Source of the DNA: Bordetella petrii
GTDB taxonomy: Bacteria; Pseudomonadota; Gammaproteobacteria; Burkholderiales; Burkholderiaceae_B
Length of the DNA stretch: 64,000 bases
NCBI RefSeq assembly: GCF_017356245.1
Contig: NZ_JAFMZZ010000004.1
Span: forward strand, 280,741-344,740
Reading direction: 5' to 3'
The translations under genes were made by a program, and so were the position numbers. A model generated the notes under the pieces. That model had not been told where the DNA came from and did no database searches. It saw nothing but the letters and a program-made list of their open reading frames with translations. How positions within the stretch are numbered: the first letter of the stretch is position 1; the number at the start of each line of letters is the position of its first letter. Positions 1 to 64,000 of this stretch are shown in pieces.

Positions 1-459
1 GTCGAACCCATCCCGCCCGCCGAGCGCGGCGACATGATCGCGGCCTACCACAAGCGCCTGACCGGCAGCGACCCGGCCGAGCAGCTGCGCGCGGCCAAGG
101 CATGGAGCAAATGGGAGGACAGCACCATCACCCTGCTGCCCAGCCCGCGCCACCAGCAAAGCCACGCCGCCGACCGCGCGGCGCTGGCCTTCGCGCGCAT
201 CGAAAACCATTACTTCATGAACAACGGCTTCATGGAAGAAGGCCAGCTGATCCGCGATGCCCACAAGCTGCACGGCATTCCCGGCACCATCGTGCAGGGC
301 CGCTACGATGTCTGCACGCCGGCCCGTACCGCCTGGGACTTGCACCGCGCCTGGCCGCAGGCCCAGTTCCACCTGGTGCCCGACGCCGGCCATGCTTTTG
401 ACGAACCCGGCACCCTGGCCAGGCTGATCGAAGCCACCGACGCCTACGCCGCACAGTAA
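1..459 (+). CDS. pip: Proline iminopeptidase, C-terminal part (truncated by window edge)
   Basis: The frame is open from base 1 to the TAA at 457-459, so only the last 152 residues of an alpha/beta hydrolase are seen. The pattern ERGDMIAAYHKRLTG, then AAKAWSKWE and later GTIVQGRYDVCTP and PDAGHAFDEPG, matches the C-terminal half of proline iminopeptidase (peptidase S33), which removes N-terminal proline from peptides in the cytoplasm. The catalytic Asp (in GRYDVCTP) and His (in DAGHAF) are present; the nucleophile Ser lies outside the window. The first in-frame ATG (34) is internal to the domain and is not the start. thiS follows after 10 bases, so the two may be co-transcribed. Family assignment is confident; the substrate is inferred from the family. 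Confidence 0.9.
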   Translation, partial: VEPIPPAERGDMIAAYHKRLTGSDPAEQLRAAKAWSKWEDSTITLLPSPRHQQSHAADRAALAFARIENHYFMNNGFMEEGQLIRDAHKLHGIPGTIVQGRYDVCTPARTAWDLHRAWPQAQFHLVPDAGHAFDEPGTLARLIEATDAYAAQ

Positions 460-469
460 GGAAACCATC

Positions 470-670
470 ATGCACATCACGCTGAACGGAGACGCGCGCG
501 AGTTTCCCCTGGGCACCACCGTGACCGAAATGCTTCAGACGCTGGGCTACCAGGGCAAGCGGGTGGCCGTGGAACGCAATGGCGAAATCGTGCCCAAGAG
601 CCAGCACGGCGCCACCGTGCTGCGCGATGGCGACCAGGTCGAGATCGTGGTGGCGGTGGGCGGCGGCTGA
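470..670 (+). CDS. thiS: Sulfur carrier protein ThiS
   Basis: A 66-residue ubiquitin-fold protein ending in the diagnostic Gly-Gly (VAVGGG). The C-terminal glycine is adenylated and converted to a thiocarboxylate that donates sulfur for the thiazole moiety of thiamine in the cytoplasm. The start follows AAGGAAACC with good spacing. ThiS normally works with ThiG and is often next to it, but no thiG follows here; the next gene is an unrelated methyltransferase. The close spacing to pip suggests it rides on that transcript. Confidence 0.93.
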   Translation: MHITLNGDAREFPLGTTVTEMLQTLGYQGKRVAVERNGEIVPKSQHGATVLRDGDQVEIVVAVGGG

Positions 671-843
671 CCGGCTCGATGCGGTGCACAACACATTGTG
701 AAATTTATCAACGGTGCGATACCCAGGCACCGTATGCGGCTTGCGCCGGCCGGCGCGCGTAGTACCCTGACGCCTGTGTTTGATGCCGGCACGCGGCCGC
801 CATGCATGCCGCGGCGCGCCGGCCCCGCCATGGGAGTCCTCGC

Positions 844-1566
844 ATGCCGCCCAAAGTCCTGACCGGAGATCTCTCCGGCCTGCCCTTCGGATCCCCCTTC
901 CTGCGCCGCATGGCCGGCGCGGCCAGCCGCGCCACCGGCCATGCCGCTGGCCGCGTCGCCCGGCAATCGTGGGTGGCCGAACGCATCCGCTTCCTGCGCG
1001 CCTGGCGCGCCAACCCCAAGGGCATCGGCGCCATCTGGCCTTCGGGCTCGCGCCTGGCGGCAGCCATCACGCGCGGCATCGACCCGGCGTCGGGCCCCTG
1101 CCTGGAACTGGGAGCGGGCACCGGCGCGTTCACACGCGCGCTGGTGGCGCGCGGCCTCGACCCGCACCAACTCACCCTGGTTGAAATGGACGCCCAGTTC
1201 GCCCGGCAGCTGCGGCACGACTTCCCCGGCGCCTATGTGCACCAGGGCGACGCCGCCAGGCTGGCGGGCCTGCCGCTGTTCCTGGAAGGCCAGGCCGGCG
1301 CGGCGGTTTGCGGCCTGCCGCTGCTGAACATGCCCGTGAAGCAGCAGATCGGCATCCTGCGCGGCACGTTCTCGCAGCTGCGGCCCGGCGGCGCCATGTA
1401 CTTGTTCACCTACGGGCCGCGCTGCCCCGTGCCGCAGCGTGTGCTCGACCGCCTGGGCCTGCGCGCGCGCCGCACCGAAACCGTGCTGGCCAACGTGCCG
1501 CCGGCCCACGTATGGAAGCTGACGCGCCGCACGGCGGCCGGCGCGCTGCATGCGCCGGCGCCATAA
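844..1566 (+). CDS. SAM-dependent methyltransferase, phospholipid N-methyltransferase-like
   Basis: A 240-residue class I methyltransferase. Motif I is ELGAGTG (about 88-94) and the acidic end of strand 2 is VEMD (about 113-116). The opening, with a WPSGSRLAAAI block before motif I, resembles PmtA/KsgA-like phospholipid N-methyltransferases that act on phosphatidylethanolamine at the inner membrane. The start at 844 is chosen over the ATG at 802 because GGGAG (832-836) is well spaced and residues before it look unlike the family. It stands alone, 173 bases after thiS, in a region where I see no clear promoter. The exact methyl acceptor cannot be read from sequence; a generic rRNA or small-molecule methyltransferase is the alternative. 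Confidence 0.75.
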   Translation: MPPKVLTGDLSGLPFGSPFLRRMAGAASRATGHAAGRVARQSWVAERIRFLRAWRANPKGIGAIWPSGSRLAAAITRGIDPASGPCLELGAGTGAFTRALVARGLDPHQLTLVEMDAQFARQLRHDFPGAYVHQGDAARLAGLPLFLEGQAGAAVCGLPLLNMPVKQQIGILRGTFSQLRPGGAMYLFTYGPRCPVPQRVLDRLGLRARRTETVLANVPPAHVWKLTRRTAAGALHAPAP

Positions 1567-1705
1567 ATAACCCGTTACATCTTGCCCCGGGTCCGGCGCA
1601 ACATGCGACACATAATCGGCCCATAATCGGTCTGCAGTAGCGGCAAGTTCTGCCATCTTCTGCTTTTGAGCGCTTAACGTTTCTTAACAATCAAAAGGAC
1701 ACATC

Positions 1706-2152
1706 ATGGGTCTGCTCAGCTTTATCAAAGATGTCGGCGAAAAACTCTTTGGCGCCAGCGAAGCCCAGGCGGCATCGGTCGACGAACTGAAGAAAGAACT
1801 GGACAAGCATGGCCTGAACGCCGACGGCCTGGACATCAAGGTCGATGGCGACAAGGTCACCGTGTCGGGCGAGGCGGCATCCACCGAAGAAGCCGAGAAG
1901 ATCACGCTGGCGCTGGGCAATACCGTGGGCGTGGCCCAGGTCGACAACCAGCTCACCGCCAAGCAGACCGCCCCCGAAGCGCAGATGTACACCGTGAAAA
2001 AAGGCGACAACCTGTGGAAGATTGCCGAAGCCCACTACGGCAAGGGCCAGGGCGCCAAGCACACGGTGATTTTCGAGGCCAACAAGCCCATGCTGACGCA
2101 CCCCGACAAGATCTACCCGGGCCAGGTGCTGCGCATTCCGCCGCTGAACTGA
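1706..2152 (+). CDS. kbp: BON and LysM domain protein (Kbp/YgaU family)
   Basis: 148 residues, the usual size for Kbp (YgaU), a potassium-binding protein with a BON domain (about 25-85) followed by a LysM domain (about 94-145, starting MYTVKKGDNLWKIA and ending YPGQVLRIP). In E. coli the protein is cytoplasmic, binds K+ and responds to osmotic stress. There is no signal peptide here, consistent with that. The start is supported by AAGGAC at 1695-1700. The gene is monocistronic and is followed by a strong intrinsic terminator. The upstream 140 bases include a short tandem ATAATCGG repeat near 1613-1628. Confidence 0.88.
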   Translation: MGLLSFIKDVGEKLFGASEAQAASVDELKKELDKHGLNADGLDIKVDGDKVTVSGEAASTEEAEKITLALGNTVGVAQVDNQLTAKQTAPEAQMYTVKKGDNLWKIAEAHYGKGQGAKHTVIFEANKPMLTHPDKIYPGQVLRIPPLN

Positions 2153-2158
2153 ACCGCA

Positions 2159-2192
2159 CAAACCGGCAAGCCCCGCAGCGTTTGCCGGTTTG
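2159..2192 (+). other. Stem-loop after the LysM gene
   Basis: Arms CAAACCGGCAA and TTGCCGGTTTG pair perfectly around an 11-12 base loop just after the stop codon of the LysM gene. No T-tract follows, so it may protect the 3' end rather than terminate. Confidence 0.55.
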
Positions 2193-2230
2193 CATCGGGG
2201 CGGGCCCTCCCCGTTCGCTCCGGTCAACTC

Positions 2231-2260
2231 GGCCAGGTATCACGCCTGGCCGTTTTTTTG
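2231..2260 (+). terminator. Intrinsic terminator of the LysM gene
   Basis: GGCCAGG (2231-2237) pairs with CCTGGCC (2245-2251) around a 7-base loop and is followed by G and seven T. This is a classical rho-independent terminator on the plus strand, placed before the convergent end of ffh. Confidence 0.88.
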
Positions 2261-2283
2261 CCTGGCGAGCCGGACCAGGCTCA

Positions 2284-2296
2284 GGTGTCTGACACC
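2284..2296. repeat. GGTGTC-N-GACACC intergenic repeat, copy 1
   Basis: A perfect palindrome with 6-base arms GGTGTC and GACACC around a single T, lying between the LysM terminator and the end of ffh. Further copies occur at 9704-9774, near 51435 and at 56566-56693, always between genes, so this is a dispersed repeat family. Confidence 0.6.
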
Positions 2297-2307
2297 CGGC
2301 CAGACGA

Positions 2308-3717
2308 TCAGCGCAGCCCGCCGAAGCGCCCCAGGCCTTTCATGCCGCCCATAGCGCGCATCATCTTGGACATGCCGCCTTTCTTCATCTGCTTCATCAT
2401 GCCCTGCATCTGTTCGAACTGCGCCAGCAGGCGGTTCACTTCCTGCACGGGCACGCCCGAGCCGGCGGCGATGCGGCGCTTGCGCGAGGCCTTGATGAGT
2501 TCGGGCTTGGCGCGTTCGGCGGCCGTCATGGAATTCAGGATGCCTTCGGTGCGGCGCAGCTGCTTTTCCGCCTGGCCGCCCTGCAGCTGGCCGGCCGCCT
2601 GCTGGAACTGCGCGGGCAGTTTTTCCAGCAACGACCCCATGTCGCCCAGCTTCTTGACCTGACCCAGCTGCTCGCGGAAATCGTTCAGGTCGAACTTGCT
2701 GCCCGACTTGAGCTTGGTGGCCAGCTTCTGCGCTTCGGCGATGTCGATATTCTTTTGCGCCTGCTCGACCAGCGACACGATATCGCCCATGCCCAGCACC
2801 CGCTGGGCCATGCGGTCGGGGTGGAAGGGCTCCAGCCCGTCCAGCTTTTCGGACACGCCCACGAACTTCAGGGGCTTGCCCGTTACGTGCCGCACCGACA
2901 GCGCCGCGCCGCCGCGGGCATCGCCGTCCAGCTTGGTCAGCACCACACCGGTCAGCGGCAGGGCGTCGGCAAAGGCGCGCGCGGTATTCACCGCGTCCTG
3001 GCCCTGCATGGCGTCCACCACGAACAGGGTTTCAACCGGCCGCACCAGGTCGTGCAGGGCGCGGATTTCGCGCATCATGGCTTCGTCGATGCCCAGGCGC
3101 CCGGCCGTGTCCAGGATCAGCACGTCGTAGTGGTGGCGGCGGGCGTGGTCGACCGCGTTGCGGGCAATGTCTTCGGGCTTCTGGCTGGGGTCGGACGGCA
3201 GGAAATCGATGCCGGCCTGCTCGGCCACGGTTTTCAGCTGGTCGATGGCGGCAGGGCGGTAGACGTCGGCGCTGACGGTCAGCACCTTTTTCTTGCCGGT
3301 GTTGCGGCCGTTCTGCACGTGGCCGCCCTGCGCCAGCCAGCGGCCCAGCTTGCCGGTGGTGGTGGTTTTACCGGCGCCCTGCAGGCCGGCCATCAGGATC
3401 ACCGCGGGCGGCTGCACCGCCAGCGACAGTTCGCCGGCGTTGGCGCCCAGGTCGCCGCCCATCAGGGCGGTGAGCTCTTTGTTGACCACCCCCACCAGGG
3501 CCTGCCCCGGGCTGAGGCTGCCGACCACCTCTTCGCCCAGCGCCTTTTCCTTGACCCGCGCCACGAAGTCGCGCACCACGGGCAGGGCCACGTCGGCCTC
3601 GAGCAGGGCCATGCGCACTTCGCGCAGCATTTCCTGGGTGTTGGCCTCGGTCAGGCGGGCTTCGCCGCGCAGCGTCTTCACGACGCGCGACAAACGTTGA
3701 GTCAGGTTATCGAGCAT
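2308..3717 (-). CDS. ffh: Signal recognition particle protein Ffh (SRP54)
   Basis: The 469-residue GTPase of the signal recognition particle. With 4.5S RNA it binds signal sequences emerging from ribosomes and delivers them to FtsY and SecYEG. The helical N domain spans about 1-90. The G domain shows GLQGAGKTTT (111-120), DVYRPAA (151-157), DTAGR (203-207) and TKLDGDARGG (260-269). The methionine-rich M domain at the C-terminus has EQMQGMMKQMKKGGMSK. Length and all motifs are normal. It is transcribed divergently from the ypjD-like gene, an arrangement also seen in E. coli and many proteobacteria. Confidence 0.98.
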   Translation of the reverse strand: MLDNLTQRLSRVVKTLRGEARLTEANTQEMLREVRMALLEADVALPVVRDFVARVKEKALGEEVVGSLSPGQALVGVVNKELTALMGGDLGANAGELSLAVQPPAVILMAGLQGAGKTTTTGKLGRWLAQGGHVQNGRNTGKKKVLTVSADVYRPAAIDQLKTVAEQAGIDFLPSDPSQKPEDIARNAVDHARRHHYDVLILDTAGRLGIDEAMMREIRALHDLVRPVETLFVVDAMQGQDAVNTARAFADALPLTGVVLTKLDGDARGGAALSVRHVTGKPLKFVGVSEKLDGLEPFHPDRMAQRVLGMGDIVSLVEQAQKNIDIAEAQKLATKLKSGSKFDLNDFREQLGQVKKLGDMGSLLEKLPAQFQQAAGQLQGGQAEKQLRRTEGILNSMTAAERAKPELIKASRKRRIAAGSGVPVQEVNRLLAQFEQMQGMMKQMKKGGMSKMMRAMGGMKGLGRFGGLR

Positions 3718-3825
3718 GAGAGGCGTTTCCGCTTACACTAGTTGATTGAACAGTGGCCCGGGCAGGCGCTTTGCCCCTGCCGGCTGCGAGCGCCCGAAAG
3801 GGGCCCCATCCAGACAACGGTTTTT

Positions 3826-4668
3826 ATGTCATTAGGCATTGTATTTCACGCCGCGGCCGCACTGGCCTACGCCGTGCTTGCCGCGGCGCTGTGGCGGCGC
3901 CTGCGGGGCGCGGGCAGTGTCGAAAAAACGGGCCGCATCGCCCGGGCCTTCCTGCTGGGCGCGCTGGTGCTGCACGGCATCGGCCTGCAGCAGGCCATGC
4001 TGGGCGGCCCTCACCTGTTCATCGGCTGGGCCCTGGCCCTGTCGGCGGCAGTGTGGCTGGGCCTGGTGGTGTTCTGGCTGGAAAGCCTGCTGGTGCGCAT
4101 CGACGGCCTGCAACTGCTGCTGGTGCCGGCCGCCACCCTGGTGTGCGCCATGGCGGCGCTGTTTCCCCAGGGCCAGATGGTTCCGCACGCCGAAAACGGC
4201 TGGCTGCGCCTGCACCTGCTGATCGCGCTGGCCGCCTACGCCCTGATCACCGTGGCCGCGCTGCACGCCCTGCTGATGGCCCTGCTCGACCGCCACCTGC
4301 ACCGCCCGCTCGACGCGCCCACTGAACGCAGCATCGTGGGCCGTGTGCTCGATGCCCAGCCCCCGCTGCTGGTGCAGGAACAACTGCTGTTCCGGGTGAT
4401 CTGGATCGGCTTCGTGGTGCTCACCGCCGCGGTGGTGTCCGGCTCGATCGCATCCATGCAGCTTACCGGCAAGGTCCTGCCGTTCGACCATAAAACCGTG
4501 TTCACGCTGCTGTCGTGGCTGACCTTCGGCGTGCTGCTGCTGGGGCGCCACATCCGCGGCTGGCGCGGCCGCGTGGCGCTGCGCTGGACCCTGACCGGCT
4601 TCGCTTTCCTGATCCTGGCCTACACCGGCAGCCGGTTCGTGCTGGAAGTCATTCTTCATCGGAGCTGA
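3826..4668 (+). CDS. ypjD: Cytochrome c assembly family inner-membrane protein (YpjD/CcsA-like)
   Basis: A 280-residue polytopic membrane protein of the CytC_asm/CcmC superfamily, with about eight hydrophobic segments and typical loop residues such as HGIGLQQAM and LRLHLLIALAAYAL. Relatives include CcsA heme exporters, but YpjD itself has no firmly established reaction; a heme or cation-efflux related role has been proposed. I chose the ATG at 3826, which opens directly into the first membrane helix; the frame is open upstream to a TTG at 3742, but that extension is not membrane-like. Its position divergent from ffh supports the YpjD assignment. Confidence 0.8.
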   Translation: MSLGIVFHAAAALAYAVLAAALWRRLRGAGSVEKTGRIARAFLLGALVLHGIGLQQAMLGGPHLFIGWALALSAAVWLGLVVFWLESLLVRIDGLQLLLVPAATLVCAMAALFPQGQMVPHAENGWLRLHLLIALAAYALITVAALHALLMALLDRHLHRPLDAPTERSIVGRVLDAQPPLLVQEQLLFRVIWIGFVVLTAAVVSGSIASMQLTGKVLPFDHKTVFTLLSWLTFGVLLLGRHIRGWRGRVALRWTLTGFAFLILAYTGSRFVLEVILHRS

Positions 4669-4669
4669 T

Positions 4670-4933
4670 GTGGGCAAGTTGTTACTTTGGGTCGTGATCA
4701 TCCTGGCGGTCATGATGATCGCCCGCATTGCCTCGGCGCGCGCCGCCCGCCGGCGCGACGCCGCCCGCAACCCCCAGCGCGCGCCGGCCCGCCAGCCGGG
4801 CGGGCAGCCCGTCGAATCCATGGTGCGCTGCGCCCACTGCGGCATCCACCTGCCGCGTTCCGAGGCGGTGCTGCTCGACGGCAAGGTCTGGTGCAGCCGC
4901 GACCACGCGCGCCTGGGCGAACCCCGAACCTGA
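4670..4933 (+). CDS. Small membrane protein with CxxC zinc-like motif (PP0621 family)
   Basis: 87 residues. One N-terminal membrane segment (about 3-20) is followed by an Arg/Ala/Pro-rich linker and a short C-terminal domain with CAHCGIHLPRSEAV and a later Cys-Ser-Arg-Asp-His, which together could bind one metal. This is the pattern of the uncharacterised PP0621 family. The start is GTG at 4670, two bases after the previous stop, with GGAGC just upstream, so the gene is translationally coupled to the ypjD-like gene. An ATG at 4668 is in another frame and hits a stop quickly. Confidence 0.75.
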   Translation: MGKLLLWVVIILAVMMIARIASARAARRRDAARNPQRAPARQPGGQPVESMVRCAHCGIHLPRSEAVLLDGKVWCSRDHARLGEPRT

Positions 4934-5011
4934 CGCCCGCGGGCCCGGCGGGCCGCTTGCGCAAGGCAGGCATAATGGGGGCTACGCTTCCCCATTCGAT
5001 GAGCCGCATCC

Positions 5012-5590
5012 ATGTTTCTACAGCTTGATCGACACGGGTGGCTGGCGCCCGCGCCGGGCGTGCGCCTCCTGCCTTCCCCCAATTGCGATGCCCGCCCCGC
5101 CGGCCTGCCGGTTTCGCTGCTGGTCATCCACAACATCAGCCTGCCGCCCGGCCGGTTCGGCGGCCCCCACGTGGCGCGCCTGTTCCAGAACCGCCTGGAC
5201 TACACCGCCCACCCCTGGTTCGAACGCCTGCGCGGGCTGCGCGTGTCGGCGCATTTCTTCATCAACCGCCAGGGCGAGATCGTGCAGTTCGTGCCCACCG
5301 AGGCCCGCGCCTGGCATGCCGGCGTATCGCGCTTCGGCAAGCGCGAACGCTGCAACGACTTTTCGCTGGGCGTCGAACTGGAAGGCACCGACACGCTGCC
5401 CTACACCGATGCCCAGTACACTGCCCTGGCCAAGCTGGCCCGCGTGCTGAGCAGCCGTTATCCTCTGCGCGCGGCCTGGGGGCACGAACACATCGCCCCC
5501 GGCCGCAAAACCGACCCGGGGCCCGCTTTCAACTGGACACGCTTCGGCCGCATGGCGGGCATTGCGCGACGCCTGCTGGCCCCGTGCTGA
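5012..5590 (+). CDS. ampD: 1,6-anhydro-N-acetylmuramyl-L-alanine amidase AmpD
   Basis: 192 residues. This cytoplasmic zinc amidase cleaves the stem peptide from 1,6-anhydroMurNAc during peptidoglycan recycling; its loss raises AmpC beta-lactamase where AmpR is present. The zinc ligands of the family are visible as His40 (VIHNIS), His158 (GHEHIAPG) and Asp168, with Lys166 in GRKTDPGPAF. Lack of a signal peptide fits AmpD rather than the secreted AmiD. The start is the first ATG after a short untranslated stretch. The glutathione transferase gene follows after 13 bases. Confidence 0.95.
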   Translation: MFLQLDRHGWLAPAPGVRLLPSPNCDARPAGLPVSLLVIHNISLPPGRFGGPHVARLFQNRLDYTAHPWFERLRGLRVSAHFFINRQGEIVQFVPTEARAWHAGVSRFGKRERCNDFSLGVELEGTDTLPYTDAQYTALAKLARVLSSRYPLRAAWGHEHIAPGRKTDPGPAFNWTRFGRMAGIARRLLAPC

Positions 5591-5603
5591 TCAAGGAATC
5601 ATC

Positions 5604-6224
5604 ATGCTGAAAATCTGGGGACGCCCAAGCTCGGTAAACGTGCAGAAGGTCTTGTGGACGGTGCGGGAGCTGGCCTTGCCGCATACGGCAACCCATGTGG
5701 GCGGGCAGTTCGGCGGGCTGGACACGCCCGAATACGGCAGGCTGAACCCCAACCGCAAGGTGCCGGTCATCGACGACGGCGGCCTGGTGCTGTGGGAATC
5801 CAATGCCATCGTGCGCTACCTGGCCGCGCGCTACAGCGAAGGCGGGCTGTGGCCCGGCGACGTGGCCGTGCGCGCCCAGGCCGACCGCTGGATGGACTGG
5901 ACAGCCACCGAATGGCAGCCGGCCATGGTGCCGGCCTTCCTGGGCCTGATCCGCACCCCCGAAGCGCAGCGCAACGCGGCTGCCATCGAAGCCTCGACAC
6001 AGAAGGCCAACCAGCTGGGCCTGATCCTGGAAGACGCCCTGCAAGGCCGCGAATACATCGCCGGCAGCCACTTCGGCATGGGCGACATCGTGCTGGGCTG
6101 CGTGGCCCACCGCTGGCTGGCCATGCCCATCGAACGGCCGGCCACGCCGGCGTTGTCGACCTGGTACCGGCGCTTGATGATGCGGCCCGCCGCACAGGGC
6201 GTGCTGACGCTGCCCCTGTCCTGA
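5604..6224 (+). CDS. Glutathione S-transferase family protein
   Basis: 206 residues. The N-terminal thioredoxin-fold domain (about 1-80) has the RPSSVNVQKVLW start typical of bacterial beta/theta-like transferases, NPNRKVPVIDDG with the cis-Pro, and LWESNAIVRYLA with the glutathione-binding Glu-Ser. An all-helical C-terminal domain follows. It conjugates or uses glutathione in the cytoplasm; the substrate is unknown. The ATG at 5604 follows AAGGAATC; the frame extends upstream to 5562, but that part overlaps ampD and lies outside the fold. Confidence 0.88.
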   Translation: MLKIWGRPSSVNVQKVLWTVRELALPHTATHVGGQFGGLDTPEYGRLNPNRKVPVIDDGGLVLWESNAIVRYLAARYSEGGLWPGDVAVRAQADRWMDWTATEWQPAMVPAFLGLIRTPEAQRNAAAIEASTQKANQLGLILEDALQGREYIAGSHFGMGDIVLGCVAHRWLAMPIERPATPALSTWYRRLMMRPAAQGVLTLPLS

Positions 6225-6235
6225 TCCGGCCAGCG

Positions 6236-6267
6236 CCGGGGCGGCCGCACTGCGGCGGGTGCCCCGG
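6236..6267. terminator. Possible bidirectional terminator between GST and marR genes
   Basis: CCGGGGC (6236-6242) can pair with GCCCCGG (6261-6267), enclosing a nested GCCGCA/TGCGGC hairpin. It lies exactly between two convergent genes. There is no T-tract, so the call is tentative. Confidence 0.35.
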
Positions 6268-6280
6268 GGCCGGCGGCCGG

Positions 6281-6772
6281 CTAGCCCAGCCGCCCCAGCA
6301 GCGCAATCAATTGTGAACGCTCGCCTGCGCTCAGCTTGGCGCTGATGCGCCGGTCGTGCGCCTGCACGGCGCGGGTAATGTCGGCATGGGCGCGCCGCCC
6401 GGCCGGCGTCAGCACCAGCGAATACGCCCGCTTGTCCGCCGCCGCCTCTTGGCGGGCCACATAGCCCATGGCCTGCAGCTGGTCCACCAGCTGCACCGCC
6501 CCCGAACGGGCGATGCCCAGAATGCGCGCCAGCTCGGTCAGCTTCAGCCTGGCGTTGGCCGCGATGACCGTCAGCGCTGAAAACCGCTGCGGCGTGATGT
6601 CCCAGGGCGCCAGCGCCGCCAGGAAATCTTCGTAGATCAGGATCTGCGCCCGCCGGATGGCGTAGCCGACCAGTTCGTCGAGCGCGCCGTACTCGATGCC
6701 GGCAACGTGCGGATCGAAGTGCTCGCCGCGGGCCAGGGGCCGGCGCGGCCGGAACGAAGAGGCTGGTGGCAT
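6281..6772 (-). CDS. MarR family transcriptional regulator
   Basis: About 163 residues with a winged helix of MarR type: LTELARILGIARSGAVQLVDQLQAMGYV followed by the wing residues AADKRAYSLVLTPAGRRA. Such proteins are dimeric repressors, usually relieved by small aromatic or phenolic ligands. The ATG at 6772 is preferred to the TTG at 6790; neither has a convincing ribosome binding site. It is divergent from the FAD monooxygenase operon, and a perfect 9+9 palindrome in the shared region is the likely operator. The ligand is unknown but is probably linked to the monooxygenase substrate. Confidence 0.88.
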   Translation of the reverse strand: MPPASSFRPRRPLARGEHFDPHVAGIEYGALDELVGYAIRRAQILIYEDFLAALAPWDITPQRFSALTVIAANARLKLTELARILGIARSGAVQLVDQLQAMGYVARQEAAADKRAYSLVLTPAGRRAHADITRAVQAHDRRISAKLSAGERSQLIALLGRLG

Positions 6773-6869
6773 GGCAAAAGCCGTGGGCAAAAGGGACTAC
6801 ACACTACCCCAGACCCGCCGCCGGCGCCACCTGCCCTGGGGTTAGCCCCAGTGTGGGCCGCGCGGCCGT

Positions 6870-6890
6870 TTTGTTATGGTACATAACAAA
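6870..6890. promoter_or_regulatory. Probable MarR operator palindrome
   Basis: TTTGTTATG (6870-6878) and CATAACAAA (6882-6890) are perfect inverted repeats with a 3-base spacer. The site lies 22 bases before the monooxygenase ATG and about 100 bases from the regulator start. Size, symmetry and AT-richness fit MarR-family operators. Confidence 0.7.
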
Positions 6891-6912
6891 TTAGAAACCG
6901 CCTGGAGAGACC

Positions 6913-8178
6913 ATGGACATCATCATCGCCGGCGCCGGCATCGGCGGGCTGACGCTTGCCCTGATGCTGCACCGGCGCGGCATCAACTGCCGCGTCTACG
7001 AAAGCGCGCAGGAACTGCGCCCGCTGGGCGTGGGCATCAACCTGCTGCCGCATGCCGTCAACGAGCTGGAACAACTCAACCTGCTGGAACCGCTGGCGCG
7101 GCACGCCATCGCCACATCCGCCCTGCACTACTACAACAAGCTGGGCCAGGCCATCTGGCGCGAGCCGCGCGGCCTGCAGGCCGGCTATCCGTTGCCGCAG
7201 TTCTCGATACACCGCGGCGAATTCCAGATGCTGCTGGCCGACGCGGTGCGCGCCCGGCTGGGCGCCGACGCCATCGCAACCGGCATGGTGCTCGAGGCCG
7301 CCGACCAGGACGGCCAACACGCCCGCGCGCATTTCCGCAACCGCGCCACTGGACAGCTGCATACCGTCCGCGGCGACGCGGTGGTAGGCGCCGACGGCAT
7401 CCATTCGGCCCTGCGCCGCCAGTTCCATCCATCGGGCGACGAGCCGCGCTTCTCGGGCCGCATGCTGTGGCGGGCAGTGACCGAGGCGCCGCCATACCTG
7501 GACGGCCGCACCATGTTCATGGCCGGCCACCAGGACCAGAAATTCGTCTGCTATCCGATCTCCGAACCGCTGCGGCGCGACGGCCGGTCGCTGATCAACT
7601 GGATTGCCGAACTGGCCGTGCCCGGCGCCACGCTGCCGGCCACCGACTGGAACCGCAGCGTCCACAAGTCGGTGTTCGCCGATCGCTTTGCCGACTGGCG
7701 CTGGGACTGGATCGACATCCCGGCCATTATCGACGGCGCGCAGGCCATCTACGAATTCCCGCTGGTCGACCGCGATCCGCTGCCGCGCTGGACCCACGGC
7801 CGCCTGACATTGCTGGGCGACGCCGCCCACCCCATGTACCCGATCGGATCCAACGGTTCCGCGCAGGCCATCCTGGACGCGCGCTGCCTGGCCGACTGGC
7901 TGGGGCAGGCGCGGCAAGGCCAGGTGCGCGCCCTGGAAACGGCGCTGCTCGAATACGAGGCCGACCGCCTGCCCCGCACCGCCGGCATTGTGCTGCGCAA
8001 CCGGCTGAACGGCCCCGAACAGGTCATGCAGATGGCCGAAGAGCGCGCCCCGCAAGGGTTCGCCGACATTGCCGAGATCATTCCCGAACATGAACTGCAG
8101 GCCATATCGCTGCGCTACAAGCAACTGGCCGGCTTCGACCCGGCCGCCCTGCACCGCCCCACAAAAGGAACGCCATGA
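6913..8178 (+). CDS. FAD-dependent aromatic monooxygenase (PhzS-like)
   Basis: 421 residues of the PHBH-type flavin monooxygenase family. The Rossmann motif GAGIGGL (7-13) binds the ADP part of FAD, VVGADGIHSALR is the DG motif for FAD/NAD(P)H, and GDAAHPMYPIGSNG (302-315) binds the ribityl-pyrophosphate. The family hydroxylates aromatic substrates with O2 and NAD(P)H; this branch resembles flavin-dependent oxidoreductases like PhzS. The start follows GGAGAGACC. Its stop overlaps the next ATG (ATGA), and a Bug receptor follows, so the operon probably takes up and oxidises one aromatic acid. Which one is not visible. Confidence 0.87.
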   Translation: MDIIIAGAGIGGLTLALMLHRRGINCRVYESAQELRPLGVGINLLPHAVNELEQLNLLEPLARHAIATSALHYYNKLGQAIWREPRGLQAGYPLPQFSIHRGEFQMLLADAVRARLGADAIATGMVLEAADQDGQHARAHFRNRATGQLHTVRGDAVVGADGIHSALRRQFHPSGDEPRFSGRMLWRAVTEAPPYLDGRTMFMAGHQDQKFVCYPISEPLRRDGRSLINWIAELAVPGATLPATDWNRSVHKSVFADRFADWRWDWIDIPAIIDGAQAIYEFPLVDRDPLPRWTHGRLTLLGDAAHPMYPIGSNGSAQAILDARCLADWLGQARQGQVRALETALLEYEADRLPRTAGIVLRNRLNGPEQVMQMAEERAPQGFADIAEIIPEHELQAISLRYKQLAGFDPAALHRPTKGTP

Positions 8179-8651
8179 CCGCCGCTGACCACCCCGCGCC
8201 GCCCCGGCTCGAACACCTTGCGACCCTGCACGTGCAGGTCGGTCCGCCTCAGGAAATCGGCGACACGCCGCAAGGCCGCCGGCGGGTCATTCCCATTCTG
8301 GGCGGCCGGGTCGAAGGCGCGCAGCTCAATGGCAGCATCCTGCCCGGCGGCGCCGATTTCCAGTCCATCCGGTCCGCCACGTTCACCGACATCCACGCGC
8401 GCTACGTCATCGAAACCACCGACGGGCACCGCGTGTATGTCGAGAACACCGGCATCCGCACCGGCAGCGCCGACGACATCGCACGGCTGGCCCACGGGCA
8501 GCCGGTGGATCCGGCCCGCATCTATTTCCGCACCTATCCGCGTTTTGAAACCGCCGCGCCCGGCCTGGCGTGGCTGAACGAGCAGCTGTTCATCGGCACG
8601 GGCGCACGCTTTCCCGATCGCGTCGAACTGTGCTTCTACCGCGTCTGCTGA
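8175..8651 (+). CDS. DUF3237 domain-containing protein
   Basis: 158 residues matching the DUF3237 family, a small beta-barrel fold of unknown function. Recognisable stretches are LHVQVGPPQEIG, RRVIPILGG, LPGGADFQSI and YVIETTDGHRVYVENTGIR, with RIYFRTYPRFET near the C-terminus. It overlaps the monooxygenase by four bases (ATGA), so the two are translationally coupled. In Alcaligenaceae and Burkholderia such proteins often sit beside aromatic catabolism genes; a role as a hydrolase, isomerase or binding protein for the ring product is only a guess. Confidence 0.85.
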   Translation: MTAADHPAPPRLEHLATLHVQVGPPQEIGDTPQGRRRVIPILGGRVEGAQLNGSILPGGADFQSIRSATFTDIHARYVIETTDGHRVYVENTGIRTGSADDIARLAHGQPVDPARIYFRTYPRFETAAPGLAWLNEQLFIGTGARFPDRVELCFYRVC

Positions 8652-8715
8652 CCCACTCACTACCCACGCACAACCGCCGGCAACGCACCGGCGGCCCCAC
8701 CCAAGGAGACCAACC

Positions 8716-9681
8716 ATGCAATCACCCTTGCGCCGCCTGATGGCCGCAGCCCTGCTGTGCCTGCCTGTCGCCGCCTTCGCGCAGTATCCGGATGCCCCCA
8801 TCCGCCTGGATGTCGGCTTTCCGCCCGGCACCGGGCCGGACATTGTGGCGCGCACGCTCTCACAGCAGCTGGGCCAGCGCCTGAAACAAAGCGTGGTAGT
8901 GGAAAACCGCGCCGGGGCGGGCGGGCAGATCGCGGCCCAGGCCGTGGCGCGCAGCCCGGCCGACGGCTACACGCTGCTGCTGGGCGAGGTCGGTTCGATC
9001 AGCATCTCGCCGGCCACCTACAGCAACCTGAACTACGACCCGGCCAAAGACTTCGCCCCCATCTCTGAAGTGGTGCGCGCCGACTTTGTGCTGGTGGTGC
9101 CGGCCAGCTCACCCTACAAAGACCTGGCGGCCTTTGTCGCGGCCGGCAAGGCGGCCAAAGACCGCCTGAACTTCGGCACCTTCGGCGCCGGCACGCCCGG
9201 CCATTTCGGGGCCGAGCTGTTCGCGCGCGAAGCCGGCATGAAGATCGAGCCGGTGCACTACCGGTCTACCGGCGACGCGGTGTCCGCCCTGATATCCGGC
9301 AGCGTGCAGGCCGCCTTCGTCACTACCGCGATGGCCGGCCCCCAGGTCAAGGGCGGCAAGATGCGCGCCCTGGCCATTACCGGCGCCAAGCCGTCGGCCC
9401 TGCTGCCCGGCGTGCCCACCTTCGGCCAGGCCGGCTACGGAAAAGTGGATTTCGGCGCCTGGTTCGCCCTGTTCGCCCCGGCCGGCACGCCCGCCGCGGT
9501 GCTGGACCGCCTGCAAACCGAAAGCGCCGCCGCCCTGCACGCACCCGACGCGGCCCGCACGCTGGGCGATGCCGGCTTCACCATCGTGGGCTCCAGCCGC
9601 CAGGACCTGCAGCGCCTGCTCGACACCGAAGCCCAGCGCTGGTCCGCCATCGTCAAAGCCACGGGATTCAAAGTGAATTGA
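8716..9681 (+). CDS. Bug-family tripartite tricarboxylate transporter receptor
   Basis: 321 residues. A signal peptide (about 1-22, ending AAFA) precedes the Bug fold starting YPDAPIRLDVGFPPGTGPDIVAR, with VVENRAGAGG and LLPGVPTFGQAGY as family landmarks. Bug proteins are periplasmic binding proteins for carboxylates; many are orphans without membrane partners, as here, since no TctA/TctB gene is adjacent. It is the last gene of the MarR-controlled operon, 64 bases after the DUF3237 gene, with AAGGAG before the ATG. Its ligand is probably the acid oxidised by the monooxygenase. Confidence 0.93.
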   Translation: MQSPLRRLMAAALLCLPVAAFAQYPDAPIRLDVGFPPGTGPDIVARTLSQQLGQRLKQSVVVENRAGAGGQIAAQAVARSPADGYTLLLGEVGSISISPATYSNLNYDPAKDFAPISEVVRADFVLVVPASSPYKDLAAFVAAGKAAKDRLNFGTFGAGTPGHFGAELFAREAGMKIEPVHYRSTGDAVSALISGSVQAAFVTTAMAGPQVKGGKMRALAITGAKPSALLPGVPTFGQAGYGKVDFGAWFALFAPAGTPAAVLDRLQTESAAALHAPDAARTLGDAGFTIVGSSRQDLQRLLDTEAQRWSAIVKATGFKVN

Positions 9682-9703
9682 TTGCCCGCGGCAGGTCGCG
9701 GCA

Positions 9704-9774
9704 GGTGTCTGGCTCCACAGGTGCCAGACACCGAAGCAGGCAGCGAGCGCCTCAACAGCACGGTATCTGACACC
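9704..9774. repeat. GGTGTC repeat family, copy 2 (composite)
   Basis: GGTGTCTGGC (9704-9713) pairs with GCCAGACACC (9723-9732) as a perfect 10-base stem. A further variant, GGTATCTGACACC, lies at 9762-9774, and GAGCCAG/CTGGCTC (9781-9808) forms another dyad. The block fills the space between the convergent Bug receptor and htpG genes and may also act as a terminator. Confidence 0.65.
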
Positions 9775-9819
9775 CTTCGAGAGCCAGACATCTGAGTCCG
9801 CCTGGCTCGCGATCCCCGC

Positions 9820-11727
9820 TTATGCCTTCAGCAGCAGCGCGTTCAGGCGCTTCACGAACGCGGCAGGGTCGGCGATCTGCGCGCCTTCGGCCAGCAGCGC
9901 CTGGTCCAGCAGCAGCCGCGCCCACTGTTCGAACTCGGCGTCGTCGGCGTCGCGCACCCGCGCGATCAGCGCATGCTCGGGGTTGATCTCCAGCACCGGC
10001 TTCACATCCGGCGCTTCCTGGCCGGCCGCCTTCAGCATGCGCAGCAGGTGCGGGCTGATTTCATTCTGGCCCACCACCACGCACGCCGGCGAATCCACCA
10101 GGCGCAGCGTCACGCGCACCTCTTTCACCTGCTCGGCCAGCGCGGCCTGCAGACGCTCGACCAGCGGCTTGAAGGTTTCGGCCACTTCCGACTGGCGCTT
10201 CTTCTCGTCTTCGTCGGCCAGGTCGGCCAGATCCAGCCCGCCCTTGGCCACCGACACCAGCGGCTTGCCGTCGAACTCGCGCAGGTACGACAGCATCCAT
10301 TCGTCGACGCGGTCGGACAGCAGCAGGACCTCGATACCCTTCTTGCGGAAAATCTCCAGATGCGGGCTGTTGCTGGCGGCGGTGAAGCTGTCGGCCGTCA
10401 CGTAATAGATCTTGTCCTGCCCTTCTTTCATGCGCGACACGTAATCGGCAAACGACACCGTCTGCGCCGCGTCGCCGGAGTGCGTCGAGGCAAAGCGCAG
10501 CAGCTTGGCGATGCGTTCCAGGTTGCCGGCGTCTTCGCCCGCGCCTTCCTTCAGCACCTGGCCGAATTCGGTCCAGAATGCGGCGTAGTCTTCAGCCTTG
10601 TTTTCGGCCAGGTCTTCCAGCAGCGACAGCACGCGCTTGGCCGAGCCTTCGCGGATGGCGCGCACATCGCGGCTTTCCTGCAGAATCTCGCGCGACACGT
10701 TCAGCGGCAGGTCGGCCGAATCGATCACCCCGCGCACAAAGCGCAGGTATGAAGGCAGCAGCTGCTCGGCGTCGTCCATGATGAACACGCGCTTCACGTA
10801 CAGCTTCACGCCGCGCCGGCCTTCGCGGTCCCACAGGTCGAAAGGCGCATGCTTGGGCACGTACAGCAGCTGCGTGTATTCGCTGCGCCCTTCCACGCGG
10901 TTGTGGGTCCAGGCCAGCGGGTCGTCGTAATCGTGCGATACCGTCTTGTAGAACTCTTTGTATTGCTCGTCGCTGATGTCGCCCTTGCTGCGCGTCCACA
11001 GCGCGTTGGCCTGGTTCACCGTTTCCAGTTCATCGCGCTTGACCTGTTCGCTTTTCTCGGCGTCCCACTCTTCTTTTGCCATGCGGATCGGCAGCGAGAT
11101 ATGGTCCGAATAGCGGCGCAGAATCTCGCGCAGCTTCCAGCCATTGAGCAGTTCATCCTGGTCGTCGCGCAAGTGCAGCGTCACGTCGGTGCCGCGCGAT
11201 GGCTTGTCGGCGGCCACAATGGTGAACTCGCCCTGGCCGTCCGATTCCCAGCGTATGGCTTCGCCCGGCTGGACGCCGGCCCGCCGGCTGATCACCGTGA
11301 CCTTGTCGGCCACGATGAACGACGAATAAAAACCCACGCCGAACTGGCCGATCAATTGCGCGTCTTTCTGCTTGTCGCCGGTCAGCTGCGAAAAGAATTC
11401 GCGCGTGCCAGACCGGGCGATCGTGCCCAGGTTGGCAATGGCCTCATCGCGCGACAGCCCGATGCCGTTGTCCGAAATGGTAATGGTGCGGGCCGCAGTG
11501 TCGTAGTCGACCCGGATGGCCAGCTCGCTGTCGCCCTCGAACAGGCCGGGCTGGTCGATCGCCTCGAAGCGCAGCTTGTCGCAGGCATCGGACGCGTTGG
11601 ACACCAGTTCGCGCAGGAAGATTTCCTTGTTGCTGTACAGCGAATGGATCATCAGGTGCAGCAGCTGCTTCACCTCGGCCTGAAAGCCCAGGGTTTCGGG
11701 GGTGGAAGGCGTAGCGGGTTGATTCAT
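9820..11727 (-). CDS. htpG: Chaperone protein HtpG (Hsp90)
   Basis: 635 residues of the cytoplasmic Hsp90 homologue, an ATP-driven dimeric chaperone for late folding of client proteins. The GHKL ATPase domain shows [35 protein letters not shown] and [11 protein letters not shown]; middle and C-terminal domains follow at normal length. The start is the ATG at 11725-11727 ([16 protein letters not shown]); the frame is open further upstream, but the family begins at the [12 protein letters not shown] block. It is monocistronic, with 269 bases to the divergent azurin gene. Confidence 0.97.
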
Positions 11728-11888
11728 ATGGCGAATAAGTAGAAAAAGCAAAAAACGGGACGGAACCACGGCCGTGGCCATGGCAGCAAAACCGCAAAGT
11801 TGCAGGGGCCCGGCAGTTATAGGGGCATGGGCCCGGAATTTCAAGGCCGGGCCGGCTGGGCATTATCATGGTCTTGTAATTTGTGCCA

Positions 11889-11902
11889 TTGTCCGGAATC
11901 AA
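11889..11902. promoter_or_regulatory. FNR/Dnr-like box upstream of azurin
   Basis: TTGTC-CGGA-ATCAA has one perfect and one degenerate half-site of the TTGAT-N4-ATCAA consensus. It lies 94 bases upstream of the azurin ATG. Oxygen or nitric oxide control of azurin would fit its place next to the nos operon. Confidence 0.4.
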
Positions 11903-11996
11903 GGTCATCGCTCTCGTCCCTGGATAGACTTTCACCCTGTGCGACACGCGGCTGGCATCGGCCGGCCCGGCGGTCGCCCTGTTACTGGAGATCCTC

Positions 11997-12446
11997 ATGC
12001 TGGTCAAAGCCACTCTCGCCGTTCTGCTTTCCGCCGCCAGCCTGCCCGTGCTGGCAGCGCAGTGCGAGACCACCGTCGAAAGCAACGACGCCATGCAGTT
12101 CAACACCAAAGAAATCGTCGTCGATGCAAGCTGCAAGCAATTTACCGTGCACCTGAAGCACGTGGGCAAAATGGCCAAGGCCGCCATGGGCCACAACTGG
12201 GTGCTGACCAAGCAGGCCGACATGCAGCCCGTGGCCACCGACGGCATGACGGCCGGGCTGGCCAACAACTACGTCAAGGCCGACGACGCCCGCGTCATCG
12301 CGCACACCAAGCTCATCGGCGGCGGCGAATCCGATTCCGTCACGTTCGACACGGCCAAGCTTTCCGCCGGCAACGACTACGCCTTCTTCTGCTCGTTTCC
12401 CGGCCACTGGGCCATCATGAAGGGCACTCTCAAGCTCGGCAGCTAA
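11997..12446 (+). CDS. azu: Azurin
   Basis: 149 residues with a signal peptide (about 1-20) and a mature blue copper protein starting AQCETT. Type 1 copper ligands are seen as His in MGHNWVLTK, then Cys, His and Met in [14 protein letters not shown]. The disulfide Cys pair near the N-terminus (QCET and SCKQF) is present. Azurin is a periplasmic electron carrier that can deliver electrons to denitrification enzymes. The start follows CTGGAGATCC. It precedes the nos operon in the same direction but has its own terminator, so the two are separate units with a likely shared role. Confidence 0.98.
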
Positions 12447-12474
12447 ACCCTTCCCGCCTTTTCTTGTGCCATCG

Positions 12475-12499
12475 GGCGCCCCACAGCGGGCGCCTTTTT
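12475..12499 (+). terminator. Intrinsic terminator of azurin
   Basis: GGCGCCC (12475-12481) pairs with GGGCGCC (12488-12494) around a 6-base loop and is followed directly by five T. It separates azurin from nosR. Confidence 0.85.
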
Positions 12500-12517
12500 C
12501 ATGGCCCGGTGTTTGTC

Positions 12518-12531
12518 TTGACCTAGAACAA
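12518..12531. promoter_or_regulatory. FNR/Dnr-like box upstream of nosR
   Basis: TTGAC-CTAG-AACAA matches the FNR/NNR dyad pattern with one mismatch in the right half-site. It is 58 bases before the nosR ATG, suitable for a class II activator position. Anaerobic or NO-dependent control of nosR by a CRP/FNR regulator is known in other denitrifiers. Confidence 0.45.
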
Positions 12532-12589
12532 CGCGCGTCCCGGCATGGCTGCTTAGTATGGGATGTAAACAATTCAAAAGAGTTGCCGC

Positions 12590-14851
12590 ATGCCAGGGCT
12601 CGTTGTTCCAGCAGGTTTTCTCCGAACGCTTCGGGTCCTTTTCCATCTTCTTCTTGCCTGTGCCGCCGTCCTGGCGGCTCCCGCGCAGGCGCAGCGCCTG
12701 GCCCATTTCCTGTCCGCCTTCCCCCCGGCCGAGCTCTTCCCCGGCGCAGACCGCCTGGGCCCGCCCGAAGGCAAGCCGCTGGCGGCCCGCGCCTATGCCG
12801 GCAACCAACCCCTGGGCTATGTCTACCTGACCACCGATGTGGTCAATACCCGCGGCTATTCCAGCAAGCCCATCGACGTCATCGTCGGCCTGGCCGACGA
12901 CGGCCGCATTGCCGGCGCCCGGCTGGTCGAACACCACGAGCCCATCGTGCTGATCGGCATCCCGCAGTCCAGGGTCGATGCCTTCATCCAGGGCTACGTG
13001 GGCCTGAATTTCATCGAATCGCCGCCCCGCCACGGCGCGCCGCCGCCCGTCGACATCATCAGCGGCGCCACCGTCACGCTGATGGTCATCGGCGACAGCA
13101 TCACCCGCTCGGCCATCGCCGTGGCGCGCGCCCACGGCATCGGCGCGGCGGCCCCGGCCGCAGGCGCCGCCGCCGCGGCACCGCCGGCCCGCCAGGTCGA
13201 CCCCGCCCTCGGCCCGGTCCAGCCGTGGCAAGCGCTGCTCGACAGCGGCGCAGTGCAGCGCCTGCACCTGTCGGTGGCCGACGTCAACCAGGCCTTCGCC
13301 AACACCGGCCGCGCCGACGCCGCCGCCCGCCCCGAAACCGGCAATCCGGCCGACACCTTCATCGACCTGTACGCCGCGCTGGTCAGCGTGCCCACCATCG
13401 GCCGCAGCCTGCTGGGCGACGCCACCTGGCAGCACCTGTCCGGCCGCCTGCGGCCCGGCCAGCAGGCCCTGCTGGTGGCCGGCAACGGGGCCTATTCTTT
13501 CAAGGGCTCGGGCTACGTGCGCGGCGGCATCTTCGACCGCATCGAAGTCATCCAGCAAGACGGCAGCTTCCGCTTCCGCGACCGCAACCACCAGCGCCTG
13601 GCCGACGTCGCCGCCCCTGGCGCGCCGTCGTTCACCGAAGTGGCGCTGTTCGTGGTGCCCGACGATGCCACGTTCGACCCCGCCGCGCCCTGGCGCCTGC
13701 AGCTCATGGTGCAGCGCGTGCTCAGCGTGCAGAACAAGGCCTTCGTCACCTTCGACCTGCCGTACGAACTGCCGCGGGCCTATACGCGCCCCGTCGCCGG
13801 CGCGGCCGCGCCCACCCCGCCGGCGCCCGCCGCCGCCGCGCCCGCCGAAAGCGCCGAACCGGCCATGGCCGAAGACGCGCCACCGGCGCTCTGGAAGCAA
13901 ATCTGGTTCGCCAAGCGGGGGCAGGTAGCCATCCTGGCCATCGGGCTGGCCGTGCTGGTGGGCATTTTCTTCTTCCAGGACCAGCTGGCCCGCCGCCCGC
14001 TGCTATACGACCGCATGCGGCTGGCGTTCCTGGCGTTCGCGCTGTTCTGGATAGGCTGGTATGCGCAGGCCCAGCTGTCGGTGGTGAACGTCCTTACCTT
14101 CACGACGGCGCTGCGCACCGAATTCCGTTGGGACGCCTTCCTGATGGACCCGCTGGTGTTCATCCTGTGGTGCGCCACGGCGATTTCCATGGTTTTCTGG
14201 AACCGCGGCGCCTTCTGCGGGTGGCTGTGCCCGTTCGGCGCCCTGCAAGAACTGTCCAACCGCCTGGCCAGGCGCCTGGGCCTCCGGCAGGCCAGCGTTC
14301 CGCATGGCGTCAACCAGCGCCTGGCCACGCTCAAGTACGTCATTTTCCTGCTGCTGTTCGGCTTCTCGCTGTACGACCTGGCCCTTGCCGAGCGGCTGGC
14401 CGAAGTCGAACCCTTCAAGACCAGCATCATCCTGCGCTTCATGCGCGACTGGCCCTTCGTGGTGTTCGCCGTGGCGCTGCTGGCGGCGGGCCTGTTCATC
14501 GAACGCTTCTTCTGTCGCTACCTGTGCCCGCTGGGCGCGGCCCTGGCCATTCCCGCACGGCTGCGCATTTTCAACTGGCTGCGCCGTTATCACGAATGCG
14601 GCAATCCGTGCCAGCGCTGCGGCGTCGAATGCCCGGTGCAGGCCATCGAACCCACCGGCGCCATCAACCCCAACGAATGCATCCAGTGCCTGCACTGCCA
14701 GATGCTGTACCACCACGAAGGCAAATGCCCGCACTTGATCCAGAAAAAATCCAAGCGCGAACGCCGGCGCGCGCCGCCCCAGGAAGCAGTACTGCGGCGC
14801 ATGCCCAATCCCGGGGCCGATGATGCATCGGCTTCCGTCTCCAATCCCTGA
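12590..14851 (+). CDS. nosR: NosR, regulatory flavo-iron-sulfur protein for N2O reduction
   Basis: 753 residues. A signal peptide (about 1-35) is followed by a periplasmic FMN-binding domain with SGATVT, where Thr161 is the expected covalent flavin site. An Ala/Pro-rich linker leads to about five membrane helices with CGWLCPFGA and CRYLCPLGA motifs of polyferredoxins. A cytoplasmic domain ends with two 4Fe-4S type clusters ([13 protein letters not shown] and CIQCLHCQ...CP). NosR is needed for nosZ expression and electron supply to NosZ. It heads the nos operon; the ATG is used as the first Met before the signal peptide. The Pro/Ala linker at about 180-195 and 400-430 is unusually long. Confidence 0.96.
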
Positions 14852-14891
14852 CCCAACGGCGCCCGATGCCGTTCCAACCAAGGAGTTAGCC

Positions 14892-16796
14892 ATGTCCGAT
14901 CAGAAACCCGACCGAACCGGACTCAGCCGCCGGGGCTTCCTGGGCACCGCCGCATTGTCCGGTGCCGCGGGGCTCGTGGGCGGTGCGCACCTTACCGGTG
15001 CGCACGCCAAAGACAGCAAGGCAGGCCAGTCCGGCCACATCGCCCCGGGCGAGCTTGACGAATACTATGCCTTCAACTCCGGAGGCCAGTCGGGCGAAGT
15101 CCGCATCCTGGGCCTGCCGTCCATGCGCGAACTGATGCGCATCCCGGTGTTCAACCACTGCAGCGCCACCGGCTGGGGCGTTACCAACGAAAGCCGCAAA
15201 GTCCTGACCGAAGGCCTTACGCCTGAAACCCGCGCCTTCCTGAAAGACAAGGGCGGCGTGTACCTGAACGGCGACGCCCACCACCCGCACATGTCGTTCA
15301 CCGACAGCACGTACGACGGGCGCTACATCTTTATCAACGACAAGGCCAACAACCGCGTCGCGCGCATCCGCTGCGACGTCATGAAAACCGACAAGATCGT
15401 CGAAATCCCCAACGCCTCGGGCATACACGGCCTGCGCCCGCAGCGTTACCCGCGCACCGGCTATGTGTTCGCCAACGGCGAACACATAGTTCCCCTGCCC
15501 AACGACGGCATCGTTTCCGACAACCCCAAGGAAAACTTCTTCGCCGTCTACACGGCCATCGACGGCGACACCATGAAGATCGCCTGGCAGGTCATGGTCG
15601 ACGGCAACCTCGACAACGGCGATGCCGACTACCAGGGCAAGTATTCCTTCGCCACCTGCTACAACTCCGAAAAAGGCCTGACGGTCGAAGAGGCCTCGGC
15701 CAACGAGCAGGACTGGGTGGTGGTGTTCAACATCAAGCGCATCGAAGAAGCCATCAAATCCGGCGACTTCAAGACGATGGGCGGCGTGCCGGTGGTCGAC
15801 GGCCGCCACGGGTCGAAGTACACGCGCTACATTCCCGTGCCCAACTCGCCGCACGGCTGCAATGCCGCCCCCGACGGCATCCACGTGGTGCTCAACGGCA
15901 AGCTCTCGCCCACCGTCACCGTGCTCGACGTGCGCAAGCTCGACGACCTGTTCGCCGGCAAGATCAAAGAACGCGACTGCGTGGTGGCCGAGCCCCAGCT
16001 GGGCCTGGGCCCGCTGCACACGGCCTTCGACGGCCGCGGCAATGCCTACACCACGCTGTTCATCGACAGCCAGATGGTCAAGTGGAACATCGACAAGGCG
16101 CGCCGCGCCTACCAGGGTGAAAAAGTCGATCCCATCATCCAGAAGCTCGACGTGCACTATCAGCCCGGCCACAACCACAGCACCATGGGCGAAACCCGCG
16201 AGGCCGACGGCAAGTGGCTGGTGTCGCTGAACAAGTTCTCGAAAGACCGCTTCCTGAACGTGGGCCCGCTCAAGCCCGAAAACGACCAGCTGATCGACAT
16301 TTCCGGCGACGAAATGAAGCTGGTGCACGACGGCCCCAGCTTTGCCGAGCCGCACGACATGCTGCTGGTGCACCGCTCGAAAGTGCATCCCGCCAGCACC
16401 TGGAAGCGCGACGACCCCATGTGGGAAGACGCCCGCCAACTGGCCAAGAAAGACGGCGTGGTGCTCGAAGACGCCGCCAAGGTGGTGCGCGACGGCAACA
16501 AGGTGCGCGTGTACATGATCGCGGTCGCGCCCATGTTCAGCGTGAAGCAGTTCGAGGTCAACCAGGGCGACGAAGTGACCGTGGTGGTCACCAACATGGA
16601 AGTCATCGAAGACCTGACCCACGGCTTCACGCTCGAAGGCCACGGCATCGCCATGGAAATCGGCCCGCAAGCCACGTCGTCGGTCACCTTCACGGCCGAC
16701 CGTCCGGGCATCTACTGGTACTACTGCCAGTGGTTCTGCCATGCGCTGCACATGGAAATGTCCGGCCACATGATCGTGCGTCCCAAGAAGGCCTAG
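14892..16796 (+). CDS. nosZ: Nitrous-oxide reductase NosZ (clade I, Tat-exported)
   Basis: 634 residues. The twin-arginine signal SRRGFLG (12-18) marks export by Tat, as for clade I NosZ. The enzyme reduces N2O to N2 in the periplasm. CuZ histidines are visible in [33 protein letters not shown] and AEPHDML. CuA ligands are in the C-terminal cupredoxin domain, including [12 protein letters not shown]. The start at 14892 has AAGGAGTT upstream; the longer frame from 14820 overlaps nosR and is not used. Sequence and length are typical and the gene appears intact. Confidence 0.99.
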
Positions 16797-16802
16797 GCTC
16801 GC

Positions 16803-18098
16803 ATGCACGATGCGCCACCCGCCAAGCTGCCCGGCGCGGCCGTTCCTGCCGCCTTGCTGGCCGGGCTGCTATTGGCCGGCGGCGCGTCGGCGGCCGTCGT
16901 CGCGGTGCCGGCCGGGGCCAGCCTGCAGCAGGCGGTGGCCGCGGCCGCCGCCGGCGATGTGCTGCAACTGGCGCCCGGCGAATACCCGGGCAACCTGGTC
17001 ATCGACAAACCCCTTACCCTGCAGGGCCCGCCCGACCGTTCCGCCGTCATACGGGGCGAACGCCAGGGCCGCACCATCTGGGTGCGCGCCGCCCACGTCA
17101 CGCTGCGCCAGCTCAGCATCCGCCATTCCGGCCTCAGCCTGCCCGACATGGACGCGGGCGTGTTCCTGGACCGCAACGCGCACCACGCGGTGGTCGAACA
17201 CAACGACATCCTGGACAACCTGATGGGCGTGTACGTGTGGGGGCCCGACGCCGCCCTGGTGCGCGCCAACCGCATCGTGGGCAACACCGAACTGCGCGTG
17301 GCCGAACGCGGCAACGGCGTGTCGGTATGGAACAGCCCCGGCAGCCAGGTGCTGGACAACGACATCTCGGCCGGCCGCGACGGTATTTTCTCGAACACCA
17401 GCAAGCACAACCTGTTCCGCGGCAACCGCTTCCGCCAGCTGCGCTATGCCGTGCACTACATGTACACCAACGACAGCGAAGTCAGCGACAACATCTCTGA
17501 AGACAACGACATCGGCTATGCCATCATGTATTCGCACCGCCTGGTGGTGCGCAACAACGTGGCCCTGCGCAGCCGCGAGCAGGGCCTGATGTTCAACTAC
17601 GCCAACGATTCCATCATCGCCGGCAACGCGGTGCAGGGCGGCGCCAAGTGCGCGTTCCTGTACAACGCCAACAACAACCGCTTCGAATTCAATCGCTTCC
17701 AGGACTGCGGCATCGGCATCCATTTCACGGCCGGATCCGACGGCAACGCCATCACCGGCAACGCCTTCATCAACAACCAGAACCAGGTCAAGTACGTGGG
17801 TACCCGCGTCATCGAATGGTCGCGCGACGGCCGCGGCAACTACTGGAGCGACAACACCGCCTTCGACCTGGACGGCGACGGCATCGCCGACACCGCCTAC
17901 CGGCCCAACGGCATCGTCGACCAGATCCTGTGGCGCGCGCCCGCGGCCCGCATCCTGCTCAACAGCCCGGCGGTGTCTGTCGTGCGCTGGGCGCAGTCGC
18001 AATTCCCGGCGCTGCTGCCGGGCGGCGTCATCGACAGCGCGCCCCTGATGCACCCGCCCGGCCTGCCCGACGCCGCCGATACAAAGGCCCGCCCATGA
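16803..18098 (+). CDS. nosD: NosD, periplasmic copper-maturation protein
   Basis: 431 residues: a signal peptide (about 1-30) and a right-handed beta-helix of CASH/PbH1 repeats, seen as repeated patterns such as AVVEHNDILDNLMGVY, QVLDNDISAGRDGIF and SIIAGNAVQGG. NosD works with the NosFY ABC complex to build the CuZ site of NosZ. It begins 6 bases after the nosZ stop. Its last four bases overlap nosF (ATGA). Confidence 0.96.
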   Translation: MHDAPPAKLPGAAVPAALLAGLLLAGGASAAVVAVPAGASLQQAVAAAAAGDVLQLAPGEYPGNLVIDKPLTLQGPPDRSAVIRGERQGRTIWVRAAHVTLRQLSIRHSGLSLPDMDAGVFLDRNAHHAVVEHNDILDNLMGVYVWGPDAALVRANRIVGNTELRVAERGNGVSVWNSPGSQVLDNDISAGRDGIFSNTSKHNLFRGNRFRQLRYAVHYMYTNDSEVSDNISEDNDIGYAIMYSHRLVVRNNVALRSREQGLMFNYANDSIIAGNAVQGGAKCAFLYNANNNRFEFNRFQDCGIGIHFTAGSDGNAITGNAFINNQNQVKYVGTRVIEWSRDGRGNYWSDNTAFDLDGDGIADTAYRPNGIVDQILWRAPAARILLNSPAVSVVRWAQSQFPALLPGGVIDSAPLMHPPGLPDAADTKARP

Positions 18099-19000
18099 CC
18101 GCCCCTCAAGTCGCCCTGTCGGGCGCCAGCAAACACTACGGACAGCACCAGGCGCTGGGCCGCGTCGACCTTGAACTGCGCGCCGGCGAATGCGTGGCCC
18201 TGGCCGGCCACAACGGAGCCGGCAAAAGCACTCTGATCAAGCTGGTGCTGGGCCTGATTCGCCCCACCCATGGGCGCGTGCAGCTGCTGGGGCACGACGC
18301 CGACAGCCGCCAGGCCGCGCGCCTGCGCCACAGCATCGGCTACCTGCCAGAAACCGTGGCCCTGCACCCCGCCATGACCGGCGCCGAAACCCTGGATTTC
18401 TATGCCCGTCTGAAGCGCCAGCCCCTGACGCGCAATGCCGCCCTGCTTGAGCGAGTCGGCATCGCCGACGCGGCGCGGCGGCGCGTGGGCGGATATTCCA
18501 AGGGCATGCGGCAGCGCCTGGCGCTGGCGCAGGCCTTGCTGGGCCGGCCGCGCATCCTGCTGCTCGATGAACCCACCACCGGCCTGGACCCGGCCTCGCG
18601 CCTGATGTTCTACGACCTGGTGCGCGAACTGCGCGACGCCGGCGCCACCGTGCTGGTCAGCACGCACGCCTTGGCCGAGATCGCCAACCACGTCGACCGC
18701 GTCATCGTCATGACGCACGGCCAGAAGATCGCCGACGGCACGCTGGCGCAGCTGCGCCAGGCCATCGGCGTGCCTATGCGCATCAAGCTGACGCTGGCCC
18801 ACCCCATGCCGGCCGGTACCCTGCCCGCGCCATGGCAGCAGGTCGGCCCGGCGCGCTTCGAACGAGCCTGCCCCGAATCCGGCAAGGTCGAAGCCATCCG
18901 CGACATCGGCGCCATCGGCCTGCCCATCGCCGATATCGACATCCACACCCCCAGCCTGGACGAGATCTACGCCCACCTGCTCGAACGGAAAACCCCATGA
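18095..19000 (+). CDS. nosF: NosF, ABC transporter ATP-binding protein
   Basis: 301 residues. Walker A GHNGAGKS (38-45), signature YSKGMRQRLALAQ and Walker B ILLLDEPTTGLDP are intact. With NosY it forms the membrane ABC machine that powers NosD in assembling the copper-sulfur cluster of NosZ. The ATG overlaps the nosD stop and its own stop overlaps nosY, so nosD-F-Y are translationally coupled. Confidence 0.97.
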   Translation: MTAPQVALSGASKHYGQHQALGRVDLELRAGECVALAGHNGAGKSTLIKLVLGLIRPTHGRVQLLGHDADSRQAARLRHSIGYLPETVALHPAMTGAETLDFYARLKRQPLTRNAALLERVGIADAARRRVGGYSKGMRQRLALAQALLGRPRILLLDEPTTGLDPASRLMFYDLVRELRDAGATVLVSTHALAEIANHVDRVIVMTHGQKIADGTLAQLRQAIGVPMRIKLTLAHPMPAGTLPAPWQQVGPARFERACPESGKVEAIRDIGAIGLPIADIDIHTPSLDEIYAHLLERKTP

Positions 19001-19827
19001 ACGCCGTCCTGACCATCACCGGCAAAGAAATCCGCGACGGCCTGCGCAACCGCTGGGTGCTGGCCACGGCCCTGCTGCTGGCCGCACTGGCGTTGTCGCT
19101 GGGCCTGCTGGGCAGTTCACCCACCGGCGCCGTCAAAGTCGACCCGCTGACGGTCACCGTGGTCAGCCTGTCCAGCCTGTCGATCTTCCTGGTGCCGCTG
19201 ATTGCCATGCTGCTGGCCTACGATGCCATCGTCGGCGAAATCGACCGCGGCACGCTGGCCCTGCTGCTTAGCTACCCGGTATCGCGCTGGCAGGTCATTG
19301 TCGGCAAGTTCGTCGGCCACCTGGCCATCCTGGCGCTGGCCACCACCGCAGGCTACGGCTTCGCCGGCCTGGCCCTGCAATGGCTGCACGGCGGCGCCAG
19401 CGCAGCCGCCTGGCGGCCCTTCGCCCTGCTGATCGCGGCCAGCGTGCTGCTGGGCGCCAGCTTCCTGGCCATGGGCTACCTGATCAGCACGCTGGTGCGC
19501 GAGCGCGCCACCGCGGCCGGCATCGCCATCGCCGTGTGGCTGTTCTTCGTCGTCATCTACGACATGGCGCTGCTGGGCCTGCTGGCCGCCGACCAGGGCC
19601 GCAGCGTCACCCCCGCCGTGCTCGACATACTGCTGCTGCTCAACCCGTCCGACATCTACCGGCTGATGAACCTGACCGGCTTCGAGAACATTTCCATGTA
19701 TGCCGGCATGGCCGGTGTCGGCAGCCAGGCCAGCCTGGGGCTGGCCACCCTGGCGCTGGCGCAGCTGCTGTGGATCGCCATTCCCTTCCTGCTGGCGGCG
19801 GCCTGCTTCCAAAGGAAATCGCTATGA
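18997..19827 (+). CDS. nosY: NosY, ABC transporter permease for NosZ maturation
   Basis: 276 residues with about six membrane helices. It follows the ABC-2 permease pattern: an N-terminal KEIRDGLRNRWVL amphipathic stretch and EIDRGTLALLLSYPVSRWQ before helix 3. It pairs with NosF. Both ends overlap neighbours by four bases (ATGA with nosF and with nosL), so the stoichiometry is probably set by translational coupling. Confidence 0.97.
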   Translation: MNAVLTITGKEIRDGLRNRWVLATALLLAALALSLGLLGSSPTGAVKVDPLTVTVVSLSSLSIFLVPLIAMLLAYDAIVGEIDRGTLALLLSYPVSRWQVIVGKFVGHLAILALATTAGYGFAGLALQWLHGGASAAAWRPFALLIAASVLLGASFLAMGYLISTLVRERATAAGIAIAVWLFFVVIYDMALLGLLAADQGRSVTPAVLDILLLLNPSDIYRLMNLTGFENISMYAGMAGVGSQASLGLATLALAQLLWIAIPFLLAAACFQRKSL

Positions 19828-20369
19828 ACCGGCTACCCGCCCTTTACCGCCGCGCCGCGCGCCTGGCCGGCGCGATGCTGCTGGCCGGCCTGGCGGCCTG
19901 CGGCGCCGACGAACGCCAGACCGCCGCGCCCCCGCCGCCGCAGGCCGTCGCCAGCGAAGCCGTCGGGCACTACTGCGGCATGGCCCTGAACGAACACACC
20001 GGCCCCAAGGGCCAGATTTTCCTGCAGGGGCAGGACGCCCCCGTGTGGTTCTCGGCCATCAAGCAGGTGTTCGCCTACACCATACTGCCCGAAGAACCCA
20101 AGTCCATCCGCGCCATCTACGTCAACGACATGGCGGGCGCCGAGCGCGGGCAAGCACCCGACCCGGGCGCCTGGGTCGACGCCCGCCAGGCCTATTACGT
20201 CATCGAAAGCGGCTACATCGGCGGCATGGGCGCCGAAGACGCCATGCCGTTCGGCCAGCGCGCCCAGGCCGATGCCTTTGCCCAGGCGCATGGCGGGCGC
20301 GTCGCCGCCTTCGACGAAGTACCCGAAAGCTACATCTTCTCGCACGACACGCCCGCGCCCACCCCTTGA
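19824..20369 (+). CDS. nosL: NosL, copper chaperone lipoprotein
   Basis: 181 residues. A lipobox LAGLAAC places it on the membrane facing the periplasm. NosL binds Cu(I) and delivers it to apo-NosZ or NosD; the conserved Cys-Gly-Met in HYCGMALNEH and later Met residues (NDMAG, GGMGAEDAM) are the likely ligands. The start has AAGGAAATC upstream and overlaps nosY. Confidence 0.95.
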   Translation: MNRLPALYRRAARLAGAMLLAGLAACGADERQTAAPPPPQAVASEAVGHYCGMALNEHTGPKGQIFLQGQDAPVWFSAIKQVFAYTILPEEPKSIRAIYVNDMAGAERGQAPDPGAWVDARQAYYVIESGYIGGMGAEDAMPFGQRAQADAFAQAHGGRVAAFDEVPESYIFSHDTPAPTP

Positions 20370-20385
20370 TCGTCCGGACACCATC

Positions 20386-21435
20386 ATGCCCACTTTCGCG
20401 CGCACCCGCCGCCGCTTCCTTGGCATTACCGCCGCCGCATCCGCCCTGGCCCTGGCGCCGGGCGCGCTGCGCCTGGCCCACGCCACCGCCGCCGCCCAGC
20501 CGGCACGCGGCATCGAGCCCCTGCACTGGCGCGGCGTGGCCCTGGGCGCCGACGCCGAACTGCGCCTGTACCACCCTGACCCTGCCGCCGCGCAAAACCT
20601 GCTGCGGCAGGCGCTGGCCGAAATCCAGCGCCTGGAAAGCCTGTTCAGCCTGTACCGTGAAGACAGCGCCCTGGCCGCCCTGAACCGCCAGGGCAGGCTG
20701 GACGAGCCGCCCGCCGACCTGCTGCGCCTGCTGAACGAAAGCACCCATTACAGCCGCCTGACCCGCGGCGCCTTCGACCCCAGCGTGCAACCCCTGTGGA
20801 ACCTGTACGCCGACCACTTCTTGCAGCCCGGCGCCGACCCTGCCGGCCCCGCCGCCGCCGCGCTGCGGGCAGCGCTGGCCCGCGTCGACTACCGCGCCAT
20901 CCAGGCCGAACCCAACCGCATCCAGCTGCAGCGCCCGGGCATGGCCCTGACGCTGAACGGCATCGCCCAGGGCTACATCACCGACCGCATCACCGAGCTG
21001 CTGCGCGCCGGCGGCCTGGACCGCGCCCTGGTCGACCTGGGCGAAATCCGCGGCCTGGACGATCACCCCGCCGCCGGCGCCGCGCCCTGGCGCGTGGGCC
21101 TGGCCCGCCCCCAGGCACCCGAGCAGGTCTACACCATGGTAGACGTCCACAACCAAGCCCTGGCCACCTCCGGCGGCTACGGCACGCCCCTGGACCCGGC
21201 CGGCCGCCATACCCATCTGTTCGACCCCCACACCGGCCGCGCCCAGCCCCGCTACCGCAGCGTATCGGTACTGGCCGGCACCGCCACCATGGCCGACGCC
21301 CTGTCCACCGCTTTCTCGAACATGGCGCTGGCCGACACGGCGGCCGTGGTGCGGAAACTGGGGCTAAGGGCATGGTTCGTACTGGCTGACGGCAGCGTCA
21401 CGGAACAGGGCGCCCCGGCGTCTGCGCGAAGCTGA
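20386..21435 (+). CDS. nosX: NosX, ApbE-type FMN transferase for NosR
   Basis: 349 residues with a Tat-type signal (RTRRRFLGITAAAS, about 6-19). The ApbE fold follows, with LFSLYREDSALAALN, LNGIAQGYITDRI, ATSGGYGTP and TATMADALSTAFSN. NosX transfers FMN to the periplasmic domain of NosR and is the last nos gene. It starts 16 bases after nosL. The ORF is open to 20272, but that part overlaps nosL in another frame, so the ATG at 20386 before the Tat signal is used. Confidence 0.94.
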   Translation: MPTFARTRRRFLGITAAASALALAPGALRLAHATAAAQPARGIEPLHWRGVALGADAELRLYHPDPAAAQNLLRQALAEIQRLESLFSLYREDSALAALNRQGRLDEPPADLLRLLNESTHYSRLTRGAFDPSVQPLWNLYADHFLQPGADPAGPAAAALRAALARVDYRAIQAEPNRIQLQRPGMALTLNGIAQGYITDRITELLRAGGLDRALVDLGEIRGLDDHPAAGAAPWRVGLARPQAPEQVYTMVDVHNQALATSGGYGTPLDPAGRHTHLFDPHTGRAQPRYRSVSVLAGTATMADALSTAFSNMALADTAAVVRKLGLRAWFVLADGSVTEQGAPASARS

Positions 21436-21444
21436 AAGTCCGCT

Positions 21445-21450
21445 TATAAT
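21445..21450 (+). promoter_or_regulatory. Probable -10 box of the tRNA-Leu gene
   Basis: A perfect TATAAT lies 47 bases before the mature tRNA. No good -35 is seen at the usual distance. The terminal bases of nosX are just upstream. Confidence 0.5.
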
Positions 21451-21497
21451 GGCTAGCTTTCCGCCAGCCAGCCCATCTCGGGTTGCGCGCCTCCCGT

Positions 21498-21582
21498 GCC
21501 CGGGTGGTGAAATTGGTAGACGCAGGGGACTCAAAATCCCCCGCCGCAAGGCGTGCCGGTTCGATTCCGGCCCCGGGCACCA
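21498..21582 (+). tRNA. tRNA-Leu (anticodon CAA)
   Basis: 85 bases including the encoded CCA. The acceptor stem GCCCGGG pairs with CCCGGGC. The anticodon loop CTCAAAA has the anticodon CAA at 21532-21534, reading UUG. A long variable arm (around CGCCGCAAGGCG) marks a class II tRNA, and the T arm CCGGTTCGATTCCGG is perfect. The lower-GC insertion begins directly downstream, which makes this a likely integration target. Confidence 0.97.
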
Positions 21583-22037
21583 TCTCTAAAGATCGCCGGT
21601 ATTTACAAGCATTGAATCCGGTTCTTTACCTCGCCCTGATATAAGGGAATTCCCGAATCGATAGACTGGATGCCGCTTTTGCACAAAGGCGAAGCACTCG
21701 CGTCCTGTCCACGTCTGCCTAAATTTAGCTCCCGTCATAACGGCTTCGCTGCCCGCCAAAAAAAAAGCGTTATTCGATAGACAGGCGGGTCGCCTTCGTA
21801 CAGTGCATGCAGACAAACCACGCGCTAAAGAGCGGTCCTGGCTGCACCGCAGACGAGGCGGCCGGCCGGCCCCGCGAACGGCGAATCCGTCGGCGACCGA
21901 AGCTCGAGACGGCGCAGGAACCTTGCCTTAACGAAGTCACGCCGATCGGGCAAGAATCGCCAGGGGCACACTCCAAAAGTGCAACTGGGCGCCAAGCGGT
22001 CTATCATGCTTTCCAACATCGTTCGCAAAGACAGGAA
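21583..22037 (+). other. Gene-free stretch after tRNA-Leu
   Basis: About 455 bases with no convincing gene. It holds an A9 tract at 21758-21766 and a near-perfect 12-base direct repeat TCGATAGAC(T/A)GG at 21658-21669 and 21774-21785. I see no copy of the tRNA 3' end and no CTGT-N8-ACAG SOS box. The open frames on both strands have no family resemblance. It probably carries the promoter of the MazG/helicase operon and the border of an inserted segment. Confidence 0.5.
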
Positions 22038-22358
22038 ATGGAAAAAGTCATTCAGCGGCTGCGCCAGTTTCGCGACGAGCGAAACTGGCAGCAGTTCCAC
22101 AACCCTAAAGACTTGGCCTTGGCGCTCAGCATCGAAGCCAGCGAGCTGCTGGAGGTTTTCCTATGGAAGCGCCCTGAAGCCGCCGATCGCGAAAAGGTGA
22201 AAGAAGAGCTTGCCGATGTCTTGGCTTACGCGCTGCTACTGTCCGATGCGTACGACTTCGACATAAAGAAAATCGTCCTGGAGAAAATCGAAAGGAACGA
22301 AAAAAAGTACCCCGTGCACAAGGCAAAGGGAACCGCTAAAAAATACAACGAGCTATGA
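22038..22358 (+). CDS. MazG-like nucleotide pyrophosphohydrolase
   Basis: 106 residues of the all-alpha NTP pyrophosphohydrolase superfamily (MazG / dCTPase / RS21-C6 type). Metal-binding residues are visible as ExxE in SIEASELLE and ExxD in EELADVL. Such enzymes cleave nucleoside triphosphates to the monophosphate and PPi. The first domain residues (EKVIQRLRQFRDERNWQQFHNP) define the start at 22038; a longer frame from 21807 is non-homologous. AGGAA lies very close to the ATG, so initiation may be weak. The stop overlaps the next ATG (ATGA), coupling it to the nuclease-helicase gene. Base composition is lower in GC than the nos genes. Confidence 0.87.
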   Translation: MEKVIQRLRQFRDERNWQQFHNPKDLALALSIEASELLEVFLWKRPEAADREKVKEELADVLAYALLLSDAYDFDIKKIVLEKIERNEKKYPVHKAKGTAKKYNEL

Positions 22359-24544
22359 CCCAGCCGCACCTCGTCGAAGTGAACCGTTACCGGTTCTCGG
22401 CAGAAACGCTTACGGAAATCGAGACCAACGCGTACGCAGCGAACAACTGGCCGCTTGTTTATATTCTCAGCGATGGAAGGACACGCTGTGCCTATGTCGG
22501 CGAGACTACAGACACGCTCGCTCGCCTGGGTACGCATCTCAAACACCCTCAGAAGCGATCGTTGACGACGGTACACCTCGTCAGCAGTGAACGCTTCAAC
22601 AAGTCGGCGACTCTCGATATAGAGTCTTCCCTCATAAAGTACATGGCAGCCGACGGCCGTTTCAGCATGTTGAACGGCAATCTCGGTCTGAGCGACCACA
22701 ACTACTATCAGAGGGATGAGCTCTATTCCAAGATCTTTCGGGAAACCTGGAACAGACTGCTCCAGTACGGAATCGCCCAAAGATCAATCGAGGCCATCGA
22801 CAATTCCGATGTTTTCAAATACTCGCCGTACAAATCGCTGTCGGTCGATCAACAACAGGGCCTGATCGAGATAATGCGGTCGCTTGTCGACCCCCGGCTT
22901 AAACATATCGTAGTCCAAGGTGGCGCCGGAACCGGAAAGTCGGTGTTGGCGATATTCCTATTCAAGCTCATCCATTCCGAACTTGAGGAATTGGATCTGC
23001 ACGAGTTTTCCGAGGAAGAGCAGGAAGTGCGGGAACTGCTCCGGCAAATCAAGCAATTGCTCCCATGCCCGCGCATGGCCTTGGTAGTACCTATGAGCTC
23101 GTTCAGGAGCACGCTGAAGAAGGCGTTCCGGAACGTTGCAGGCCTGCATCCCGATATGGTCATCAGCCCTTCCGAGCTGACGAAGCAACGCTACGACATC
23201 GTCCTGGTGGATGAGTCACACCGCCTGCGCAAGCGGGTCAACCTAGGGGCCTATTACGGAGCCTTCGACGCGGCCTGCGCGGCTCTTGGATTGGACAAGA
23301 ATACGTCCAGCGAGGTGAACTGGGTCACGCACCAGTCAGATAAAGCTGTCTTCTTCTACGACCCGGATCAGAGCATTAAACCATCCGATGCCGACGCGGC
23401 TGACTTCGAAGACATGAAGTCTTCGTCGGACAGCACGGTCATAACGCTGGCTTCCCAGTTCCGGGTCCGCGCCGGGCGGAACTACGTGCGGTTTGTCGAT
23501 GATCTACTGCATATGCGGCTTTCGGCTTACGAGAAGTTTAGTTCCAGCAAGTACGAGTTTCTGGTTTTTGACGAGATCTCCGACATGGTGAAGGAGATAG
23601 AGCAAAGAAATTGCAGCTACGGTTTGGCGCGACTAGTGGCCGGTTACTCCTGGCCCTGGGTTTCCAGGAAGTCCCCCCACCTGCATGACATCGAAATCGA
23701 TGAAGTTCGATTGCGGTGGAACAGCACGACCGTGGATTGGATCAATGCGAAAGGCGCCGTGAGCGAGGTGGGCTGCATCCATACCACCCAAGGCTATGAC
23801 CTGAACTACACCGGCATAATCTTCGGCCACGAAATCCGCTATGACGAAAAGCTCGACCAGATCGTCATTGACCGAAACAATTACCATGACCGAAACGGAA
23901 AGCAGACCATTGAAGATCCCAATGAGCTCAAGCAGTACATACTGAATATCTACCGGACCATCATGCTGCGAGGCATACGAGGTACGTTCCTCTACGCATG
24001 CGACGCCAGCCTGAGGCGCTATCTGAAGCGGCATGTGGAGAGCTACAAGTCCAACATCATCGCGTTCCCGGACGCTGGCAAGCCTTTGGAACCTTACGTC
24101 AATGCAGTCCCGCTCTATGACCTGCGAGCGGCAGCGGGCAATTTCAGCGCGCTCCAACACGTCGAACATGAAGAATGGGTAGCGGTCCCCGATGGAATGC
24201 CCGTGGGAAAGAATATTTTTGCCTGCCATGTAGTTGGCGAATCCATGAACAAGGTAATCCCTGATGGCGCCATCTGCCTGTTTCGCTTGAACCCGGGTGG
24301 CAGTCGTAATGGAAAAATCGTGCTGGTGGAATGCTCCGATACGCAGGACGGCGACGCTGGTTCGCGATACACGGTCAAGGAATATCAGAGCTTCAAAGCG
24401 CGTACCGAAGACGGCGCTGAGAATCAACGGATCCTATTGAAACCGCGATCTACCAATCCAGCGCTGGGTCCAATTAAGCTCAGCAAGGAAGACGACGAAC
24501 ATCGCTATCGGGTGGTAGGCGAGTTTTTGGGTGTGATCGGTTAG
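22355..24544 (+). CDS. GIY-YIG nuclease / DUF2075 helicase / LexA-like (S24) fusion protein
   Basis: A 729-residue three-part protein. (1) GIY-YIG nuclease, about 33-110: VYIL at 35-38, YVG at 47-49, Arg57, His61, catalytic Glu90 and Asn107. (2) DUF2075 / Schlafen group 3-type SF1 helicase, about 160-560: Walker A GGAGTGKS (189-196), Walker B VLVDESH (283-289), motif III FFYDPDQS (333-340), SQFR (367-370), HTTQGYDLNYTGIIFG (476-491) and LRGIRG (538-543). (3) LexA/UmuD-like S24 domain, about 585-729: AAAG at 592-595, Ser630 in GESM and Lys675 in YTVKEY, placed like the cleavage site and Ser-Lys dyad of LexA. All catalytic residues look intact. It overlaps the MazG-like gene by ATGA. A DNA-targeting, possibly anti-phage or stress-triggered role is inferred; I do not recognise it as a named system. 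Confidence 0.88.
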   Translation: MTQPHLVEVNRYRFSAETLTEIETNAYAANNWPLVYILSDGRTRCAYVGETTDTLARLGTHLKHPQKRSLTTVHLVSSERFNKSATLDIESSLIKYMAADGRFSMLNGNLGLSDHNYYQRDELYSKIFRETWNRLLQYGIAQRSIEAIDNSDVFKYSPYKSLSVDQQQGLIEIMRSLVDPRLKHIVVQGGAGTGKSVLAIFLFKLIHSELEELDLHEFSEEEQEVRELLRQIKQLLPCPRMALVVPMSSFRSTLKKAFRNVAGLHPDMVISPSELTKQRYDIVLVDESHRLRKRVNLGAYYGAFDAACAALGLDKNTSSEVNWVTHQSDKAVFFYDPDQSIKPSDADAADFEDMKSSSDSTVITLASQFRVRAGRNYVRFVDDLLHMRLSAYEKFSSSKYEFLVFDEISDMVKEIEQRNCSYGLARLVAGYSWPWVSRKSPHLHDIEIDEVRLRWNSTTVDWINAKGAVSEVGCIHTTQGYDLNYTGIIFGHEIRYDEKLDQIVIDRNNYHDRNGKQTIEDPNELKQYILNIYRTIMLRGIRGTFLYACDASLRRYLKRHVESYKSNIIAFPDAGKPLEPYVNAVPLYDLRAAAGNFSALQHVEHEEWVAVPDGMPVGKNIFACHVVGESMNKVIPDGAICLFRLNPGGSRNGKIVLVECSDTQDGDAGSRYTVKEYQSFKARTEDGAENQRILLKPRSTNPALGPIKLSKEDDEHRYRVVGEFLGVIG

Positions 24545-24622
24545 CCAGGATTCGTACGCAGATGTCGCCGATTGATGGGGCAAATTCCTTGCCCGAAGTC
24601 ATCGGCATGACGACTCACTGGC

Positions 24623-24644
24623 CTCGCCCTGGCGAGTTTTTCTT
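24623..24644 (+). terminator. Intrinsic terminator after the nuclease-helicase gene
   Basis: CTCGCC (24623-24628) and GGCGAG (24631-24636) form a tight hairpin followed by TTTTTCTT. It ends the two-gene operon. Confidence 0.7.
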
Positions 24645-25250
24645 AGTCTGATTGGAGAATGGTTCCGCACTTCGCTTCGGGCTGCTGCTTTTGGTCCCAC
24701 CCTTGATGCCCTTTCAGCCAAACGACGTCAGGAGTGGCGCGTCTCAAGCGGATGGCGGGCCAAGGGGTAGGTGCGGCCCACGGCCCGGAGGGCGAGGACA
24801 CGGCCCCTGGACGTGGTAGGAGTTCCGGACCAGAGGCCAGCAACCCCTGCCCCGAAGCTCCCGCCGGCGAGAATGGAGAGTCCAGATAGGCAAAACCTCG
24901 TTGGAAACTAACTACGAGACGCGTAACCATCTGCTGACTACGCCAGCCACCGACCTAGAAACAACAACCAGCGTTGAAAATGTCGATTCGTCGAGCAAAT
25001 CGGCAATTTCGTCGAATAACACGCTCATCGCTCAACCCCTCATGCTAGGCTCAGCGACATTCGTGCCGTCACGAAGCAGCCGATCGAACTCTTTTGCTGG
25101 AAGCAAAACACGACCGGCGCCTATGGTCGGAGCGGACGTCGGTCGGATCGCTCAGTGTGTCGGTCGATCGCATTACACCGGTACCGGTGACAAACAGAAC
25201 GACATGTCTTGAGCTGACTTCTTAATGAAGACAGAAGAGGAGATCGTAAA
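24645..25250. other. Stretch without a recognised gene
   Basis: About 600 bases. Two open frames exist (24643-24930 minus, 95 codons; 24901-25212 plus, 103 codons), but neither shows a fold, a good start site or a family resemblance, and they overlap each other. The first half is GC-rich and the second half AT-richer, suggesting a junction near 24900. The last 120 bases hold operator-like repeats before the next gene. Confidence 0.4.
25138..25189. promoter_or_regulatory. Direct repeats and palindrome upstream of the CcdA-like gene
   Basis: GTCGGTCGGATCGC (25138-25151) and GTCGGTCGATCGC (25159-25171) are near-identical direct repeats 21 bases apart, two helical turns. The 14-base perfect palindrome CACCGGTACCGGTG follows at 25176-25189. 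Together they look like a regulator binding region about 60 bases before the start at 25251. Confidence 0.45.
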
Positions 25251-26210
25251 GTGTTGTCATACAACCAAGCCGTTGAACAGGACGGGCGCGCCACACTGTT
25301 TTCCCCACATCGCAATCGTCTGGTCCTGGCGCTCTGTGCGCTTGCCGTCGGCGTTCTGGTCGCCGGTTTCTGGAATTTTCATTTGGCGGACGGCTTCGGC
25401 CGGGAGATCGTCGCGGGCCAGACCATCGGAGACACGGAAAGCCTGGCCGGGTCCTATGGTGAACGGGGCGCGGCTTTCGGTTTTGTCTTCGCAATTATTG
25501 CTGGCCTGGCCGCGACTTTCACGGCGTGCAATTGCGTTGTATTTGCCATGCTTCCGGGCCTGGCTTGCGCGACGGAGAAGGTCGGGTCGCCCCGGCGGCT
25601 CGCCATCCAGGCAATCGGCATCTTCTCGCTTTTTGTCCTGCTGGTTTGCTTCATTTACGGAATGTATGTGGGCTCGCTGGGACCGGAGCGCGTGGACGCC
25701 TTCAACACCCGGGAAACGCGCCTGTTTCAGGCGCAGGTGACATTCACGCTGCTCGGCATTGTTCTGCTTCTGTGGGGTGCGATTTCGTTTGGATTTCTGG
25801 ACGGGATGCTACGCCGCCTGCCGCCCAGGTTGCTGGGCTTGGCCGCCTCGCCGCTGGCCAAGGCAGGCTTCATGGGATTCCTGGTGGGGCTGTTCGCCAT
25901 TGGGCGGCCATTTCCGGTGTTCAGGAATTTTCTGACCTATGCGGCCGCCTCGGAAAGCCCGCTGTATGGAGGCGCGGTGATGGCCTTGCAGGGGGTGGGG
26001 CAGATTCTGGTGATGGTTGTGCTGTTCCTGGTGCTGATCGTGCCGTTCTCCAAGCGGCTGACAGACTGGTCGGCGCGGCACCCTGGCAGGCTGGAACAAT
26101 TCAGCTCGGCCATGCTGGTTGCCGGCGGGGCGTACTTTATCTTCTATTGGGGCATTGCCTTCGCCTTTAATGTCGGCAATTGGGGCTTCAAGCTGCACTG
26201 GTACAGCTAG
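25251..26210 (+). CDS. Polytopic membrane protein, CcdA/DsbD-like
   Basis: 319 residues with about seven hydrophobic segments. The second segment carries TACNC (Cys93, Cys95), placed like the TPC motif of CcdA/DsbD/MauF thiol-transporting membrane proteins; Cys106 lies nearby. The periplasmic loop between helices 1 and 2 is about 30 residues. The start is GTG at 25251 with AGAGGAGA 9-16 bases upstream. It stands alone between the insertion and the FAD/Fe-S gene, and no thioredoxin or cytochrome gene is next to it. Reductant transfer across the membrane is possible but unproven; a plain exporter is the alternative. Confidence 0.6.
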   Translation: MLSYNQAVEQDGRATLFSPHRNRLVLALCALAVGVLVAGFWNFHLADGFGREIVAGQTIGDTESLAGSYGERGAAFGFVFAIIAGLAATFTACNCVVFAMLPGLACATEKVGSPRRLAIQAIGIFSLFVLLVCFIYGMYVGSLGPERVDAFNTRETRLFQAQVTFTLLGIVLLLWGAISFGFLDGMLRRLPPRLLGLAASPLAKAGFMGFLVGLFAIGRPFPVFRNFLTYAAASESPLYGGAVMALQGVGQILVMVVLFLVLIVPFSKRLTDWSARHPGRLEQFSSAMLVAGGAYFIFYWGIAFAFNVGNWGFKLHWYS

Positions 26211-26239
26211 TCTGGAAACGCCTCAGGGGTAGCCGCCCC

Positions 26240-29200
26240 CTACCCTTGGCTTAACGCCCTTTGCAGCACACAGGCCACGTGCTCTGCCCGCCGGCTGCCT
26301 TCTGCCCGGGTGCCGTCGGCGATCTGGTGCCGGCAGCTGGTGCCGTCGGCCACCAACAGGGTGTCGGCGCCCGCCTGGCGCACGGCGGGCAGCAGGGACA
26401 GCTCGGCCATTTTCATCGAGGTGTCGTAGTGCGCGGCTTCGTAGCCGAAGCTGCCGGCCATGCCGCAGCAGCTGGATTCGATCAGGTCGACTTTCAGGCC
26501 GGGGATCAGCGCCAGGATCTGCTGCACGGGCTTGACGGCGTCGAAGGCTTTCTGGTGGCAGTGGCCGTGCAGCAGGGCGCGCTTTTCCGGCAGCGGATGC
26601 AGTTTCAGTTCGAGCCGGCCGGCCTTGAGTTCGTTTGCCAGGAATTCTTCGAAAAGAAAGGCGTGGCGGGACAGCCGTTCGGCGTCTTCGCCCAGGCCCA
26701 TGACCAGGAATTCGTCGCGCAGCGTCAGCAGGCACGAAGGCTCAAGGCCGACGATGGGCACGCCGCGCGCGATGAAGGGCCGCAGCGCCTGGACCACGCG
26801 GCGGGCTTCGGCTTTGGCCTGGTCGACCAGGCCGGCCGACAGGTAGGTGCGGCCGCAGCACAGGGGGCGCCCGGGCTGGGTGTCGTTGGCGGCGGGGCGC
26901 GCGACGTGGACGCGGTAGCCGGCCGCCTGCAGCACCTGCAGGGCGGCGCGGGCGTTGTCGGCTTCGAAATAGTTGTTGAAGGTGTCGGCGAACAGCACGA
27001 TGTTGGCCGTGTCGGCATCGGCCGTCGAAGCCTGGCGGGTGAAGACGTCGCCGCGCCATTTCGGCAGGGTGCGCCGCGATGAAAAGCCCAGCAGGCGTTC
27101 GGACAGCCAGGCGGCGCCCGGCAGAGTGTCGCGCAGGTTGAACAGGAACGGCAGGCGGCCCGCCCAGGGCGCCCAGCGCGGCAGCGTGGCGATGATTTTG
27201 TCTTTCAGCGCCAGCCCGCGTTGTTGCCGCCACTGGTTCAGGAACTCGATTTTCATGCGCGCCATGTCGATGCCGGTGGGGCAGTCGCGCTTGCAGCCTT
27301 TACAGCTGACGCACAGGTCCATGGTGGCGCGCATGTCGTCGGAAGCCAGGGCGTGCGGCCCCAGCTGGCCGGACAAGGCCAGGCGCAGGGTGTTGGCGCG
27401 GCCGCGCGTCAGGTGCTGTTCGTCGCGGGTGACGCGATAGCTGGGGCACATGGTGCCGGCGTCGAATTTGCGGCAGTGCCCGTTGTTGTTGCACATTTCC
27501 ACGGCCTTGGCCAGGCCCTGGGCGGGGTCGCCGCCGGTGCCGGGCGCGCTGACGGACTCGGTGGCCGGATCGTTGTGTACGTTCCAGGCGGACCAGTCCA
27601 GCGCGGGCGTGAGGGGGATGGTGCGGTAGCCGGGCTTGAAGCGGAACAGGGACCGGTCGTCCATCTTGCTGCTGTGCACGATCTTGCCCGGGTTCATCAG
27701 CCGGTCGGGATCGAAGGCGTCTTTGATTTCTTCGAAGGCGCGGCTCAGCCTGGGCCCGAACTGCCAGGCCACCCATTCGCTGCGCACCAGCCCGTCGCCA
27801 TGCTCGCCGGAAAAGGCGCCCTTGTAGCGCCGCACCAGCGCGCCGGCCTCTTCGGCGATGGCGCGCATTTTTTCCGCGCCGTCGCGGCGCATGTCGAGTA
27901 TGGGCCTGACATGCAGCGTGCCCACCGAAGCATGGGCGTACCAGGTGCCCTTGGTGCCGTGGCGGGCGAATACGTCGGTCAACTGGCTGGTGTATTCGGC
28001 CAGGTGCTCCAGCGGCACGGCGCAGTCTTCGATGAATGACACCGGCTTGCCGTCGCCGCGCATGCTCATCATGATGTTCAGGCCGGATTTGCGGACTTCC
28101 CACAGGGCTTTCTGGGCCGCCGGGTCCGGCATTTCGACCACGCAGCCGGGCAGGCCCAGGTCGCCCATCAGTTCGACCAGCCTGGCCAGGCTGGACAGCT
28201 GTTCGGCCTGGGATTCGCCGGCGAACTCGACCAGCAGGATGGCTTCGGGCGTGCCGATGAGGGCGCTGTCGATGATGGGGCGGAAGGCCGGGTTGCTGCG
28301 GGCCAGGTCGATCATGGTGCGGTCGACCAGTTCCACCGCGCAGGGGCCCAGCCCTACGATGTGGCGGGCCGTGTCCATGGCCTGGTAGAAGGTGGGGAAG
28401 TTGACCACGCCCAGCGCCTTGGCGGCCGGCAGGGGCGACAGCTTGAGCGTGATGCTGCGGGTGTAGGCCAGCGTGCCTTCGCTGCCCACCAGCAGGTGCG
28501 CCAGGTTGACGCGGCCGTCGGCCGTGTAGGGGCGCGGGCTCTGCGGATGGAAGATGTCCAGGTTGTAGCCGCCCACGCGGCGCATCACGGCCGGCACCAT
28601 GCGCTGGATTTCGTCGCGCTCGCGCGCGGCGATTTCGTCGAGTTTGTTGATGATGGCGCGTATGCGGGGCGGCGCATTGCCCATGCGGCCGGCTTCGGCG
28701 AAAGTGGCGGCGGTGCCGTCGAGCAGCAGGGCATCGATGCTGAGCACGTTGTGCACCATGTTGCCGTAGGCGATGGATCGCGAGCCGCAGGAATTGTTGC
28801 CCGCCATGCCGCCCAGCGTGCACTGCGCCGCGGTGCTGACATCCACTGGGAACCACACGCCATGCGGCTTGAGCCAGGCATTGAGGTGGTCGAGCACGAT
28901 GCCGGGCTCTACCGTGACCGTCATGGCGTCCAGGTTGAAGTCAAGAACGCGGTTCAGGTATTTGCTGTTGTCGATGACCAGCGCGGCGCCCACGGTCTGG
29001 CCGCACTGCGAGGTGCCCCCGCCGCGCGCCAGCACGGGCACGGACAGTTCGCGGCACAGGCTGAGCGCGGCCGCGACGTCGTCGCCCGACTTGGGCACCA
29101 GCACGCCGACCGGCTCGATCTGATAGATGGATGCGTCGGTTGAATAACGCCCCCGCGCGCCCCGGTCGAACATAACCTCGCCTTGCGTGCCGCTGCGCAG

Positions 29201-29269
29201 GCGGGCGGCCAGTTCGAGATGCAGCGGATTCAGTTCGGCGTGCTGCTGTGGGGGTAGGGGCGCGTTCAT
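26240..29269 (-). CDS. FAD-linked and Fe-S 2-hydroxyacid dehydrogenase (YdiJ-like)
   Basis: 1009 residues. An N-terminal FAD-binding PCMH domain (about 45-280) has VPVLARGGGTSQCGQTVG and GGMAGNNSCGSRS. It is followed by an FAD-linked oxidase C-terminal domain with HASVGTLHVRP and GEHGDG, a 4Fe-4S motif CVSCKGCKRDCP (about 650), and a CCG-type domain (CCGRTYLSAG, SCCGMAGSFGYE). YdiJ-like enzymes oxidise D-2-hydroxyacids such as D-2-hydroxyglutarate or D-lactate at the membrane face. It lies 21 bases after the GntR gene on the same strand, so it is probably the enzyme arm of that regulon. The substrate is not determined. Confidence 0.92.
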   Translation of the reverse strand: MNAPLPPQQHAELNPLHLELAARLRSGTQGEVMFDRGARGRYSTDASIYQIEPVGVLVPKSGDDVAAALSLCRELSVPVLARGGGTSQCGQTVGAALVIDNSKYLNRVLDFNLDAMTVTVEPGIVLDHLNAWLKPHGVWFPVDVSTAAQCTLGGMAGNNSCGSRSIAYGNMVHNVLSIDALLLDGTAATFAEAGRMGNAPPRIRAIINKLDEIAARERDEIQRMVPAVMRRVGGYNLDIFHPQSPRPYTADGRVNLAHLLVGSEGTLAYTRSITLKLSPLPAAKALGVVNFPTFYQAMDTARHIVGLGPCAVELVDRTMIDLARSNPAFRPIIDSALIGTPEAILLVEFAGESQAEQLSSLARLVELMGDLGLPGCVVEMPDPAAQKALWEVRKSGLNIMMSMRGDGKPVSFIEDCAVPLEHLAEYTSQLTDVFARHGTKGTWYAHASVGTLHVRPILDMRRDGAEKMRAIAEEAGALVRRYKGAFSGEHGDGLVRSEWVAWQFGPRLSRAFEEIKDAFDPDRLMNPGKIVHSSKMDDRSLFRFKPGYRTIPLTPALDWSAWNVHNDPATESVSAPGTGGDPAQGLAKAVEMCNNNGHCRKFDAGTMCPSYRVTRDEQHLTRGRANTLRLALSGQLGPHALASDDMRATMDLCVSCKGCKRDCPTGIDMARMKIEFLNQWRQQRGLALKDKIIATLPRWAPWAGRLPFLFNLRDTLPGAAWLSERLLGFSSRRTLPKWRGDVFTRQASTADADTANIVLFADTFNNYFEADNARAALQVLQAAGYRVHVARPAANDTQPGRPLCCGRTYLSAGLVDQAKAEARRVVQALRPFIARGVPIVGLEPSCLLTLRDEFLVMGLGEDAERLSRHAFLFEEFLANELKAGRLELKLHPLPEKRALLHGHCHQKAFDAVKPVQQILALIPGLKVDLIESSCCGMAGSFGYEAAHYDTSMKMAELSLLPAVRQAGADTLLVADGTSCRHQIADGTRAEGSRRAEHVACVLQRALSQG

Positions 29270-29290
29270 GGGGCTCCTGGCCGGATGGGC

Positions 29291-30079
29291 TTAGGGTTGT
29301 CTGGGTTCGCCTGCGGCATCGGAAGCATCGGCGGTGCCGCAAGCCCCTTCGGCGTCGGCGGCGGCGAGCTTCAGGTTTTCCAGCACGGCCTCGCCCTTGC
29401 GCCGCAGATGCTGCCGCAGTATCTGCGCCAGCCGGGGGCCGTCGCGCGAGGCCAGCGCGTCGGCCATTTCCAGGTGTTCGCGCATGGCCTTGTCCCATTT
29501 TTCGGGGTTGAGGTTGGAACGGAAGCGCAGGTTCTGCAGGCGCAGGTTGATGTTCGTGTAGACCTGCGACAGCAGCTCGTTGTGGCCCGCGGCGTTGATG
29601 CGGTCGTGGATGGCGCGGTTGACGTGGTAGTAGGAAGACAGGTTGCGCCTGGCGTGGCAGGCCTGCATTTCGAATGTCAGGGCCTTGATCTCGGCGATTT
29701 CCTGGTCGGTGATGTGCTGGCAGGCAAGTTCGCCGGACAGGGCCTCGAGCACGCCCATGACTTCGAAGCTTTCGCGGATGTCTTTTTCGGACAGGGCCAC
29801 CACGTGCGCGCCGCGGTTGGGCTGCATGCGCACCAGCCCATCGGCGGACAGCAGCCGGAAGGCTTCGCGCAGGGGCGTGCGCGACACCTGCAGCCGGTCG
29901 CACAGCGCGCGTTCGTTCAGGCGGGTGCCGGCGGCCAGCTCGCCCTCGATGATCATTTCGCGCAGGCGGTCGGCGATGGTGGCGGGCAGCGTGCGCCTGT
30001 CGACGGCCTCGGACGAGGGACCGGGTTCCGTCGCCGGCGGGGCGGATGGGTTGGATAGGCTTACGGGATCAATTTTCAT
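29291..30079 (-). CDS. GntR family regulator, FCD type
   Basis: About 262 residues. The winged helix (TIADRLREMIIEGELAAGTRLNERALCDRLQVSRTPLREAFRLL, in part) is followed by an all-helical FCD ligand domain with metal-type His residues (VNRAIHDRIN, and REHLEMADAL). FCD regulators usually sense carboxylates. The start is uncertain: ATG at 30079 abuts a TTTGTATACAAA palindrome, while ATG at 30130 would put that palindrome inside the gene; neither has a clear ribosome site. It is divergent from the aminotransferase-transporter operon and upstream of the FAD/Fe-S gene. Confidence 0.88.
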   Translation of the reverse strand: MKIDPVSLSNPSAPPATEPGPSSEAVDRRTLPATIADRLREMIIEGELAAGTRLNERALCDRLQVSRTPLREAFRLLSADGLVRMQPNRGAHVVALSEKDIRESFEVMGVLEALSGELACQHITDQEIAEIKALTFEMQACHARRNLSSYYHVNRAIHDRINAAGHNELLSQVYTNINLRLQNLRFRSNLNPEKWDKAMREHLEMADALASRDGPRLAQILRQHLRRKGEAVLENLKLAAADAEGACGTADASDAAGEPRQP

Positions 30080-30090
30080 TTGTATACAAA
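30079..30090. promoter_or_regulatory. GntR operator 1
   Basis: TTTGTATACAAA, a perfect 12-base palindrome, fits the TNGTNNNACNA pattern of FadR/FCD regulators. It touches the probable start of the gntR gene, consistent with autorepression. Confidence 0.65.
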
Positions 30091-30248
30091 AAAAGCGATA
30101 GCGCGTGAATTCAGCGGTGCCGCGCGCCATGCCTGGCCAATCGAAGAAACCCGCCCAGTTTAACCTGTACCTTTCTCTCCCAATTGCTGTGGCGCCGCAT
30201 AAATTCCCCTTGCAGGAGGGCGCCTTTGCTGCTTATTCTTCATCAAGA

Positions 30249-30268
30249 TTGGTATTTTGTATACCAAA
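30249..30268. promoter_or_regulatory. GntR operator 2
   Basis: TTGGTAT (30249-30255) and ATACCAA (30261-30267) are inverted repeats, and TTTGTATAC at 30256-30264 repeats the core of operator 1. The site lies 17 bases before the aminotransferase ATG and just ahead of its AGGAG. Shared cores suggest one regulator controls both arms. Confidence 0.62.
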
Positions 30269-30284
30269 TTATCAGGAGCCCCTC

Positions 30285-31490
30285 ATGCTGCCGCTGCATT
30301 CGCATCCGTCCGGCCGTCACTTTCTGCAGATTCCGGGCCCCACCAATGTGCCCGACCGCGTGCTGCGCGCCATCGACCATCCCACCATCGACCACCGCGG
30401 CCCCGAGTTCGGGGAGCTGGGCAAGGCCGTGCTGGCCGGCATGAAGAAGGTGTTCCAGACCGAAAGCGATGTGATCATCTACCCGGCCTCGGGCACGGGC
30501 GCCTGGGAAGCGGCCCTGGTCAACACTATGTCGCCCGGCGACCAGGTGCTGATGGCGGAAACCGGCCATTTCGCGACGCTGTGGAAAAAAATGGCGGAAC
30601 GGCTGGGGCTGCGGGTGGAGTTCCAGGAAGGCGATTGGCGCCATGGCGCGAACCCCGAACACATCGGCAGGCGCCTGGCCGCGGACAGCGGGCATCAGAT
30701 CAAGGCGGTGTGCGTGGTGCACAACGAAACCGCGACCGGCGTGGTCAGCGATGTGGCGGCGGTGCGCAAGGCCATCGACGCCGCCGGCCACCCGGCCCTG
30801 CTGATGGTGGACACGATTTCATCGCTGGGCTCGGTGGACTACCGGCACGACGAATGGGGGGTCGACGTCACCGTGGCGGGCTCGCAGAAAGGAATGATGC
30901 TGCCGCCCGGGCTGTCGTTCAACGCCGTCGGCCCCAAGGCCTTGAAGGCCTCGCAAAGCGCCGCGCTGCCGCGTTCGTACTGGGACTGGAAAGAGATGCT
31001 GGCCATCAACCCGCGCGGATACTTTCCCTACACGCCCGCGACCAACCTGCTGTACGGCCTGCACGAAGCGCTGGAAATGCTGTCGGCCGAAGGGCTGGAC
31101 AACGTGTTCGCGCGGCACCGGCGGCATGGCGAAGCCACCCGCCGCGCCGTTCGCGCATGGGGGCTGGAGATTCTGTGCCTGAAGCCCGAAGAGTACAGCC
31201 CTGCCCTGACGGCGGTGATGATGCCCGAAGGCCATAGCGCGGATGCTTTCCGCAAGACGGTGCTGACGAATTTCAACATGTCGCTGGGCCAAGGCCTCAG
31301 CAAGCTGTCGGACAAGGTTTTCCGCATCGGCCACCTGGGCGATTTCAACGACCTGACGCTGTGCGGCACCTTGTCGGGCGTGGAGATGGGCTTGAAGAAG
31401 GCCGGCGTGCCGCACCACGGCGGCGGCGTGCAGGCGGCCCTGGATTACCTGGCGCAGACCAGCCGGCCCCAGCCGGCGCAGGACAGGTAG
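30285..31490 (+). CDS. Class V aminotransferase (alanine-glyoxylate type)
   Basis: 401 residues of a PLP fold type I enzyme. IPGPTNVPDRVLRA opens the protein, SGTGAWEAAL binds the cofactor phosphate, VDTISSLGS holds the ring Asp, and Lys202 in GSQKGMMLPPG is the Schiff-base lysine. Relatives are alanine-glyoxylate, serine-glyoxylate and related aminotransferases. The start at 30285 has AGGAG six bases upstream; the longer frame from 30105 covers the operator and is excluded. It leads the operon with the transporter and CoA enzymes, so it probably transaminates an oxoacid related to the imported carboxylate. Confidence 0.92.
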   Translation: MLPLHSHPSGRHFLQIPGPTNVPDRVLRAIDHPTIDHRGPEFGELGKAVLAGMKKVFQTESDVIIYPASGTGAWEAALVNTMSPGDQVLMAETGHFATLWKKMAERLGLRVEFQEGDWRHGANPEHIGRRLAADSGHQIKAVCVVHNETATGVVSDVAAVRKAIDAAGHPALLMVDTISSLGSVDYRHDEWGVDVTVAGSQKGMMLPPGLSFNAVGPKALKASQSAALPRSYWDWKEMLAINPRGYFPYTPATNLLYGLHEALEMLSAEGLDNVFARHRRHGEATRRAVRAWGLEILCLKPEEYSPALTAVMMPEGHSADAFRKTVLTNFNMSLGQGLSKLSDKVFRIGHLGDFNDLTLCGTLSGVEMGLKKAGVPHHGGGVQAALDYLAQTSRPQPAQDR

Positions 31491-31647
31491 CGGCACGCCG
31501 CGCGCGCCGCAGGCGATGGATCACGCAGCATCACAGTAGGCAAAGTCCGCAGCAGGGGGAACAAGAACAGGACTCGCTGGACAGGAAGGCTCAAGCAAGG
31601 CGTACCGATACCGGACGTCCCCGTGGCACCACCCGGAGGAGACACAC

Positions 31648-32667
31648 ATGAAGCACCTGACTCACAGACTGTTGAAGAAATCGTATCTGATCGCGCCGCT
31701 GGCCGCGCTGGCCGGCATGACCGCCCTGCCCGCCCAGGCATGGGAACCCACCCGCCCGGTCGAGATCATCGTGCCCGCCGGCGCGGGCGGGGCATCGGAC
31801 CAGATGGCGCGCACGCTGCAAAGCATTATCCTGAAGCACAAGCTGATGAAGCAGTCCACGCTGGTGCTGAACAAGGGCGGCGCCAGCGGCGCCGAAGGCA
31901 TCATGGACACCAAGGGCTCGCCGGGAAATCCGCACAAGCTGATGGTGGCCTTTTCCGCCATCTACACCCTGCCCATCGCCGTCAACCTGCCGTTCAACTG
32001 GCGCGACCTGAATCCGGTGGCGATGATCGCGCAGGACGAGTTCCTGCTGTGGACCAATGCCGAGGCCCCCTACAAGACGGCCGCCGACTACCTGAAAGCG
32101 GTCAAGGCCGCGCCAGCCGGCCAGTTCAAGATGGGCGGCACGGGCGCCAAGCGCGAAGACCAGATCATTACCGTGGCGCTGGAAAAGGCGGCCGGGGTGA
32201 AGTTCACCTATGTGCCCTACAAGAGCGGCGGCGAGGCCGCCACGCAGCTGGTGGGCAAGCACACCGATTCGAACGTGAACAACCCCAGCGAGAATATCGC
32301 GCAGTGGCGCGCCGGCCAGGTCAATGCCCTGTGCGTGTTCTCGGATGAGCGCATGGCCTACAAGAACAAGATCACCAAAGAGCAGTCCTGGGCCGATATC
32401 CCGACCTGCAAGGAAGCCGGCTACGACGTGCAGTATCAGATGCTGCGGGCATTCTTCCTGCCGCCCAAGACCACGGCCGAACAGGCCGCGTTCTACGCCG
32501 ACCTGATCAAGAAGATCAGCGAAACGCAGGAATGGAAGGACTACCTGGCCAAGCAGGCGCTCAAGGGCGACTACCGCACCGGCAAGGATTTTGTGAAGTT
32601 CCTGGAGCAGGACGAGGCTAACCACAAGACCCTGATGGAAGAAGCCGGCCTGGCCGCGAAGAAATAA
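31648..32667 (+). CDS. Tripartite tricarboxylate transporter receptor (TctC/Bug-like)
   Basis: 339 residues with a signal peptide (about 1-31, ending ALPAQA). The binding-protein fold starts WEPTRPVEIIVPAGAGGASDQMAR, with LVLNKGGASGAEG and VPYKSGGEAATQLVGKH as ligand-loop landmarks. It is followed directly by TctB and TctA homologues, so unlike many Bug proteins it has its own membrane partners. GGAGGAG precedes the start. It captures a carboxylate in the periplasm; the ligand is unknown. Confidence 0.92.
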   Translation: MKHLTHRLLKKSYLIAPLAALAGMTALPAQAWEPTRPVEIIVPAGAGGASDQMARTLQSIILKHKLMKQSTLVLNKGGASGAEGIMDTKGSPGNPHKLMVAFSAIYTLPIAVNLPFNWRDLNPVAMIAQDEFLLWTNAEAPYKTAADYLKAVKAAPAGQFKMGGTGAKREDQIITVALEKAAGVKFTYVPYKSGGEAATQLVGKHTDSNVNNPSENIAQWRAGQVNALCVFSDERMAYKNKITKEQSWADIPTCKEAGYDVQYQMLRAFFLPPKTTAEQAAFYADLIKKISETQEWKDYLAKQALKGDYRTGKDFVKFLEQDEANHKTLMEEAGLAAKK

Positions 32668-32685
32668 GCCCCCGGGGGAGCCAGG

Positions 32686-33201
32686 ATGGATCATCAGCAG
32701 ACACAGGGCGGCCCGCCGGCAGGCGGGTTGTCGCACAGCGCCGTCGACGCGATTACCGCCGCGGTTTTTTTCGTGGTGGGCGTGGTCATGATGGTGGACA
32801 ACCACCGCATCGGCATCGCATGGGCAACAGATGGGCCCGAGTCGGGATATTTTCCGTTTCACGTGGGGCTGATCATCTGCATCGCCAGCGCCGCGGTGTT
32901 TCTGAAGGCGCTGTTCGGCAAGCACCGCAACCGGCAGGTCTTCGTCACCTGGGACCGGTTCCGGCTGGTGCTGCTGGTGCTGCTGCCCACCGCCCTGTAT
33001 GTGCTGCTGATCCAGCTGCTGGGAATTTACGTCGCGTCGGTGCTGTTCATCGCCGCCTTCATGCGGCTGCTGGGCAGGATCTCCTGGCTGAAGACGGTGC
33101 TGGTCAGCGTGGGCGTGAACGTGCTGCTGTTCTGGATGTTCGAAATCCAGTTCCTGGTGCCGCTACCCAAGGGGCCGCTCGAAGCCCTGTTCGGCTATTG
33201 A
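32686..33201 (+). CDS. tctB: Tripartite tricarboxylate transporter small membrane subunit TctB
   Basis: 171 residues with four hydrophobic segments and the TctB pattern GPESGYFPFHVGLIICIASAAV between the first and second. It pairs with TctA in the sodium- or proton-driven uptake of carboxylates. The start is 18 bases after the receptor gene, with a purine-rich GGGGGAGCC leader. Confidence 0.9.
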   Translation: MDHQQTQGGPPAGGLSHSAVDAITAAVFFVVGVVMMVDNHRIGIAWATDGPESGYFPFHVGLIICIASAAVFLKALFGKHRNRQVFVTWDRFRLVLLVLLPTALYVLLIQLLGIYVASVLFIAAFMRLLGRISWLKTVLVSVGVNVLLFWMFEIQFLVPLPKGPLEALFGY

Positions 33202-33223
33202 AACCAGGAACGGGAGACTTCAA

Positions 33224-34771
33224 GTGGATGAACTGAACGCGTTATTCCATGGCTTTGCCACGGTTCTCAGCTGGTACAACCTGGGCATGATGTTCATCGG
33301 CCTGGTGCTGGGCGTGATCATCGGCGTGCTGCCCGGGCTGGGCGGGCCCAACGGGGTGGCGATACTGCTGCCGCTGACCTTCACCATGCCGCCCACCTCG
33401 GCCATCATCATGCTGTCGTGCATTTATTGGGGGTCTTTGTTCGCCGGGGCGATTACCTCGATTCTGTTCAACATCCCGGGCGAGACCTCGTCGGTGGCCA
33501 CCACCTTCGACGGCTATCCCCTGGCCCAGCAGGGCCGCGCCGGCAATGCCCTGACGGCCTCGTTCACGGGCTCGTTCTTCGGCGCGCTGTCGGGCGTGCT
33601 GCTGATCACCTTCCTGGCGCCCATGGTGTCGAAGTTCGCCCTGCGCTTCGGCCCGCCGGAGTTCTTCGCGGTGTTCCTGCTGACTTTCTGCAGTTTCGTG
33701 GGCACCGACAAGAAGACGCCATTCAAGACGATTATTTCCATGATGCTGGGTTTCGGGCTGGCGGCGATAGGCATGGACACCGTCAGCGGCGGCCTGCGCA
33801 TGACCTTCGGCTGGTCGGAATTGCTGCGCGGCATCGATTTCCTGGTGGTCGTCATCGGGCTGTTCGGCATCGGCGAGATCCTGGTCAGCATGGAAGAAGG
33901 CCTGAAGTTCGAAGGCAAGAACGGCCGCATCAACCTGAAGGTGGTGCTGCAAACCTGGAAGGAAATGCCCAGATACTGGGTGACGCTGGTCCGCAGCACG
34001 GTGGTGGGCTGCTGGATGGGCGTGACGCCCGGCGGCGCCACCGCGGCGTCGTTCATGGGCTACGGGCTGGCGCAGCGCTTTTCGCGCAACGGCCGCAAGT
34101 TCGGCACCGGCGAGATCGAAGGCGTGATCGCGCCCGAGACGGCCGCCCATGCCTCGGGCACGTCGGCCCTGCTGCCCATGCTGGCGCTGGGCATACCGGG
34201 CTCGGCCACGGCGGCGGTGCTGCTGGGCGGCCTGATGATATGGGGCCTGCAGCCCGGCCCCCTGCTGTTCGTCGAGCAGAAAGAGTTCGTCTGGGGCCTG
34301 ATCGCCAGCATGTACCTGGGCAACTTCGTGGGGCTGATCATCGTGCTGAGCACGGTGCCGCTGTTTGCCGCGATACTGCGCATCCCCTTTGCCATCGTGG
34401 CCCCCATCATCATCGTGGTGTGCGCGATCGGCGCATATTCGGTCAATAACGCCATGCTCGATGTGTGGTTCATGCTGCTGTTCGGCGTGATCGGCTATGT
34501 GCTGAAGAAACTGTCGTATCCGCTGGCGCCGATGATTCTGGCGCTGGTGCTGGGCGACCGCATGGAAGATGCCTTCCGGCAGTCCATGCTCGGCCCCGGC
34601 ACGGGCCTGCACGTATTCTGGTCCAACGGCCTGGTCGGCACCATTACGACGCTGGCGCTGCTGATGCTGTTCTGGCCGCTGGTGCCGGTACTGTGGCGGC
34701 TGGCGCGCAAATGTATGGGCGGCGGCAAGAACGGCGCGGCCATGGGCAAGACAAACGAGGGGCTGAAATGA
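33224..34771 (+). CDS. tctA: Tripartite tricarboxylate transporter large membrane subunit TctA
   Basis: 515 residues with about twelve hydrophobic segments. Family landmarks are LGVIIGVLPGLGGPNGVAILLPLTF near the N-terminus (in two parts), IYWGSLFAGAITSILFNIPGE, and GVIAPETAAHASGTSALLPMLALGIPGSATAAVLLG in the middle. The start is GTG at 33224 with GGGAG upstream; an ATG four bases later is out of frame. It overlaps the enoyl-CoA hydratase gene by four bases. Confidence 0.95.
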   Translation: MDELNALFHGFATVLSWYNLGMMFIGLVLGVIIGVLPGLGGPNGVAILLPLTFTMPPTSAIIMLSCIYWGSLFAGAITSILFNIPGETSSVATTFDGYPLAQQGRAGNALTASFTGSFFGALSGVLLITFLAPMVSKFALRFGPPEFFAVFLLTFCSFVGTDKKTPFKTIISMMLGFGLAAIGMDTVSGGLRMTFGWSELLRGIDFLVVVIGLFGIGEILVSMEEGLKFEGKNGRINLKVVLQTWKEMPRYWVTLVRSTVVGCWMGVTPGGATAASFMGYGLAQRFSRNGRKFGTGEIEGVIAPETAAHASGTSALLPMLALGIPGSATAAVLLGGLMIWGLQPGPLLFVEQKEFVWGLIASMYLGNFVGLIIVLSTVPLFAAILRIPFAIVAPIIIVVCAIGAYSVNNAMLDVWFMLLFGVIGYVLKKLSYPLAPMILALVLGDRMEDAFRQSMLGPGTGLHVFWSNGLVGTITTLALLMLFWPLVPVLWRLARKCMGGGKNGAAMGKTNEGLK

Positions 34772-35547
34772 CCGGACTCGTGTTGCAGGAACGGACGGGC
34801 GCGATCGCCACGGTGGTGCTGAACCGGCCCGCCAAGCTCAATGCCTTGACCAAGCCGATGTGGCAGGCGCTGGGCGACACCGTGCGGGAGCTGTCCGCGG
34901 ACGACTCGCTGCGCTGCATTGTGCTGCGCGGCGCCGGAGAAAAAGCCTTCTCGCCCGGCAACGACATCGCCGAATTCCAGACCGAGCGGGCCAACAAGCG
35001 CCAGGCCATCGAGTATGGGCGCGTCATGCACGAGACCGCCCGCGCGCTGTCCGAATGCCGGCATCCGCTGGTGGCACAGATCCACGGCATATGCGTGGGC
35101 GGCGGGCTGGAAATCGCCGCCTTGTGCGATATCCGGATCTGCGGCGAGTCCAGCCGGTTCGGCGCGCCCATCAAGAACCTGGGCCTGGTCATGGCGTATC
35201 CGGAAATGGAGCCGCTGATACGCCTGGCGGGGCCCGATGCGGCGCTTGAGATCCTGCTCGAGGGCCGCATTTTCGGCGCCGCCGAAGCCAGGGAAAAAAG
35301 GCTGGTGACGCGGGTGGTGCCCGACGGCCAGGTCCAGGCCGAAGCCCTGGCCGCGGCGCAGCGCATCGCCGAGGGCGCGCCGCTGGTGGCCCGCTGGCAT
35401 AAGCAGTTTGTGCGGCGCCTGGCCCAGCAGCGCCCGATTTCCGCCGCCGAGTACGACGAATGCTTCGACTGCTTCGACACCGAAGATTTCCGCATCGGCT
35501 ACGCGGCCTTCCTGGACAAGCGCGCGCCGGACTTTACCGGCAGGTAG
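34768..35547 (+). CDS. Enoyl-CoA hydratase/isomerase family protein
   Basis: 259 residues of the crotonase fold. NRPAKLNALTKPMW opens the CoA-binding part, AFSPGNDIAEF forms one oxyanion half, and HGICVGGGLEIAALCDIRI the other. The catalytic Glu of classic hydratases near FGAPIKNLGL is not obvious, so the reaction could be hydration, isomerisation or another crotonase reaction. It starts inside the tctA stop (ATGA) and is followed by a CoA-transferase, implying that the imported acid is handled as a CoA thioester. Confidence 0.85.
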   Translation: MTGLVLQERTGAIATVVLNRPAKLNALTKPMWQALGDTVRELSADDSLRCIVLRGAGEKAFSPGNDIAEFQTERANKRQAIEYGRVMHETARALSECRHPLVAQIHGICVGGGLEIAALCDIRICGESSRFGAPIKNLGLVMAYPEMEPLIRLAGPDAALEILLEGRIFGAAEAREKRLVTRVVPDGQVQAEALAAAQRIAEGAPLVARWHKQFVRRLAQQRPISAAEYDECFDCFDTEDFRIGYAAFLDKRAPDFTGR

Positions 35548-35597
35548 CCGGCGGCGGCGCACGCGGCGCCGCGGCCGTTCGTCGCCATGGAGATGGA

Positions 35598-36839
35598 ATG
35601 ACAACAGCATCGACTCACACCGGCCCGCTGGCCGGCATGCGCGTACTCGAACTGGCGCAGATCATGGCGGGGCCGACCTGCGGCATGATGCTGGCGGACA
35701 TGGGCGCCGACGTGGTGAAGGTGGAGAAACTGCCCGGCGGCGATGATTCGCGCGGCTACAGTGAACCGGTGGTCAACGGCGTGTCGGCGCCCTTCATGAT
35801 TTTGAACCGCAACAAGCGCGGCATCGCCCTGAACCTGAAAACCGAGCAAGGGCGCGAGATTCTGCTGCGCATGGTGCGCGATGCGGACGTGCTGACCGAA
35901 AACTACCGGCGCGGCACGCTGGAAAAACTGGGCCTGGGCTACGACCTGCTGTCCGGCATCAATCCCGGCCTGATCTACTGCGCGGTATCGGGCTACGGCC
36001 GCGACGGCCCGTACGGCGACAAGGCCGGCTTCGACCTGATCGCGCAGGGCTTTGCGGGGCTGATGTCGATCACCGGCGAGCCCGAAGGGGCGCCCGTCAA
36101 GACCGGCAACTCTATCGCCGACATCAACGCCGGCATTCTTGCCACGGTAGGCATTCTGGCGGCGTATGCGCACAAGCAGAAGACGGGGCGCGGCCAGGTG
36201 GTGGAAACCTCGCTGATGGAGGCGGCGCTGCAGCAGACGTATTGGCATGCCGCAACCTACTTCGCCACCGGCGTGTCGCCCGGGCCGACCGGATCGGCGC
36301 ATTTGCTGACGGCCCCTTACCAGGCATTCGAAACGCAGGACGGCTGGATCAATATCGGCGGCGCGAACCAGGCCAACTGGGAACGCATCGCGCAGGTGCT
36401 GGGCCACCCCGAATGGTGCGCGGACCCGCGCTTTAACAACAACAAGGCGCGCATGCAGAACCTGGACAGCCTGACGGCCGCCATGAGCGGCGTGTTGCGC
36501 CAGCATGGGCGCGACCACTGGCTGGCGGCATTCGACGCGGCCGGCGTGCCGGCGGGACCGGTGCACGACATCGGCCAGGCGCTGACGCATCCGCAGGTGC
36601 TGGCGCGCAACATGGTGGTAGAGCTGCGGCATCCGCAGGCCGGCCCCACCCGGGCGCTGGGCTGCCCCATTCACTTTTCCGAAACGCCCGCGCAAGTGCG
36701 GCGCCCGGCGCCGATGCTGGGCGAGCATACGCGCGAACTGCTGGGCGAGTACGGCTACAGCCCGGCGCAGATTGACGGCTTCGCCTCGGCCGGCGTGGTG
36801 CAGGACGCCGCGGCCGGCAATGCGCCGCCGGTTACATGA
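35598..36839 (+). CDS. CaiB/BaiF (class III) CoA-transferase
   Basis: 413 residues. Family marks are LAGMRVLELAQIMAGPTCGMMLADMGADVVKVE at the start (in parts), NRNKRGIALNLKTEQGRE, and KTGNSIADINAG, whose Asp corresponds to the catalytic Asp of formyl-CoA transferase. FDLIAQGFAGLMSITGE and TAPYQAFETQDGWI follow as usual. It moves CoA between acids. The ATG at 35598 is preceded by GGAGATGGA. It is the last gene of the operon and probably activates the imported carboxylate. Confidence 0.92.
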   Translation: MTTASTHTGPLAGMRVLELAQIMAGPTCGMMLADMGADVVKVEKLPGGDDSRGYSEPVVNGVSAPFMILNRNKRGIALNLKTEQGREILLRMVRDADVLTENYRRGTLEKLGLGYDLLSGINPGLIYCAVSGYGRDGPYGDKAGFDLIAQGFAGLMSITGEPEGAPVKTGNSIADINAGILATVGILAAYAHKQKTGRGQVVETSLMEAALQQTYWHAATYFATGVSPGPTGSAHLLTAPYQAFETQDGWINIGGANQANWERIAQVLGHPEWCADPRFNNNKARMQNLDSLTAAMSGVLRQHGRDHWLAAFDAAGVPAGPVHDIGQALTHPQVLARNMVVELRHPQAGPTRALGCPIHFSETPAQVRRPAPMLGEHTRELLGEYGYSPAQIDGFASAGVVQDAAAGNAPPVT

Positions 36840-37064
36840 ACACAGATATAACTAGAATCATCCAGACAAAATAACTAGCATGACTGCTGCCGCCATTTGC
36901 AGAAATCAAGATACTGCCCTATGCCGCATCGGCGCGGGCGTGGCGATTGGGTCGATACGAGGTTCCGATTCCGCCAATCCATCCGAGCCCGGCATCAACC
37001 AGCTGGCATGTCGACATGGGGCGCCAGCAATAAACCTGTTCGTGGCAGGCCTGCAGTACAAGTT
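36840..37064 (+). other. Intergenic region with a possible outer-membrane protein remnant
   Basis: 225 bases between the CoA-transferase and the convergent gspC. ATAACTAG occurs twice (about 36848 and 36871). A 62-codon frame at 36880-37068 ends NLFVAGLQYKF, which resembles the final strand and terminal Phe of a porin, but nothing before it looks like a beta-barrel. It may be a decayed fragment. Confidence 0.25.
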
Positions 37065-37583
37065 CTAGGGCCGCGCCCCGATGGCGGGGACGAAGCCCTG
37101 GTCGGCGCTCAGCGGGCCGGCCGGCGGCGCGATGCGTTCGATGATGCCGTCCTGGTCGATGGACACGCCTTTTGCCGACACCCCGACCAGCGTGACGCCG
37201 GGCGCCAGGTTCTGCCCCACCCGATAAGCCTGCGCCGGGCCGCCGTCAATAGAAAGCAGCGCGGCGCCTCCCGAGGCGTCGCCGGTTGCGATCAGCCCGT
37301 TCACGCTGACACGCACGCGCAGCGCCGCGCCCCCGAACCAGCGCGCGGCGGGCGCCGTATCGGGGCCCGCGTCGGGCGTGGCCTCCAGCATCGGGGGCAG
37401 CGCGCGGGGCGCGGGCGCGAAAATCAGCGCGCCCCATACGCCCACGCCCACCGTGAAGGCCAGCACCGACAGGCGCCGGACCCACACCGGCCCATCGGCC
37501 ACGAAGAACCCTGTGGGCCCTACCACCGGACCAGATCTCCAACGCTGGCAACAGCCTTCAATTTCTTTCCCCGGCGCCTGCAT
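37065..37583 (-). CDS. gspC: Type II secretion system protein GspC (short form)
   Basis: 172 residues. A short cytoplasmic tail and one membrane helix (VRRLSVLAFTVGVGVWGALI) are followed by a Pro/Ala linker. The homology region domain comes next, with FGGAALRVRVSVNGLIATGD, SIDGGPAQAYRVGQNLAPGVTLVGVSAKGVSI in parts. GspC links the inner-membrane platform to the GspD secretin. No PDZ or coiled-coil domain follows, so it is a short GspC. It is divergent from gspG, an arrangement also known in Burkholderia. Start choice is uncertain by a few residues. Confidence 0.8.
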   Translation of the reverse strand: MQAPGKEIEGCCQRWRSGPVVGPTGFFVADGPVWVRRLSVLAFTVGVGVWGALIFAPAPRALPPMLEATPDAGPDTAPAARWFGGAALRVRVSVNGLIATGDASGGAALLSIDGGPAQAYRVGQNLAPGVTLVGVSAKGVSIDQDGIIERIAPPAGPLSADQGFVPAIGARP

Positions 37584-37716
37584 GGCGCGGCAGCAATTTG
37601 ATGTAGAAATGACTCAAAATGACTTGTTTTATATATACTTGTACTAATTTTTAACATAACGGTCACAAGATTAAAAACTTGTGCCAAAAGACAAACCCAT
37701 CCAAGGGGGAGACAAG
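37584..37716. promoter_or_regulatory. Divergent promoter region of gspC and the gsp operon
   Basis: This AT-rich segment (about 37600-37680), in strongly GC-rich surroundings, contains TTGTTTTATATATACTTG and ATTTTTAACATAAC, good candidates for -10/-35 elements in both directions. A short ATGACT direct repeat lies near 37606-37624. No GTGACAA copies like those at 53.9 kb are present. Confidence 0.5.
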
Positions 37717-38169
37717 GTGGGGCATCCAAGGGGCAGTTCCGCGCCGTGCCCTGGCAACCGCCGCCAGCAGGGCTTCTCGCTGATAGAGATCATGGTCGTG
37801 GTGGTCATCATGGGCATCATGGCCACGCTGATCGTGCCCAACCTGATGGACCGCCCCGATCAGGCGCGCATTGTGGCGGCGCGCCAGGATGTGGCTGCCC
37901 TGATGCAGGCGCTGAAGCTCTACCGGCTGGACAACGGACGCTATCCCACCGCCGAGCAGGGCCTGGACATCCTGGCCGGCGCGCCGCAGCCCGGCCAGCC
38001 GGGCAGCCGGCGCGCGTACATGGACCGCCTGCCCGCGGACCCCTGGGGCACCCCGTATCAATACCTGAACCCTGGGGTGCATGGGGAAATCGACGTCTTT
38101 TCCCTGGGCGCCGACGGCAAAGCGGGAGGCGACGACAACGATGCCGACATCGGCTCCTGGTCTTTATAG
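37717..38169 (+). CDS. gspG: Major pseudopilin GspG
   Basis: 150 residues. The prepilin leader ends RQQG before FSLIEIMVVVVIMGIM, with the conserved Glu5 after cleavage by the prepilin peptidase. The C-terminal part has YPTAEQGLDIL, DPWGTPYQYLNPG and SLGADGKAGGDDNDADI, the calcium-binding end of GspG. The start is GTG at 37717, with AAGGGGGAG well placed upstream; the GTG at 37681 lacks a site. It forms the pseudopilus that pushes cargo through the secretin. Confidence 0.96.
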   Translation: MGHPRGSSAPCPGNRRQQGFSLIEIMVVVVIMGIMATLIVPNLMDRPDQARIVAARQDVAALMQALKLYRLDNGRYPTAEQGLDILAGAPQPGQPGSRRAYMDRLPADPWGTPYQYLNPGVHGEIDVFSLGADGKAGGDDNDADIGSWSL

Positions 38170-38665
38170 GCCGCGCGCGTGGCAACAAGGCTTTTCCCTG
38201 CTGGAAATGCTGGTGGTGCTGGCCATTATCGGCATCGCGACGGCAACGATCAGCGTCCAGGCCTTTCCGGACGCCGATGCCCGCGCGCTGCGCCAGGACG
38301 CCCGCCGCCTTGCGCACCTGTTCGCCGCGGCCCAGGCCGAAGCCCGCCGCGACGGCAGCCCCATTGCCTGGCAATACGATGGCCAGGGCTATGCGTTTGT
38401 GCATGAACCGCGCAATCTGTTCCTGCCCACCGGCCTGGCGCGGCAAACCGGGCCGGCGCGCGCAGAACGCTTTGCCGAAGCCAGCCCGCTGCGCCCGCGC
38501 GCCTGGATGTCCGGCAATGCCATCGAGGTGCGTGTCGAGCCCCCCGCGTCGACCCTGTTCAGCGCGGAATGGGCGTCGGGCCCCGCGGCCGTGGAACTGC
38601 ATGACGGCACGCACACGGTGCGCATCGTGCGTACGGGCGCGGGCCGGTATCTGGTGCGGCCATGA
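38141..38665 (+). CDS. gspH: Minor pseudopilin GspH
   Basis: 174 residues, overlapping gspG by 29 bases. Leader WQQG is followed by FSLLEMLVVLAIIGIA with Glu5. The remainder matches the GspH/FimT domain (RRLAHLFAAAQAEARRDG, and a C-terminal VELHDGTHTVRIVRTGAGRY). It is part of the pseudopilus tip. The ATG at 38141 is used because of GGGAGG upstream; the frame starts earlier, inside gspG. Confidence 0.88.
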   Translation: MPTSAPGLYRPRAWQQGFSLLEMLVVLAIIGIATATISVQAFPDADARALRQDARRLAHLFAAAQAEARRDGSPIAWQYDGQGYAFVHEPRNLFLPTGLARQTGPARAERFAEASPLRPRAWMSGNAIEVRVEPPASTLFSAEWASGPAAVELHDGTHTVRIVRTGAGRYLVRP

Positions 38666-39033
38666 AGCCGCCGCGCCGCCAACAGGGGTTCACGCTGCTG
38701 GAAGTGCTGATCGCGCTGGCCATCGTCAGCATTGCCCTGGCGGCGGCCATGCGGGCGCTGGGCGTGGGCGCGGGCAATGTCCTGGCCGCGCAGCAGCGCA
38801 GCCTGGCCCTGCAGGCCGCCGAGAATCGCCTGGCCGAACTGCGCCTGATGCGCGCCTTTCCCGCCCCCGGGCGCAACGCCGAACCCTGCCCGCAGGGGCC
38901 GCTTGCCTTGATATGCGAGCAGCAATTCCAGCGCACGGTCAACGGCAGTTTCAGGCTGGCCACGGTGCGGGCGCGCCTGCCCGGCGGGCCGGTGCTGGCA
39001 GAGGTCAATGGCCTGCTGTCGCTGTTGCCATGA
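38662..39033 (+). CDS. gspI: Minor pseudopilin GspI
   Basis: 123 residues with a leader RRQQG and FTLLEVLIALAIVSIAL. LQAAENRLAELRL is the typical family block after the first helix. GspI starts the tip complex with J and K. ATGA overlaps join it to gspH and gspJ. Confidence 0.92.
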   Translation: MKPPRRQQGFTLLEVLIALAIVSIALAAAMRALGVGAGNVLAAQQRSLALQAAENRLAELRLMRAFPAPGRNAEPCPQGPLALICEQQFQRTVNGSFRLATVRARLPGGPVLAEVNGLLSLLP

Positions 39034-39635
39034 GGCGCGCGCGCGCGGCCCAGCAGGGCTTCACCCTGATCGAAGTGCTGGTGGCCCTGGCGCTGATGGC
39101 GCTGCTGAGCCTGATTTCGTGGCGCGCCCTGGATATGGTGGAACGGTCCAGCGAGCGCCTGCAGGCCAGCGGCGACGACACGCTGGCGCTGGTGCGGGTG
39201 CTGGGCCAGATAGAAAGCGATATCGGCCGGCATGCGGGCAACGGCGTCCTGCCCTCGGGCACGCCGTGGAATCCGTCGGCCCGCGCCGGCGCCCTGCTGC
39301 CGCCCGGCATCCAGTGGCACGACCCGGTGCTGTCGCTGGTGCGCTCGGCCCAGGGCGGCGCCTGGCAGCAAGTGGCCTGGGGCACGGAAAACGGCAGCCT
39401 GCGGCGGGCGGCGGGGCCGGCCGCGCGGACATTGCCTTTACCCGAGGCCCGGGCCGGCGAGGTCATGCTGGAACATATCAATGTGTTTGCCGTGCGGGCC
39501 TGGATACCGGGCCAGGGCTGGACGCTGCCCGGGGCGTCCAATGCCCGGAAGTCGGCGACCGGGCTGGAGATCACCATCGGGCGCCGGCACAACGGCCGCA
39601 ACGAGATCTACCGCAAAGTGGTGCAGCTGCCATGA
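39030..39635 (+). CDS. gspJ: Minor pseudopilin GspJ
   Basis: 201 residues with a leader AQQG and FTLIEVLVALALMALLSL. ALVRVLGQIESDIGRH and LEITIGRRHNGRNEIYRKVV are typical of the family. It forms the tip trimer with I and K. It overlaps gspI and gspK by four bases each. Confidence 0.92.
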   Translation: MRRARAAQQGFTLIEVLVALALMALLSLISWRALDMVERSSERLQASGDDTLALVRVLGQIESDIGRHAGNGVLPSGTPWNPSARAGALLPPGIQWHDPVLSLVRSAQGGAWQQVAWGTENGSLRRAAGPAARTLPLPEARAGEVMLEHINVFAVRAWIPGQGWTLPGASNARKSATGLEITIGRRHNGRNEIYRKVVQLP

Positions 39636-40570
39636 CCGCGCCCTGGTCCGCCTTGCGCAGCCCGTCGCCGGGCCCGGAACGCCACCCCGGCTCGCAACGG
39701 GGCATGGCCGTAATTGCCGCGCTGGTGGTGGTTGCGGCGGCCGCCATCACCGCCGCTGCCATTCTGGAACGGCAGGCGCTACTGGTGGACACGCTTACCG
39801 TTGAACGCGACCGCACGGACGCGCAATGGATACTGCGCGGCGGCCTGGACTGGTCGCGCATCATTCTGCTGAACGACGCCCGCCGCAATGCGGTCACCCG
39901 CAACAGCGCGGTGTGGGCCCAGCCCATCGTGGGGCTGGAAATCAGCACCCCCGACGGCATGCGCAAGGCCTATTTTTCAGGGCAGATCGAGGACGAGCAA
40001 GGCAAGTACAACATCTGGCGCTTGGCGCAACAGGGCGTGGTGCGGCCCCGGGAACTGGCGGTGCTGCGCAAGCTGCTGGCGGCCCTGGGCCTGCAGGAAT
40101 CATTGGCCCAGACCGTGGCCAGCCGGGTCGCCGATTCGCAGGGCGGCCCGGGCCGCCGGCAGGCCCGGCCGGGCTTGCGCACGCCGGGCGAGCTGGCCGG
40201 GCTGGAAGGCATATCGCCCGACGTCGCGGCCACGCTGTCGGGCTATTTGACAGTGCTGCCGCAGGAAACGCCCATCAACGTCAACACCGCCAGCGCCGAG
40301 GTGCTGAGCGCCGGCATTCCCGGCCTGGACCTGGCGCGCGCCCGCGATCTTGCCGGCCAGCGCGACCGCGGGCAATGGTTCAACGACGGCGCCGATTTTT
40401 ACCAGCGGCTGGGCAAGCCCGGCGCCGCCCACGGCGTTCCGATCAGCGTGCGCAGCGAATGGTTCAAGGTGACCGGCCAGGTCAGCATCCACGACACCCC
40501 CATCACGATGCAGGCGCTGCTGTATCGCCAGGGCGACGAGCCGCCCGCCATACAGTGGCTGGGAGGCTGA
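39632..40570 (+). CDS. gspK: Minor pseudopilin GspK
   Basis: 312 residues. The leader ends SQRG and the mature helix begins MAVIAALVVVAA, without Glu5 as is normal for GspK, the cap of the pseudopilus. The large helical domain includes GKYNIWRLAQQGV and INVNTASAEVLSAGIPGLDLARA, a helix-hairpin-helix like stretch of the family. It is translationally coupled to gspJ. Confidence 0.93.
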   Translation: MTAPWSALRSPSPGPERHPGSQRGMAVIAALVVVAAAAITAAAILERQALLVDTLTVERDRTDAQWILRGGLDWSRIILLNDARRNAVTRNSAVWAQPIVGLEISTPDGMRKAYFSGQIEDEQGKYNIWRLAQQGVVRPRELAVLRKLLAALGLQESLAQTVASRVADSQGGPGRRQARPGLRTPGELAGLEGISPDVAATLSGYLTVLPQETPINVNTASAEVLSAGIPGLDLARARDLAGQRDRGQWFNDGADFYQRLGKPGAAHGVPISVRSEWFKVTGQVSIHDTPITMQALLYRQGDEPPAIQWLGG

Positions 40571-40595
40571 CATCAAACACACACTACGCCTGGCT

Positions 40596-41597
40596 TTGCC
40601 TCCTGTTGCGGCCATCACGCCGCAGTCGATGATGGCTTTTGCGCTGTTCGGCCGCGGCGGAAACCTGCTGCGCAGCGGCGAAATGCCGCTTGCGGCGCTT
40701 GCCCGATCCGTTCCGGTCGGCCACGTGGAAGCCATTCTGCATCCTCACGACGCCGTGGTCGTGACGGCGCAGCTGCCGCCCGTGCCGGCAAGGCTGCTGG
40801 AGTCCGCGGTGCGCGGCAGCGTCGAATCGCTGGCGCTGAGCGACACGGCCGAGCTCTGCATCGCCCACGGGCCGCGCGCCGCCGATGGCAGCGTCTGCAT
40901 TGCCTGGGCCAGCCGCCAGGCGCTGCTGGACGCCTGGCGCGGCCTGGCCGATGCCGGGCTCGAGCTGGCCGCGATTGTGCCCCACGCCCTGGCGCTGCCC
41001 GCAGGCGATCCCCACCCCGGACAGGCGCTGGCGCTGCCGGTGGACGCGCGCTGGCGGGCCACGCTGCCCCGCTGGTCGCTGGCGCGGCCCGAATGGCGCC
41101 CGGTGCGGTCCGCGCACCGCTGGCGCGGCGCCGCGCTGTGGGCGGGCGCCGCGGCGCTGCTGTGGCTGCTGGGCTTGAACATCTATGCCGCGCAGTTGCG
41201 CAGCGAAGCCCGGTCCGTCCAGGCCGCCACCGAGCAGGCTGTGCGCAAGGCGTTTCCTTCCATGAGCATCATCATCGATCCGGTCCGCCAGGTGCAGAAC
41301 CTGCGCAACCAGCTGCGCGTGGCCGGCGGCGCCGCCAGCGCGGACGGCTTCATGCCGCTGGTGCTGGGCGCGGCGCAAGTGCTGGGATTCGCCGCCGGGC
41401 ACGTTGCCTCGCTGCGCTACGAAGAAGGCGTGCTGACCCTGGTGCTGGCGCCAGGCTATCAACCCCCGGCCAATGAGGCTGCGCTGCACCAGGCCGCGGC
41501 GGTGCGGTCGCTGCTGCTGCAAAAGGACGATGATGCCGCCCATACCTGGCACGTCCGGCAGGCCGGCATTGCCGAACCCGACGCGAGGCGCCCATGA
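40596..41597 (+). CDS. gspL: Type II secretion protein GspL
   Basis: 333 residues from a TTG at 40596. A cytoplasmic actin-like domain (about 1-165) is followed by one membrane helix (GAALWAGAAALLWLLGLNIYA) and a periplasmic ferredoxin-like domain. GspL recruits the GspE ATPase to the inner membrane. The start is doubtful: the frame is open upstream to the gspK stop, and ATC at 40572 would add IKHTLRLA, a normal GspL beginning, with GGGAGG (40561-40566) at ideal distance. The TTG has no such site. An ATC start is possible but rare. Confidence 0.82.
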   Translation: MPPVAAITPQSMMAFALFGRGGNLLRSGEMPLAALARSVPVGHVEAILHPHDAVVVTAQLPPVPARLLESAVRGSVESLALSDTAELCIAHGPRAADGSVCIAWASRQALLDAWRGLADAGLELAAIVPHALALPAGDPHPGQALALPVDARWRATLPRWSLARPEWRPVRSAHRWRGAALWAGAAALLWLLGLNIYAAQLRSEARSVQAATEQAVRKAFPSMSIIIDPVRQVQNLRNQLRVAGGAASADGFMPLVLGAAQVLGFAAGHVASLRYEEGVLTLVLAPGYQPPANEAALHQAAAVRSLLLQKDDDAAHTWHVRQAGIAEPDARRP

Positions 41598-42178
41598 GCA
41601 CGCGTCCCGCGGCCGCCGCACCCGTACGCCGGCGCATCGCCGTTATCGGGCAGCAGGCGCATGCGTGGTGGCGCACGCGCACGCCGCGCGAACGCACGCT
41701 GCTGAGCGTGGCCCTGGCTGCCCTGGCCGCAACGCTGGCATGGACGCTGGCGATACGGCCCGCGCTGCACACCATCGCGCAGGCGCGGCAACAACTGCCG
41801 CGACTGCACGCCGACGCCGCCCGCGTAGACGCCTTGATTGCCGAAGCGCGCGGCCTGGAACAGGCCGAGTCGGGCCGCATGGATGCGGCAAACCTGGCCG
41901 GCGCCTTGCGCGCCAGCCTGCAGCGCGCCGGCCTGCAGGCATCGGCGGTGGTCAGTGAAGAGCCTGCGGCGGGCGACGGCTTGCCGCGGCAGTGGGATAT
42001 TGCGCTGCTCAATGCCGACGTCGCGCGCGTGATGAAGTGGCTGGCCGAGCTGCCCTACCTGTTGCATGTGCAGACCCGGTTTGTGGAACTGGCGCGCGCC
42101 AATATCGACGGCCGCGATCGGCCCGGCAGCGTGACCGGGCGTGTGCGCGTGTCTTTGCCGGTGGAGCGCAAGCAATGA
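41594..42178 (+). CDS. gspM: Type II secretion protein GspM
   Basis: 194 residues. A short cytoplasmic tail precedes one membrane helix (TLLSVALAALAATLAWTLAIRP). A periplasmic coiled-coil and small alpha/beta domain follow, with VMKWLAELPYLLHVQTRFVELAR near the end. It partners GspL. The start overlaps gspL (ATGA). Confidence 0.88.
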   Translation: MSTRPAAAAPVRRRIAVIGQQAHAWWRTRTPRERTLLSVALAALAATLAWTLAIRPALHTIAQARQQLPRLHADAARVDALIAEARGLEQAESGRMDAANLAGALRASLQRAGLQASAVVSEEPAAGDGLPRQWDIALLNADVARVMKWLAELPYLLHVQTRFVELARANIDGRDRPGSVTGRVRVSLPVERKQ

Positions 42179-42924
42179 GCCGGCGCATCGCGCTGCGCAT
42201 CGCCGGGCTGGCCCTGCTGGCCTGCTGCGCGGCCGTGCCGGTTCTGCCCGCGCGCTGGATCATGGCCCTGCTGCCGGCCAGCTGGCCGCTGACCGTGGTG
42301 GATGCCCGCGGAACCCTGTGGGCCGGCAGCGCGACCCTGGCCGTGGGCACCGCCGCGCGCCGCCGCACCCTGCCCGACCCCGTGCAATGGCGGCTGTCGT
42401 TCGCCCCGATGCCCAGGCTGGCGGTCTCGCACCCCTGGCTGGGCGGCCCCGTCAACATGACGCCCGGGTGGCAGGGCATCAAAGTATCGGGCCAGACACT
42501 GCAATTGCCCGCTGCCGTGCTGGGCACCCTGGACGCCCGCATCGCCGCCGTCGGCCCGGGCGGCGAACTGTCGGCCCGCTGGCCGGCGGTAGTCATCGGG
42601 GCCGCCGGCCAGCCGGCGGGCACCCGGCTGCTGGACGTGGAATGGCGCAACGCCGCCTCGTCGCTGACACCCGTGCGGCCGCTGGGCGATTACGTGCTCG
42701 CCCTGAAACAGGGCCGGCACGGCCAGGCCGACTTGCTGCTGAGCACGCGGCAGGGCCCGCTGCTGCTGAATGGCGCCGGCACCCTGGGCAGCCGCGGCTT
42801 GCGCTTCGAAGGCAGCGCGCAAGCCGACCCCGGCGCCGAAGCACACATCCATGCCGGGCTGCACGACCTGCTGGCCGCGCTCGGCCCCCGGAAAAACAAC
42901 CAGGCGCTCTTGAGCTTTCGCTAG
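42175..42924 (+). CDS. gspN: Type II secretion protein GspN
   Basis: 249 residues with an N-terminal hydrophobic helix and a periplasmic beta-rich domain typical of GspN: LPASWPLTVVDARGTLWAGSA, LSFAPMPRLAVSHPWLGG and YVLALKQGRHGQADLLLST. It is an accessory inner-membrane component, not present in all systems. It overlaps gspM by four bases. Confidence 0.85.
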   Translation: MSRRIALRIAGLALLACCAAVPVLPARWIMALLPASWPLTVVDARGTLWAGSATLAVGTAARRRTLPDPVQWRLSFAPMPRLAVSHPWLGGPVNMTPGWQGIKVSGQTLQLPAAVLGTLDARIAAVGPGGELSARWPAVVIGAAGQPAGTRLLDVEWRNAASSLTPVRPLGDYVLALKQGRHGQADLLLSTRQGPLLLNGAGTLGSRGLRFEGSAQADPGAEAHIHAGLHDLLAALGPRKNNQALLSFR

Positions 42925-42957
42925 CGCGTCCTGAAGAACCAGGCCATCGATACTGTC

Positions 42958-45420
42958 ATGAAAGATTTCCGCGCTACCCCGTGTCACCGCCGCCGCTTTC
43001 ACCCAGCCTGGCCGACACTGACATTATCTTTGGCGCTGGCCGGCTGTGCCGCGCCCATCGGGCCGGGCGCCGATGTGCAAGACCCTTCGCCGCTGATCGT
43101 CAGCACCTCGACCGGCCAGGGCTGGCGGCAAGAGGCGCCGCCCCCCAGGGCCGCCCCGGTGCCGCGGCCGCGGCCCGCCGCCGCTGCGCCCGAACGCCCC
43201 GCCAGCCAGCCGGCCGCCGCCTTGCCCGACGCGCCGGCGGCGGGCAGTACCGCGGGCGGCGGCATCACGCTGAATTTCGTGGACGCCGACCTGCCGGGCG
43301 TGATACGCGCCCTGGCCCGCTTCACCGGGCGGAATTTCCTGGTGGACCCGCGCGTCAAGGGCAAGCTGACGCTGGTGTCGGAAACGCCGGTCGACCGCGC
43401 CACCGCCTACTCGATGCTGCTGGGCGCCCTGCGCATGCAGGGGTTTGCCGTCGTGGATACCGGAGGCGTCAGCCGCGTGGTGCCCGAAGCCGACGCAAAG
43501 CTGCAGGGCATGGCGGTAACCGACGGCACGGCGCCGGGCACCGCCCACAGCGGCGAACTGGTCACCCGGGTGTTCCAGCTGCGCTACGAAAACGCCGCCA
43601 ATCTGGTGCCGGTGCTGCGGCCCATGATCGCGCCCAATAACTCCATCAATGTCTACGCGGGCAACAACACGCTGGTCATTACCGACTACGCGGACAATAT
43701 CAAGCGCATTGCCGAGGTCATTGCCAGCATCGATACCCCCGATTCATTCAGCACCGACCTCGTCACCGTGGATCATGGCGTTGCCGTCGACGTGGCGGCG
43801 CTGGCCTCGCAGGTGCTGAACCAGGGCGCGGCGGGCAATGCCGCGCAACGGGTCACCGTCGTGGCGGACCCGCGCAGCAACTCGGTGCTGCTGCGCGCCA
43901 GCAGCCCCGAAAAGCTGCAGCAGGCGCGCGCGCTGATCCACCGTATCGACAACCCGGAAACGCGCGCCGGCAACCTGCACGTCGTGTACCTGCGCAACGC
44001 CCAGGCCAGCCGCCTGGCCGAAGTCCTGCGGGGAGCACTGAGCGGCCAGCCCACCGGGCAAGACAACCTGGCCGGCGGCGGCCTGTCGGAATCCGGCCTG
44101 GGCGCCGATTCCACCCTGACCGGCGCCGCGTCCGGCATGGGCGCGGGTTCCGCCCTGGCCAACGCCGGGCTCCGCGGCAGCGGCGGCACTACGCTGGCCG
44201 GCGCCGCGCTGGCCGATCCGGCCGATGCCATGGCCGGCGCCGGCGGCAACGACACCCGCAGCGTGGCCTTCACCGCGGGCGGCGCCACGGTGCAGGCCGA
44301 CCCCGCGACCAATACGCTGATCATCTCGGCCCCGCCGCCCTTGTACCGCAGCCTGCGCGAGATCATCGACCAGCTCGACCAGCGGCGCGCGCAGGTGCTG
44401 GTGGAAAGCCTGATTGTCGAAGTCAGCAGCGACAAGGCCGCCGAATTCGGCATCCAGTGGATGACGGGCGGCGGCGGCATCGATTCCGGCAATTCGTCGT
44501 TCATCGGCGGCGCGAATTTCGGCGGCAGCGGCCTGAACACCAGCGGGGTCACCACCATCGATGCGCTGGGCCAGGGCCTGAGCCTGGGGGTGGTGAAAGG
44601 CACGGTAAATGTGCTGGGCAAGGAAATCGTCAACCTGAGCGTGCTGGCCCGCGCCCTGGAGTCGACCGGAGGCGCCAACATCCTGTCGACCCCCAACCTG
44701 CTGACGCTGGACAACGAAGAAGCCAGCATCATGGTGGGCAGGACGGTGCCGTTCGTTACCGGCCAGTACACGACATCCGGCGATGGCGCCAGCAACCCCT
44801 TCCAGACGATCTCGCGCGAAGACGTGGGCCTGACCCTGCGCATCCGGCCGCAGATATCCGAAGGCGGCACGGTGAAACTGGCCTTGTACCAGGAGGTCAG
44901 CAGCATCGACGCCAGCGTGTCCGTCGCCGCCAACGGGCTGGTGACGCGCAAGCGCGCCCTGGAAACCAATGTGCTGGTCGACGACAGCCAGATCATTGTG
45001 CTGGGCGGACTGATCGAAGACGTGGTGAACGACACCACCAAGGCCGTTCCGGTGCTGAGCAGCATTCCGTTCATCGGCAATTTCTTCCGCTACGACAGCC
45101 GCAGCCATTCGAAGACCAACCTGATGATTTTCCTGCGCCCGCACATCCTGCGCACGCCGCAGGACAGCGCCAGCATGACGCTGGACCGGTACAACTACAT
45201 CCGCGCGGTGCAGACCAACCTGCCGCCGCGCTCGACGTGGTTCTCGCCCGACGCCAGCAGCGTCGCGCTGCCCGATATCGACCGCGACGCGAACACCGGC
45301 TTGCTGGACCTGCGCATGCCAGGCGCCGCCCAGGCCGCGCCGGCGCCCACGGCGGCCCAGCCGGGCGGGGCCGCCCGGCCCGCCGCGCCCGCCGCGTCCA
45401 CACCAGGCGAACATCTGTGA
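42958..45420 (+). CDS. gspD: Secretin GspD
   Basis: 820 residues forming the outer-membrane channel. A signal with a lipobox-like LALAGC (Cys30) is followed by a Pro/Ala-rich linker. The N0 domain comes next ([22 protein letters not shown]), then N1-N3 with a long Gly/Ala-rich insertion (about 365-440). The secretin domain ends it, with [10 protein letters not shown] and [21 protein letters not shown] and [13 protein letters not shown] possible Cys lipidation would let it reach the outer membrane without a pilotin. It starts 33 bases after gspN and overlaps gspE. Confidence 0.95.
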
Positions 45421-46838
45421 AAACACGGCTTCCCTATGCCTGGGCGCGCGAGCACCGGGCGCTGATCCAGGCCGGCGCCGGCGGCGGCGCCGTGCTGACG
45501 ACCTCTGAACGCACGCCAGCCTGGGCGCTGGTCGAGATTCGCCGCTGCCACGGCGAACTGCCCCAGCGCGTGGTGCCCGACGCCGAGCTCGACACGCTGC
45601 TGGCGGCCGCCTATGCGCAGACCGACGATGCCGCCACGGTGGTGGACGAAGCCGCCAGTGAAATAGACCTCGACCGCCTGATGCAGGACATACGCCCGGT
45701 GGAAGACCTGCTGGAGGCCCAGGACGATGCGCCGGTGATCCGCATGATCAATGCGCTGTTCACCCAGGCCACGCGGGACGGCGCCAGCGACATTCACCTG
45801 GAGGCGTTCGAAATGCATTCGATGGTGCGCTACCGGGTGGACGGCATCCTGCGCGACATCGTCAGCCCGCGGCGGGCCCTGCACAATGCCCTGGTGTCGC
45901 GCATCAAGATCATGGCCAACCTGGATATCGCCGAGAAGCGCCTGCCGCAGGATGGGCGCATCGCCCTGCGCGTGGGCGGCCGCCCCATCGATGTGCGGGT
46001 ATCGACCCTGCCCACCGGGCACGGCGAGCGCGCCGTGCTGCGCCTGCTGGACAAGGAAGCCGGGCGCCTGGAACTGGGGCGCCTGGGCATGGCGCCCGAC
46101 GTACTGGCCGAGCTCGACAAGCTGATCCACCGGCCCAACGGCATCGTGCTGGTCACCGGCCCCACCGGCAGCGGCAAGAGCACTACCCTGTATGCCGCGC
46201 TGGGCCGCCTGGACACCGCCACCACCAATATCCTGACGGTGGAAGATCCCATCGAATACGACCTGCCCGGCATCGGGCAGACCCAGGTCAATTCCCGCAT
46301 CAACCTGAGTTTCGCGATGGCGCTGCGCGCCATCCTGCGCCAGGATCCGGATGTAATCATGATCGGCGAGATCCGCGACCTGGAAACCGCGCAGATCGCG
46401 GTGCAGGCTTCGCTGACCGGCCACCTGGTGCTGGCCACGCTGCACACCAATGACGCGGTGTCGGCGGTAACGCGGCTGATCGACATGGGCGTCGAGCCCT
46501 TTCTGCTGGCCTCGACCCTGCAGGGCGTGCTGGCCCAGCGCCTGGTGCGCAAGCTCTGCCCGCACTGCAAGCTGGACCAGGCCGGCGCGGCCGCCTGGAA
46601 CCCCGCCGGGTGCGCGGCCTGCAGCCATACCGGGTACAGCGGCCGCACAGGCGTGCACGAACTGTTCGCGGTGGACGACGCCGCGCGCGGCCTGATCCAC
46701 AACGGCGCCGACGAGCAAGCCCTGCGGCAGGCCGCCGAGCGCACCGGCATGCGCAGCCTGCGGCAGGACGGCATGCGCTGGGTTGCGCAGGGCGTCACCA
46801 CCGACGAAGAAATCGCCCGGGTCACGCGCGAGTCCTGA
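45417..46838 (+). CDS. gspE: Type II secretion ATPase GspE
   Basis: 473 residues. Starts at GTG 45417, inside the gspD stop. Walker A GPTGSGKS (248-255), Asp box [15 protein letters not shown], Walker [14 protein letters not shown] and His box [13 protein letters not shown] are intact. The zinc motif CPHCK...[14 protein letters not shown] closes the protein. GspE powers pseudopilus assembly in the cytoplasm, docked on GspL. Confidence 0.96.
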
Positions 46839-46860
46839 AGGCTTTCAATAAGGAAACGAC

Positions 46861-48072
46861 ATGCCGGCCTACCGTTACGAAGCTGCCGATGCGCGCGGGC
46901 ATGTAGAGCGCGGGCTGATCGACGCCGACAGCGGCCGCAATGCGCGCCAGGCACTGCGTTCGCGCGGGCTGTTGCCGCTGTCGGTCAGGCCCGCCCATGG
47001 CGCCGCCGCGGGCGCGGGCCGGCTGCTGAAAGGCCCGCGCATCAACGATGCGGATCTGTGCTGGCTGACGCGCCAGCTGGCCAGCCTGTTGGCGGCCCGC
47101 CTGCCCCTGGACACGGCGCTGAGCGCCACGCTGGAACAGGCCGAGCGCCGGCACCTGGTCGACACGCTGGCCGCGGTGCGGGCCGACGTGCGCGCGGGCC
47201 ACCGGCTGGGCCAGGCGCTGGCGGCGCACCCGCGCGACTTTCCGCCCATTTACCGGGCCTTGATCGACGCGGGCGAAGAGTCGGGCGACCTGCCGCAGGT
47301 CATGGAAAAGCTGGCCGACTATATCGAGTCGCGCAGCTCACTGCGCAACAAGATCCTGACCGCATTCATCTACCCCATCATCGTAACGCTGGTGTCGATC
47401 GCGATCGTGATTTTCCTGCTGAGCTACGTGGTGCCGCAGGTGGTGGGCGCCTTCAACCAGGCGCACCAGACGCTGCCGCTGCTGACCCGGCTGATGCTGT
47501 CGGCCAGCGGGCTGGTGCGCGACTGGGGAGCCGTGGCGGCGCTGGCCCTGGCCGCCCTGTTCGCGCTATGGCGCTGGCGCCTGCGGCACCCGCCGGCCAG
47601 GCTGGCCTGGCACGCCCGGGTATTGCGCCTGCCCGTGCTGGGCCGCTATGTGCTGGGGGTGAATACCGCGCGCTACGCCGCCACGCTGTCGATCCTGACC
47701 AGCGGCGGCGTTCCGCTGCTGGCGGCGCTGGACGCGGCCTGCCGCACGCTGGGCAACGACAGGCTGCGCCTTGCCGCCGACGAAGCCGCGCGGCAGGTGC
47801 GCGAAGGCAGCTCGCTGGCCGGCGCCCTGCAGGCGCAAAAGACTTTTCCCCCGCTGCTGATCTACCTGACCGGCAGCGGCGAGCGCACCGGCGCGCTGCC
47901 GGCCATGCTGGAGCGCGCGGCGCGCACGCTGTCCAGCGAGCTGGAGCGCCGCGCCATGACCCTGACCGCCCTGCTCGAACCCCTGATGATATTGGCCATG
48001 GGCGGCATGGTGCTGGCGATTGTGCTGGCCATCATGATGCCCATCATCGAGATCAACCAGATGATCCATTGA
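46861..48072 (+). CDS. gspF: Inner-membrane platform protein GspF
   Basis: 403 residues with the duplicated GspF fold: PAYRYEAADARGHVERGLIDAD at the start (in part), LTRQLASLLAARLPLDTALSA, and the repeat AATLSILTSGGVPLLAALDAA. Three membrane helices fit the family. It starts 22 bases after gspE with AAGGAAACG upstream. It is the last gene of the operon and ends 15 bases before the convergent sulfatase gene. Confidence 0.95.
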   Translation: MPAYRYEAADARGHVERGLIDADSGRNARQALRSRGLLPLSVRPAHGAAAGAGRLLKGPRINDADLCWLTRQLASLLAARLPLDTALSATLEQAERRHLVDTLAAVRADVRAGHRLGQALAAHPRDFPPIYRALIDAGEESGDLPQVMEKLADYIESRSSLRNKILTAFIYPIIVTLVSIAIVIFLLSYVVPQVVGAFNQAHQTLPLLTRLMLSASGLVRDWGAVAALALAALFALWRWRLRHPPARLAWHARVLRLPVLGRYVLGVNTARYAATLSILTSGGVPLLAALDAACRTLGNDRLRLAADEAARQVREGSSLAGALQAQKTFPPLLIYLTGSGERTGALPAMLERAARTLSSELERRAMTLTALLEPLMILAMGGMVLAIVLAIMMPIIEINQMIH

Positions 48073-48087
48073 CCGCGCCGGGCCCGC

Positions 48088-50283
48088 CTAGTAGACGCCG
48101 TAGGAAGCCGGGCAGTTGGTGTTCAAGCTGTTCTGGATGATGGTCTCGTCGGTATTGTCGGTTCGCCCGTCCAGCAGGCCGCCCACGAAAAAGTCGTAAA
48201 CGCTGGAAAGCCCCCAGCCGTTGGCGAACTCGCGCCAGTTTTCCAGGTCTTGCGCATTCACGACCCCGTCTTTGTTGCCGTCGCCCGGGCAGGCGGGCTC
48301 GGACGCCAGGATATTTTCCATGGTGTCTTTCAGGTCGTCGTAAATGGCCAGGTTTTCCGGGGTGGGCGCGGTGGCCAGCAAATTGCGGTCCGGCGTGTCG
48401 AGCTGCGGCGCGGGCACGGCCTGGTCGATTTCGTACAGCTCGTCGACCACGTCGGTTTCGGTGTTGCCTGTGGCGGTGTCGAAATTCTGAGTGGAATTGC
48501 GCACCAGCTTGTAGCGGTCGTTGCGAACGGCGATGGACGTCTCGGGCAGAATGTCCACCAGGGGGCGGCCCGCGTCATAAAGCGCGTGGTTCACATCGGC
48601 GCACATCTTGTACCCCGCGCCGCCATTGTCCACCACGGAGGGGTCGTCATAGCCGGGCCCCCAGAAAATGCCCTGGTTGTCTTCGCACACGGCCTTGCTG
48701 ACCGGAATCTGCGTGCAGCTGGTATTGATGACGCAGGGCGCATTTCTGGCGCCGTTGGCCTGCAGGTTCACCCCGCCCATGGTGAAATTGATAGTGCGCA
48801 GGCTGGCCTGCCCGGGGTTGGTCAGGTACGGCAGCACCGCCACCGAATCGACCGTGCGCGGCACTTCTTTGTGCACGTCCAGCCCGGCGATTTCGCCGAA
48901 GAACTGGAACAGGTCCACCGCATTGACCATGTGGTTGACTTCGCGGTCGGGGTCGACCACCTGCGGCCCGGCGATGATCAGCGGATCCCAGACGCCCGTC
49001 TGGTAAGCCGTGCCCTTCGCCTGCGAACCCGAGAACGGCAGTTTCACAGCAGAGCCCAGCGAACCGTTGTCGCCCATGATGACCACCACCGTGTTCGACG
49101 CCTTGGGGTCGTAGGCCAGGCTGCCGTCCGCGGCGCGGCTGGCCAGCCCCGTTTCCACCATCAGCCGGCCGAACTCGGTATCCATCGCTTCGGTCATCTT
49201 GTTCTGGATCTGCCGCCCCGTTCCGGTGGCCTGGCAATTCCACGCGTCCGAGGCGGGCCCGCTGATCGAATCGAGCAGATCGCCGGGCGGCTGCTGCCAC
49301 GGCGTATGGGCGGCGCTGAAGCTTACCGTCGCCATCCAGGGCTTGTTGCCGGGACGCGACTTGATCCATTCGATCGCCGCGTCGGCTTCGGTCTTGGTGC
49401 GGTATTGCCGCGCCCGCGGGTCGGTCAGCGGCACCTTTTCCAGGCTGGGCCCGTTGATGATGACCAGCGGCGACACGTAGTAGCCGTTTTCCCGGTCGAA
49501 CTCCAGCGTGGGCGGCGGCGTGCCGCAGGTTTCGTCCGGCACGAAAATGCCGCCCGACGACAGGCATTGCAGGCCGGCTGCGTCCTGGCCCGGCGACGTG
49601 CGCGTGATGACGCTGCAGCTGTTGTCGGCCTGGTAGCACGCCCCCGAATCCGTGCCGCCGGCCGCCGTTCCGGGCACGAAGCCGCACGAATAGGTGCCCG
49701 TGGCGGCGACGCCGCCGGCCGTGGTGTCGATGGAGCCCGGCAGCCCGCCGATCCAGCCGTAGAAGTAATCCCAGCCCAGCTGGCTGGGGGTGGCGTTTTC
49801 TGCCTTGTTGTTCTCGGGCCCGGCCAGGTGGAACTTGCCGAACATCGCGCTTTCATAGCCGGCCTGTTTCAGCACCTTGGGCACGGTCATGTCATACGGA
49901 GAGATCTGCGAATTGGCCAGGTCGTTGGGGCCGATGGCCTGGTTGATGTTGGTACGGAACGGATAGCGCCCCACAAAGAACGAGGCGCGCCCGGGCGAAC
50001 ATTCGGGCATGGACCACGCGTTGTGGAAACGCACCCCCGCGCGGGCGATGGCGTCGATGTTCGGCATGCTGGGCGGGGTGGCGCCGCCGTAGCCGAAAGA
50101 CGCCATCTGGTCGATGCCCACATCGTCCATGATGACGAACAGAATGTTCGACGCCTGCGCCTCGTCCGGCGGCTGGCCGCTGTCATCGTACGAGCCGCCG
50201 CCGCTATCGCATGAACTCAGCAGAACCGCGGCCAGCGCGGCCGCCAGCAGGGTGGGAAGCGTTTTCTTCAAGGCCGTCTCCAT
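48088..50283 (-). CDS. Lipoprotein sulfatase 1 with dockerin-like C-terminus
   Basis: 731 residues. The signal ends in lipobox LLSSC (Cys25). The sulfatase fold starts NILFVIMDDVG with metal Asp53/Asp54, and the catalytic Cys95 is in CSPGR (95-99), the motif converted to formylglycine. MFGKFHLAG carries the usual Lys and His. The last 67 residues hold a calcium-loop motif GDGNKDGVVNAQDL and a second, less perfect repeat, like a dockerin type I. It cleaves sulfate esters; the substrate is not known. The start is 3 bases after the FGE stop, so expression is coupled. An insertion with several Cys (about 200-260) is unlike simple arylsulfatases. Confidence 0.88.
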   Translation of the reverse strand: METALKKTLPTLLAAALAAVLLSSCDSGGGSYDDSGQPPDEAQASNILFVIMDDVGIDQMASFGYGGATPPSMPNIDAIARAGVRFHNAWSMPECSPGRASFFVGRYPFRTNINQAIGPNDLANSQISPYDMTVPKVLKQAGYESAMFGKFHLAGPENNKAENATPSQLGWDYFYGWIGGLPGSIDTTAGGVAATGTYSCGFVPGTAAGGTDSGACYQADNSCSVITRTSPGQDAAGLQCLSSGGIFVPDETCGTPPPTLEFDRENGYYVSPLVIINGPSLEKVPLTDPRARQYRTKTEADAAIEWIKSRPGNKPWMATVSFSAAHTPWQQPPGDLLDSISGPASDAWNCQATGTGRQIQNKMTEAMDTEFGRLMVETGLASRAADGSLAYDPKASNTVVVIMGDNGSLGSAVKLPFSGSQAKGTAYQTGVWDPLIIAGPQVVDPDREVNHMVNAVDLFQFFGEIAGLDVHKEVPRTVDSVAVLPYLTNPGQASLRTINFTMGGVNLQANGARNAPCVINTSCTQIPVSKAVCEDNQGIFWGPGYDDPSVVDNGGAGYKMCADVNHALYDAGRPLVDILPETSIAVRNDRYKLVRNSTQNFDTATGNTETDVVDELYEIDQAVPAPQLDTPDRNLLATAPTPENLAIYDDLKDTMENILASEPACPGDGNKDGVVNAQDLENWREFANGWGLSSVYDFFVGGLLDGRTDNTDETIIQNSLNTNCPASYGVY

Positions 50284-50286
50284 GAT

Positions 50287-51432
50287 TCAGCCCCCGGCGC
50301 TGGCGACGGCCGGCGGGGCATCCTTGACCAAGCGAAAGCCCAGGTGCGACATCGGGCTGTAGGGGTCGGCGCCGCGCCGCGCGCTGGGCCGGTACGAGGT
50401 GCAGAAATCCTCGTTGCACAGGAACGAGCCGCCGCGGATGACCCGGCGCGGCGCATTGGCCGGCACGCCCGGGTCAGAGGGGTCGTAGCTGTCGGCCGGA
50501 CCGGCCGGGTTGTTGATGGCCGCACCGTGGGCCGCCTTGCCGGCCTGCCGCGCGAAATAGTCGGCGCGGTACCAGTCGGCCACCCATTGCCAGGCGTTGC
50601 CAGTCATGTCGTACAGGCCGTAGGCGTTTTCGGGGTAGGTCTTGACGGGCTGGGTGCCCGGCGCGCCGACCTTGGCGCCCGGCGGCAGCACGGGAAACAC
50701 GCCCTGGCTGGCGTCCCAGTAATTGGCGCGCTTCTTGCCGCCGGGCGCCAGTTCGTTGCCCCACGCGTAGTCGGCCTGTTCCAGGCCGCCGCGCGCGGCG
50801 AATTCCCACTCGGCCTCGGTGGGCAGGCGCTTGCCGGCCCATTTGGCGTAGGCCTGGGCGTCTTCGTAGCTGACCTGCACCACGGGGTGATCGCCCTTGC
50901 CTTCGATGCTGCTGCCCGGCCCCTGCGGGTGGCGCCAGTCCGCGCCGGGCGCAAAGCGCCACCAGCGCCAGTACTCGTCCAGGCGCACCGGCGCGGCGGT
51001 GCCCGTGAACACCATGCCGCCCGGCACCAGCACGCTGTCGGGCGGCTTCGGGGTGCCCGGCGGCAGCTGCACGCGCACGGTATCCCAATCGGGCTTGCGC
51101 TGCGCCGTGGTCACATAGCCGGTCTGGCGCACGAATTCGGCGAACTGGTCGTTGGTGACGTCGGTAACGTCCATCCAGAAACCGCGCACCCGCACCTGGT
51201 GGGCCGGACGTTCGTTGGCGCTGGCCAGCTTGCTGTCGCTGCCCATCAGAAAAGTGCCGCCGGGCACCCAGGCCATGTCCATGGGCGTGTCGACGCCGTT
51301 GCCCAGAATGGGCTGGGCCGCAATGGCCGTGCGTGGAGCGGGGGCGGTCAGGGCCCAGGCGGCAAGCCCGCCGGCCGCCCCCATGGCGATGCAGGCGGCC
51401 GCGGCCAGGCGTTTCTTAGTGATGGAGCGCAT
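50287..51432 (-). CDS. Formylglycine-generating enzyme with N-terminal export signal
   Basis: 381 residues of the FGE/SUMF1 family, which oxidises the sulfatase Cys to formylglycine. Family marks are WVPGGTFLMGSD, RVRGFWMDVTDVTNDQFAEFV in part, HPVVQVSYEDAQAYAKWAGKRLPTEAEWEFAARGG in parts, NAWQWVADW and RRVIRGGSFLC. Cys339 and Cys344 have the five-residue spacing of the copper-binding pair in true FGEs. Residues about 7-38 form a signal peptide or anchor, unusual for the mostly cytoplasmic bacterial FGEs. It sits between the two sulfatase genes. Confidence 0.92.
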   Translation of the reverse strand: MRSITKKRLAAAACIAMGAAGGLAAWALTAPAPRTAIAAQPILGNGVDTPMDMAWVPGGTFLMGSDSKLASANERPAHQVRVRGFWMDVTDVTNDQFAEFVRQTGYVTTAQRKPDWDTVRVQLPPGTPKPPDSVLVPGGMVFTGTAAPVRLDEYWRWWRFAPGADWRHPQGPGSSIEGKGDHPVVQVSYEDAQAYAKWAGKRLPTEAEWEFAARGGLEQADYAWGNELAPGGKKRANYWDASQGVFPVLPPGAKVGAPGTQPVKTYPENAYGLYDMTGNAWQWVADWYRADYFARQAGKAAHGAAINNPAGPADSYDPSDPGVPANAPRRVIRGGSFLCNEDFCTSYRPSARRGADPYSPMSHLGFRLVKDAPPAVASAGG

Positions 51433-51492
51433 GTGGTGTCTGGCTGTTTGGGTTCATGTTCTGTCGCGCGGCGGGCGCGCCGCTGGCGTGGC

Positions 51493-53859
51493 TTAGCTGG
51501 CGGCGCAGGTGTTGCCCATGTGGCCCTGGATGATCGCCTGGTCGGCCGCGTCGGTCTTGCCGTCGTGGTTGAAGTCGTACCAGCTCGACTGGCCGCCGTT
51601 CAGCTGGCTGAGCTCTTGCCAGTTGTCCAGGTCTTCCTGGTCTACCACCAGGTCGTGGTTGCCGTCGCCCGGGCAGTTCACGGTGTCGTAGTCCTGGTTG
51701 TAGCTGGCCACCGCATCGTGCTGCGCCATCTCGGTCTTGAGATCGGTATAGGCCTGCTGCTGCACGGTGCTCAGCGAGGTGGTGTCCAGCGGCGGGGCCG
51801 TAACCGCCGTGAGCTGGGTACCGTCCTTGTCCAGCCTGGGGTCGGGGGTGGCGGTGTCGATCTGGTAAAGCTCGTCGGTCACGTCATAGCCGGTGGCGCT
51901 ATAGCTGTAGGCGGCGGGATCGGGCGCCGTGCCCATGGCCGGATCGCACTGGTTGCGGGTCTGGCGCACCAGCTTGTAGGTGCCGTCGGTAACCGCCTTG
52001 GTGGCGACGGGCAGGAAAGTGGTGTCTTCGCCCAGCGCCTGCCGGTACGCCTGCACCTGGCAGCAATTGTGATAGCCCGTGGCGGGCACGCCGCTGGTTT
52101 CACTGGACAGATTGTCGCCATACCAGATGCCGCCCTGGGCCAGGCACACGCCTTTTTGCGGGAACAGGGTGGTGCAGACATTGTTGGCGGCGGGAATGAC
52201 GCAGGCGTACTGGTCGTCGGCCGAGCCGACCGCCCGCAGGTTGGTGCCCATTTCCGTGAAGTTGGTGCTGCGGATGCCGGCCTGCCCCGCCTTGGTCAGG
52301 TAGGCCAGCATGGGCTGCGCGTCGAGCGGGCGGCTGGCCGCGGCCTGGTCCACATCGGCGCCGGCAACATCGGCAAACAGGCGGTACAGGTCGACCGAAC
52401 CCACCATGTGCGGCACCTCGCGCCCCGGCGAGGCGACCATCGGGCCGGCCACCAGCAGCGGCACCCATACGCCGGTCTGGTAGGGCGAGGCCTTGGCGCG
52501 CATGGGGTCGAACTGGCCCGGCGAGGTGAACTTCACGCTGTTCACATAGGTGCCGTTGTCGCCCACCACCACGACCAGGGTGTTGGTTTTTTCAGGATGG
52601 TAGTCCAGCGTGCCGTCGGCGTTGTACCGGGCCAGGCCCAGGCCCACCAGCAGGTCGCCGATCTTCCTGTCCACGGCCTCGACCATCAGGTTGGTAATCA
52701 GATGGGCGTCGACCAGATCGGTAAAGGCCGTCAACACTGGGGTACTTTCCGCGTCGGCCAGCGGCGAGCACACCAGGTTGTCGTTGCGGCCCGGCGTGCC
52801 GTCGGAGATCAGCGATACGGGCGGCACCTGCAGGGGCGTGTGGATGGCCGAGTAGCCCACTGTCAGCATCCACGGCTGGCCGGCGGGCTGCTGCCCGGCC
52901 CATTCCAGGGCGCGGTCGGTTTCCAGGATGCTGCGGTAGCCGCGCGAAGACGGGTCGGAAGCAGGAATGACCTGGCCGTCGCCGTTGGCCGTGCTTTTAA
53001 CCCACCGGCCGGTGTAGTAGCCATTCTGCGCGGTGAAGTCGATGTAGCCGGGCACGCTGGCCTGGCAGGACTGGCCCGGGTCCAGGATGCCGCCGCGTTC
53101 CATGCAGCTGCGCCCTGGTGTGGTGATATCGCCGCCGATGGCCAGCGGCGTGCAGCTGCCGTTGGCGAAATAGCAGGCGCCGGCATCGGCGCCGTTGGCC
53201 GCGTCGATGCCGGTGGTGGGAATGAAGCCGCACTTGTAGGGGCCGCTGTCGACGTCGGCGCCCTTGGTCGTCAGGCCGGCGCGGGTATCGACGTTGTAGG
53301 GCGCGCCGTCCAGGAAGCCGTCGAAGTAATCCCAGCCCAGCTTCCACATGCTGTCGTAGCCGTAGGGCAGGTTGAACCCGCCGTTCAGGTCCGAGCCGGT
53401 AAGGTGCATCTTGCCGATCAGGGCGCTGGTGTAGCCCCGGGTTTTCAGCAGCTTGGGCAGCGTCATCTCGTACGGCGAAGGCGCGGAATTGGCCAGGTCA
53501 GTGGCCACCAGCGCGTTCAGCACATTGTTCTGCGACGGATAGCGCCCGGTAAAGAAGGTGGCCCGCGTGGGCGTGCAGTCGGGCATGGCCCAGGCATTGC
53601 GGAACTGCACGCCGGCCTGGGCGATGGCGGTCAGGGTGGGCGTCCTGGGCGGCGCGGCGCCGCCGTAGCCGTAGGACGTCATCTGGTCTACGCCCAGATC
53701 GTCGAGCACGATGAAAAGAATGTTGGGCCGGGCCGAGGCGGTGGGCGTGGCAGGGCTGCCGCTGTCCGATGACGAGCCGCCGTCGGAGCACGCCGCCAGC
53801 AGCGCGGCCATCGCCGCCAAGGTCGCCGCAAGCAGGGGCCGGGGGTGTCTTGCGGGCAT
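51493..53859 (-). CDS. Lipoprotein sulfatase 2 with dockerin-like C-terminus
   Basis: 788 residues, clearly a paralogue of sulfatase 1. Lipobox LLAAC (Cys24), metal site VLDDLG (51-56), catalytic Cys95 in CTPTR (95-99), and IGKMHLTG for the Lys/His pair. The last 60 residues carry GDGNHDLVVDQEDLDNW and DFNHDGKTDAADQAII, two EF-hand-like calcium loops of dockerin type, framed by Cys729 and Cys785. It is the first gene of the operon (sulfatase 2, FGE, sulfatase 1). Its promoter lies in the region shared with the response regulator gene and contains the GTGACAA array. Confidence 0.9.
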   Translation of the reverse strand: MPARHPRPLLAATLAAMAALLAACSDGGSSSDSGSPATPTASARPNILFIVLDDLGVDQMTSYGYGGAAPPRTPTLTAIAQAGVQFRNAWAMPDCTPTRATFFTGRYPSQNNVLNALVATDLANSAPSPYEMTLPKLLKTRGYTSALIGKMHLTGSDLNGGFNLPYGYDSMWKLGWDYFDGFLDGAPYNVDTRAGLTTKGADVDSGPYKCGFIPTTGIDAANGADAGACYFANGSCTPLAIGGDITTPGRSCMERGGILDPGQSCQASVPGYIDFTAQNGYYTGRWVKSTANGDGQVIPASDPSSRGYRSILETDRALEWAGQQPAGQPWMLTVGYSAIHTPLQVPPVSLISDGTPGRNDNLVCSPLADAESTPVLTAFTDLVDAHLITNLMVEAVDRKIGDLLVGLGLARYNADGTLDYHPEKTNTLVVVVGDNGTYVNSVKFTSPGQFDPMRAKASPYQTGVWVPLLVAGPMVASPGREVPHMVGSVDLYRLFADVAGADVDQAAASRPLDAQPMLAYLTKAGQAGIRSTNFTEMGTNLRAVGSADDQYACVIPAANNVCTTLFPQKGVCLAQGGIWYGDNLSSETSGVPATGYHNCCQVQAYRQALGEDTTFLPVATKAVTDGTYKLVRQTRNQCDPAMGTAPDPAAYSYSATGYDVTDELYQIDTATPDPRLDKDGTQLTAVTAPPLDTTSLSTVQQQAYTDLKTEMAQHDAVASYNQDYDTVNCPGDGNHDLVVDQEDLDNWQELSQLNGGQSSWYDFNHDGKTDAADQAIIQGHMGNTCAAS

Positions 53860-53892
53860 GGACGTGCACTCCTTTCTTGGGGCGGAACCGGA

Positions 53893-53957
53893 GTGACAAG
53901 CCGCCCGGGCCGTGACAAACTAAAAAAACTGGTGACAATAGATAAAACTAGTGACAA
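53893..53957. promoter_or_regulatory. Four-copy GTGACAA direct-repeat array
   Basis: GTGACAA occurs at 53893, 53912, 53932 and 53951, spaced 19, 20 and 19 bases, so all copies lie on one face of the helix. The array is in the divergent promoter between sulfatase 2 (starts 53859) and the response regulator (54010). It is a likely binding array for an activator, most simply the adjacent NarL-type regulator. Confidence 0.7.
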
Positions 53958-54009
53958 TAGATTAAAGGCCGGCCCGCCGCCGGCCTATACCATGAAAAGG
54001 GTAAGGTCG

Positions 54010-54723
54010 ATGGAATCCGCGAGCAGGCGCCCTGCCACCGACACGGGCCCGGACAGCGGCGCGGCGCTTTGCCGCACGCTGCTGGTCGAAGACGACGAGC
54101 CCCTGCGCCTGCGCTTCGCGTCGATTCTGTCGGGCTGGCGCGGCGGCCGCCTGGTGGCGGCCTGCGGCACGCTGGACCAGGCCATGGCCGTTCTGCAAAG
54201 CCAGCCCATCGACCTGCTCATCACCGATCTGCGCCTGCCCGACGGCCACGGCATCCAGGGCATCCGCCGCCTGCGCGCGATCAATCCGCAGGCCGAAGCC
54301 ATGGTGGTGTCGGCGCTGGCCGACAACGAGATCGTGATCGCCGCCATCGAGGCCGGGGCCACGGGCTACCTGCTGAAAGACGTGGGCTCGGCCGACCTGA
54401 TCGAAGCCATCGAAGAATTGCGCGCCGGGCGCTCGCCGATTTCCTCGTCGATCGCGCGCGTCATCGTGCGGCGGCTGGGCCAGCGGGGCCAGGCCGCCGA
54501 GGCGTCGGCCCCCTGCCGCGAAACCACCGCGCTGACCCCGCGCGAAACCGAGATCCTGTGGAGCATCGCCAAGGGGCTGACCTACGCCGAAGTGGCCGAG
54601 CAGCTCGGCCTGTCGCGCCAGACCGTGCCCGTGCACATCAAGAGCATCTACCGCAAATTGCAGGTCGGCAACCGTTCCGAGGCCGTGTTCGAGGCCTCGC
54701 GCCTGGGCCTGATATGGCTGTAG
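54010..54723 (+). CDS. NarL/FixJ family response regulator
   Basis: 237 residues. The receiver domain has the acidic pair Asp28/Asp29 (LVEDDEPL), phospho-acceptor Asp73 (LLITDLRLPDGHG) and Lys in GYLLKDVG. The LuxR-type helix-turn-helix is at the C-terminus (LTPRETEILWSIAKGLTYAEVAEQLGLSRQTVPVHIKSIYRKL in parts). The ATG at 54010 follows GGGTAAGG; an earlier in-frame ATG at 53992 is possible. The stop overlaps the kinase gene by 10 bases. It probably controls the divergent sulfatase operon and itself. Confidence 0.9.
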   Translation: MESASRRPATDTGPDSGAALCRTLLVEDDEPLRLRFASILSGWRGGRLVAACGTLDQAMAVLQSQPIDLLITDLRLPDGHGIQGIRRLRAINPQAEAMVVSALADNEIVIAAIEAGATGYLLKDVGSADLIEAIEELRAGRSPISSSIARVIVRRLGQRGQAAEASAPCRETTALTPRETEILWSIAKGLTYAEVAEQLGLSRQTVPVHIKSIYRKLQVGNRSEAVFEASRLGLIWL

Positions 54724-56543
54724 TCCGGCGGTGGTTCTGGGCCGCGCTGGCAGTGCTGGCGACGGTGGCCGCCAGCACGCCGCTCTGGCTGACGCTGCCC
54801 GTGCCGCCGCACACCCTGGTGATCGACCAGGCCCAGTTCACGTCGGCCGACAACCCCACCGGGCTGGTGGACCTGCCCCACGTGCAGGGCCGCCGCCGCG
54901 CCCAGGGCTACTACCGCATGGCCTTCGAGCTGGCCCAGGCGTCGCCGCAGCAGCTTTACCTGTTCATTCCCATGCTCAGCTACCGCGCCGTGATCGCGGT
55001 GGACGGCGATGTGGCGCTGGACACCGGCGCCAACTCGCTGATTCCCGGCATCACGCTGGGCGTATCGGCCCTGGTGCCGCTGTCGGGCCGTCAGCTGGCC
55101 CAGGGCCGCCACGTGGTCGACATCCTGCTCGAGGCTCCGGGCGTGACGCGCGGCTACCTGTCACCCCTGTACGTGGGCACCGCGCAGCAGATCGCGCCGT
55201 ACCAGCGGTTGCGGATCCTGGTGCTGGAACACACGCGCATGATGGTGCTGGCCTGCCAGCTGCTGCTGGCCATCGCGACCCTGATGGCATGGATCTACCG
55301 GCCGCAGGAATCGCTGTACGGCTGGCTGTTCCTGCTGCACGTAGTGTCCACGGCTTCGTATGCGGGCATGCTGGCCGACATCTTTCCCGGCGTATTCGGC
55401 TGGCTGCCCTATGCCTTCACGGTCAGCATGTCCAGCGTCTTCATCCTGCATATCATCGCGCTGAAAATCAACGGCGCCGCCCCGCCGCGCTGGCTGCGCG
55501 CCTGTGTGGTGGCGGTGCCCGGCGCGTGCCTGCTGGCCATGGCGCTGGGGCTGGCGCCGGCCCGGGTCCTGCTGTTTGCCGTGGTGATGCCCATCATGGT
55601 GGTCTCGCCGCTGATCACGGTGGCGATCTCGGCCTGGGGCGCGCTGGCAAAGAAAGTGCAAGAAGCCTGGCTGCTGCTGCTGCCCCTGTGCTTCTTTTCG
55701 CTGGCCACCCTGCATGACGGGGCGCTGGTCGCCGGCAAGGTGGACGGCCCGGTCTTCCTGTCGCTGTACTACCGGCAAATGCTGATCGTGGCGATCGCGG
55801 TGATCCTGATGCGCCGGCTGGGCCTGAGCCTGATGCGCGTGGACGGCGCCAATGCCCATCTCAAGCAGCGGCTGGCCGCGCGCGAGGCCGAGCTGCAGCG
55901 CCTGCATGAAGAAGAACGCAGCGAAGCCGCCCGCAATGTGCGCAGCGAAGAGCGCCACCGGCTGACCGTGGACCTGCACGACGGTCTGAGCGGCCACCTG
56001 GCATCCATCATCGCGCTGGCCGAGCGCGAACAGTCGGCCAGCATTGAACACACCGCGCGCGAGGCGCTCGACGACCTGCGCCTGGTGATCCATTCGCTGG
56101 ACATCGGCGACCGCGAACTCATGGCCGCGCTGTCGGGCCTGCGCGAGCGGCTCGAACCGCAGCTCAGGCGCCTGGGCGTGGAACTGGAATGGTCGATGCT
56201 GCGGCTGCCCGAAGTCTCCGGCGTTACGCCGGCGCACGCGCTGAACGTGCTGCGCATTGTGCAGGAAGCGGTCACCAACGCCCTGCGCCACGGCCCGGCC
56301 TCGCGCATCGAAGTGCGCGGCAACGCCGGCCCGCAAGGCCAGGCGCTGATCACCATCGACAACGACGGCGCCCCTTATGCCGGGGCGGGCAACGGCGGCG
56401 CGGGCATACGCAACATGAGCCGGCGCGCGGCCTTCCTGGGCGGCACCCTGCGCATCGAAGCGCTGGCGGGCGGCACGCGGGTTACGCTGGCGCTGCCGCC
56501 GCGGCTGGCGGGCGAGCCGGCGGATTGCTGCCCAGCGCACTAA
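54714..56543 (+). CDS. Sensor histidine kinase, 7TM-DISM type with HisKA_3 core
   Basis: 609 residues. An N-terminal anchor (about 6-30) and a periplasmic beta-rich domain (about 35-165) are followed by about seven membrane helices (175-375), the plan of 7TMR-DISM receptors that sense small or carbohydrate-like ligands. A coiled-coil leads to the HisKA_3 phospho-acceptor His422 (VDLHDGLSGHLA). The ATPase ends with IVQEAVTNALRHG, DNDGAPYAGAGNGGAGIRNM in parts. It overlaps the regulator gene, forming a two-component pair. A link to sulfated or sugar ligands is inference from the neighbours. Confidence 0.85.
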   Translation: MAVVRRWFWAALAVLATVAASTPLWLTLPVPPHTLVIDQAQFTSADNPTGLVDLPHVQGRRRAQGYYRMAFELAQASPQQLYLFIPMLSYRAVIAVDGDVALDTGANSLIPGITLGVSALVPLSGRQLAQGRHVVDILLEAPGVTRGYLSPLYVGTAQQIAPYQRLRILVLEHTRMMVLACQLLLAIATLMAWIYRPQESLYGWLFLLHVVSTASYAGMLADIFPGVFGWLPYAFTVSMSSVFILHIIALKINGAAPPRWLRACVVAVPGACLLAMALGLAPARVLLFAVVMPIMVVSPLITVAISAWGALAKKVQEAWLLLLPLCFFSLATLHDGALVAGKVDGPVFLSLYYRQMLIVAIAVILMRRLGLSLMRVDGANAHLKQRLAAREAELQRLHEEERSEAARNVRSEERHRLTVDLHDGLSGHLASIIALAEREQSASIEHTAREALDDLRLVIHSLDIGDRELMAALSGLRERLEPQLRRLGVELEWSMLRLPEVSGVTPAHALNVLRIVQEAVTNALRHGPASRIEVRGNAGPQGQALITIDNDGAPYAGAGNGGAGIRNMSRRAAFLGGTLRIEALAGGTRVTLALPPRLAGEPADCCPAH

Positions 56544-56565
56544 GACCGATTCAGTGGCTTCCGGT

Positions 56566-56693
56566 TATTGCCAGGTGTCCGACTCCCGCAAGGAGTATTG
56601 CCAGGTGTCTGACTCCCGGAGGGTGTCAGACACCGTACAACTGAGACGGCTGCGGCGTACAGCGGTGTCAGGCACCTGGCGGAGCCTGACACC
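56566..56693. repeat. GGTGTC repeat family, copy 4 (composite)
   Basis: A 23-base unit at 56566-56588 recurs at 56596-56618 with one change. GGTGTC-A-GACACC (56622-56634) is a perfect palindrome. GGTGTCAGGC (56664-56673) pairs with GCCTGACACC (56684-56693) as a perfect 10-base stem with a 10-base loop. The block fills the gap between the convergent sensor kinase and narK-like genes. The stems could double as terminators. Confidence 0.7.
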
Positions 56694-56717
56694 TGGGCAA
56701 TACCGCCGTCGTTCGTG

Positions 56718-58025
56718 TCAGCGCGCCAATGCAACGGCCGCCGCCCCGGCCTTGTCTTGCTGGCCGGCGCCAAAGCGCACGGCCAGCGCGCACAGCACCG
56801 AGAAGATCACGAACCCCGCCAGCACCGTCACGGTCTGCTGCACATCGCCCACGCCTTTCATCAGGAAGCCGGCCGCCACCGCGCCGACATTGCCCCCCGC
56901 GCCCACGATGCCGGCCACGCCGCCCAGGGCCTTGCGATCGACGAATGGCACCAGGGCGTAGGTGGCGCCGCAAGCCATGTGCGTGAACAGGCCGAAGGCC
57001 ACCATGGCAACAATGGCTTCGCCCACGCCCTGCGCGTGCGCGAACCAGAGCAGGCCCAGGCCTTCTCCCAGCATCATCGCGGCCAGCAGCCTGGGGCGCC
57101 ACGCCAGGCCGCCGCGCCGGGCGGCCCGGTCGGAAAGAATGCCGCCCAGCGCGCGGGCAAACAAGGCCAGCAGTCCGAAGACGCCCGCGGCCAGGCCCGC
57201 CTGGCCCAGCGACAGCTGGAAGCGGGTCACGTAGTACATGGCCGCGATGTTGTGCACGAACAGTTCCACGCCGAAACAGGCGCCATAAGCAATGGCCAGC
57301 ATCCAGACGCGGTAATTCGCGCAAGCCGCGCCGAAGCTGGCCCATCCGCCCTTCTTGCCGCCGTCGACCGCAACACCGCGCCGGCGCAGATCCAGGGCAT
57401 CGCCCTGCGGATAATCCTGGGTATAGCGCCAATACACGACGGCCATGGCCAGCAGCGCCACGCCGGGCACGACCATCGCCGCCCGCCAGGCCGATGATTC
57501 GTCCAGCCCCAGGGCAATGAACGCGGCCAGCGCCATGGGCACCAGGGCCTGTGCGCCGCCCGCGCCGGCGTTGCCCCAGCCGGCGCTGGCGGCGTTGGCT
57601 GTGCCCACCACATTGGGCGCGAACATGACCGAGGTGTGATACTGGGTAATCACGAAGCTGGCGCCGATGGCGCCGATACCCAGGCGGCATAGCAGCACCG
57701 AGGTGTAGTCCGTGGCGAACGCCAGGGCAACCACCGGAATGGCGCCCAGCGCCATCAGGCCGGCATAGACGCGGCGGGGGCCGTACCGGTCGCACAATGG
57801 CCCGACAATCAGGCGCACCAGTATCGTCGCCGCCACCGCGGCGATGTTGATATCGGCCACCTGGCCCGGCGTCAATGCGAATTCGCGCGCGATCACCGGC
57901 ATCAGCGGCGCGCTGGCGAACCAGGCGAAGAAACAGACGAAGAACGCCATCCACGACAGGTGGAAGGCGCGCATGGGCACGCTGTTGAACGTGAACAGAT
58001 CGATGCGGCTTGCTTGGGCGGACAC
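56718..58025 (-). CDS. MFS transporter, nitrate/nitrite porter (NarK/NasA-like)
   Basis: 435 residues with twelve predicted membrane segments. The nitrate signature pattern is visible as AGWGNAGAGGAQ in helix 5 and GIVGAGGNVGAVAAGF in helix 11, with Arg residues at LVRLIVGPLCDRYGPRR in helix 2 and following loop. It moves nitrate or nitrite across the inner membrane. It is monocistronic here, without nar or nas genes beside it, but would fit a denitrifier. Exact ion and direction are not determined. Confidence 0.85.
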   Translation of the reverse strand: MSAQASRIDLFTFNSVPMRAFHLSWMAFFVCFFAWFASAPLMPVIAREFALTPGQVADINIAAVAATILVRLIVGPLCDRYGPRRVYAGLMALGAIPVVALAFATDYTSVLLCRLGIGAIGASFVITQYHTSVMFAPNVVGTANAASAGWGNAGAGGAQALVPMALAAFIALGLDESSAWRAAMVVPGVALLAMAVVYWRYTQDYPQGDALDLRRRGVAVDGGKKGGWASFGAACANYRVWMLAIAYGACFGVELFVHNIAAMYYVTRFQLSLGQAGLAAGVFGLLALFARALGGILSDRAARRGGLAWRPRLLAAMMLGEGLGLLWFAHAQGVGEAIVAMVAFGLFTHMACGATYALVPFVDRKALGGVAGIVGAGGNVGAVAAGFLMKGVGDVQQTVTVLAGFVIFSVLCALAVRFGAGQQDKAGAAAVALAR

Positions 58026-58203
58026 GGCTTCCCCCTGAAAAATGGCCTGTCACCCAGACATCAAGCAAACTGCATGCCAGGATTTCCGCCCAGGAAAGAC
58101 ACGGGCGCGACGCCCGTTCGCCGCGCCCGTTCGGTGCGCATGCATCAAGTTGAGGCAGGGCGCGCGGGAAAACTGCACTGCCCAGGTGCCGGGCAGCGGG
58201 CGG

Positions 58204-58944
58204 CTATTCCCGCCCGGTCATCACCATGTGCGCCAGGCCGTCGGCATCCAGCCCCGCCACCTCGCGCTCGATGACCTTGGCGCCGCTCTTCAGAATCGCC
58301 ACCCGGTCGGCCAGCGCCACGACATCGGCCATGTTGTGGCTGATCAGGATCACCGTGCGCCCTTCTTCGCGCAGCTTGCGCACCAGATTCAGGACCAGGG
58401 CGGTTTCCTTCACGCCCAGGGCGGCGGTGGGCTCGTCCATGATGACGACGCGCGCGTCCCAGCGCAGGGCGCGGGCGATGGCCACGGCCTGGCGCTGCCC
58501 GCCCGACATGCGCTCCACCGGGCGGTTCATATCGTCGATGGGCACCGACAGGCGCTGCAGGTACGCCCGCGCGTCCGTGGCCATGCGGCGCTTGTCCAGC
58601 ACGCTGAACGGCCCCGCGCGGCGCACCAGCTCGGCGCCCATGAAGATGTTTTCCCAGATGGACAGGCGCGGGGCCAGCGCCAGGTCCTGGTAGATGGTGG
58701 CAATGCCCTGCGCCAGCGCATCGTGCGGCGAGGCAAACACCACCTGGCGGCCGTGCAGGCTGAGCTCGCCGCCGCTGGGCGCCTGCGCGCCGGAAATGAT
58801 GCGGATCAGCGTCGACTTGCCCGCGCCGTTGTCGCCGCAGATGGCCATGACCTTGCCCGCGGGCACGTCCAGGTCGATGCCTTTCAGGGCTTCGACGGCG
58901 CCGTACGATTTCTTGATCTGGCGTAGCGACAAGGCGGTGGACAT
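58204..58944 (-). CDS. Sugar ABC transporter ATP-binding protein (FrcA-like)
   Basis: 246 residues with a single ATPase domain, unlike the double-domain RbsA/XylG. Walker A GDNGAGKS (37-44), signature MSGGQRQAVAIARA and Walker B VVIMDEPTAALG are intact. It is last in the operon, 11 bases after the binding-protein gene. Single-domain ATPases are typical of FrcA-type fructose or polyol importers. Confidence 0.93.
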   Translation of the reverse strand: MSTALSLRQIKKSYGAVEALKGIDLDVPAGKVMAICGDNGAGKSTLIRIISGAQAPSGGELSLHGRQVVFASPHDALAQGIATIYQDLALAPRLSIWENIFMGAELVRRAGPFSVLDKRRMATDARAYLQRLSVPIDDMNRPVERMSGGQRQAVAIARALRWDARVVIMDEPTAALGVKETALVLNLVRKLREEGRTVILISHNMADVVALADRVAILKSGAKVIEREVAGLDADGLAHMVMTGRE

Positions 58945-58955
58945 GGGGCCGGCTC

Positions 58956-59912
58956 TTACTTGGATTGCAGGAATTTCTGGACGTTGCCGCTGTCGACCAG
59001 CACCGAATCCATGAACAGGTAGGGGCCTTCGGTAATGCTTTGCCTGGGCTGCTTCTTGACGACGATACGGTCGAGGGCGTCGATGGCGCTGGCGCCCATC
59101 TGCTCGAACGGAATCATCATGGTGGCGGTGATCAGGCTGTTGGGATCGGCAATGCGGCGATAAGTTTCGGCCGCTCCGTCCACCGACACCAGCGTTATAT
59201 CGCCCTTCTTCATGCCCTGCGCCTGCAGCAGGTCGTCAATAACGTAGGCCTGGCCGTCGAACGACGCCCAGATGCCCTTGAACTGGCCCTGGTGGCGCAG
59301 CAGCAGGGCCTGCATGCCGTTGCGCACATCGTCGCGCCAGCTCTGGGTGCGGGCCATGCTGAACTTGCCCAGGTCCTTCACGGCGGTGTTTTCGGAAAGC
59401 ACCGCGTCCAGCATCTTGCCGCGGATGCGCGTGCCGGAATTGCCGTCGAAGCGGGCCGACAGGATGTTGCCCTGGTAGCCCATCTTGCCCAGCAGGTACA
59501 AGACCGATTGCGCGCCGGTGGCGTATTCGTTGACTTCGATGTCGAACAGCATGCGGGGGCTGGCGCCGGACATCACCCCGATAACGGGAATGCCCTTTTC
59601 CTGGGCGGCCTGCAGCTGGGCATCGGTCTCAACCGGCTTGCCCATGGCGATGACGATGGCGTCGACCGGCTTGTTGACCAGCGTGTCCAGCTGTTCGGCC
59701 AGCTTGGGCAAAGCGCCGCCGGCATTCAGCTGGGTTACCGTCCAGCCTTTGGCGCGGGCCGCCTCGGCGGCCGCGTTGGCCACGCGGGCGTGGGTTTCCG
59801 AAGACATCTGGAACGCGACGATGCCCACATCGAACGCATGCGCGGCGCCGGCGGCCAGGGCCTGGGCGGCAAACGCGCCGGCCAGCAGCGTGCGCTTGAT
59901 AAGCTTGGTCAT
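58956..59912 (-). CDS. Sugar ABC transporter substrate-binding protein
   Basis: 318 residues with a signal peptide (about 1-26, ending GAAHA). Periplasmic binding protein type 1 fold follows: FDVGIVAFQMSSETHARVANAAAEAARAKGW in parts, DAIVIAMGKP, GNSGTRIRGKMLDAVL and LVSVDGAAETYRRIADP. It binds a sugar or polyol in the periplasm. The start has GGGGAGAACC upstream. It lies 20 bases after the permease gene. Confidence 0.92.
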   Translation of the reverse strand: MTKLIKRTLLAGAFAAQALAAGAAHAFDVGIVAFQMSSETHARVANAAAEAARAKGWTVTQLNAGGALPKLAEQLDTLVNKPVDAIVIAMGKPVETDAQLQAAQEKGIPVIGVMSGASPRMLFDIEVNEYATGAQSVLYLLGKMGYQGNILSARFDGNSGTRIRGKMLDAVLSENTAVKDLGKFSMARTQSWRDDVRNGMQALLLRHQGQFKGIWASFDGQAYVIDDLLQAQGMKKGDITLVSVDGAAETYRRIADPNSLITATMMIPFEQMGASAIDALDRIVVKKQPRQSITEGPYLFMDSVLVDSGNVQKFLQSK

Positions 59913-59932
59913 GGTTGGTTCTCCCCTTCCGA

Positions 59933-60874
59933 TCAGAATTTGAAGGCCGCTTTCTTCAGCACGGCCGATGACACCGCGACGGACGCGATGATGATGAAAC
60001 CCAGCACGATATCCTGCACGTAGTACGGCGCGCCCATCAGGATCAGGCCATTGCCCAGCACCTTGAGAATCAGCGCGGCCACCAGCGTGCCGGGAATATT
60101 GGCGTGGCCGGGGCTGAACATGGTCATGCCCAGCAGCACGGCGGCGATGGCGTACAGAAAATAATCGCCCGCCATGTTGGGCGCGGCCGAAGACAGGCTG
60201 GACGTCAGCAATACCGCGGCCAGGCCCGCGCACAGGCCCGACAGCGCCAGGCCGATGCTCTTCATGGCGCGGATGTCGATGCCGGCCAGGCGCGCGGATT
60301 CGCCGGCCTCGCCGGTGGCCGTCATGCGGGCGCCGGTGCGGGTCCACCTGACCAGAAAGAACGACAGCAGCACGGCGCCCACCATCCACCAGACCAGCGC
60401 CGGGATGCCCAGCGGCTTGCCGCGCGCCAGGTCGGTAAAGGCGGCAGGCCAGCGGCCCACATACGATACGCCGTCGGTCAGCATGAAGGCGAAGCCGCGC
60501 GCCATGGCGGCCATGCCCAGGGTGGCGATCAGCGAAGGCACGCGCAGGCGGGTGACCGCGATGCCGTTGGCCAGCCCGCACAGCAGCCCTATGCCCAGCC
60601 CCGCGCCGATGGCCAGCGGCACGGGTTGGCCGGTGTGCACCAGGGCACCGGTCACCACCGCCGCCAGGCTGGCGACGTCGGCCACCGACAAATCCAGTTC
60701 AGCCGTGACCAGCGCCAGCGTGAAGCCGATGGCCAGAATGGCCAGAAAGCTGGTTTCTTTGGCGATATTCAACAGATTGCCGGGCGCCGCGAAGTTGGGC
60801 GCGGCCAATGCGAAGAACCCCACCAGGACCAGCCCTGCGATAGCCGTGCCGTACTTTTCCAGGATGCCGCGCAT
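59933..60874 (-). CDS. Sugar ABC transporter permease (RbsC family)
   Basis: 313 residues with about eight to ten membrane helices and the family loop GELDLS-like TAELDLSVADVASLAAVVTGA (in part), plus NGIAVTRLRVPSLIATLGMAAMARG in parts and YAIAAVLLGMTMFSPG. The only permease in the operon, so it would work as a homodimer. The ATG at 60874 is preferred over a TTG one codon earlier. Confidence 0.93.
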   Translation of the reverse strand: MRGILEKYGTAIAGLVLVGFFALAAPNFAAPGNLLNIAKETSFLAILAIGFTLALVTAELDLSVADVASLAAVVTGALVHTGQPVPLAIGAGLGIGLLCGLANGIAVTRLRVPSLIATLGMAAMARGFAFMLTDGVSYVGRWPAAFTDLARGKPLGIPALVWWMVGAVLLSFFLVRWTRTGARMTATGEAGESARLAGIDIRAMKSIGLALSGLCAGLAAVLLTSSLSSAAPNMAGDYFLYAIAAVLLGMTMFSPGHANIPGTLVAALILKVLGNGLILMGAPYYVQDIVLGFIIIASVAVSSAVLKKAAFKF

Positions 60875-60967
60875 CAACTCAACCCCTGCCGCTTTTAATG
60901 ATGGTGCGGGCGCGGCCTGCCGGCCCCCGCATGCCGGGCCACTGCCCGGCGCTGATGGCGTCGTAGT

Positions 60968-62491
60968 TTATACCCCGGCGGCGCCGGGCAACGGCGCGCG
61001 CATGCCGGCCAGCGCGCGCGACACGGGCGCCAGCGCGGCCTCGGCGGCGCGGAACTGCGCGTACAGCTGGCGATAGGCCGGCATCCGCTCGGCCCGCGGC
61101 TCGTAGCGCCGCGCCACCCGCGGCAGGGCGTCCTGCGCGGCCGCGAAGCTGCCGTAGCGGCCCAGCGCCGTCCAGGCGGCAACCGCCGCGCCCAGCACGC
61201 CGGGCTGCTCGGCCTGGCCCACGGCCACCGCGCGTTCGCACACGTCCGCCTTGACCTGGCACCACTGCGGATTGGACGCCGCGCCGCCGCCGAAGCGGAT
61301 TTCGCGCACCGGGCCGCCCAGGGCGGCTTCGGCGCGTTCCAGCACAATGCGGTTCAGGAAGGCCACGCCTTCCAGCACCGCCCAGGCCAGGTCGCCGGGC
61401 CCGTGGCGGCGGCTCAGCCCCACGAAAGCGCCGCGCAGGTCCGGGTCCCAGTACGGCACGCGTTCGCCCTGCAGGTAAGGCAGGAACAGCGCCGGCTGCG
61501 GATCGCGCGGCGCATTCAGCAAGGCGTTCATGGCGTCCGCCACGCCGGCCATGCCCTGGTCGCCCAGGCGGCCCAGCAAAGGCAGCAGCCACGCCACGGT
61601 ATCGGCGCCGTTCTGGCCCGGCCCGCCGATCTGGTGATGGCCGCCGCCCCAGTCCACCGTCATCAGGCCCTGTGCCTGCGCCGGCTCGGCCCCCACCGCG
61701 CCGAAGACTTCGGTGGTGCCCGATATGTTGTAGGCGTAGCCCGGCCGCAAGGCGCCCAGCCCGGCCACCGCTGCCCAGGTGTCGTTCGAACAGGCCAGCA
61801 CGGGGCGGCCGGCCAGGCGGGCCAGTGATCCGGGCAGGCCGGCCTGCGCCGGCCCGACAATATCCAGCGGCTGCAGCAAGGGGGGCACCCAGGCGGGGCT
61901 GGCGCCCAGCGCCGTCAGCAGGTCCGGCCCGGCCGCGCCGGCGGCGGCCGTTGCCGCCAGGCGGGCCATCGATACCGTATCGCTGGCCGCGCGGCCCGTC
62001 AGGCGGAAGTTCAGGTAGTCCTTGGGTTCCAGCACCACATGCACCCGCGCCGCATGATGCGGCTCGGCTTGCAACAGCCAGGCGATGCGGGCCCAGGGAT
62101 GAAAGGCGTTGATCTGCCCGAATTCGGCGTGCGATGCCGGCATGGCGGCCAGCCACTCGGCGATGTGCGCCGCCGCGCGCGTATCGCGCCAGGTGATGGC
62201 CGGGCGGATGGCGGCGCCCTGGGCGTCGACGAACACCTGGCTGCGGGTGACGCCGCAGATGGCGATGGCTTCGACCGCGTCGAAATCGGCGCCGGCCTGG
62301 GCCGCCAGGGTGTCGCACAGAAACTGCAGGCCGCGCCACCAGGCGCCGGCGTCGATTTCGTCCCAGCCGGGGCGGGCGCCGGCGCCCGCCGGGCTGTCGA
62401 TGACGCAGGAATGGGCGATGTTGCCCGCCGCGTCCACCAGCGCGGCGCGAAAGCGCGTGCCGCCCAGGTCTGCCGCCAGGACGCAGCTCAT
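60968..62491 (-). CDS. FGGY-family carbohydrate kinase
   Basis: 507 residues. The N-terminal phosphate-binding loop DLGGTRFRAALVD (8-20) and DAQGAAIRPAITWRDTRA mark the first domain. SNDTWAAVAGLGALRPG and the C-terminal IRFGGGAASNPQWCQVKADV mark the ATP-binding half. It phosphorylates a sugar or polyol, probably the one imported by the downstream transporter on the same strand, 93 bases further. Xylulokinase-like enzymes are closest in pattern; the substrate is not certain. Confidence 0.92.
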   Translation of the reverse strand: MSCVLAADLGGTRFRAALVDAAGNIAHSCVIDSPAGAGARPGWDEIDAGAWWRGLQFLCDTLAAQAGADFDAVEAIAICGVTRSQVFVDAQGAAIRPAITWRDTRAAAHIAEWLAAMPASHAEFGQINAFHPWARIAWLLQAEPHHAARVHVVLEPKDYLNFRLTGRAASDTVSMARLAATAAAGAAGPDLLTALGASPAWVPPLLQPLDIVGPAQAGLPGSLARLAGRPVLACSNDTWAAVAGLGALRPGYAYNISGTTEVFGAVGAEPAQAQGLMTVDWGGGHHQIGGPGQNGADTVAWLLPLLGRLGDQGMAGVADAMNALLNAPRDPQPALFLPYLQGERVPYWDPDLRGAFVGLSRRHGPGDLAWAVLEGVAFLNRIVLERAEAALGGPVREIRFGGGAASNPQWCQVKADVCERAVAVGQAEQPGVLGAAVAAWTALGRYGSFAAAQDALPRVARRYEPRAERMPAYRQLYAQFRAAEAALAPVSRALAGMRAPLPGAAGV

Positions 62492-62726
62492 GCCTGCCTC
62501 GGCGCCGGGCGGGCTGGGCCGGGCGCGCGGTGGATGACTGTCTTGATGGTGATCGCGATGGGCATGGCTTGACGGTACGGCCGGAAGATCAGGTGCCGAT
62601 CATAATCTTCTTTGCGCCCGCGGCGAAAACCCCGGCGCGGCCAGGTTCCGGCCGTGCACGACCATGTCCGAAAACGGCGAGAAACAGGCCGGCCCGCTGG
62701 TTAAACTTTCCGGCATGGAGAAAACA

Positions 62727-64000
62727 ATGGCGGCACACGGCGGCCCAGACGCCTGGTACTCGGCGCTCAAGGCCAAAGACGCAAGGTTCGACGGGCGATT
62801 CTTCGTCGCGGTGTCGTCAACGGGCATTTATTGCCGGCCGATCTGCACCGCCAAACTTCCCCGGCCTGAAAACTGCTCGTTTCACCGGACGGCGGCCTCG
62901 GCTGAACAGGCCGGCTATCGTCCCTGCCTGCTTTGCCGCCCCGAACTGGCGCCCGGCAATGCGCCGATCGACGCTTCGGCATCTCTCGCCCGGCGCGCGG
63001 CGCGGCTGCTCGAAGACAACTGCGGCAGCGACCTCACGCTGGAAGAGCTGGCAGGCCGGCTGGGCTGCACCGGCCGGCACCTGCGCCGCGTATTCGTCGC
63101 CGAATTCAGCGTCACGCCGATCCAGTACCTGCAGACCTGCCGGCTGCTGCTGGCCAAGAACCTGCTTACCGATACCGGCCTGTCTGTCGTCGATGTGGCA
63201 ATGGCCTCGGGGTTCGGCAGCCTCAGGCGCTTCAACGCCCTGTTCAAAAGCCAGTATCGGCTTGCCCCCACGGCGCTGCGCCGCGGCCAGGAAAAGCGCG
63301 CCGATCCGGCTGCCCGGATCAATCTGGCGCTGGGGTATCGCCCACCCTATCAATGGGAGGCGATGCTCGATTTCCTGGCTTCGCGCGCCATCCCCGGCGT
63401 GGAAGCCATCCACAAAAACACCTACGCGCGAGCCGTGCTTCTTGCCGGGCCCGACGGCAACGCGCACCCGGGCTGGATACGCGTCAGTCACTTGCCCAAA
63501 AAAAGGTCGCTCAACGTCGAAGCGTCGGCGTCGTTGCTGCCGGTTCTTCCGCAAGTGCTGGCGCGGGTGCGCCATCTGTTTGACCTGGGCTGCGACCCCC
63601 AGGCTGTCCATGAGGGGCTGTGCGCGATGAATGACCTGGCGCCGGGCATGCAAGTGCTGGGAACGCGCCTGCCCGGCAGTTTCGACCCCTTCGAGATGGC
63701 GGTGCGGGCCGTGCTGGGGCAGCAAATCACGGTGGGCGCCGCGCGCACGCTGGCGGCCCGGATGGTGGCCCAATACGGCACGCCGGTACCGGCCGCCGTT
63801 GCCGGCCTGTCTTGTACGTTTCCATCGCCGGAGCGCATACTCGGCCTTGCAGGAGACATCGAAAGCCATCTGGGCCCGCTGGGCATCATACGCACGCGCG
63901 CCAGAACCATACACGCGCTGGCGCAGGCCCTGGCCACGCGGCAGATCGACTTCGGCCCCGGGGCGGAACCCGCGCGCGAAGTCGAAAAACTGCTGGCGCT
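62727..64000 (+). CDS. Ada-AlkA type DNA repair regulator/glycosylase (truncated at right edge)
   Basis: The frame is open from the start to base 64000. The first part is the Ada zinc domain with Cys36, Cys40, Cys67 and Cys70 (IYCRPIC and RPCLLC), where Cys36 can accept a methyl group from phosphotriesters. An AraC-type HTH follows (LTLEELAGRLGCTGRHLRRVF and VVDVAMASGFGSLRRFNALFK). Then comes the AlkA N-terminal domain and the start of the HhH-GPD glycosylase (AVRAVLGQQITVGAARTLA). It repairs alkylated DNA and may regulate itself. GGAGAA upstream favours the ATG at 62727; ATGs at 62715 and 62664 are in frame too. The gene is divergent from the FGGY kinase. Confidence 0.9.
   Translation, partial: MAAHGGPDAWYSALKAKDARFDGRFFVAVSSTGIYCRPICTAKLPRPENCSFHRTAASAEQAGYRPCLLCRPELAPGNAPIDASASLARRAARLLEDNCGSDLTLEELAGRLGCTGRHLRRVFVAEFSVTPIQYLQTCRLLLAKNLLTDTGLSVVDVAMASGFGSLRRFNALFKSQYRLAPTALRRGQEKRADPAARINLALGYRPPYQWEAMLDFLASRAIPGVEAIHKNTYARAVLLAGPDGNAHPGWIRVSHLPKKRSLNVEASASLLPVLPQVLARVRHLFDLGCDPQAVHEGLCAMNDLAPGMQVLGTRLPGSFDPFEMAVRAVLGQQITVGAARTLAARMVAQYGTPVPAAVAGLSCTFPSPERILGLAGDIESHLGPLGIIRTRARTIHALAQALATRQIDFGPGAEPAREVEKLLA

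Follow-up and report, generated by a model that had tools for sequence, protein, structure and literature searches.

The window, the whole stretch of 64,000 nucleotides that was analysed, carries on its forward strand a pair of open reading frames encoding a MazG-like NTP pyrophosphohydrolase of 106 amino acids (22038-22358, +) and a 729-amino-acid fusion of a GIY-YIG nuclease, a Schlafen (SLFN)-type SF1 helicase and a LexA-type S24 domain (22355-24544, +). The overlap of both genes by the tetranucleotide ATGA (22355-22358, +), noticed in a preliminary description of this DNA, was borne out: in 25 of 25 aligned loci, which were picked for having both genes and include Marinobacter, Alcanivorax and Saccharospirillum, the MazG stop is the TGA within ATGA. 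An alternative, longer MazG frame opens with an ATG at 21807; since relatives align from 22038, the latter was taken as the start. By eye, a putative promoter-like conserved block, TGCAAC ... TATCAT, is seen at 21980-22007 (+); the sigma-70 consensus scan found 0 sites and did not pick up this block. The operon is followed by an intrinsic terminator-like stem and T-run (24623-24646, +). By itself, a consensus terminator scan stays below significance, with 6 found against 4.6 expected; the terminator described earlier looks real because a GC stem (here 24623-24636) with a T-run sits, by eye, at the equivalent place in four related loci (L047-L050). Concerning SOS control, a search for CTGT-N8-ACAG, which we take as the LexA box, with at most one mismatch gave 11 sites against 14 expected and none near the operon. 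Upstream lies a tRNA-Leu(caa) gene (21498-21582, +; ARAGORN), identified by comparisons of the region as an integration hot spot adjoining the module. The flank before it (14820-21435) resembles by eye a nitrous oxide reductase (nos) gene cluster, which ends at the tRNA gene.

The domain calls of the preliminary description held in Pfam searches. The first gene matches the MazG-like family PF12643 (E 3.7e-19), and E33xxE36 and E57xxD60, presumably the ExxE...ExxD metal-binding motif of MazG and the all-alpha NTP pyrophosphatases, are present in 25 of 25 aligned loci. The chains of known structure closest to its product are 4qgp, named a 'pyrophosphatase' (E 1.2e-21), and RS21-C6/dCTP pyrophosphatase 1 (E 2.4e-19). 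In the fusion, the GIY-YIG domain (residues 34-110; 22454-22684, +) contains Tyr36, Tyr47, Arg57, His61, Glu90 and Asn107. PF01541 matches it at E 0.0025 in the full fusion, under the Pfam cut-off, and at 20.7 bits against a cut-off of 22.6 in the isolated N-terminal piece of the window's protein; all 26 N-terminal pieces are matched, the best at E 1.8e-7. Tyr36, Tyr47, Arg57, Glu90 and Asn107 are invariant in these 26 sequences, and we take the GIY/YIG tyrosines together with Arg, Glu and Asn as the GIY-YIG signature. The domain has the GIY-YIG fold, near UvrC, T4 EndoII and I-TevI. The helicase (residues 184-550; 22904-24004, +) belongs to SLFN group 3 (PF09848, E 5.5e-63) and carries Lys195 and Asp286-Glu287. 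All 121 aligned relatives (120 listed relatives, the window included, plus a distant Saccharimonas locus, L013) keep the catalytic residues said to be intact, Tyr36, Tyr47, Arg57, Glu90, Lys195, Asp286 and Glu287. The best Foldseek match is human SLFN11 (E 1.4e-8) with RecD2 and Dna2 close behind, and VIA scores for the helicase domain are higher for FBH1 and UvrD than for SLFN11. The Schlafen core nuclease domain is absent among the ten Pfam families found up to E 1, and GIY-YIG fills the N-terminus. An NCBIfam search gave nothing above a cut-off.

Distribution, mobility and neighbourhood

Of 268 genomes in the family, 57 match the fusion to some extent, and in 23, the window's genome included, the match reaches 66% identity or more. 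In 20 of these 23 a MazG, 79-100% identical to that of the window, ends exactly at the first base of the fusion; the fusion lacks an adjacent MazG in G055, G057 and G059. Conversely, MazG occurs without the fusion in G027, G101, G110 and G211. A class-wide draw of 369 genomes added, at E <=1e-50, one more protein of the GIY-YIG type (G511, 59%) and two partial matches. In L013, MazG lies 3 bases upstream of the fusion with no overlap. Further distant pairs are found on plasmids of Lactiplantibacillus (GIY-YIG and SLFN helicase, no S24) and of the archaeal Halalkalicoccus; the annotation of the Paenibacillus and Hymenobacter plasmid matches contains no MazG beside the helicase. Other SLFN proteins in the family carry other front domains: NERD-like in L073 (with S24; E 8.4e-4, under the cut-off) and in L082 (no S24; above the cut-off), and an unassigned front in L078 and L079. 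MazG is adjacent to or within about 1 kb of these other-front genes in 11 of 12 loci, the exception being L085. In our set, L003, L004, L005, L011 and L014 duplicate L047, L054, L065, L053 and L051. On a Lactiplantibacillus plasmid (L136:324-3621) this kind of pairing occurs twice: immediately before the MazG/GIY-YIG pair, a PLD-helicase-DUF3427 gene has its own overlapping NTP pyrophosphohydrolase gene.

The relative G094 aligns with the window at 87-88% on both sides of the pair (20000-21608 and 24927-32000) and lacks the stretch 21609-24926; where the window has 3318 bp including the pair, it has 1957 bp with ORFs that resemble IS3-type transposases by eye. The conserved mobile cassette (about 21970-24645, +) is 86-89% identical at the nucleotide level to that of G196, G005, G009, G026 and G093 and 82% to that of G085. 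The flanks of these relatives largely differ and resemble those of the window only in short segments (about 175-280 bases) close to the tRNA gene or just downstream. As a yardstick for core divergence we used mutS; a FAD-linked oxidase gene was dropped as accessory. Judged by nucleotide identity, lateral transfer of the cassette is clear for G196 only, where the cassette is 89.3% identical and the mutS region 75.8% (2295 aligned bases), because in the other five relatives mutS (81-84%) and cassette (82-88%) lie close together. Of 31 GIY-YIG-type loci, 11 are preceded within 800 bp by a tRNA gene in the same orientation (six Leu-caa, five Pro-cgg, the latter all in Marinobacter and some near-repeats of each other); none was found at this distance in the remaining 20 or in any of 12 loci of other SLFN types. 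In the window's genus, G097, G098, G100 and G101 carry copies of the 3' end of tRNA-Leu(caa) 19-26 kb downstream of the tRNA gene, an arrangement to be expected for islands; in G100 the NERD-type pair sits between the gene and its 3' copy. Across this genus, tRNA-Leu(caa) appears to be a hot spot for islands in general. No convincing attachment repeats flank the cassette between 21400 and 27500 of the window.

At the equivalent hot spot, split copies of tRNA-Leu(caa), with 5' and 3' parts about 230 bases apart, occur in L100, L102, L104, L109 and L110; a group I intron there was rejected, no Rfam match reaching the gathering score in L100, L102 and L104. Matches to traJ-II RNA and PtaRNA1 downstream of tRNA-Leu (L100:14217-14320; L104:9710-9813 and 12805-12878) point to conjugative or plasmid-like elements at these places. 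A phage origin of the module was considered and dropped: four phage records matched, at 23-36% identity and none covering 80%, and one distant IMG/VR locus was found among 107 candidate stretches. Likewise, close relatives on plasmids were sought and rejected, all 38 records being below 60% identity and none above 80% coverage.

For the defence neighbourhood we scanned 144 proteins around 28 loci with PADLOC at 1e-15 (149 neighbours less three MazG genes and two large proteins; L009 and L015 were left out as near-repeats of L008). These matched 71 models, as compared to six (mad3, three RtcR models, DinG and mad2) for 140 control proteins drawn from 20 genomes at 20 arbitrary places. The count of 71 is inflated, because 21 of the 25 models listed are PDC-S05 variants matched by the same three proteins. 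Defence genes lie near at least eight of the 28 loci (20 of the 144 proteins were scanned one by one, and the best 25 of the 71 pooled models were listed). They comprise DRT UG6 with a nitrilase (L052), MzaE (L064), a CBASS effector-like HNH protein (L063), an HNH protein (L010), SoFic (L053, L058, L059, L072) and PDC-S05 (L058). The sole marker in three of the eight is a Fic (SoFic) gene, a weak defence marker. L007, with matches to mad3, AriA and mad8 models, was taken as unspecific and not counted, and the assignment of PDC-S05 to a Marinobacter helicase was rejected, since that gene encodes glycyl-tRNA synthetase and PDC-S05 lies in L058. By eye, the flanking genes look ordinary in many family loci and in the window itself, which was PADLOC-scanned in the pool. 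On these matches the defence-island signal is moderate. The earlier interpretation is supported in part: an accessory, DNA-cutting and nucleotide-hydrolysing unit tied to mobile DNA agrees with the patchy occurrence, the transfer, the tRNA hot spot and the defence genes near some homologues.

The S24 tail and its other carriers

The S24 domain (PF00717, E 1.5e-8; residues 583-729; 24101-24541, +) is of the LexA/CI autoprotease type. Its predicted Ser-Lys dyad consists of the nucleophile Ser630 (24242-24244, +), present in 117 of 121 aligned relatives, and the general base Lys675 (24377-24379, +), present in 118. Upstream of the dyad lies the predicted self-cleavage site Ala594-Gly595 (24134-24139, +), with Ala594 kept in 117 and Gly595 in 118 of the 121 and with Ala592-Ala593 directly before it. 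The other SLFN-S24 proteins and the MZB proteins have the site in the equivalent place; L013 does not. The tail adopts the LexA/CI C-terminal fold and resembles LexA/CI bound to RecA. At least six further DNA-cutting or helicase architectures carry it at their C-terminus, namely a NERD-like/SLFN protein, type I HsdR, type ISP enzymes, DUF3427 proteins, a DEAD-MZB protein and an HNH protein.

Individual carriers may be described here. Type I restriction R subunits with a LexA-type S24 end are encoded at L159:218-3784, where HsdS and OLD-like ATPase genes adjoin, and at L160:3929-7468. A 1984-amino-acid DEAD/Helicase_C/MZB protein with the tail lies at L084:3314-9268, with matches of similar length in G053 and G174, and a 558-amino-acid HNH_4 protein with the tail (L158:5280-6956) adjoins, by eye, an IS30-type transposase-like ORF.

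A survey of S24 proteins gave 45 matches in 21 relatives, of which 30 loci were inspected and labelled by eye. RVAAG is present in 20 LexA-like proteins. Ala-Ala is missing in four of five UmuD-like proteins and present in one, and three further S24 proteins (L191-L193) carry Gly-Ala-Ala. Going by these letters, which L191-L193 and one UmuD-like protein share, Ala-Ala before the cleavage site is not unique to LexA, and motif sharing among S24 homologues is partly expected by descent. The relatives from Lactiplantibacillus, Paenibacillus and Halalkalicoccus have no S24 domain, and in four of five broken relatives (P0060, P0063, L065 of G085 and L071 of G176) the frame seems to be interrupted in the linker or in S24; S24 is therefore dispensable. 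In these four the nuclease-helicase frame stays open, and G184 instead breaks near the front.

Proposed mechanism and alternatives

The domains, their conserved residues and fold match, the pairing, the mobility and the sharing of the S24 module would fit a mobile two-gene immune module with an S24 self-destruct, that is a built-in restriction alleviation, to which we give a probability of about 50%. MazG would hydrolyse a nucleoside triphosphate, perhaps dCTP or 5-modified dCTP. The SLFN11-like SF1 motor would engage abnormal or foreign DNA, and the N-terminal GIY-YIG domain would cut it. The S24 tail would self-cleave, probably triggered by RecA-ssDNA filaments, and a cut at Ala594-Gly595 would leave a C-terminal Ala-Ala-Ala on the nuclease-helicase. 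This new C-terminus would most likely mark the enzyme for ClpXP, by which the cell would disarm it when its own DNA is damaged.

According to excerpts of PMC5742171, LexA and LexA-like proteins carry C-degrons for ClpXP immediately next to their cleavage site. Suppression of type I restriction after UV, 2-aminopurine and nalidixic acid is reported in an excerpt of PMC3874165, and damage-induced restriction alleviation has been known for decades, a 1984 reference being cited there. Because of the Ala-Ala C-terminus, the LexA degrons, these reports of restriction alleviation and the frame-broken relatives with an open nuclease-helicase, we favour an off-switch role of the S24 tail, as roughly as probable as all other readings together. 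The dependence on RecA is not certain, since an exception to the RecA rule has been reported for a LexA-like protein (excerpt of PMC7101444). More generally, and tentatively, the tail may be a portable LexA-type self-destruct located C-terminally in seven or more kinds of DNA-cutting or helicase protein: RecA filaments would trigger the cut, Ala-Ala would act as degron and restriction would be turned off in cis upon damage to host DNA, a general and genetically encoded form of restriction alleviation. The preliminary description suggested that the pair could sense foreign or damaged nucleic acid. The S24 domain and an accessory mobile unit stand; as to a sensor role of the tail, the evidence favours a regulatory self-cleavage module common to many restriction enzymes, and an off-switch is the more likely one.

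The same cut could instead be an ON switch: the tail would inhibit the nuclease-helicase, and RecA filaments from phage replication or damage would release an active, possibly suicidal effector, assisted by nucleotide depletion through MazG. UmuD-type proteins are a precedent for activation by S24 self-cleavage, the tail sits at the extreme C-terminus, and MazG persists in seven of 24 genomes in which the fusion is absent (the four named above) or broken (G085, G176, G184), as if the fusion were costly. However, the relatives broken before or inside S24 (P0060, P0063, G085, G176) would then be constitutively active, and HsdR and type ISP enzymes, which carry the tail, to our knowledge need no proteolytic activation. 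Moreover, Ala-Ala before the site is more LexA-like than UmuD-like, albeit in few sequences, and altogether we regard an ON switch as doubtful. A role in DNA repair or fork processing in place of immunity, with the fusion acting at stressed forks like a bacterial SLFN11 and MazG cleaning the nucleotide pool, seems rather improbable. It would agree with SLFN11, RecD2 and Dna2 among the Foldseek matches, with the higher VIA scores of FBH1 and UvrD and with dCTP pyrophosphatase 1 among the nearest solved MazG relatives, but not with the exchangeable front domains on one helicase, nor with a patchy, laterally moved unit whose distant pairs lie on plasmids, which occupies a tRNA hot spot and which has some defence neighbours.

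The overlapping genes with MazG first could also suggest a toxin-antitoxin-like pair, with MazG holding the nuclease back or sanitising for it, and the same seven of 24 genomes have MazG without an intact fusion. Yet open fusions stand without an adjacent MazG in G055, G057 and G059, and the MazG catalytic residues are intact, which makes such a pair very unlikely. Least probable by far is a homing-type element whose GIY-YIG domain aims at the adjoining tRNA gene. The nearness of its fold to I-TevI, UvrC and T4 EndoII and the tRNA-Leu or tRNA-Pro genes upstream of 11 loci speak for it; against it, tRNA-Leu(caa) seems to be a hot spot for islands in general across the genus, 20 of 31 loci have no tRNA gene within 800 bp upstream, and no attachment repeat surrounds the cassette. 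In sum we keep to the immune module with an off-switch, for which a defence role is likely, even though the literature searched contained no phage or DNA-damage phenotype of the pair.

If the proposed mechanism is true, the S24 tail couples immune nucleases directly to the SOS response with no transcriptional step, and accounts for the way in which some restriction systems spare damaged host DNA. Since the cleavage site and dyad are visible, two point mutants would suffice to test the question of restriction alleviation. With the pair, a swappable nuclease-helicase also joins the pool of defence candidates containing MazG.

Comparison with known systems

Among the matches listed, no description of the pair or of an S24-tailed restriction enzyme was found in the literature searched, which was chiefly open-access. 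PF09848 is already counted among the Abi families (excerpt of PMC10121019) and MazG is already listed by DefensePredictor as a predicted, unvalidated defence domain (excerpt of PMC13092281). The earlier failure to match the pair to a named defence system persists, as PADLOC gave no full-length match to such a system. Among the closest known systems are the GIY-YIG nucleases PD-T4-3 and PDC-S14. Nhi and AbiO share part of the helicase region (PADLOC E 1.3e-10 and 1.3e-9), the best stretch covering model positions 261-366 of 470 and 254-366 of 468, about 110 of 470 positions rather than most of the model; the fusion differs by another nuclease, the S24 tail and MazG. With human Schlafen 11 and SLFN group 3 it shares the SF1 helicase domain and a nuclease N-terminal to the motor, but it has GIY-YIG in place of the Schlafen core, an S24 tail and a MazG partner. 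The MazG protein resembles dCTP pyrophosphatase 1 in its match to RS21-C6 over residues 5-106 and differs in being the operon partner of a nuclease. LexA, UmuD and lambda CI have the S24 fold, the Ala-Gly site and the Ser-Lys dyad in common with the fusion, in which no DNA-binding repressor domain was found and the tail is joined to a nuclease-helicase.

The nearest parallel to the proposed outcome, removal of an immune motor-nuclease after DNA damage, is the ClpXP-dependent restriction alleviation of EcoKI. The excerpts of PMC3874165 and PMC4231737 make no mention of an S24 tail. In EcoKI, according to the excerpt of PMC4231737, ClpXP attacks HsdR during translocation and no degron was found, whereas the fusion has an S24 tail.
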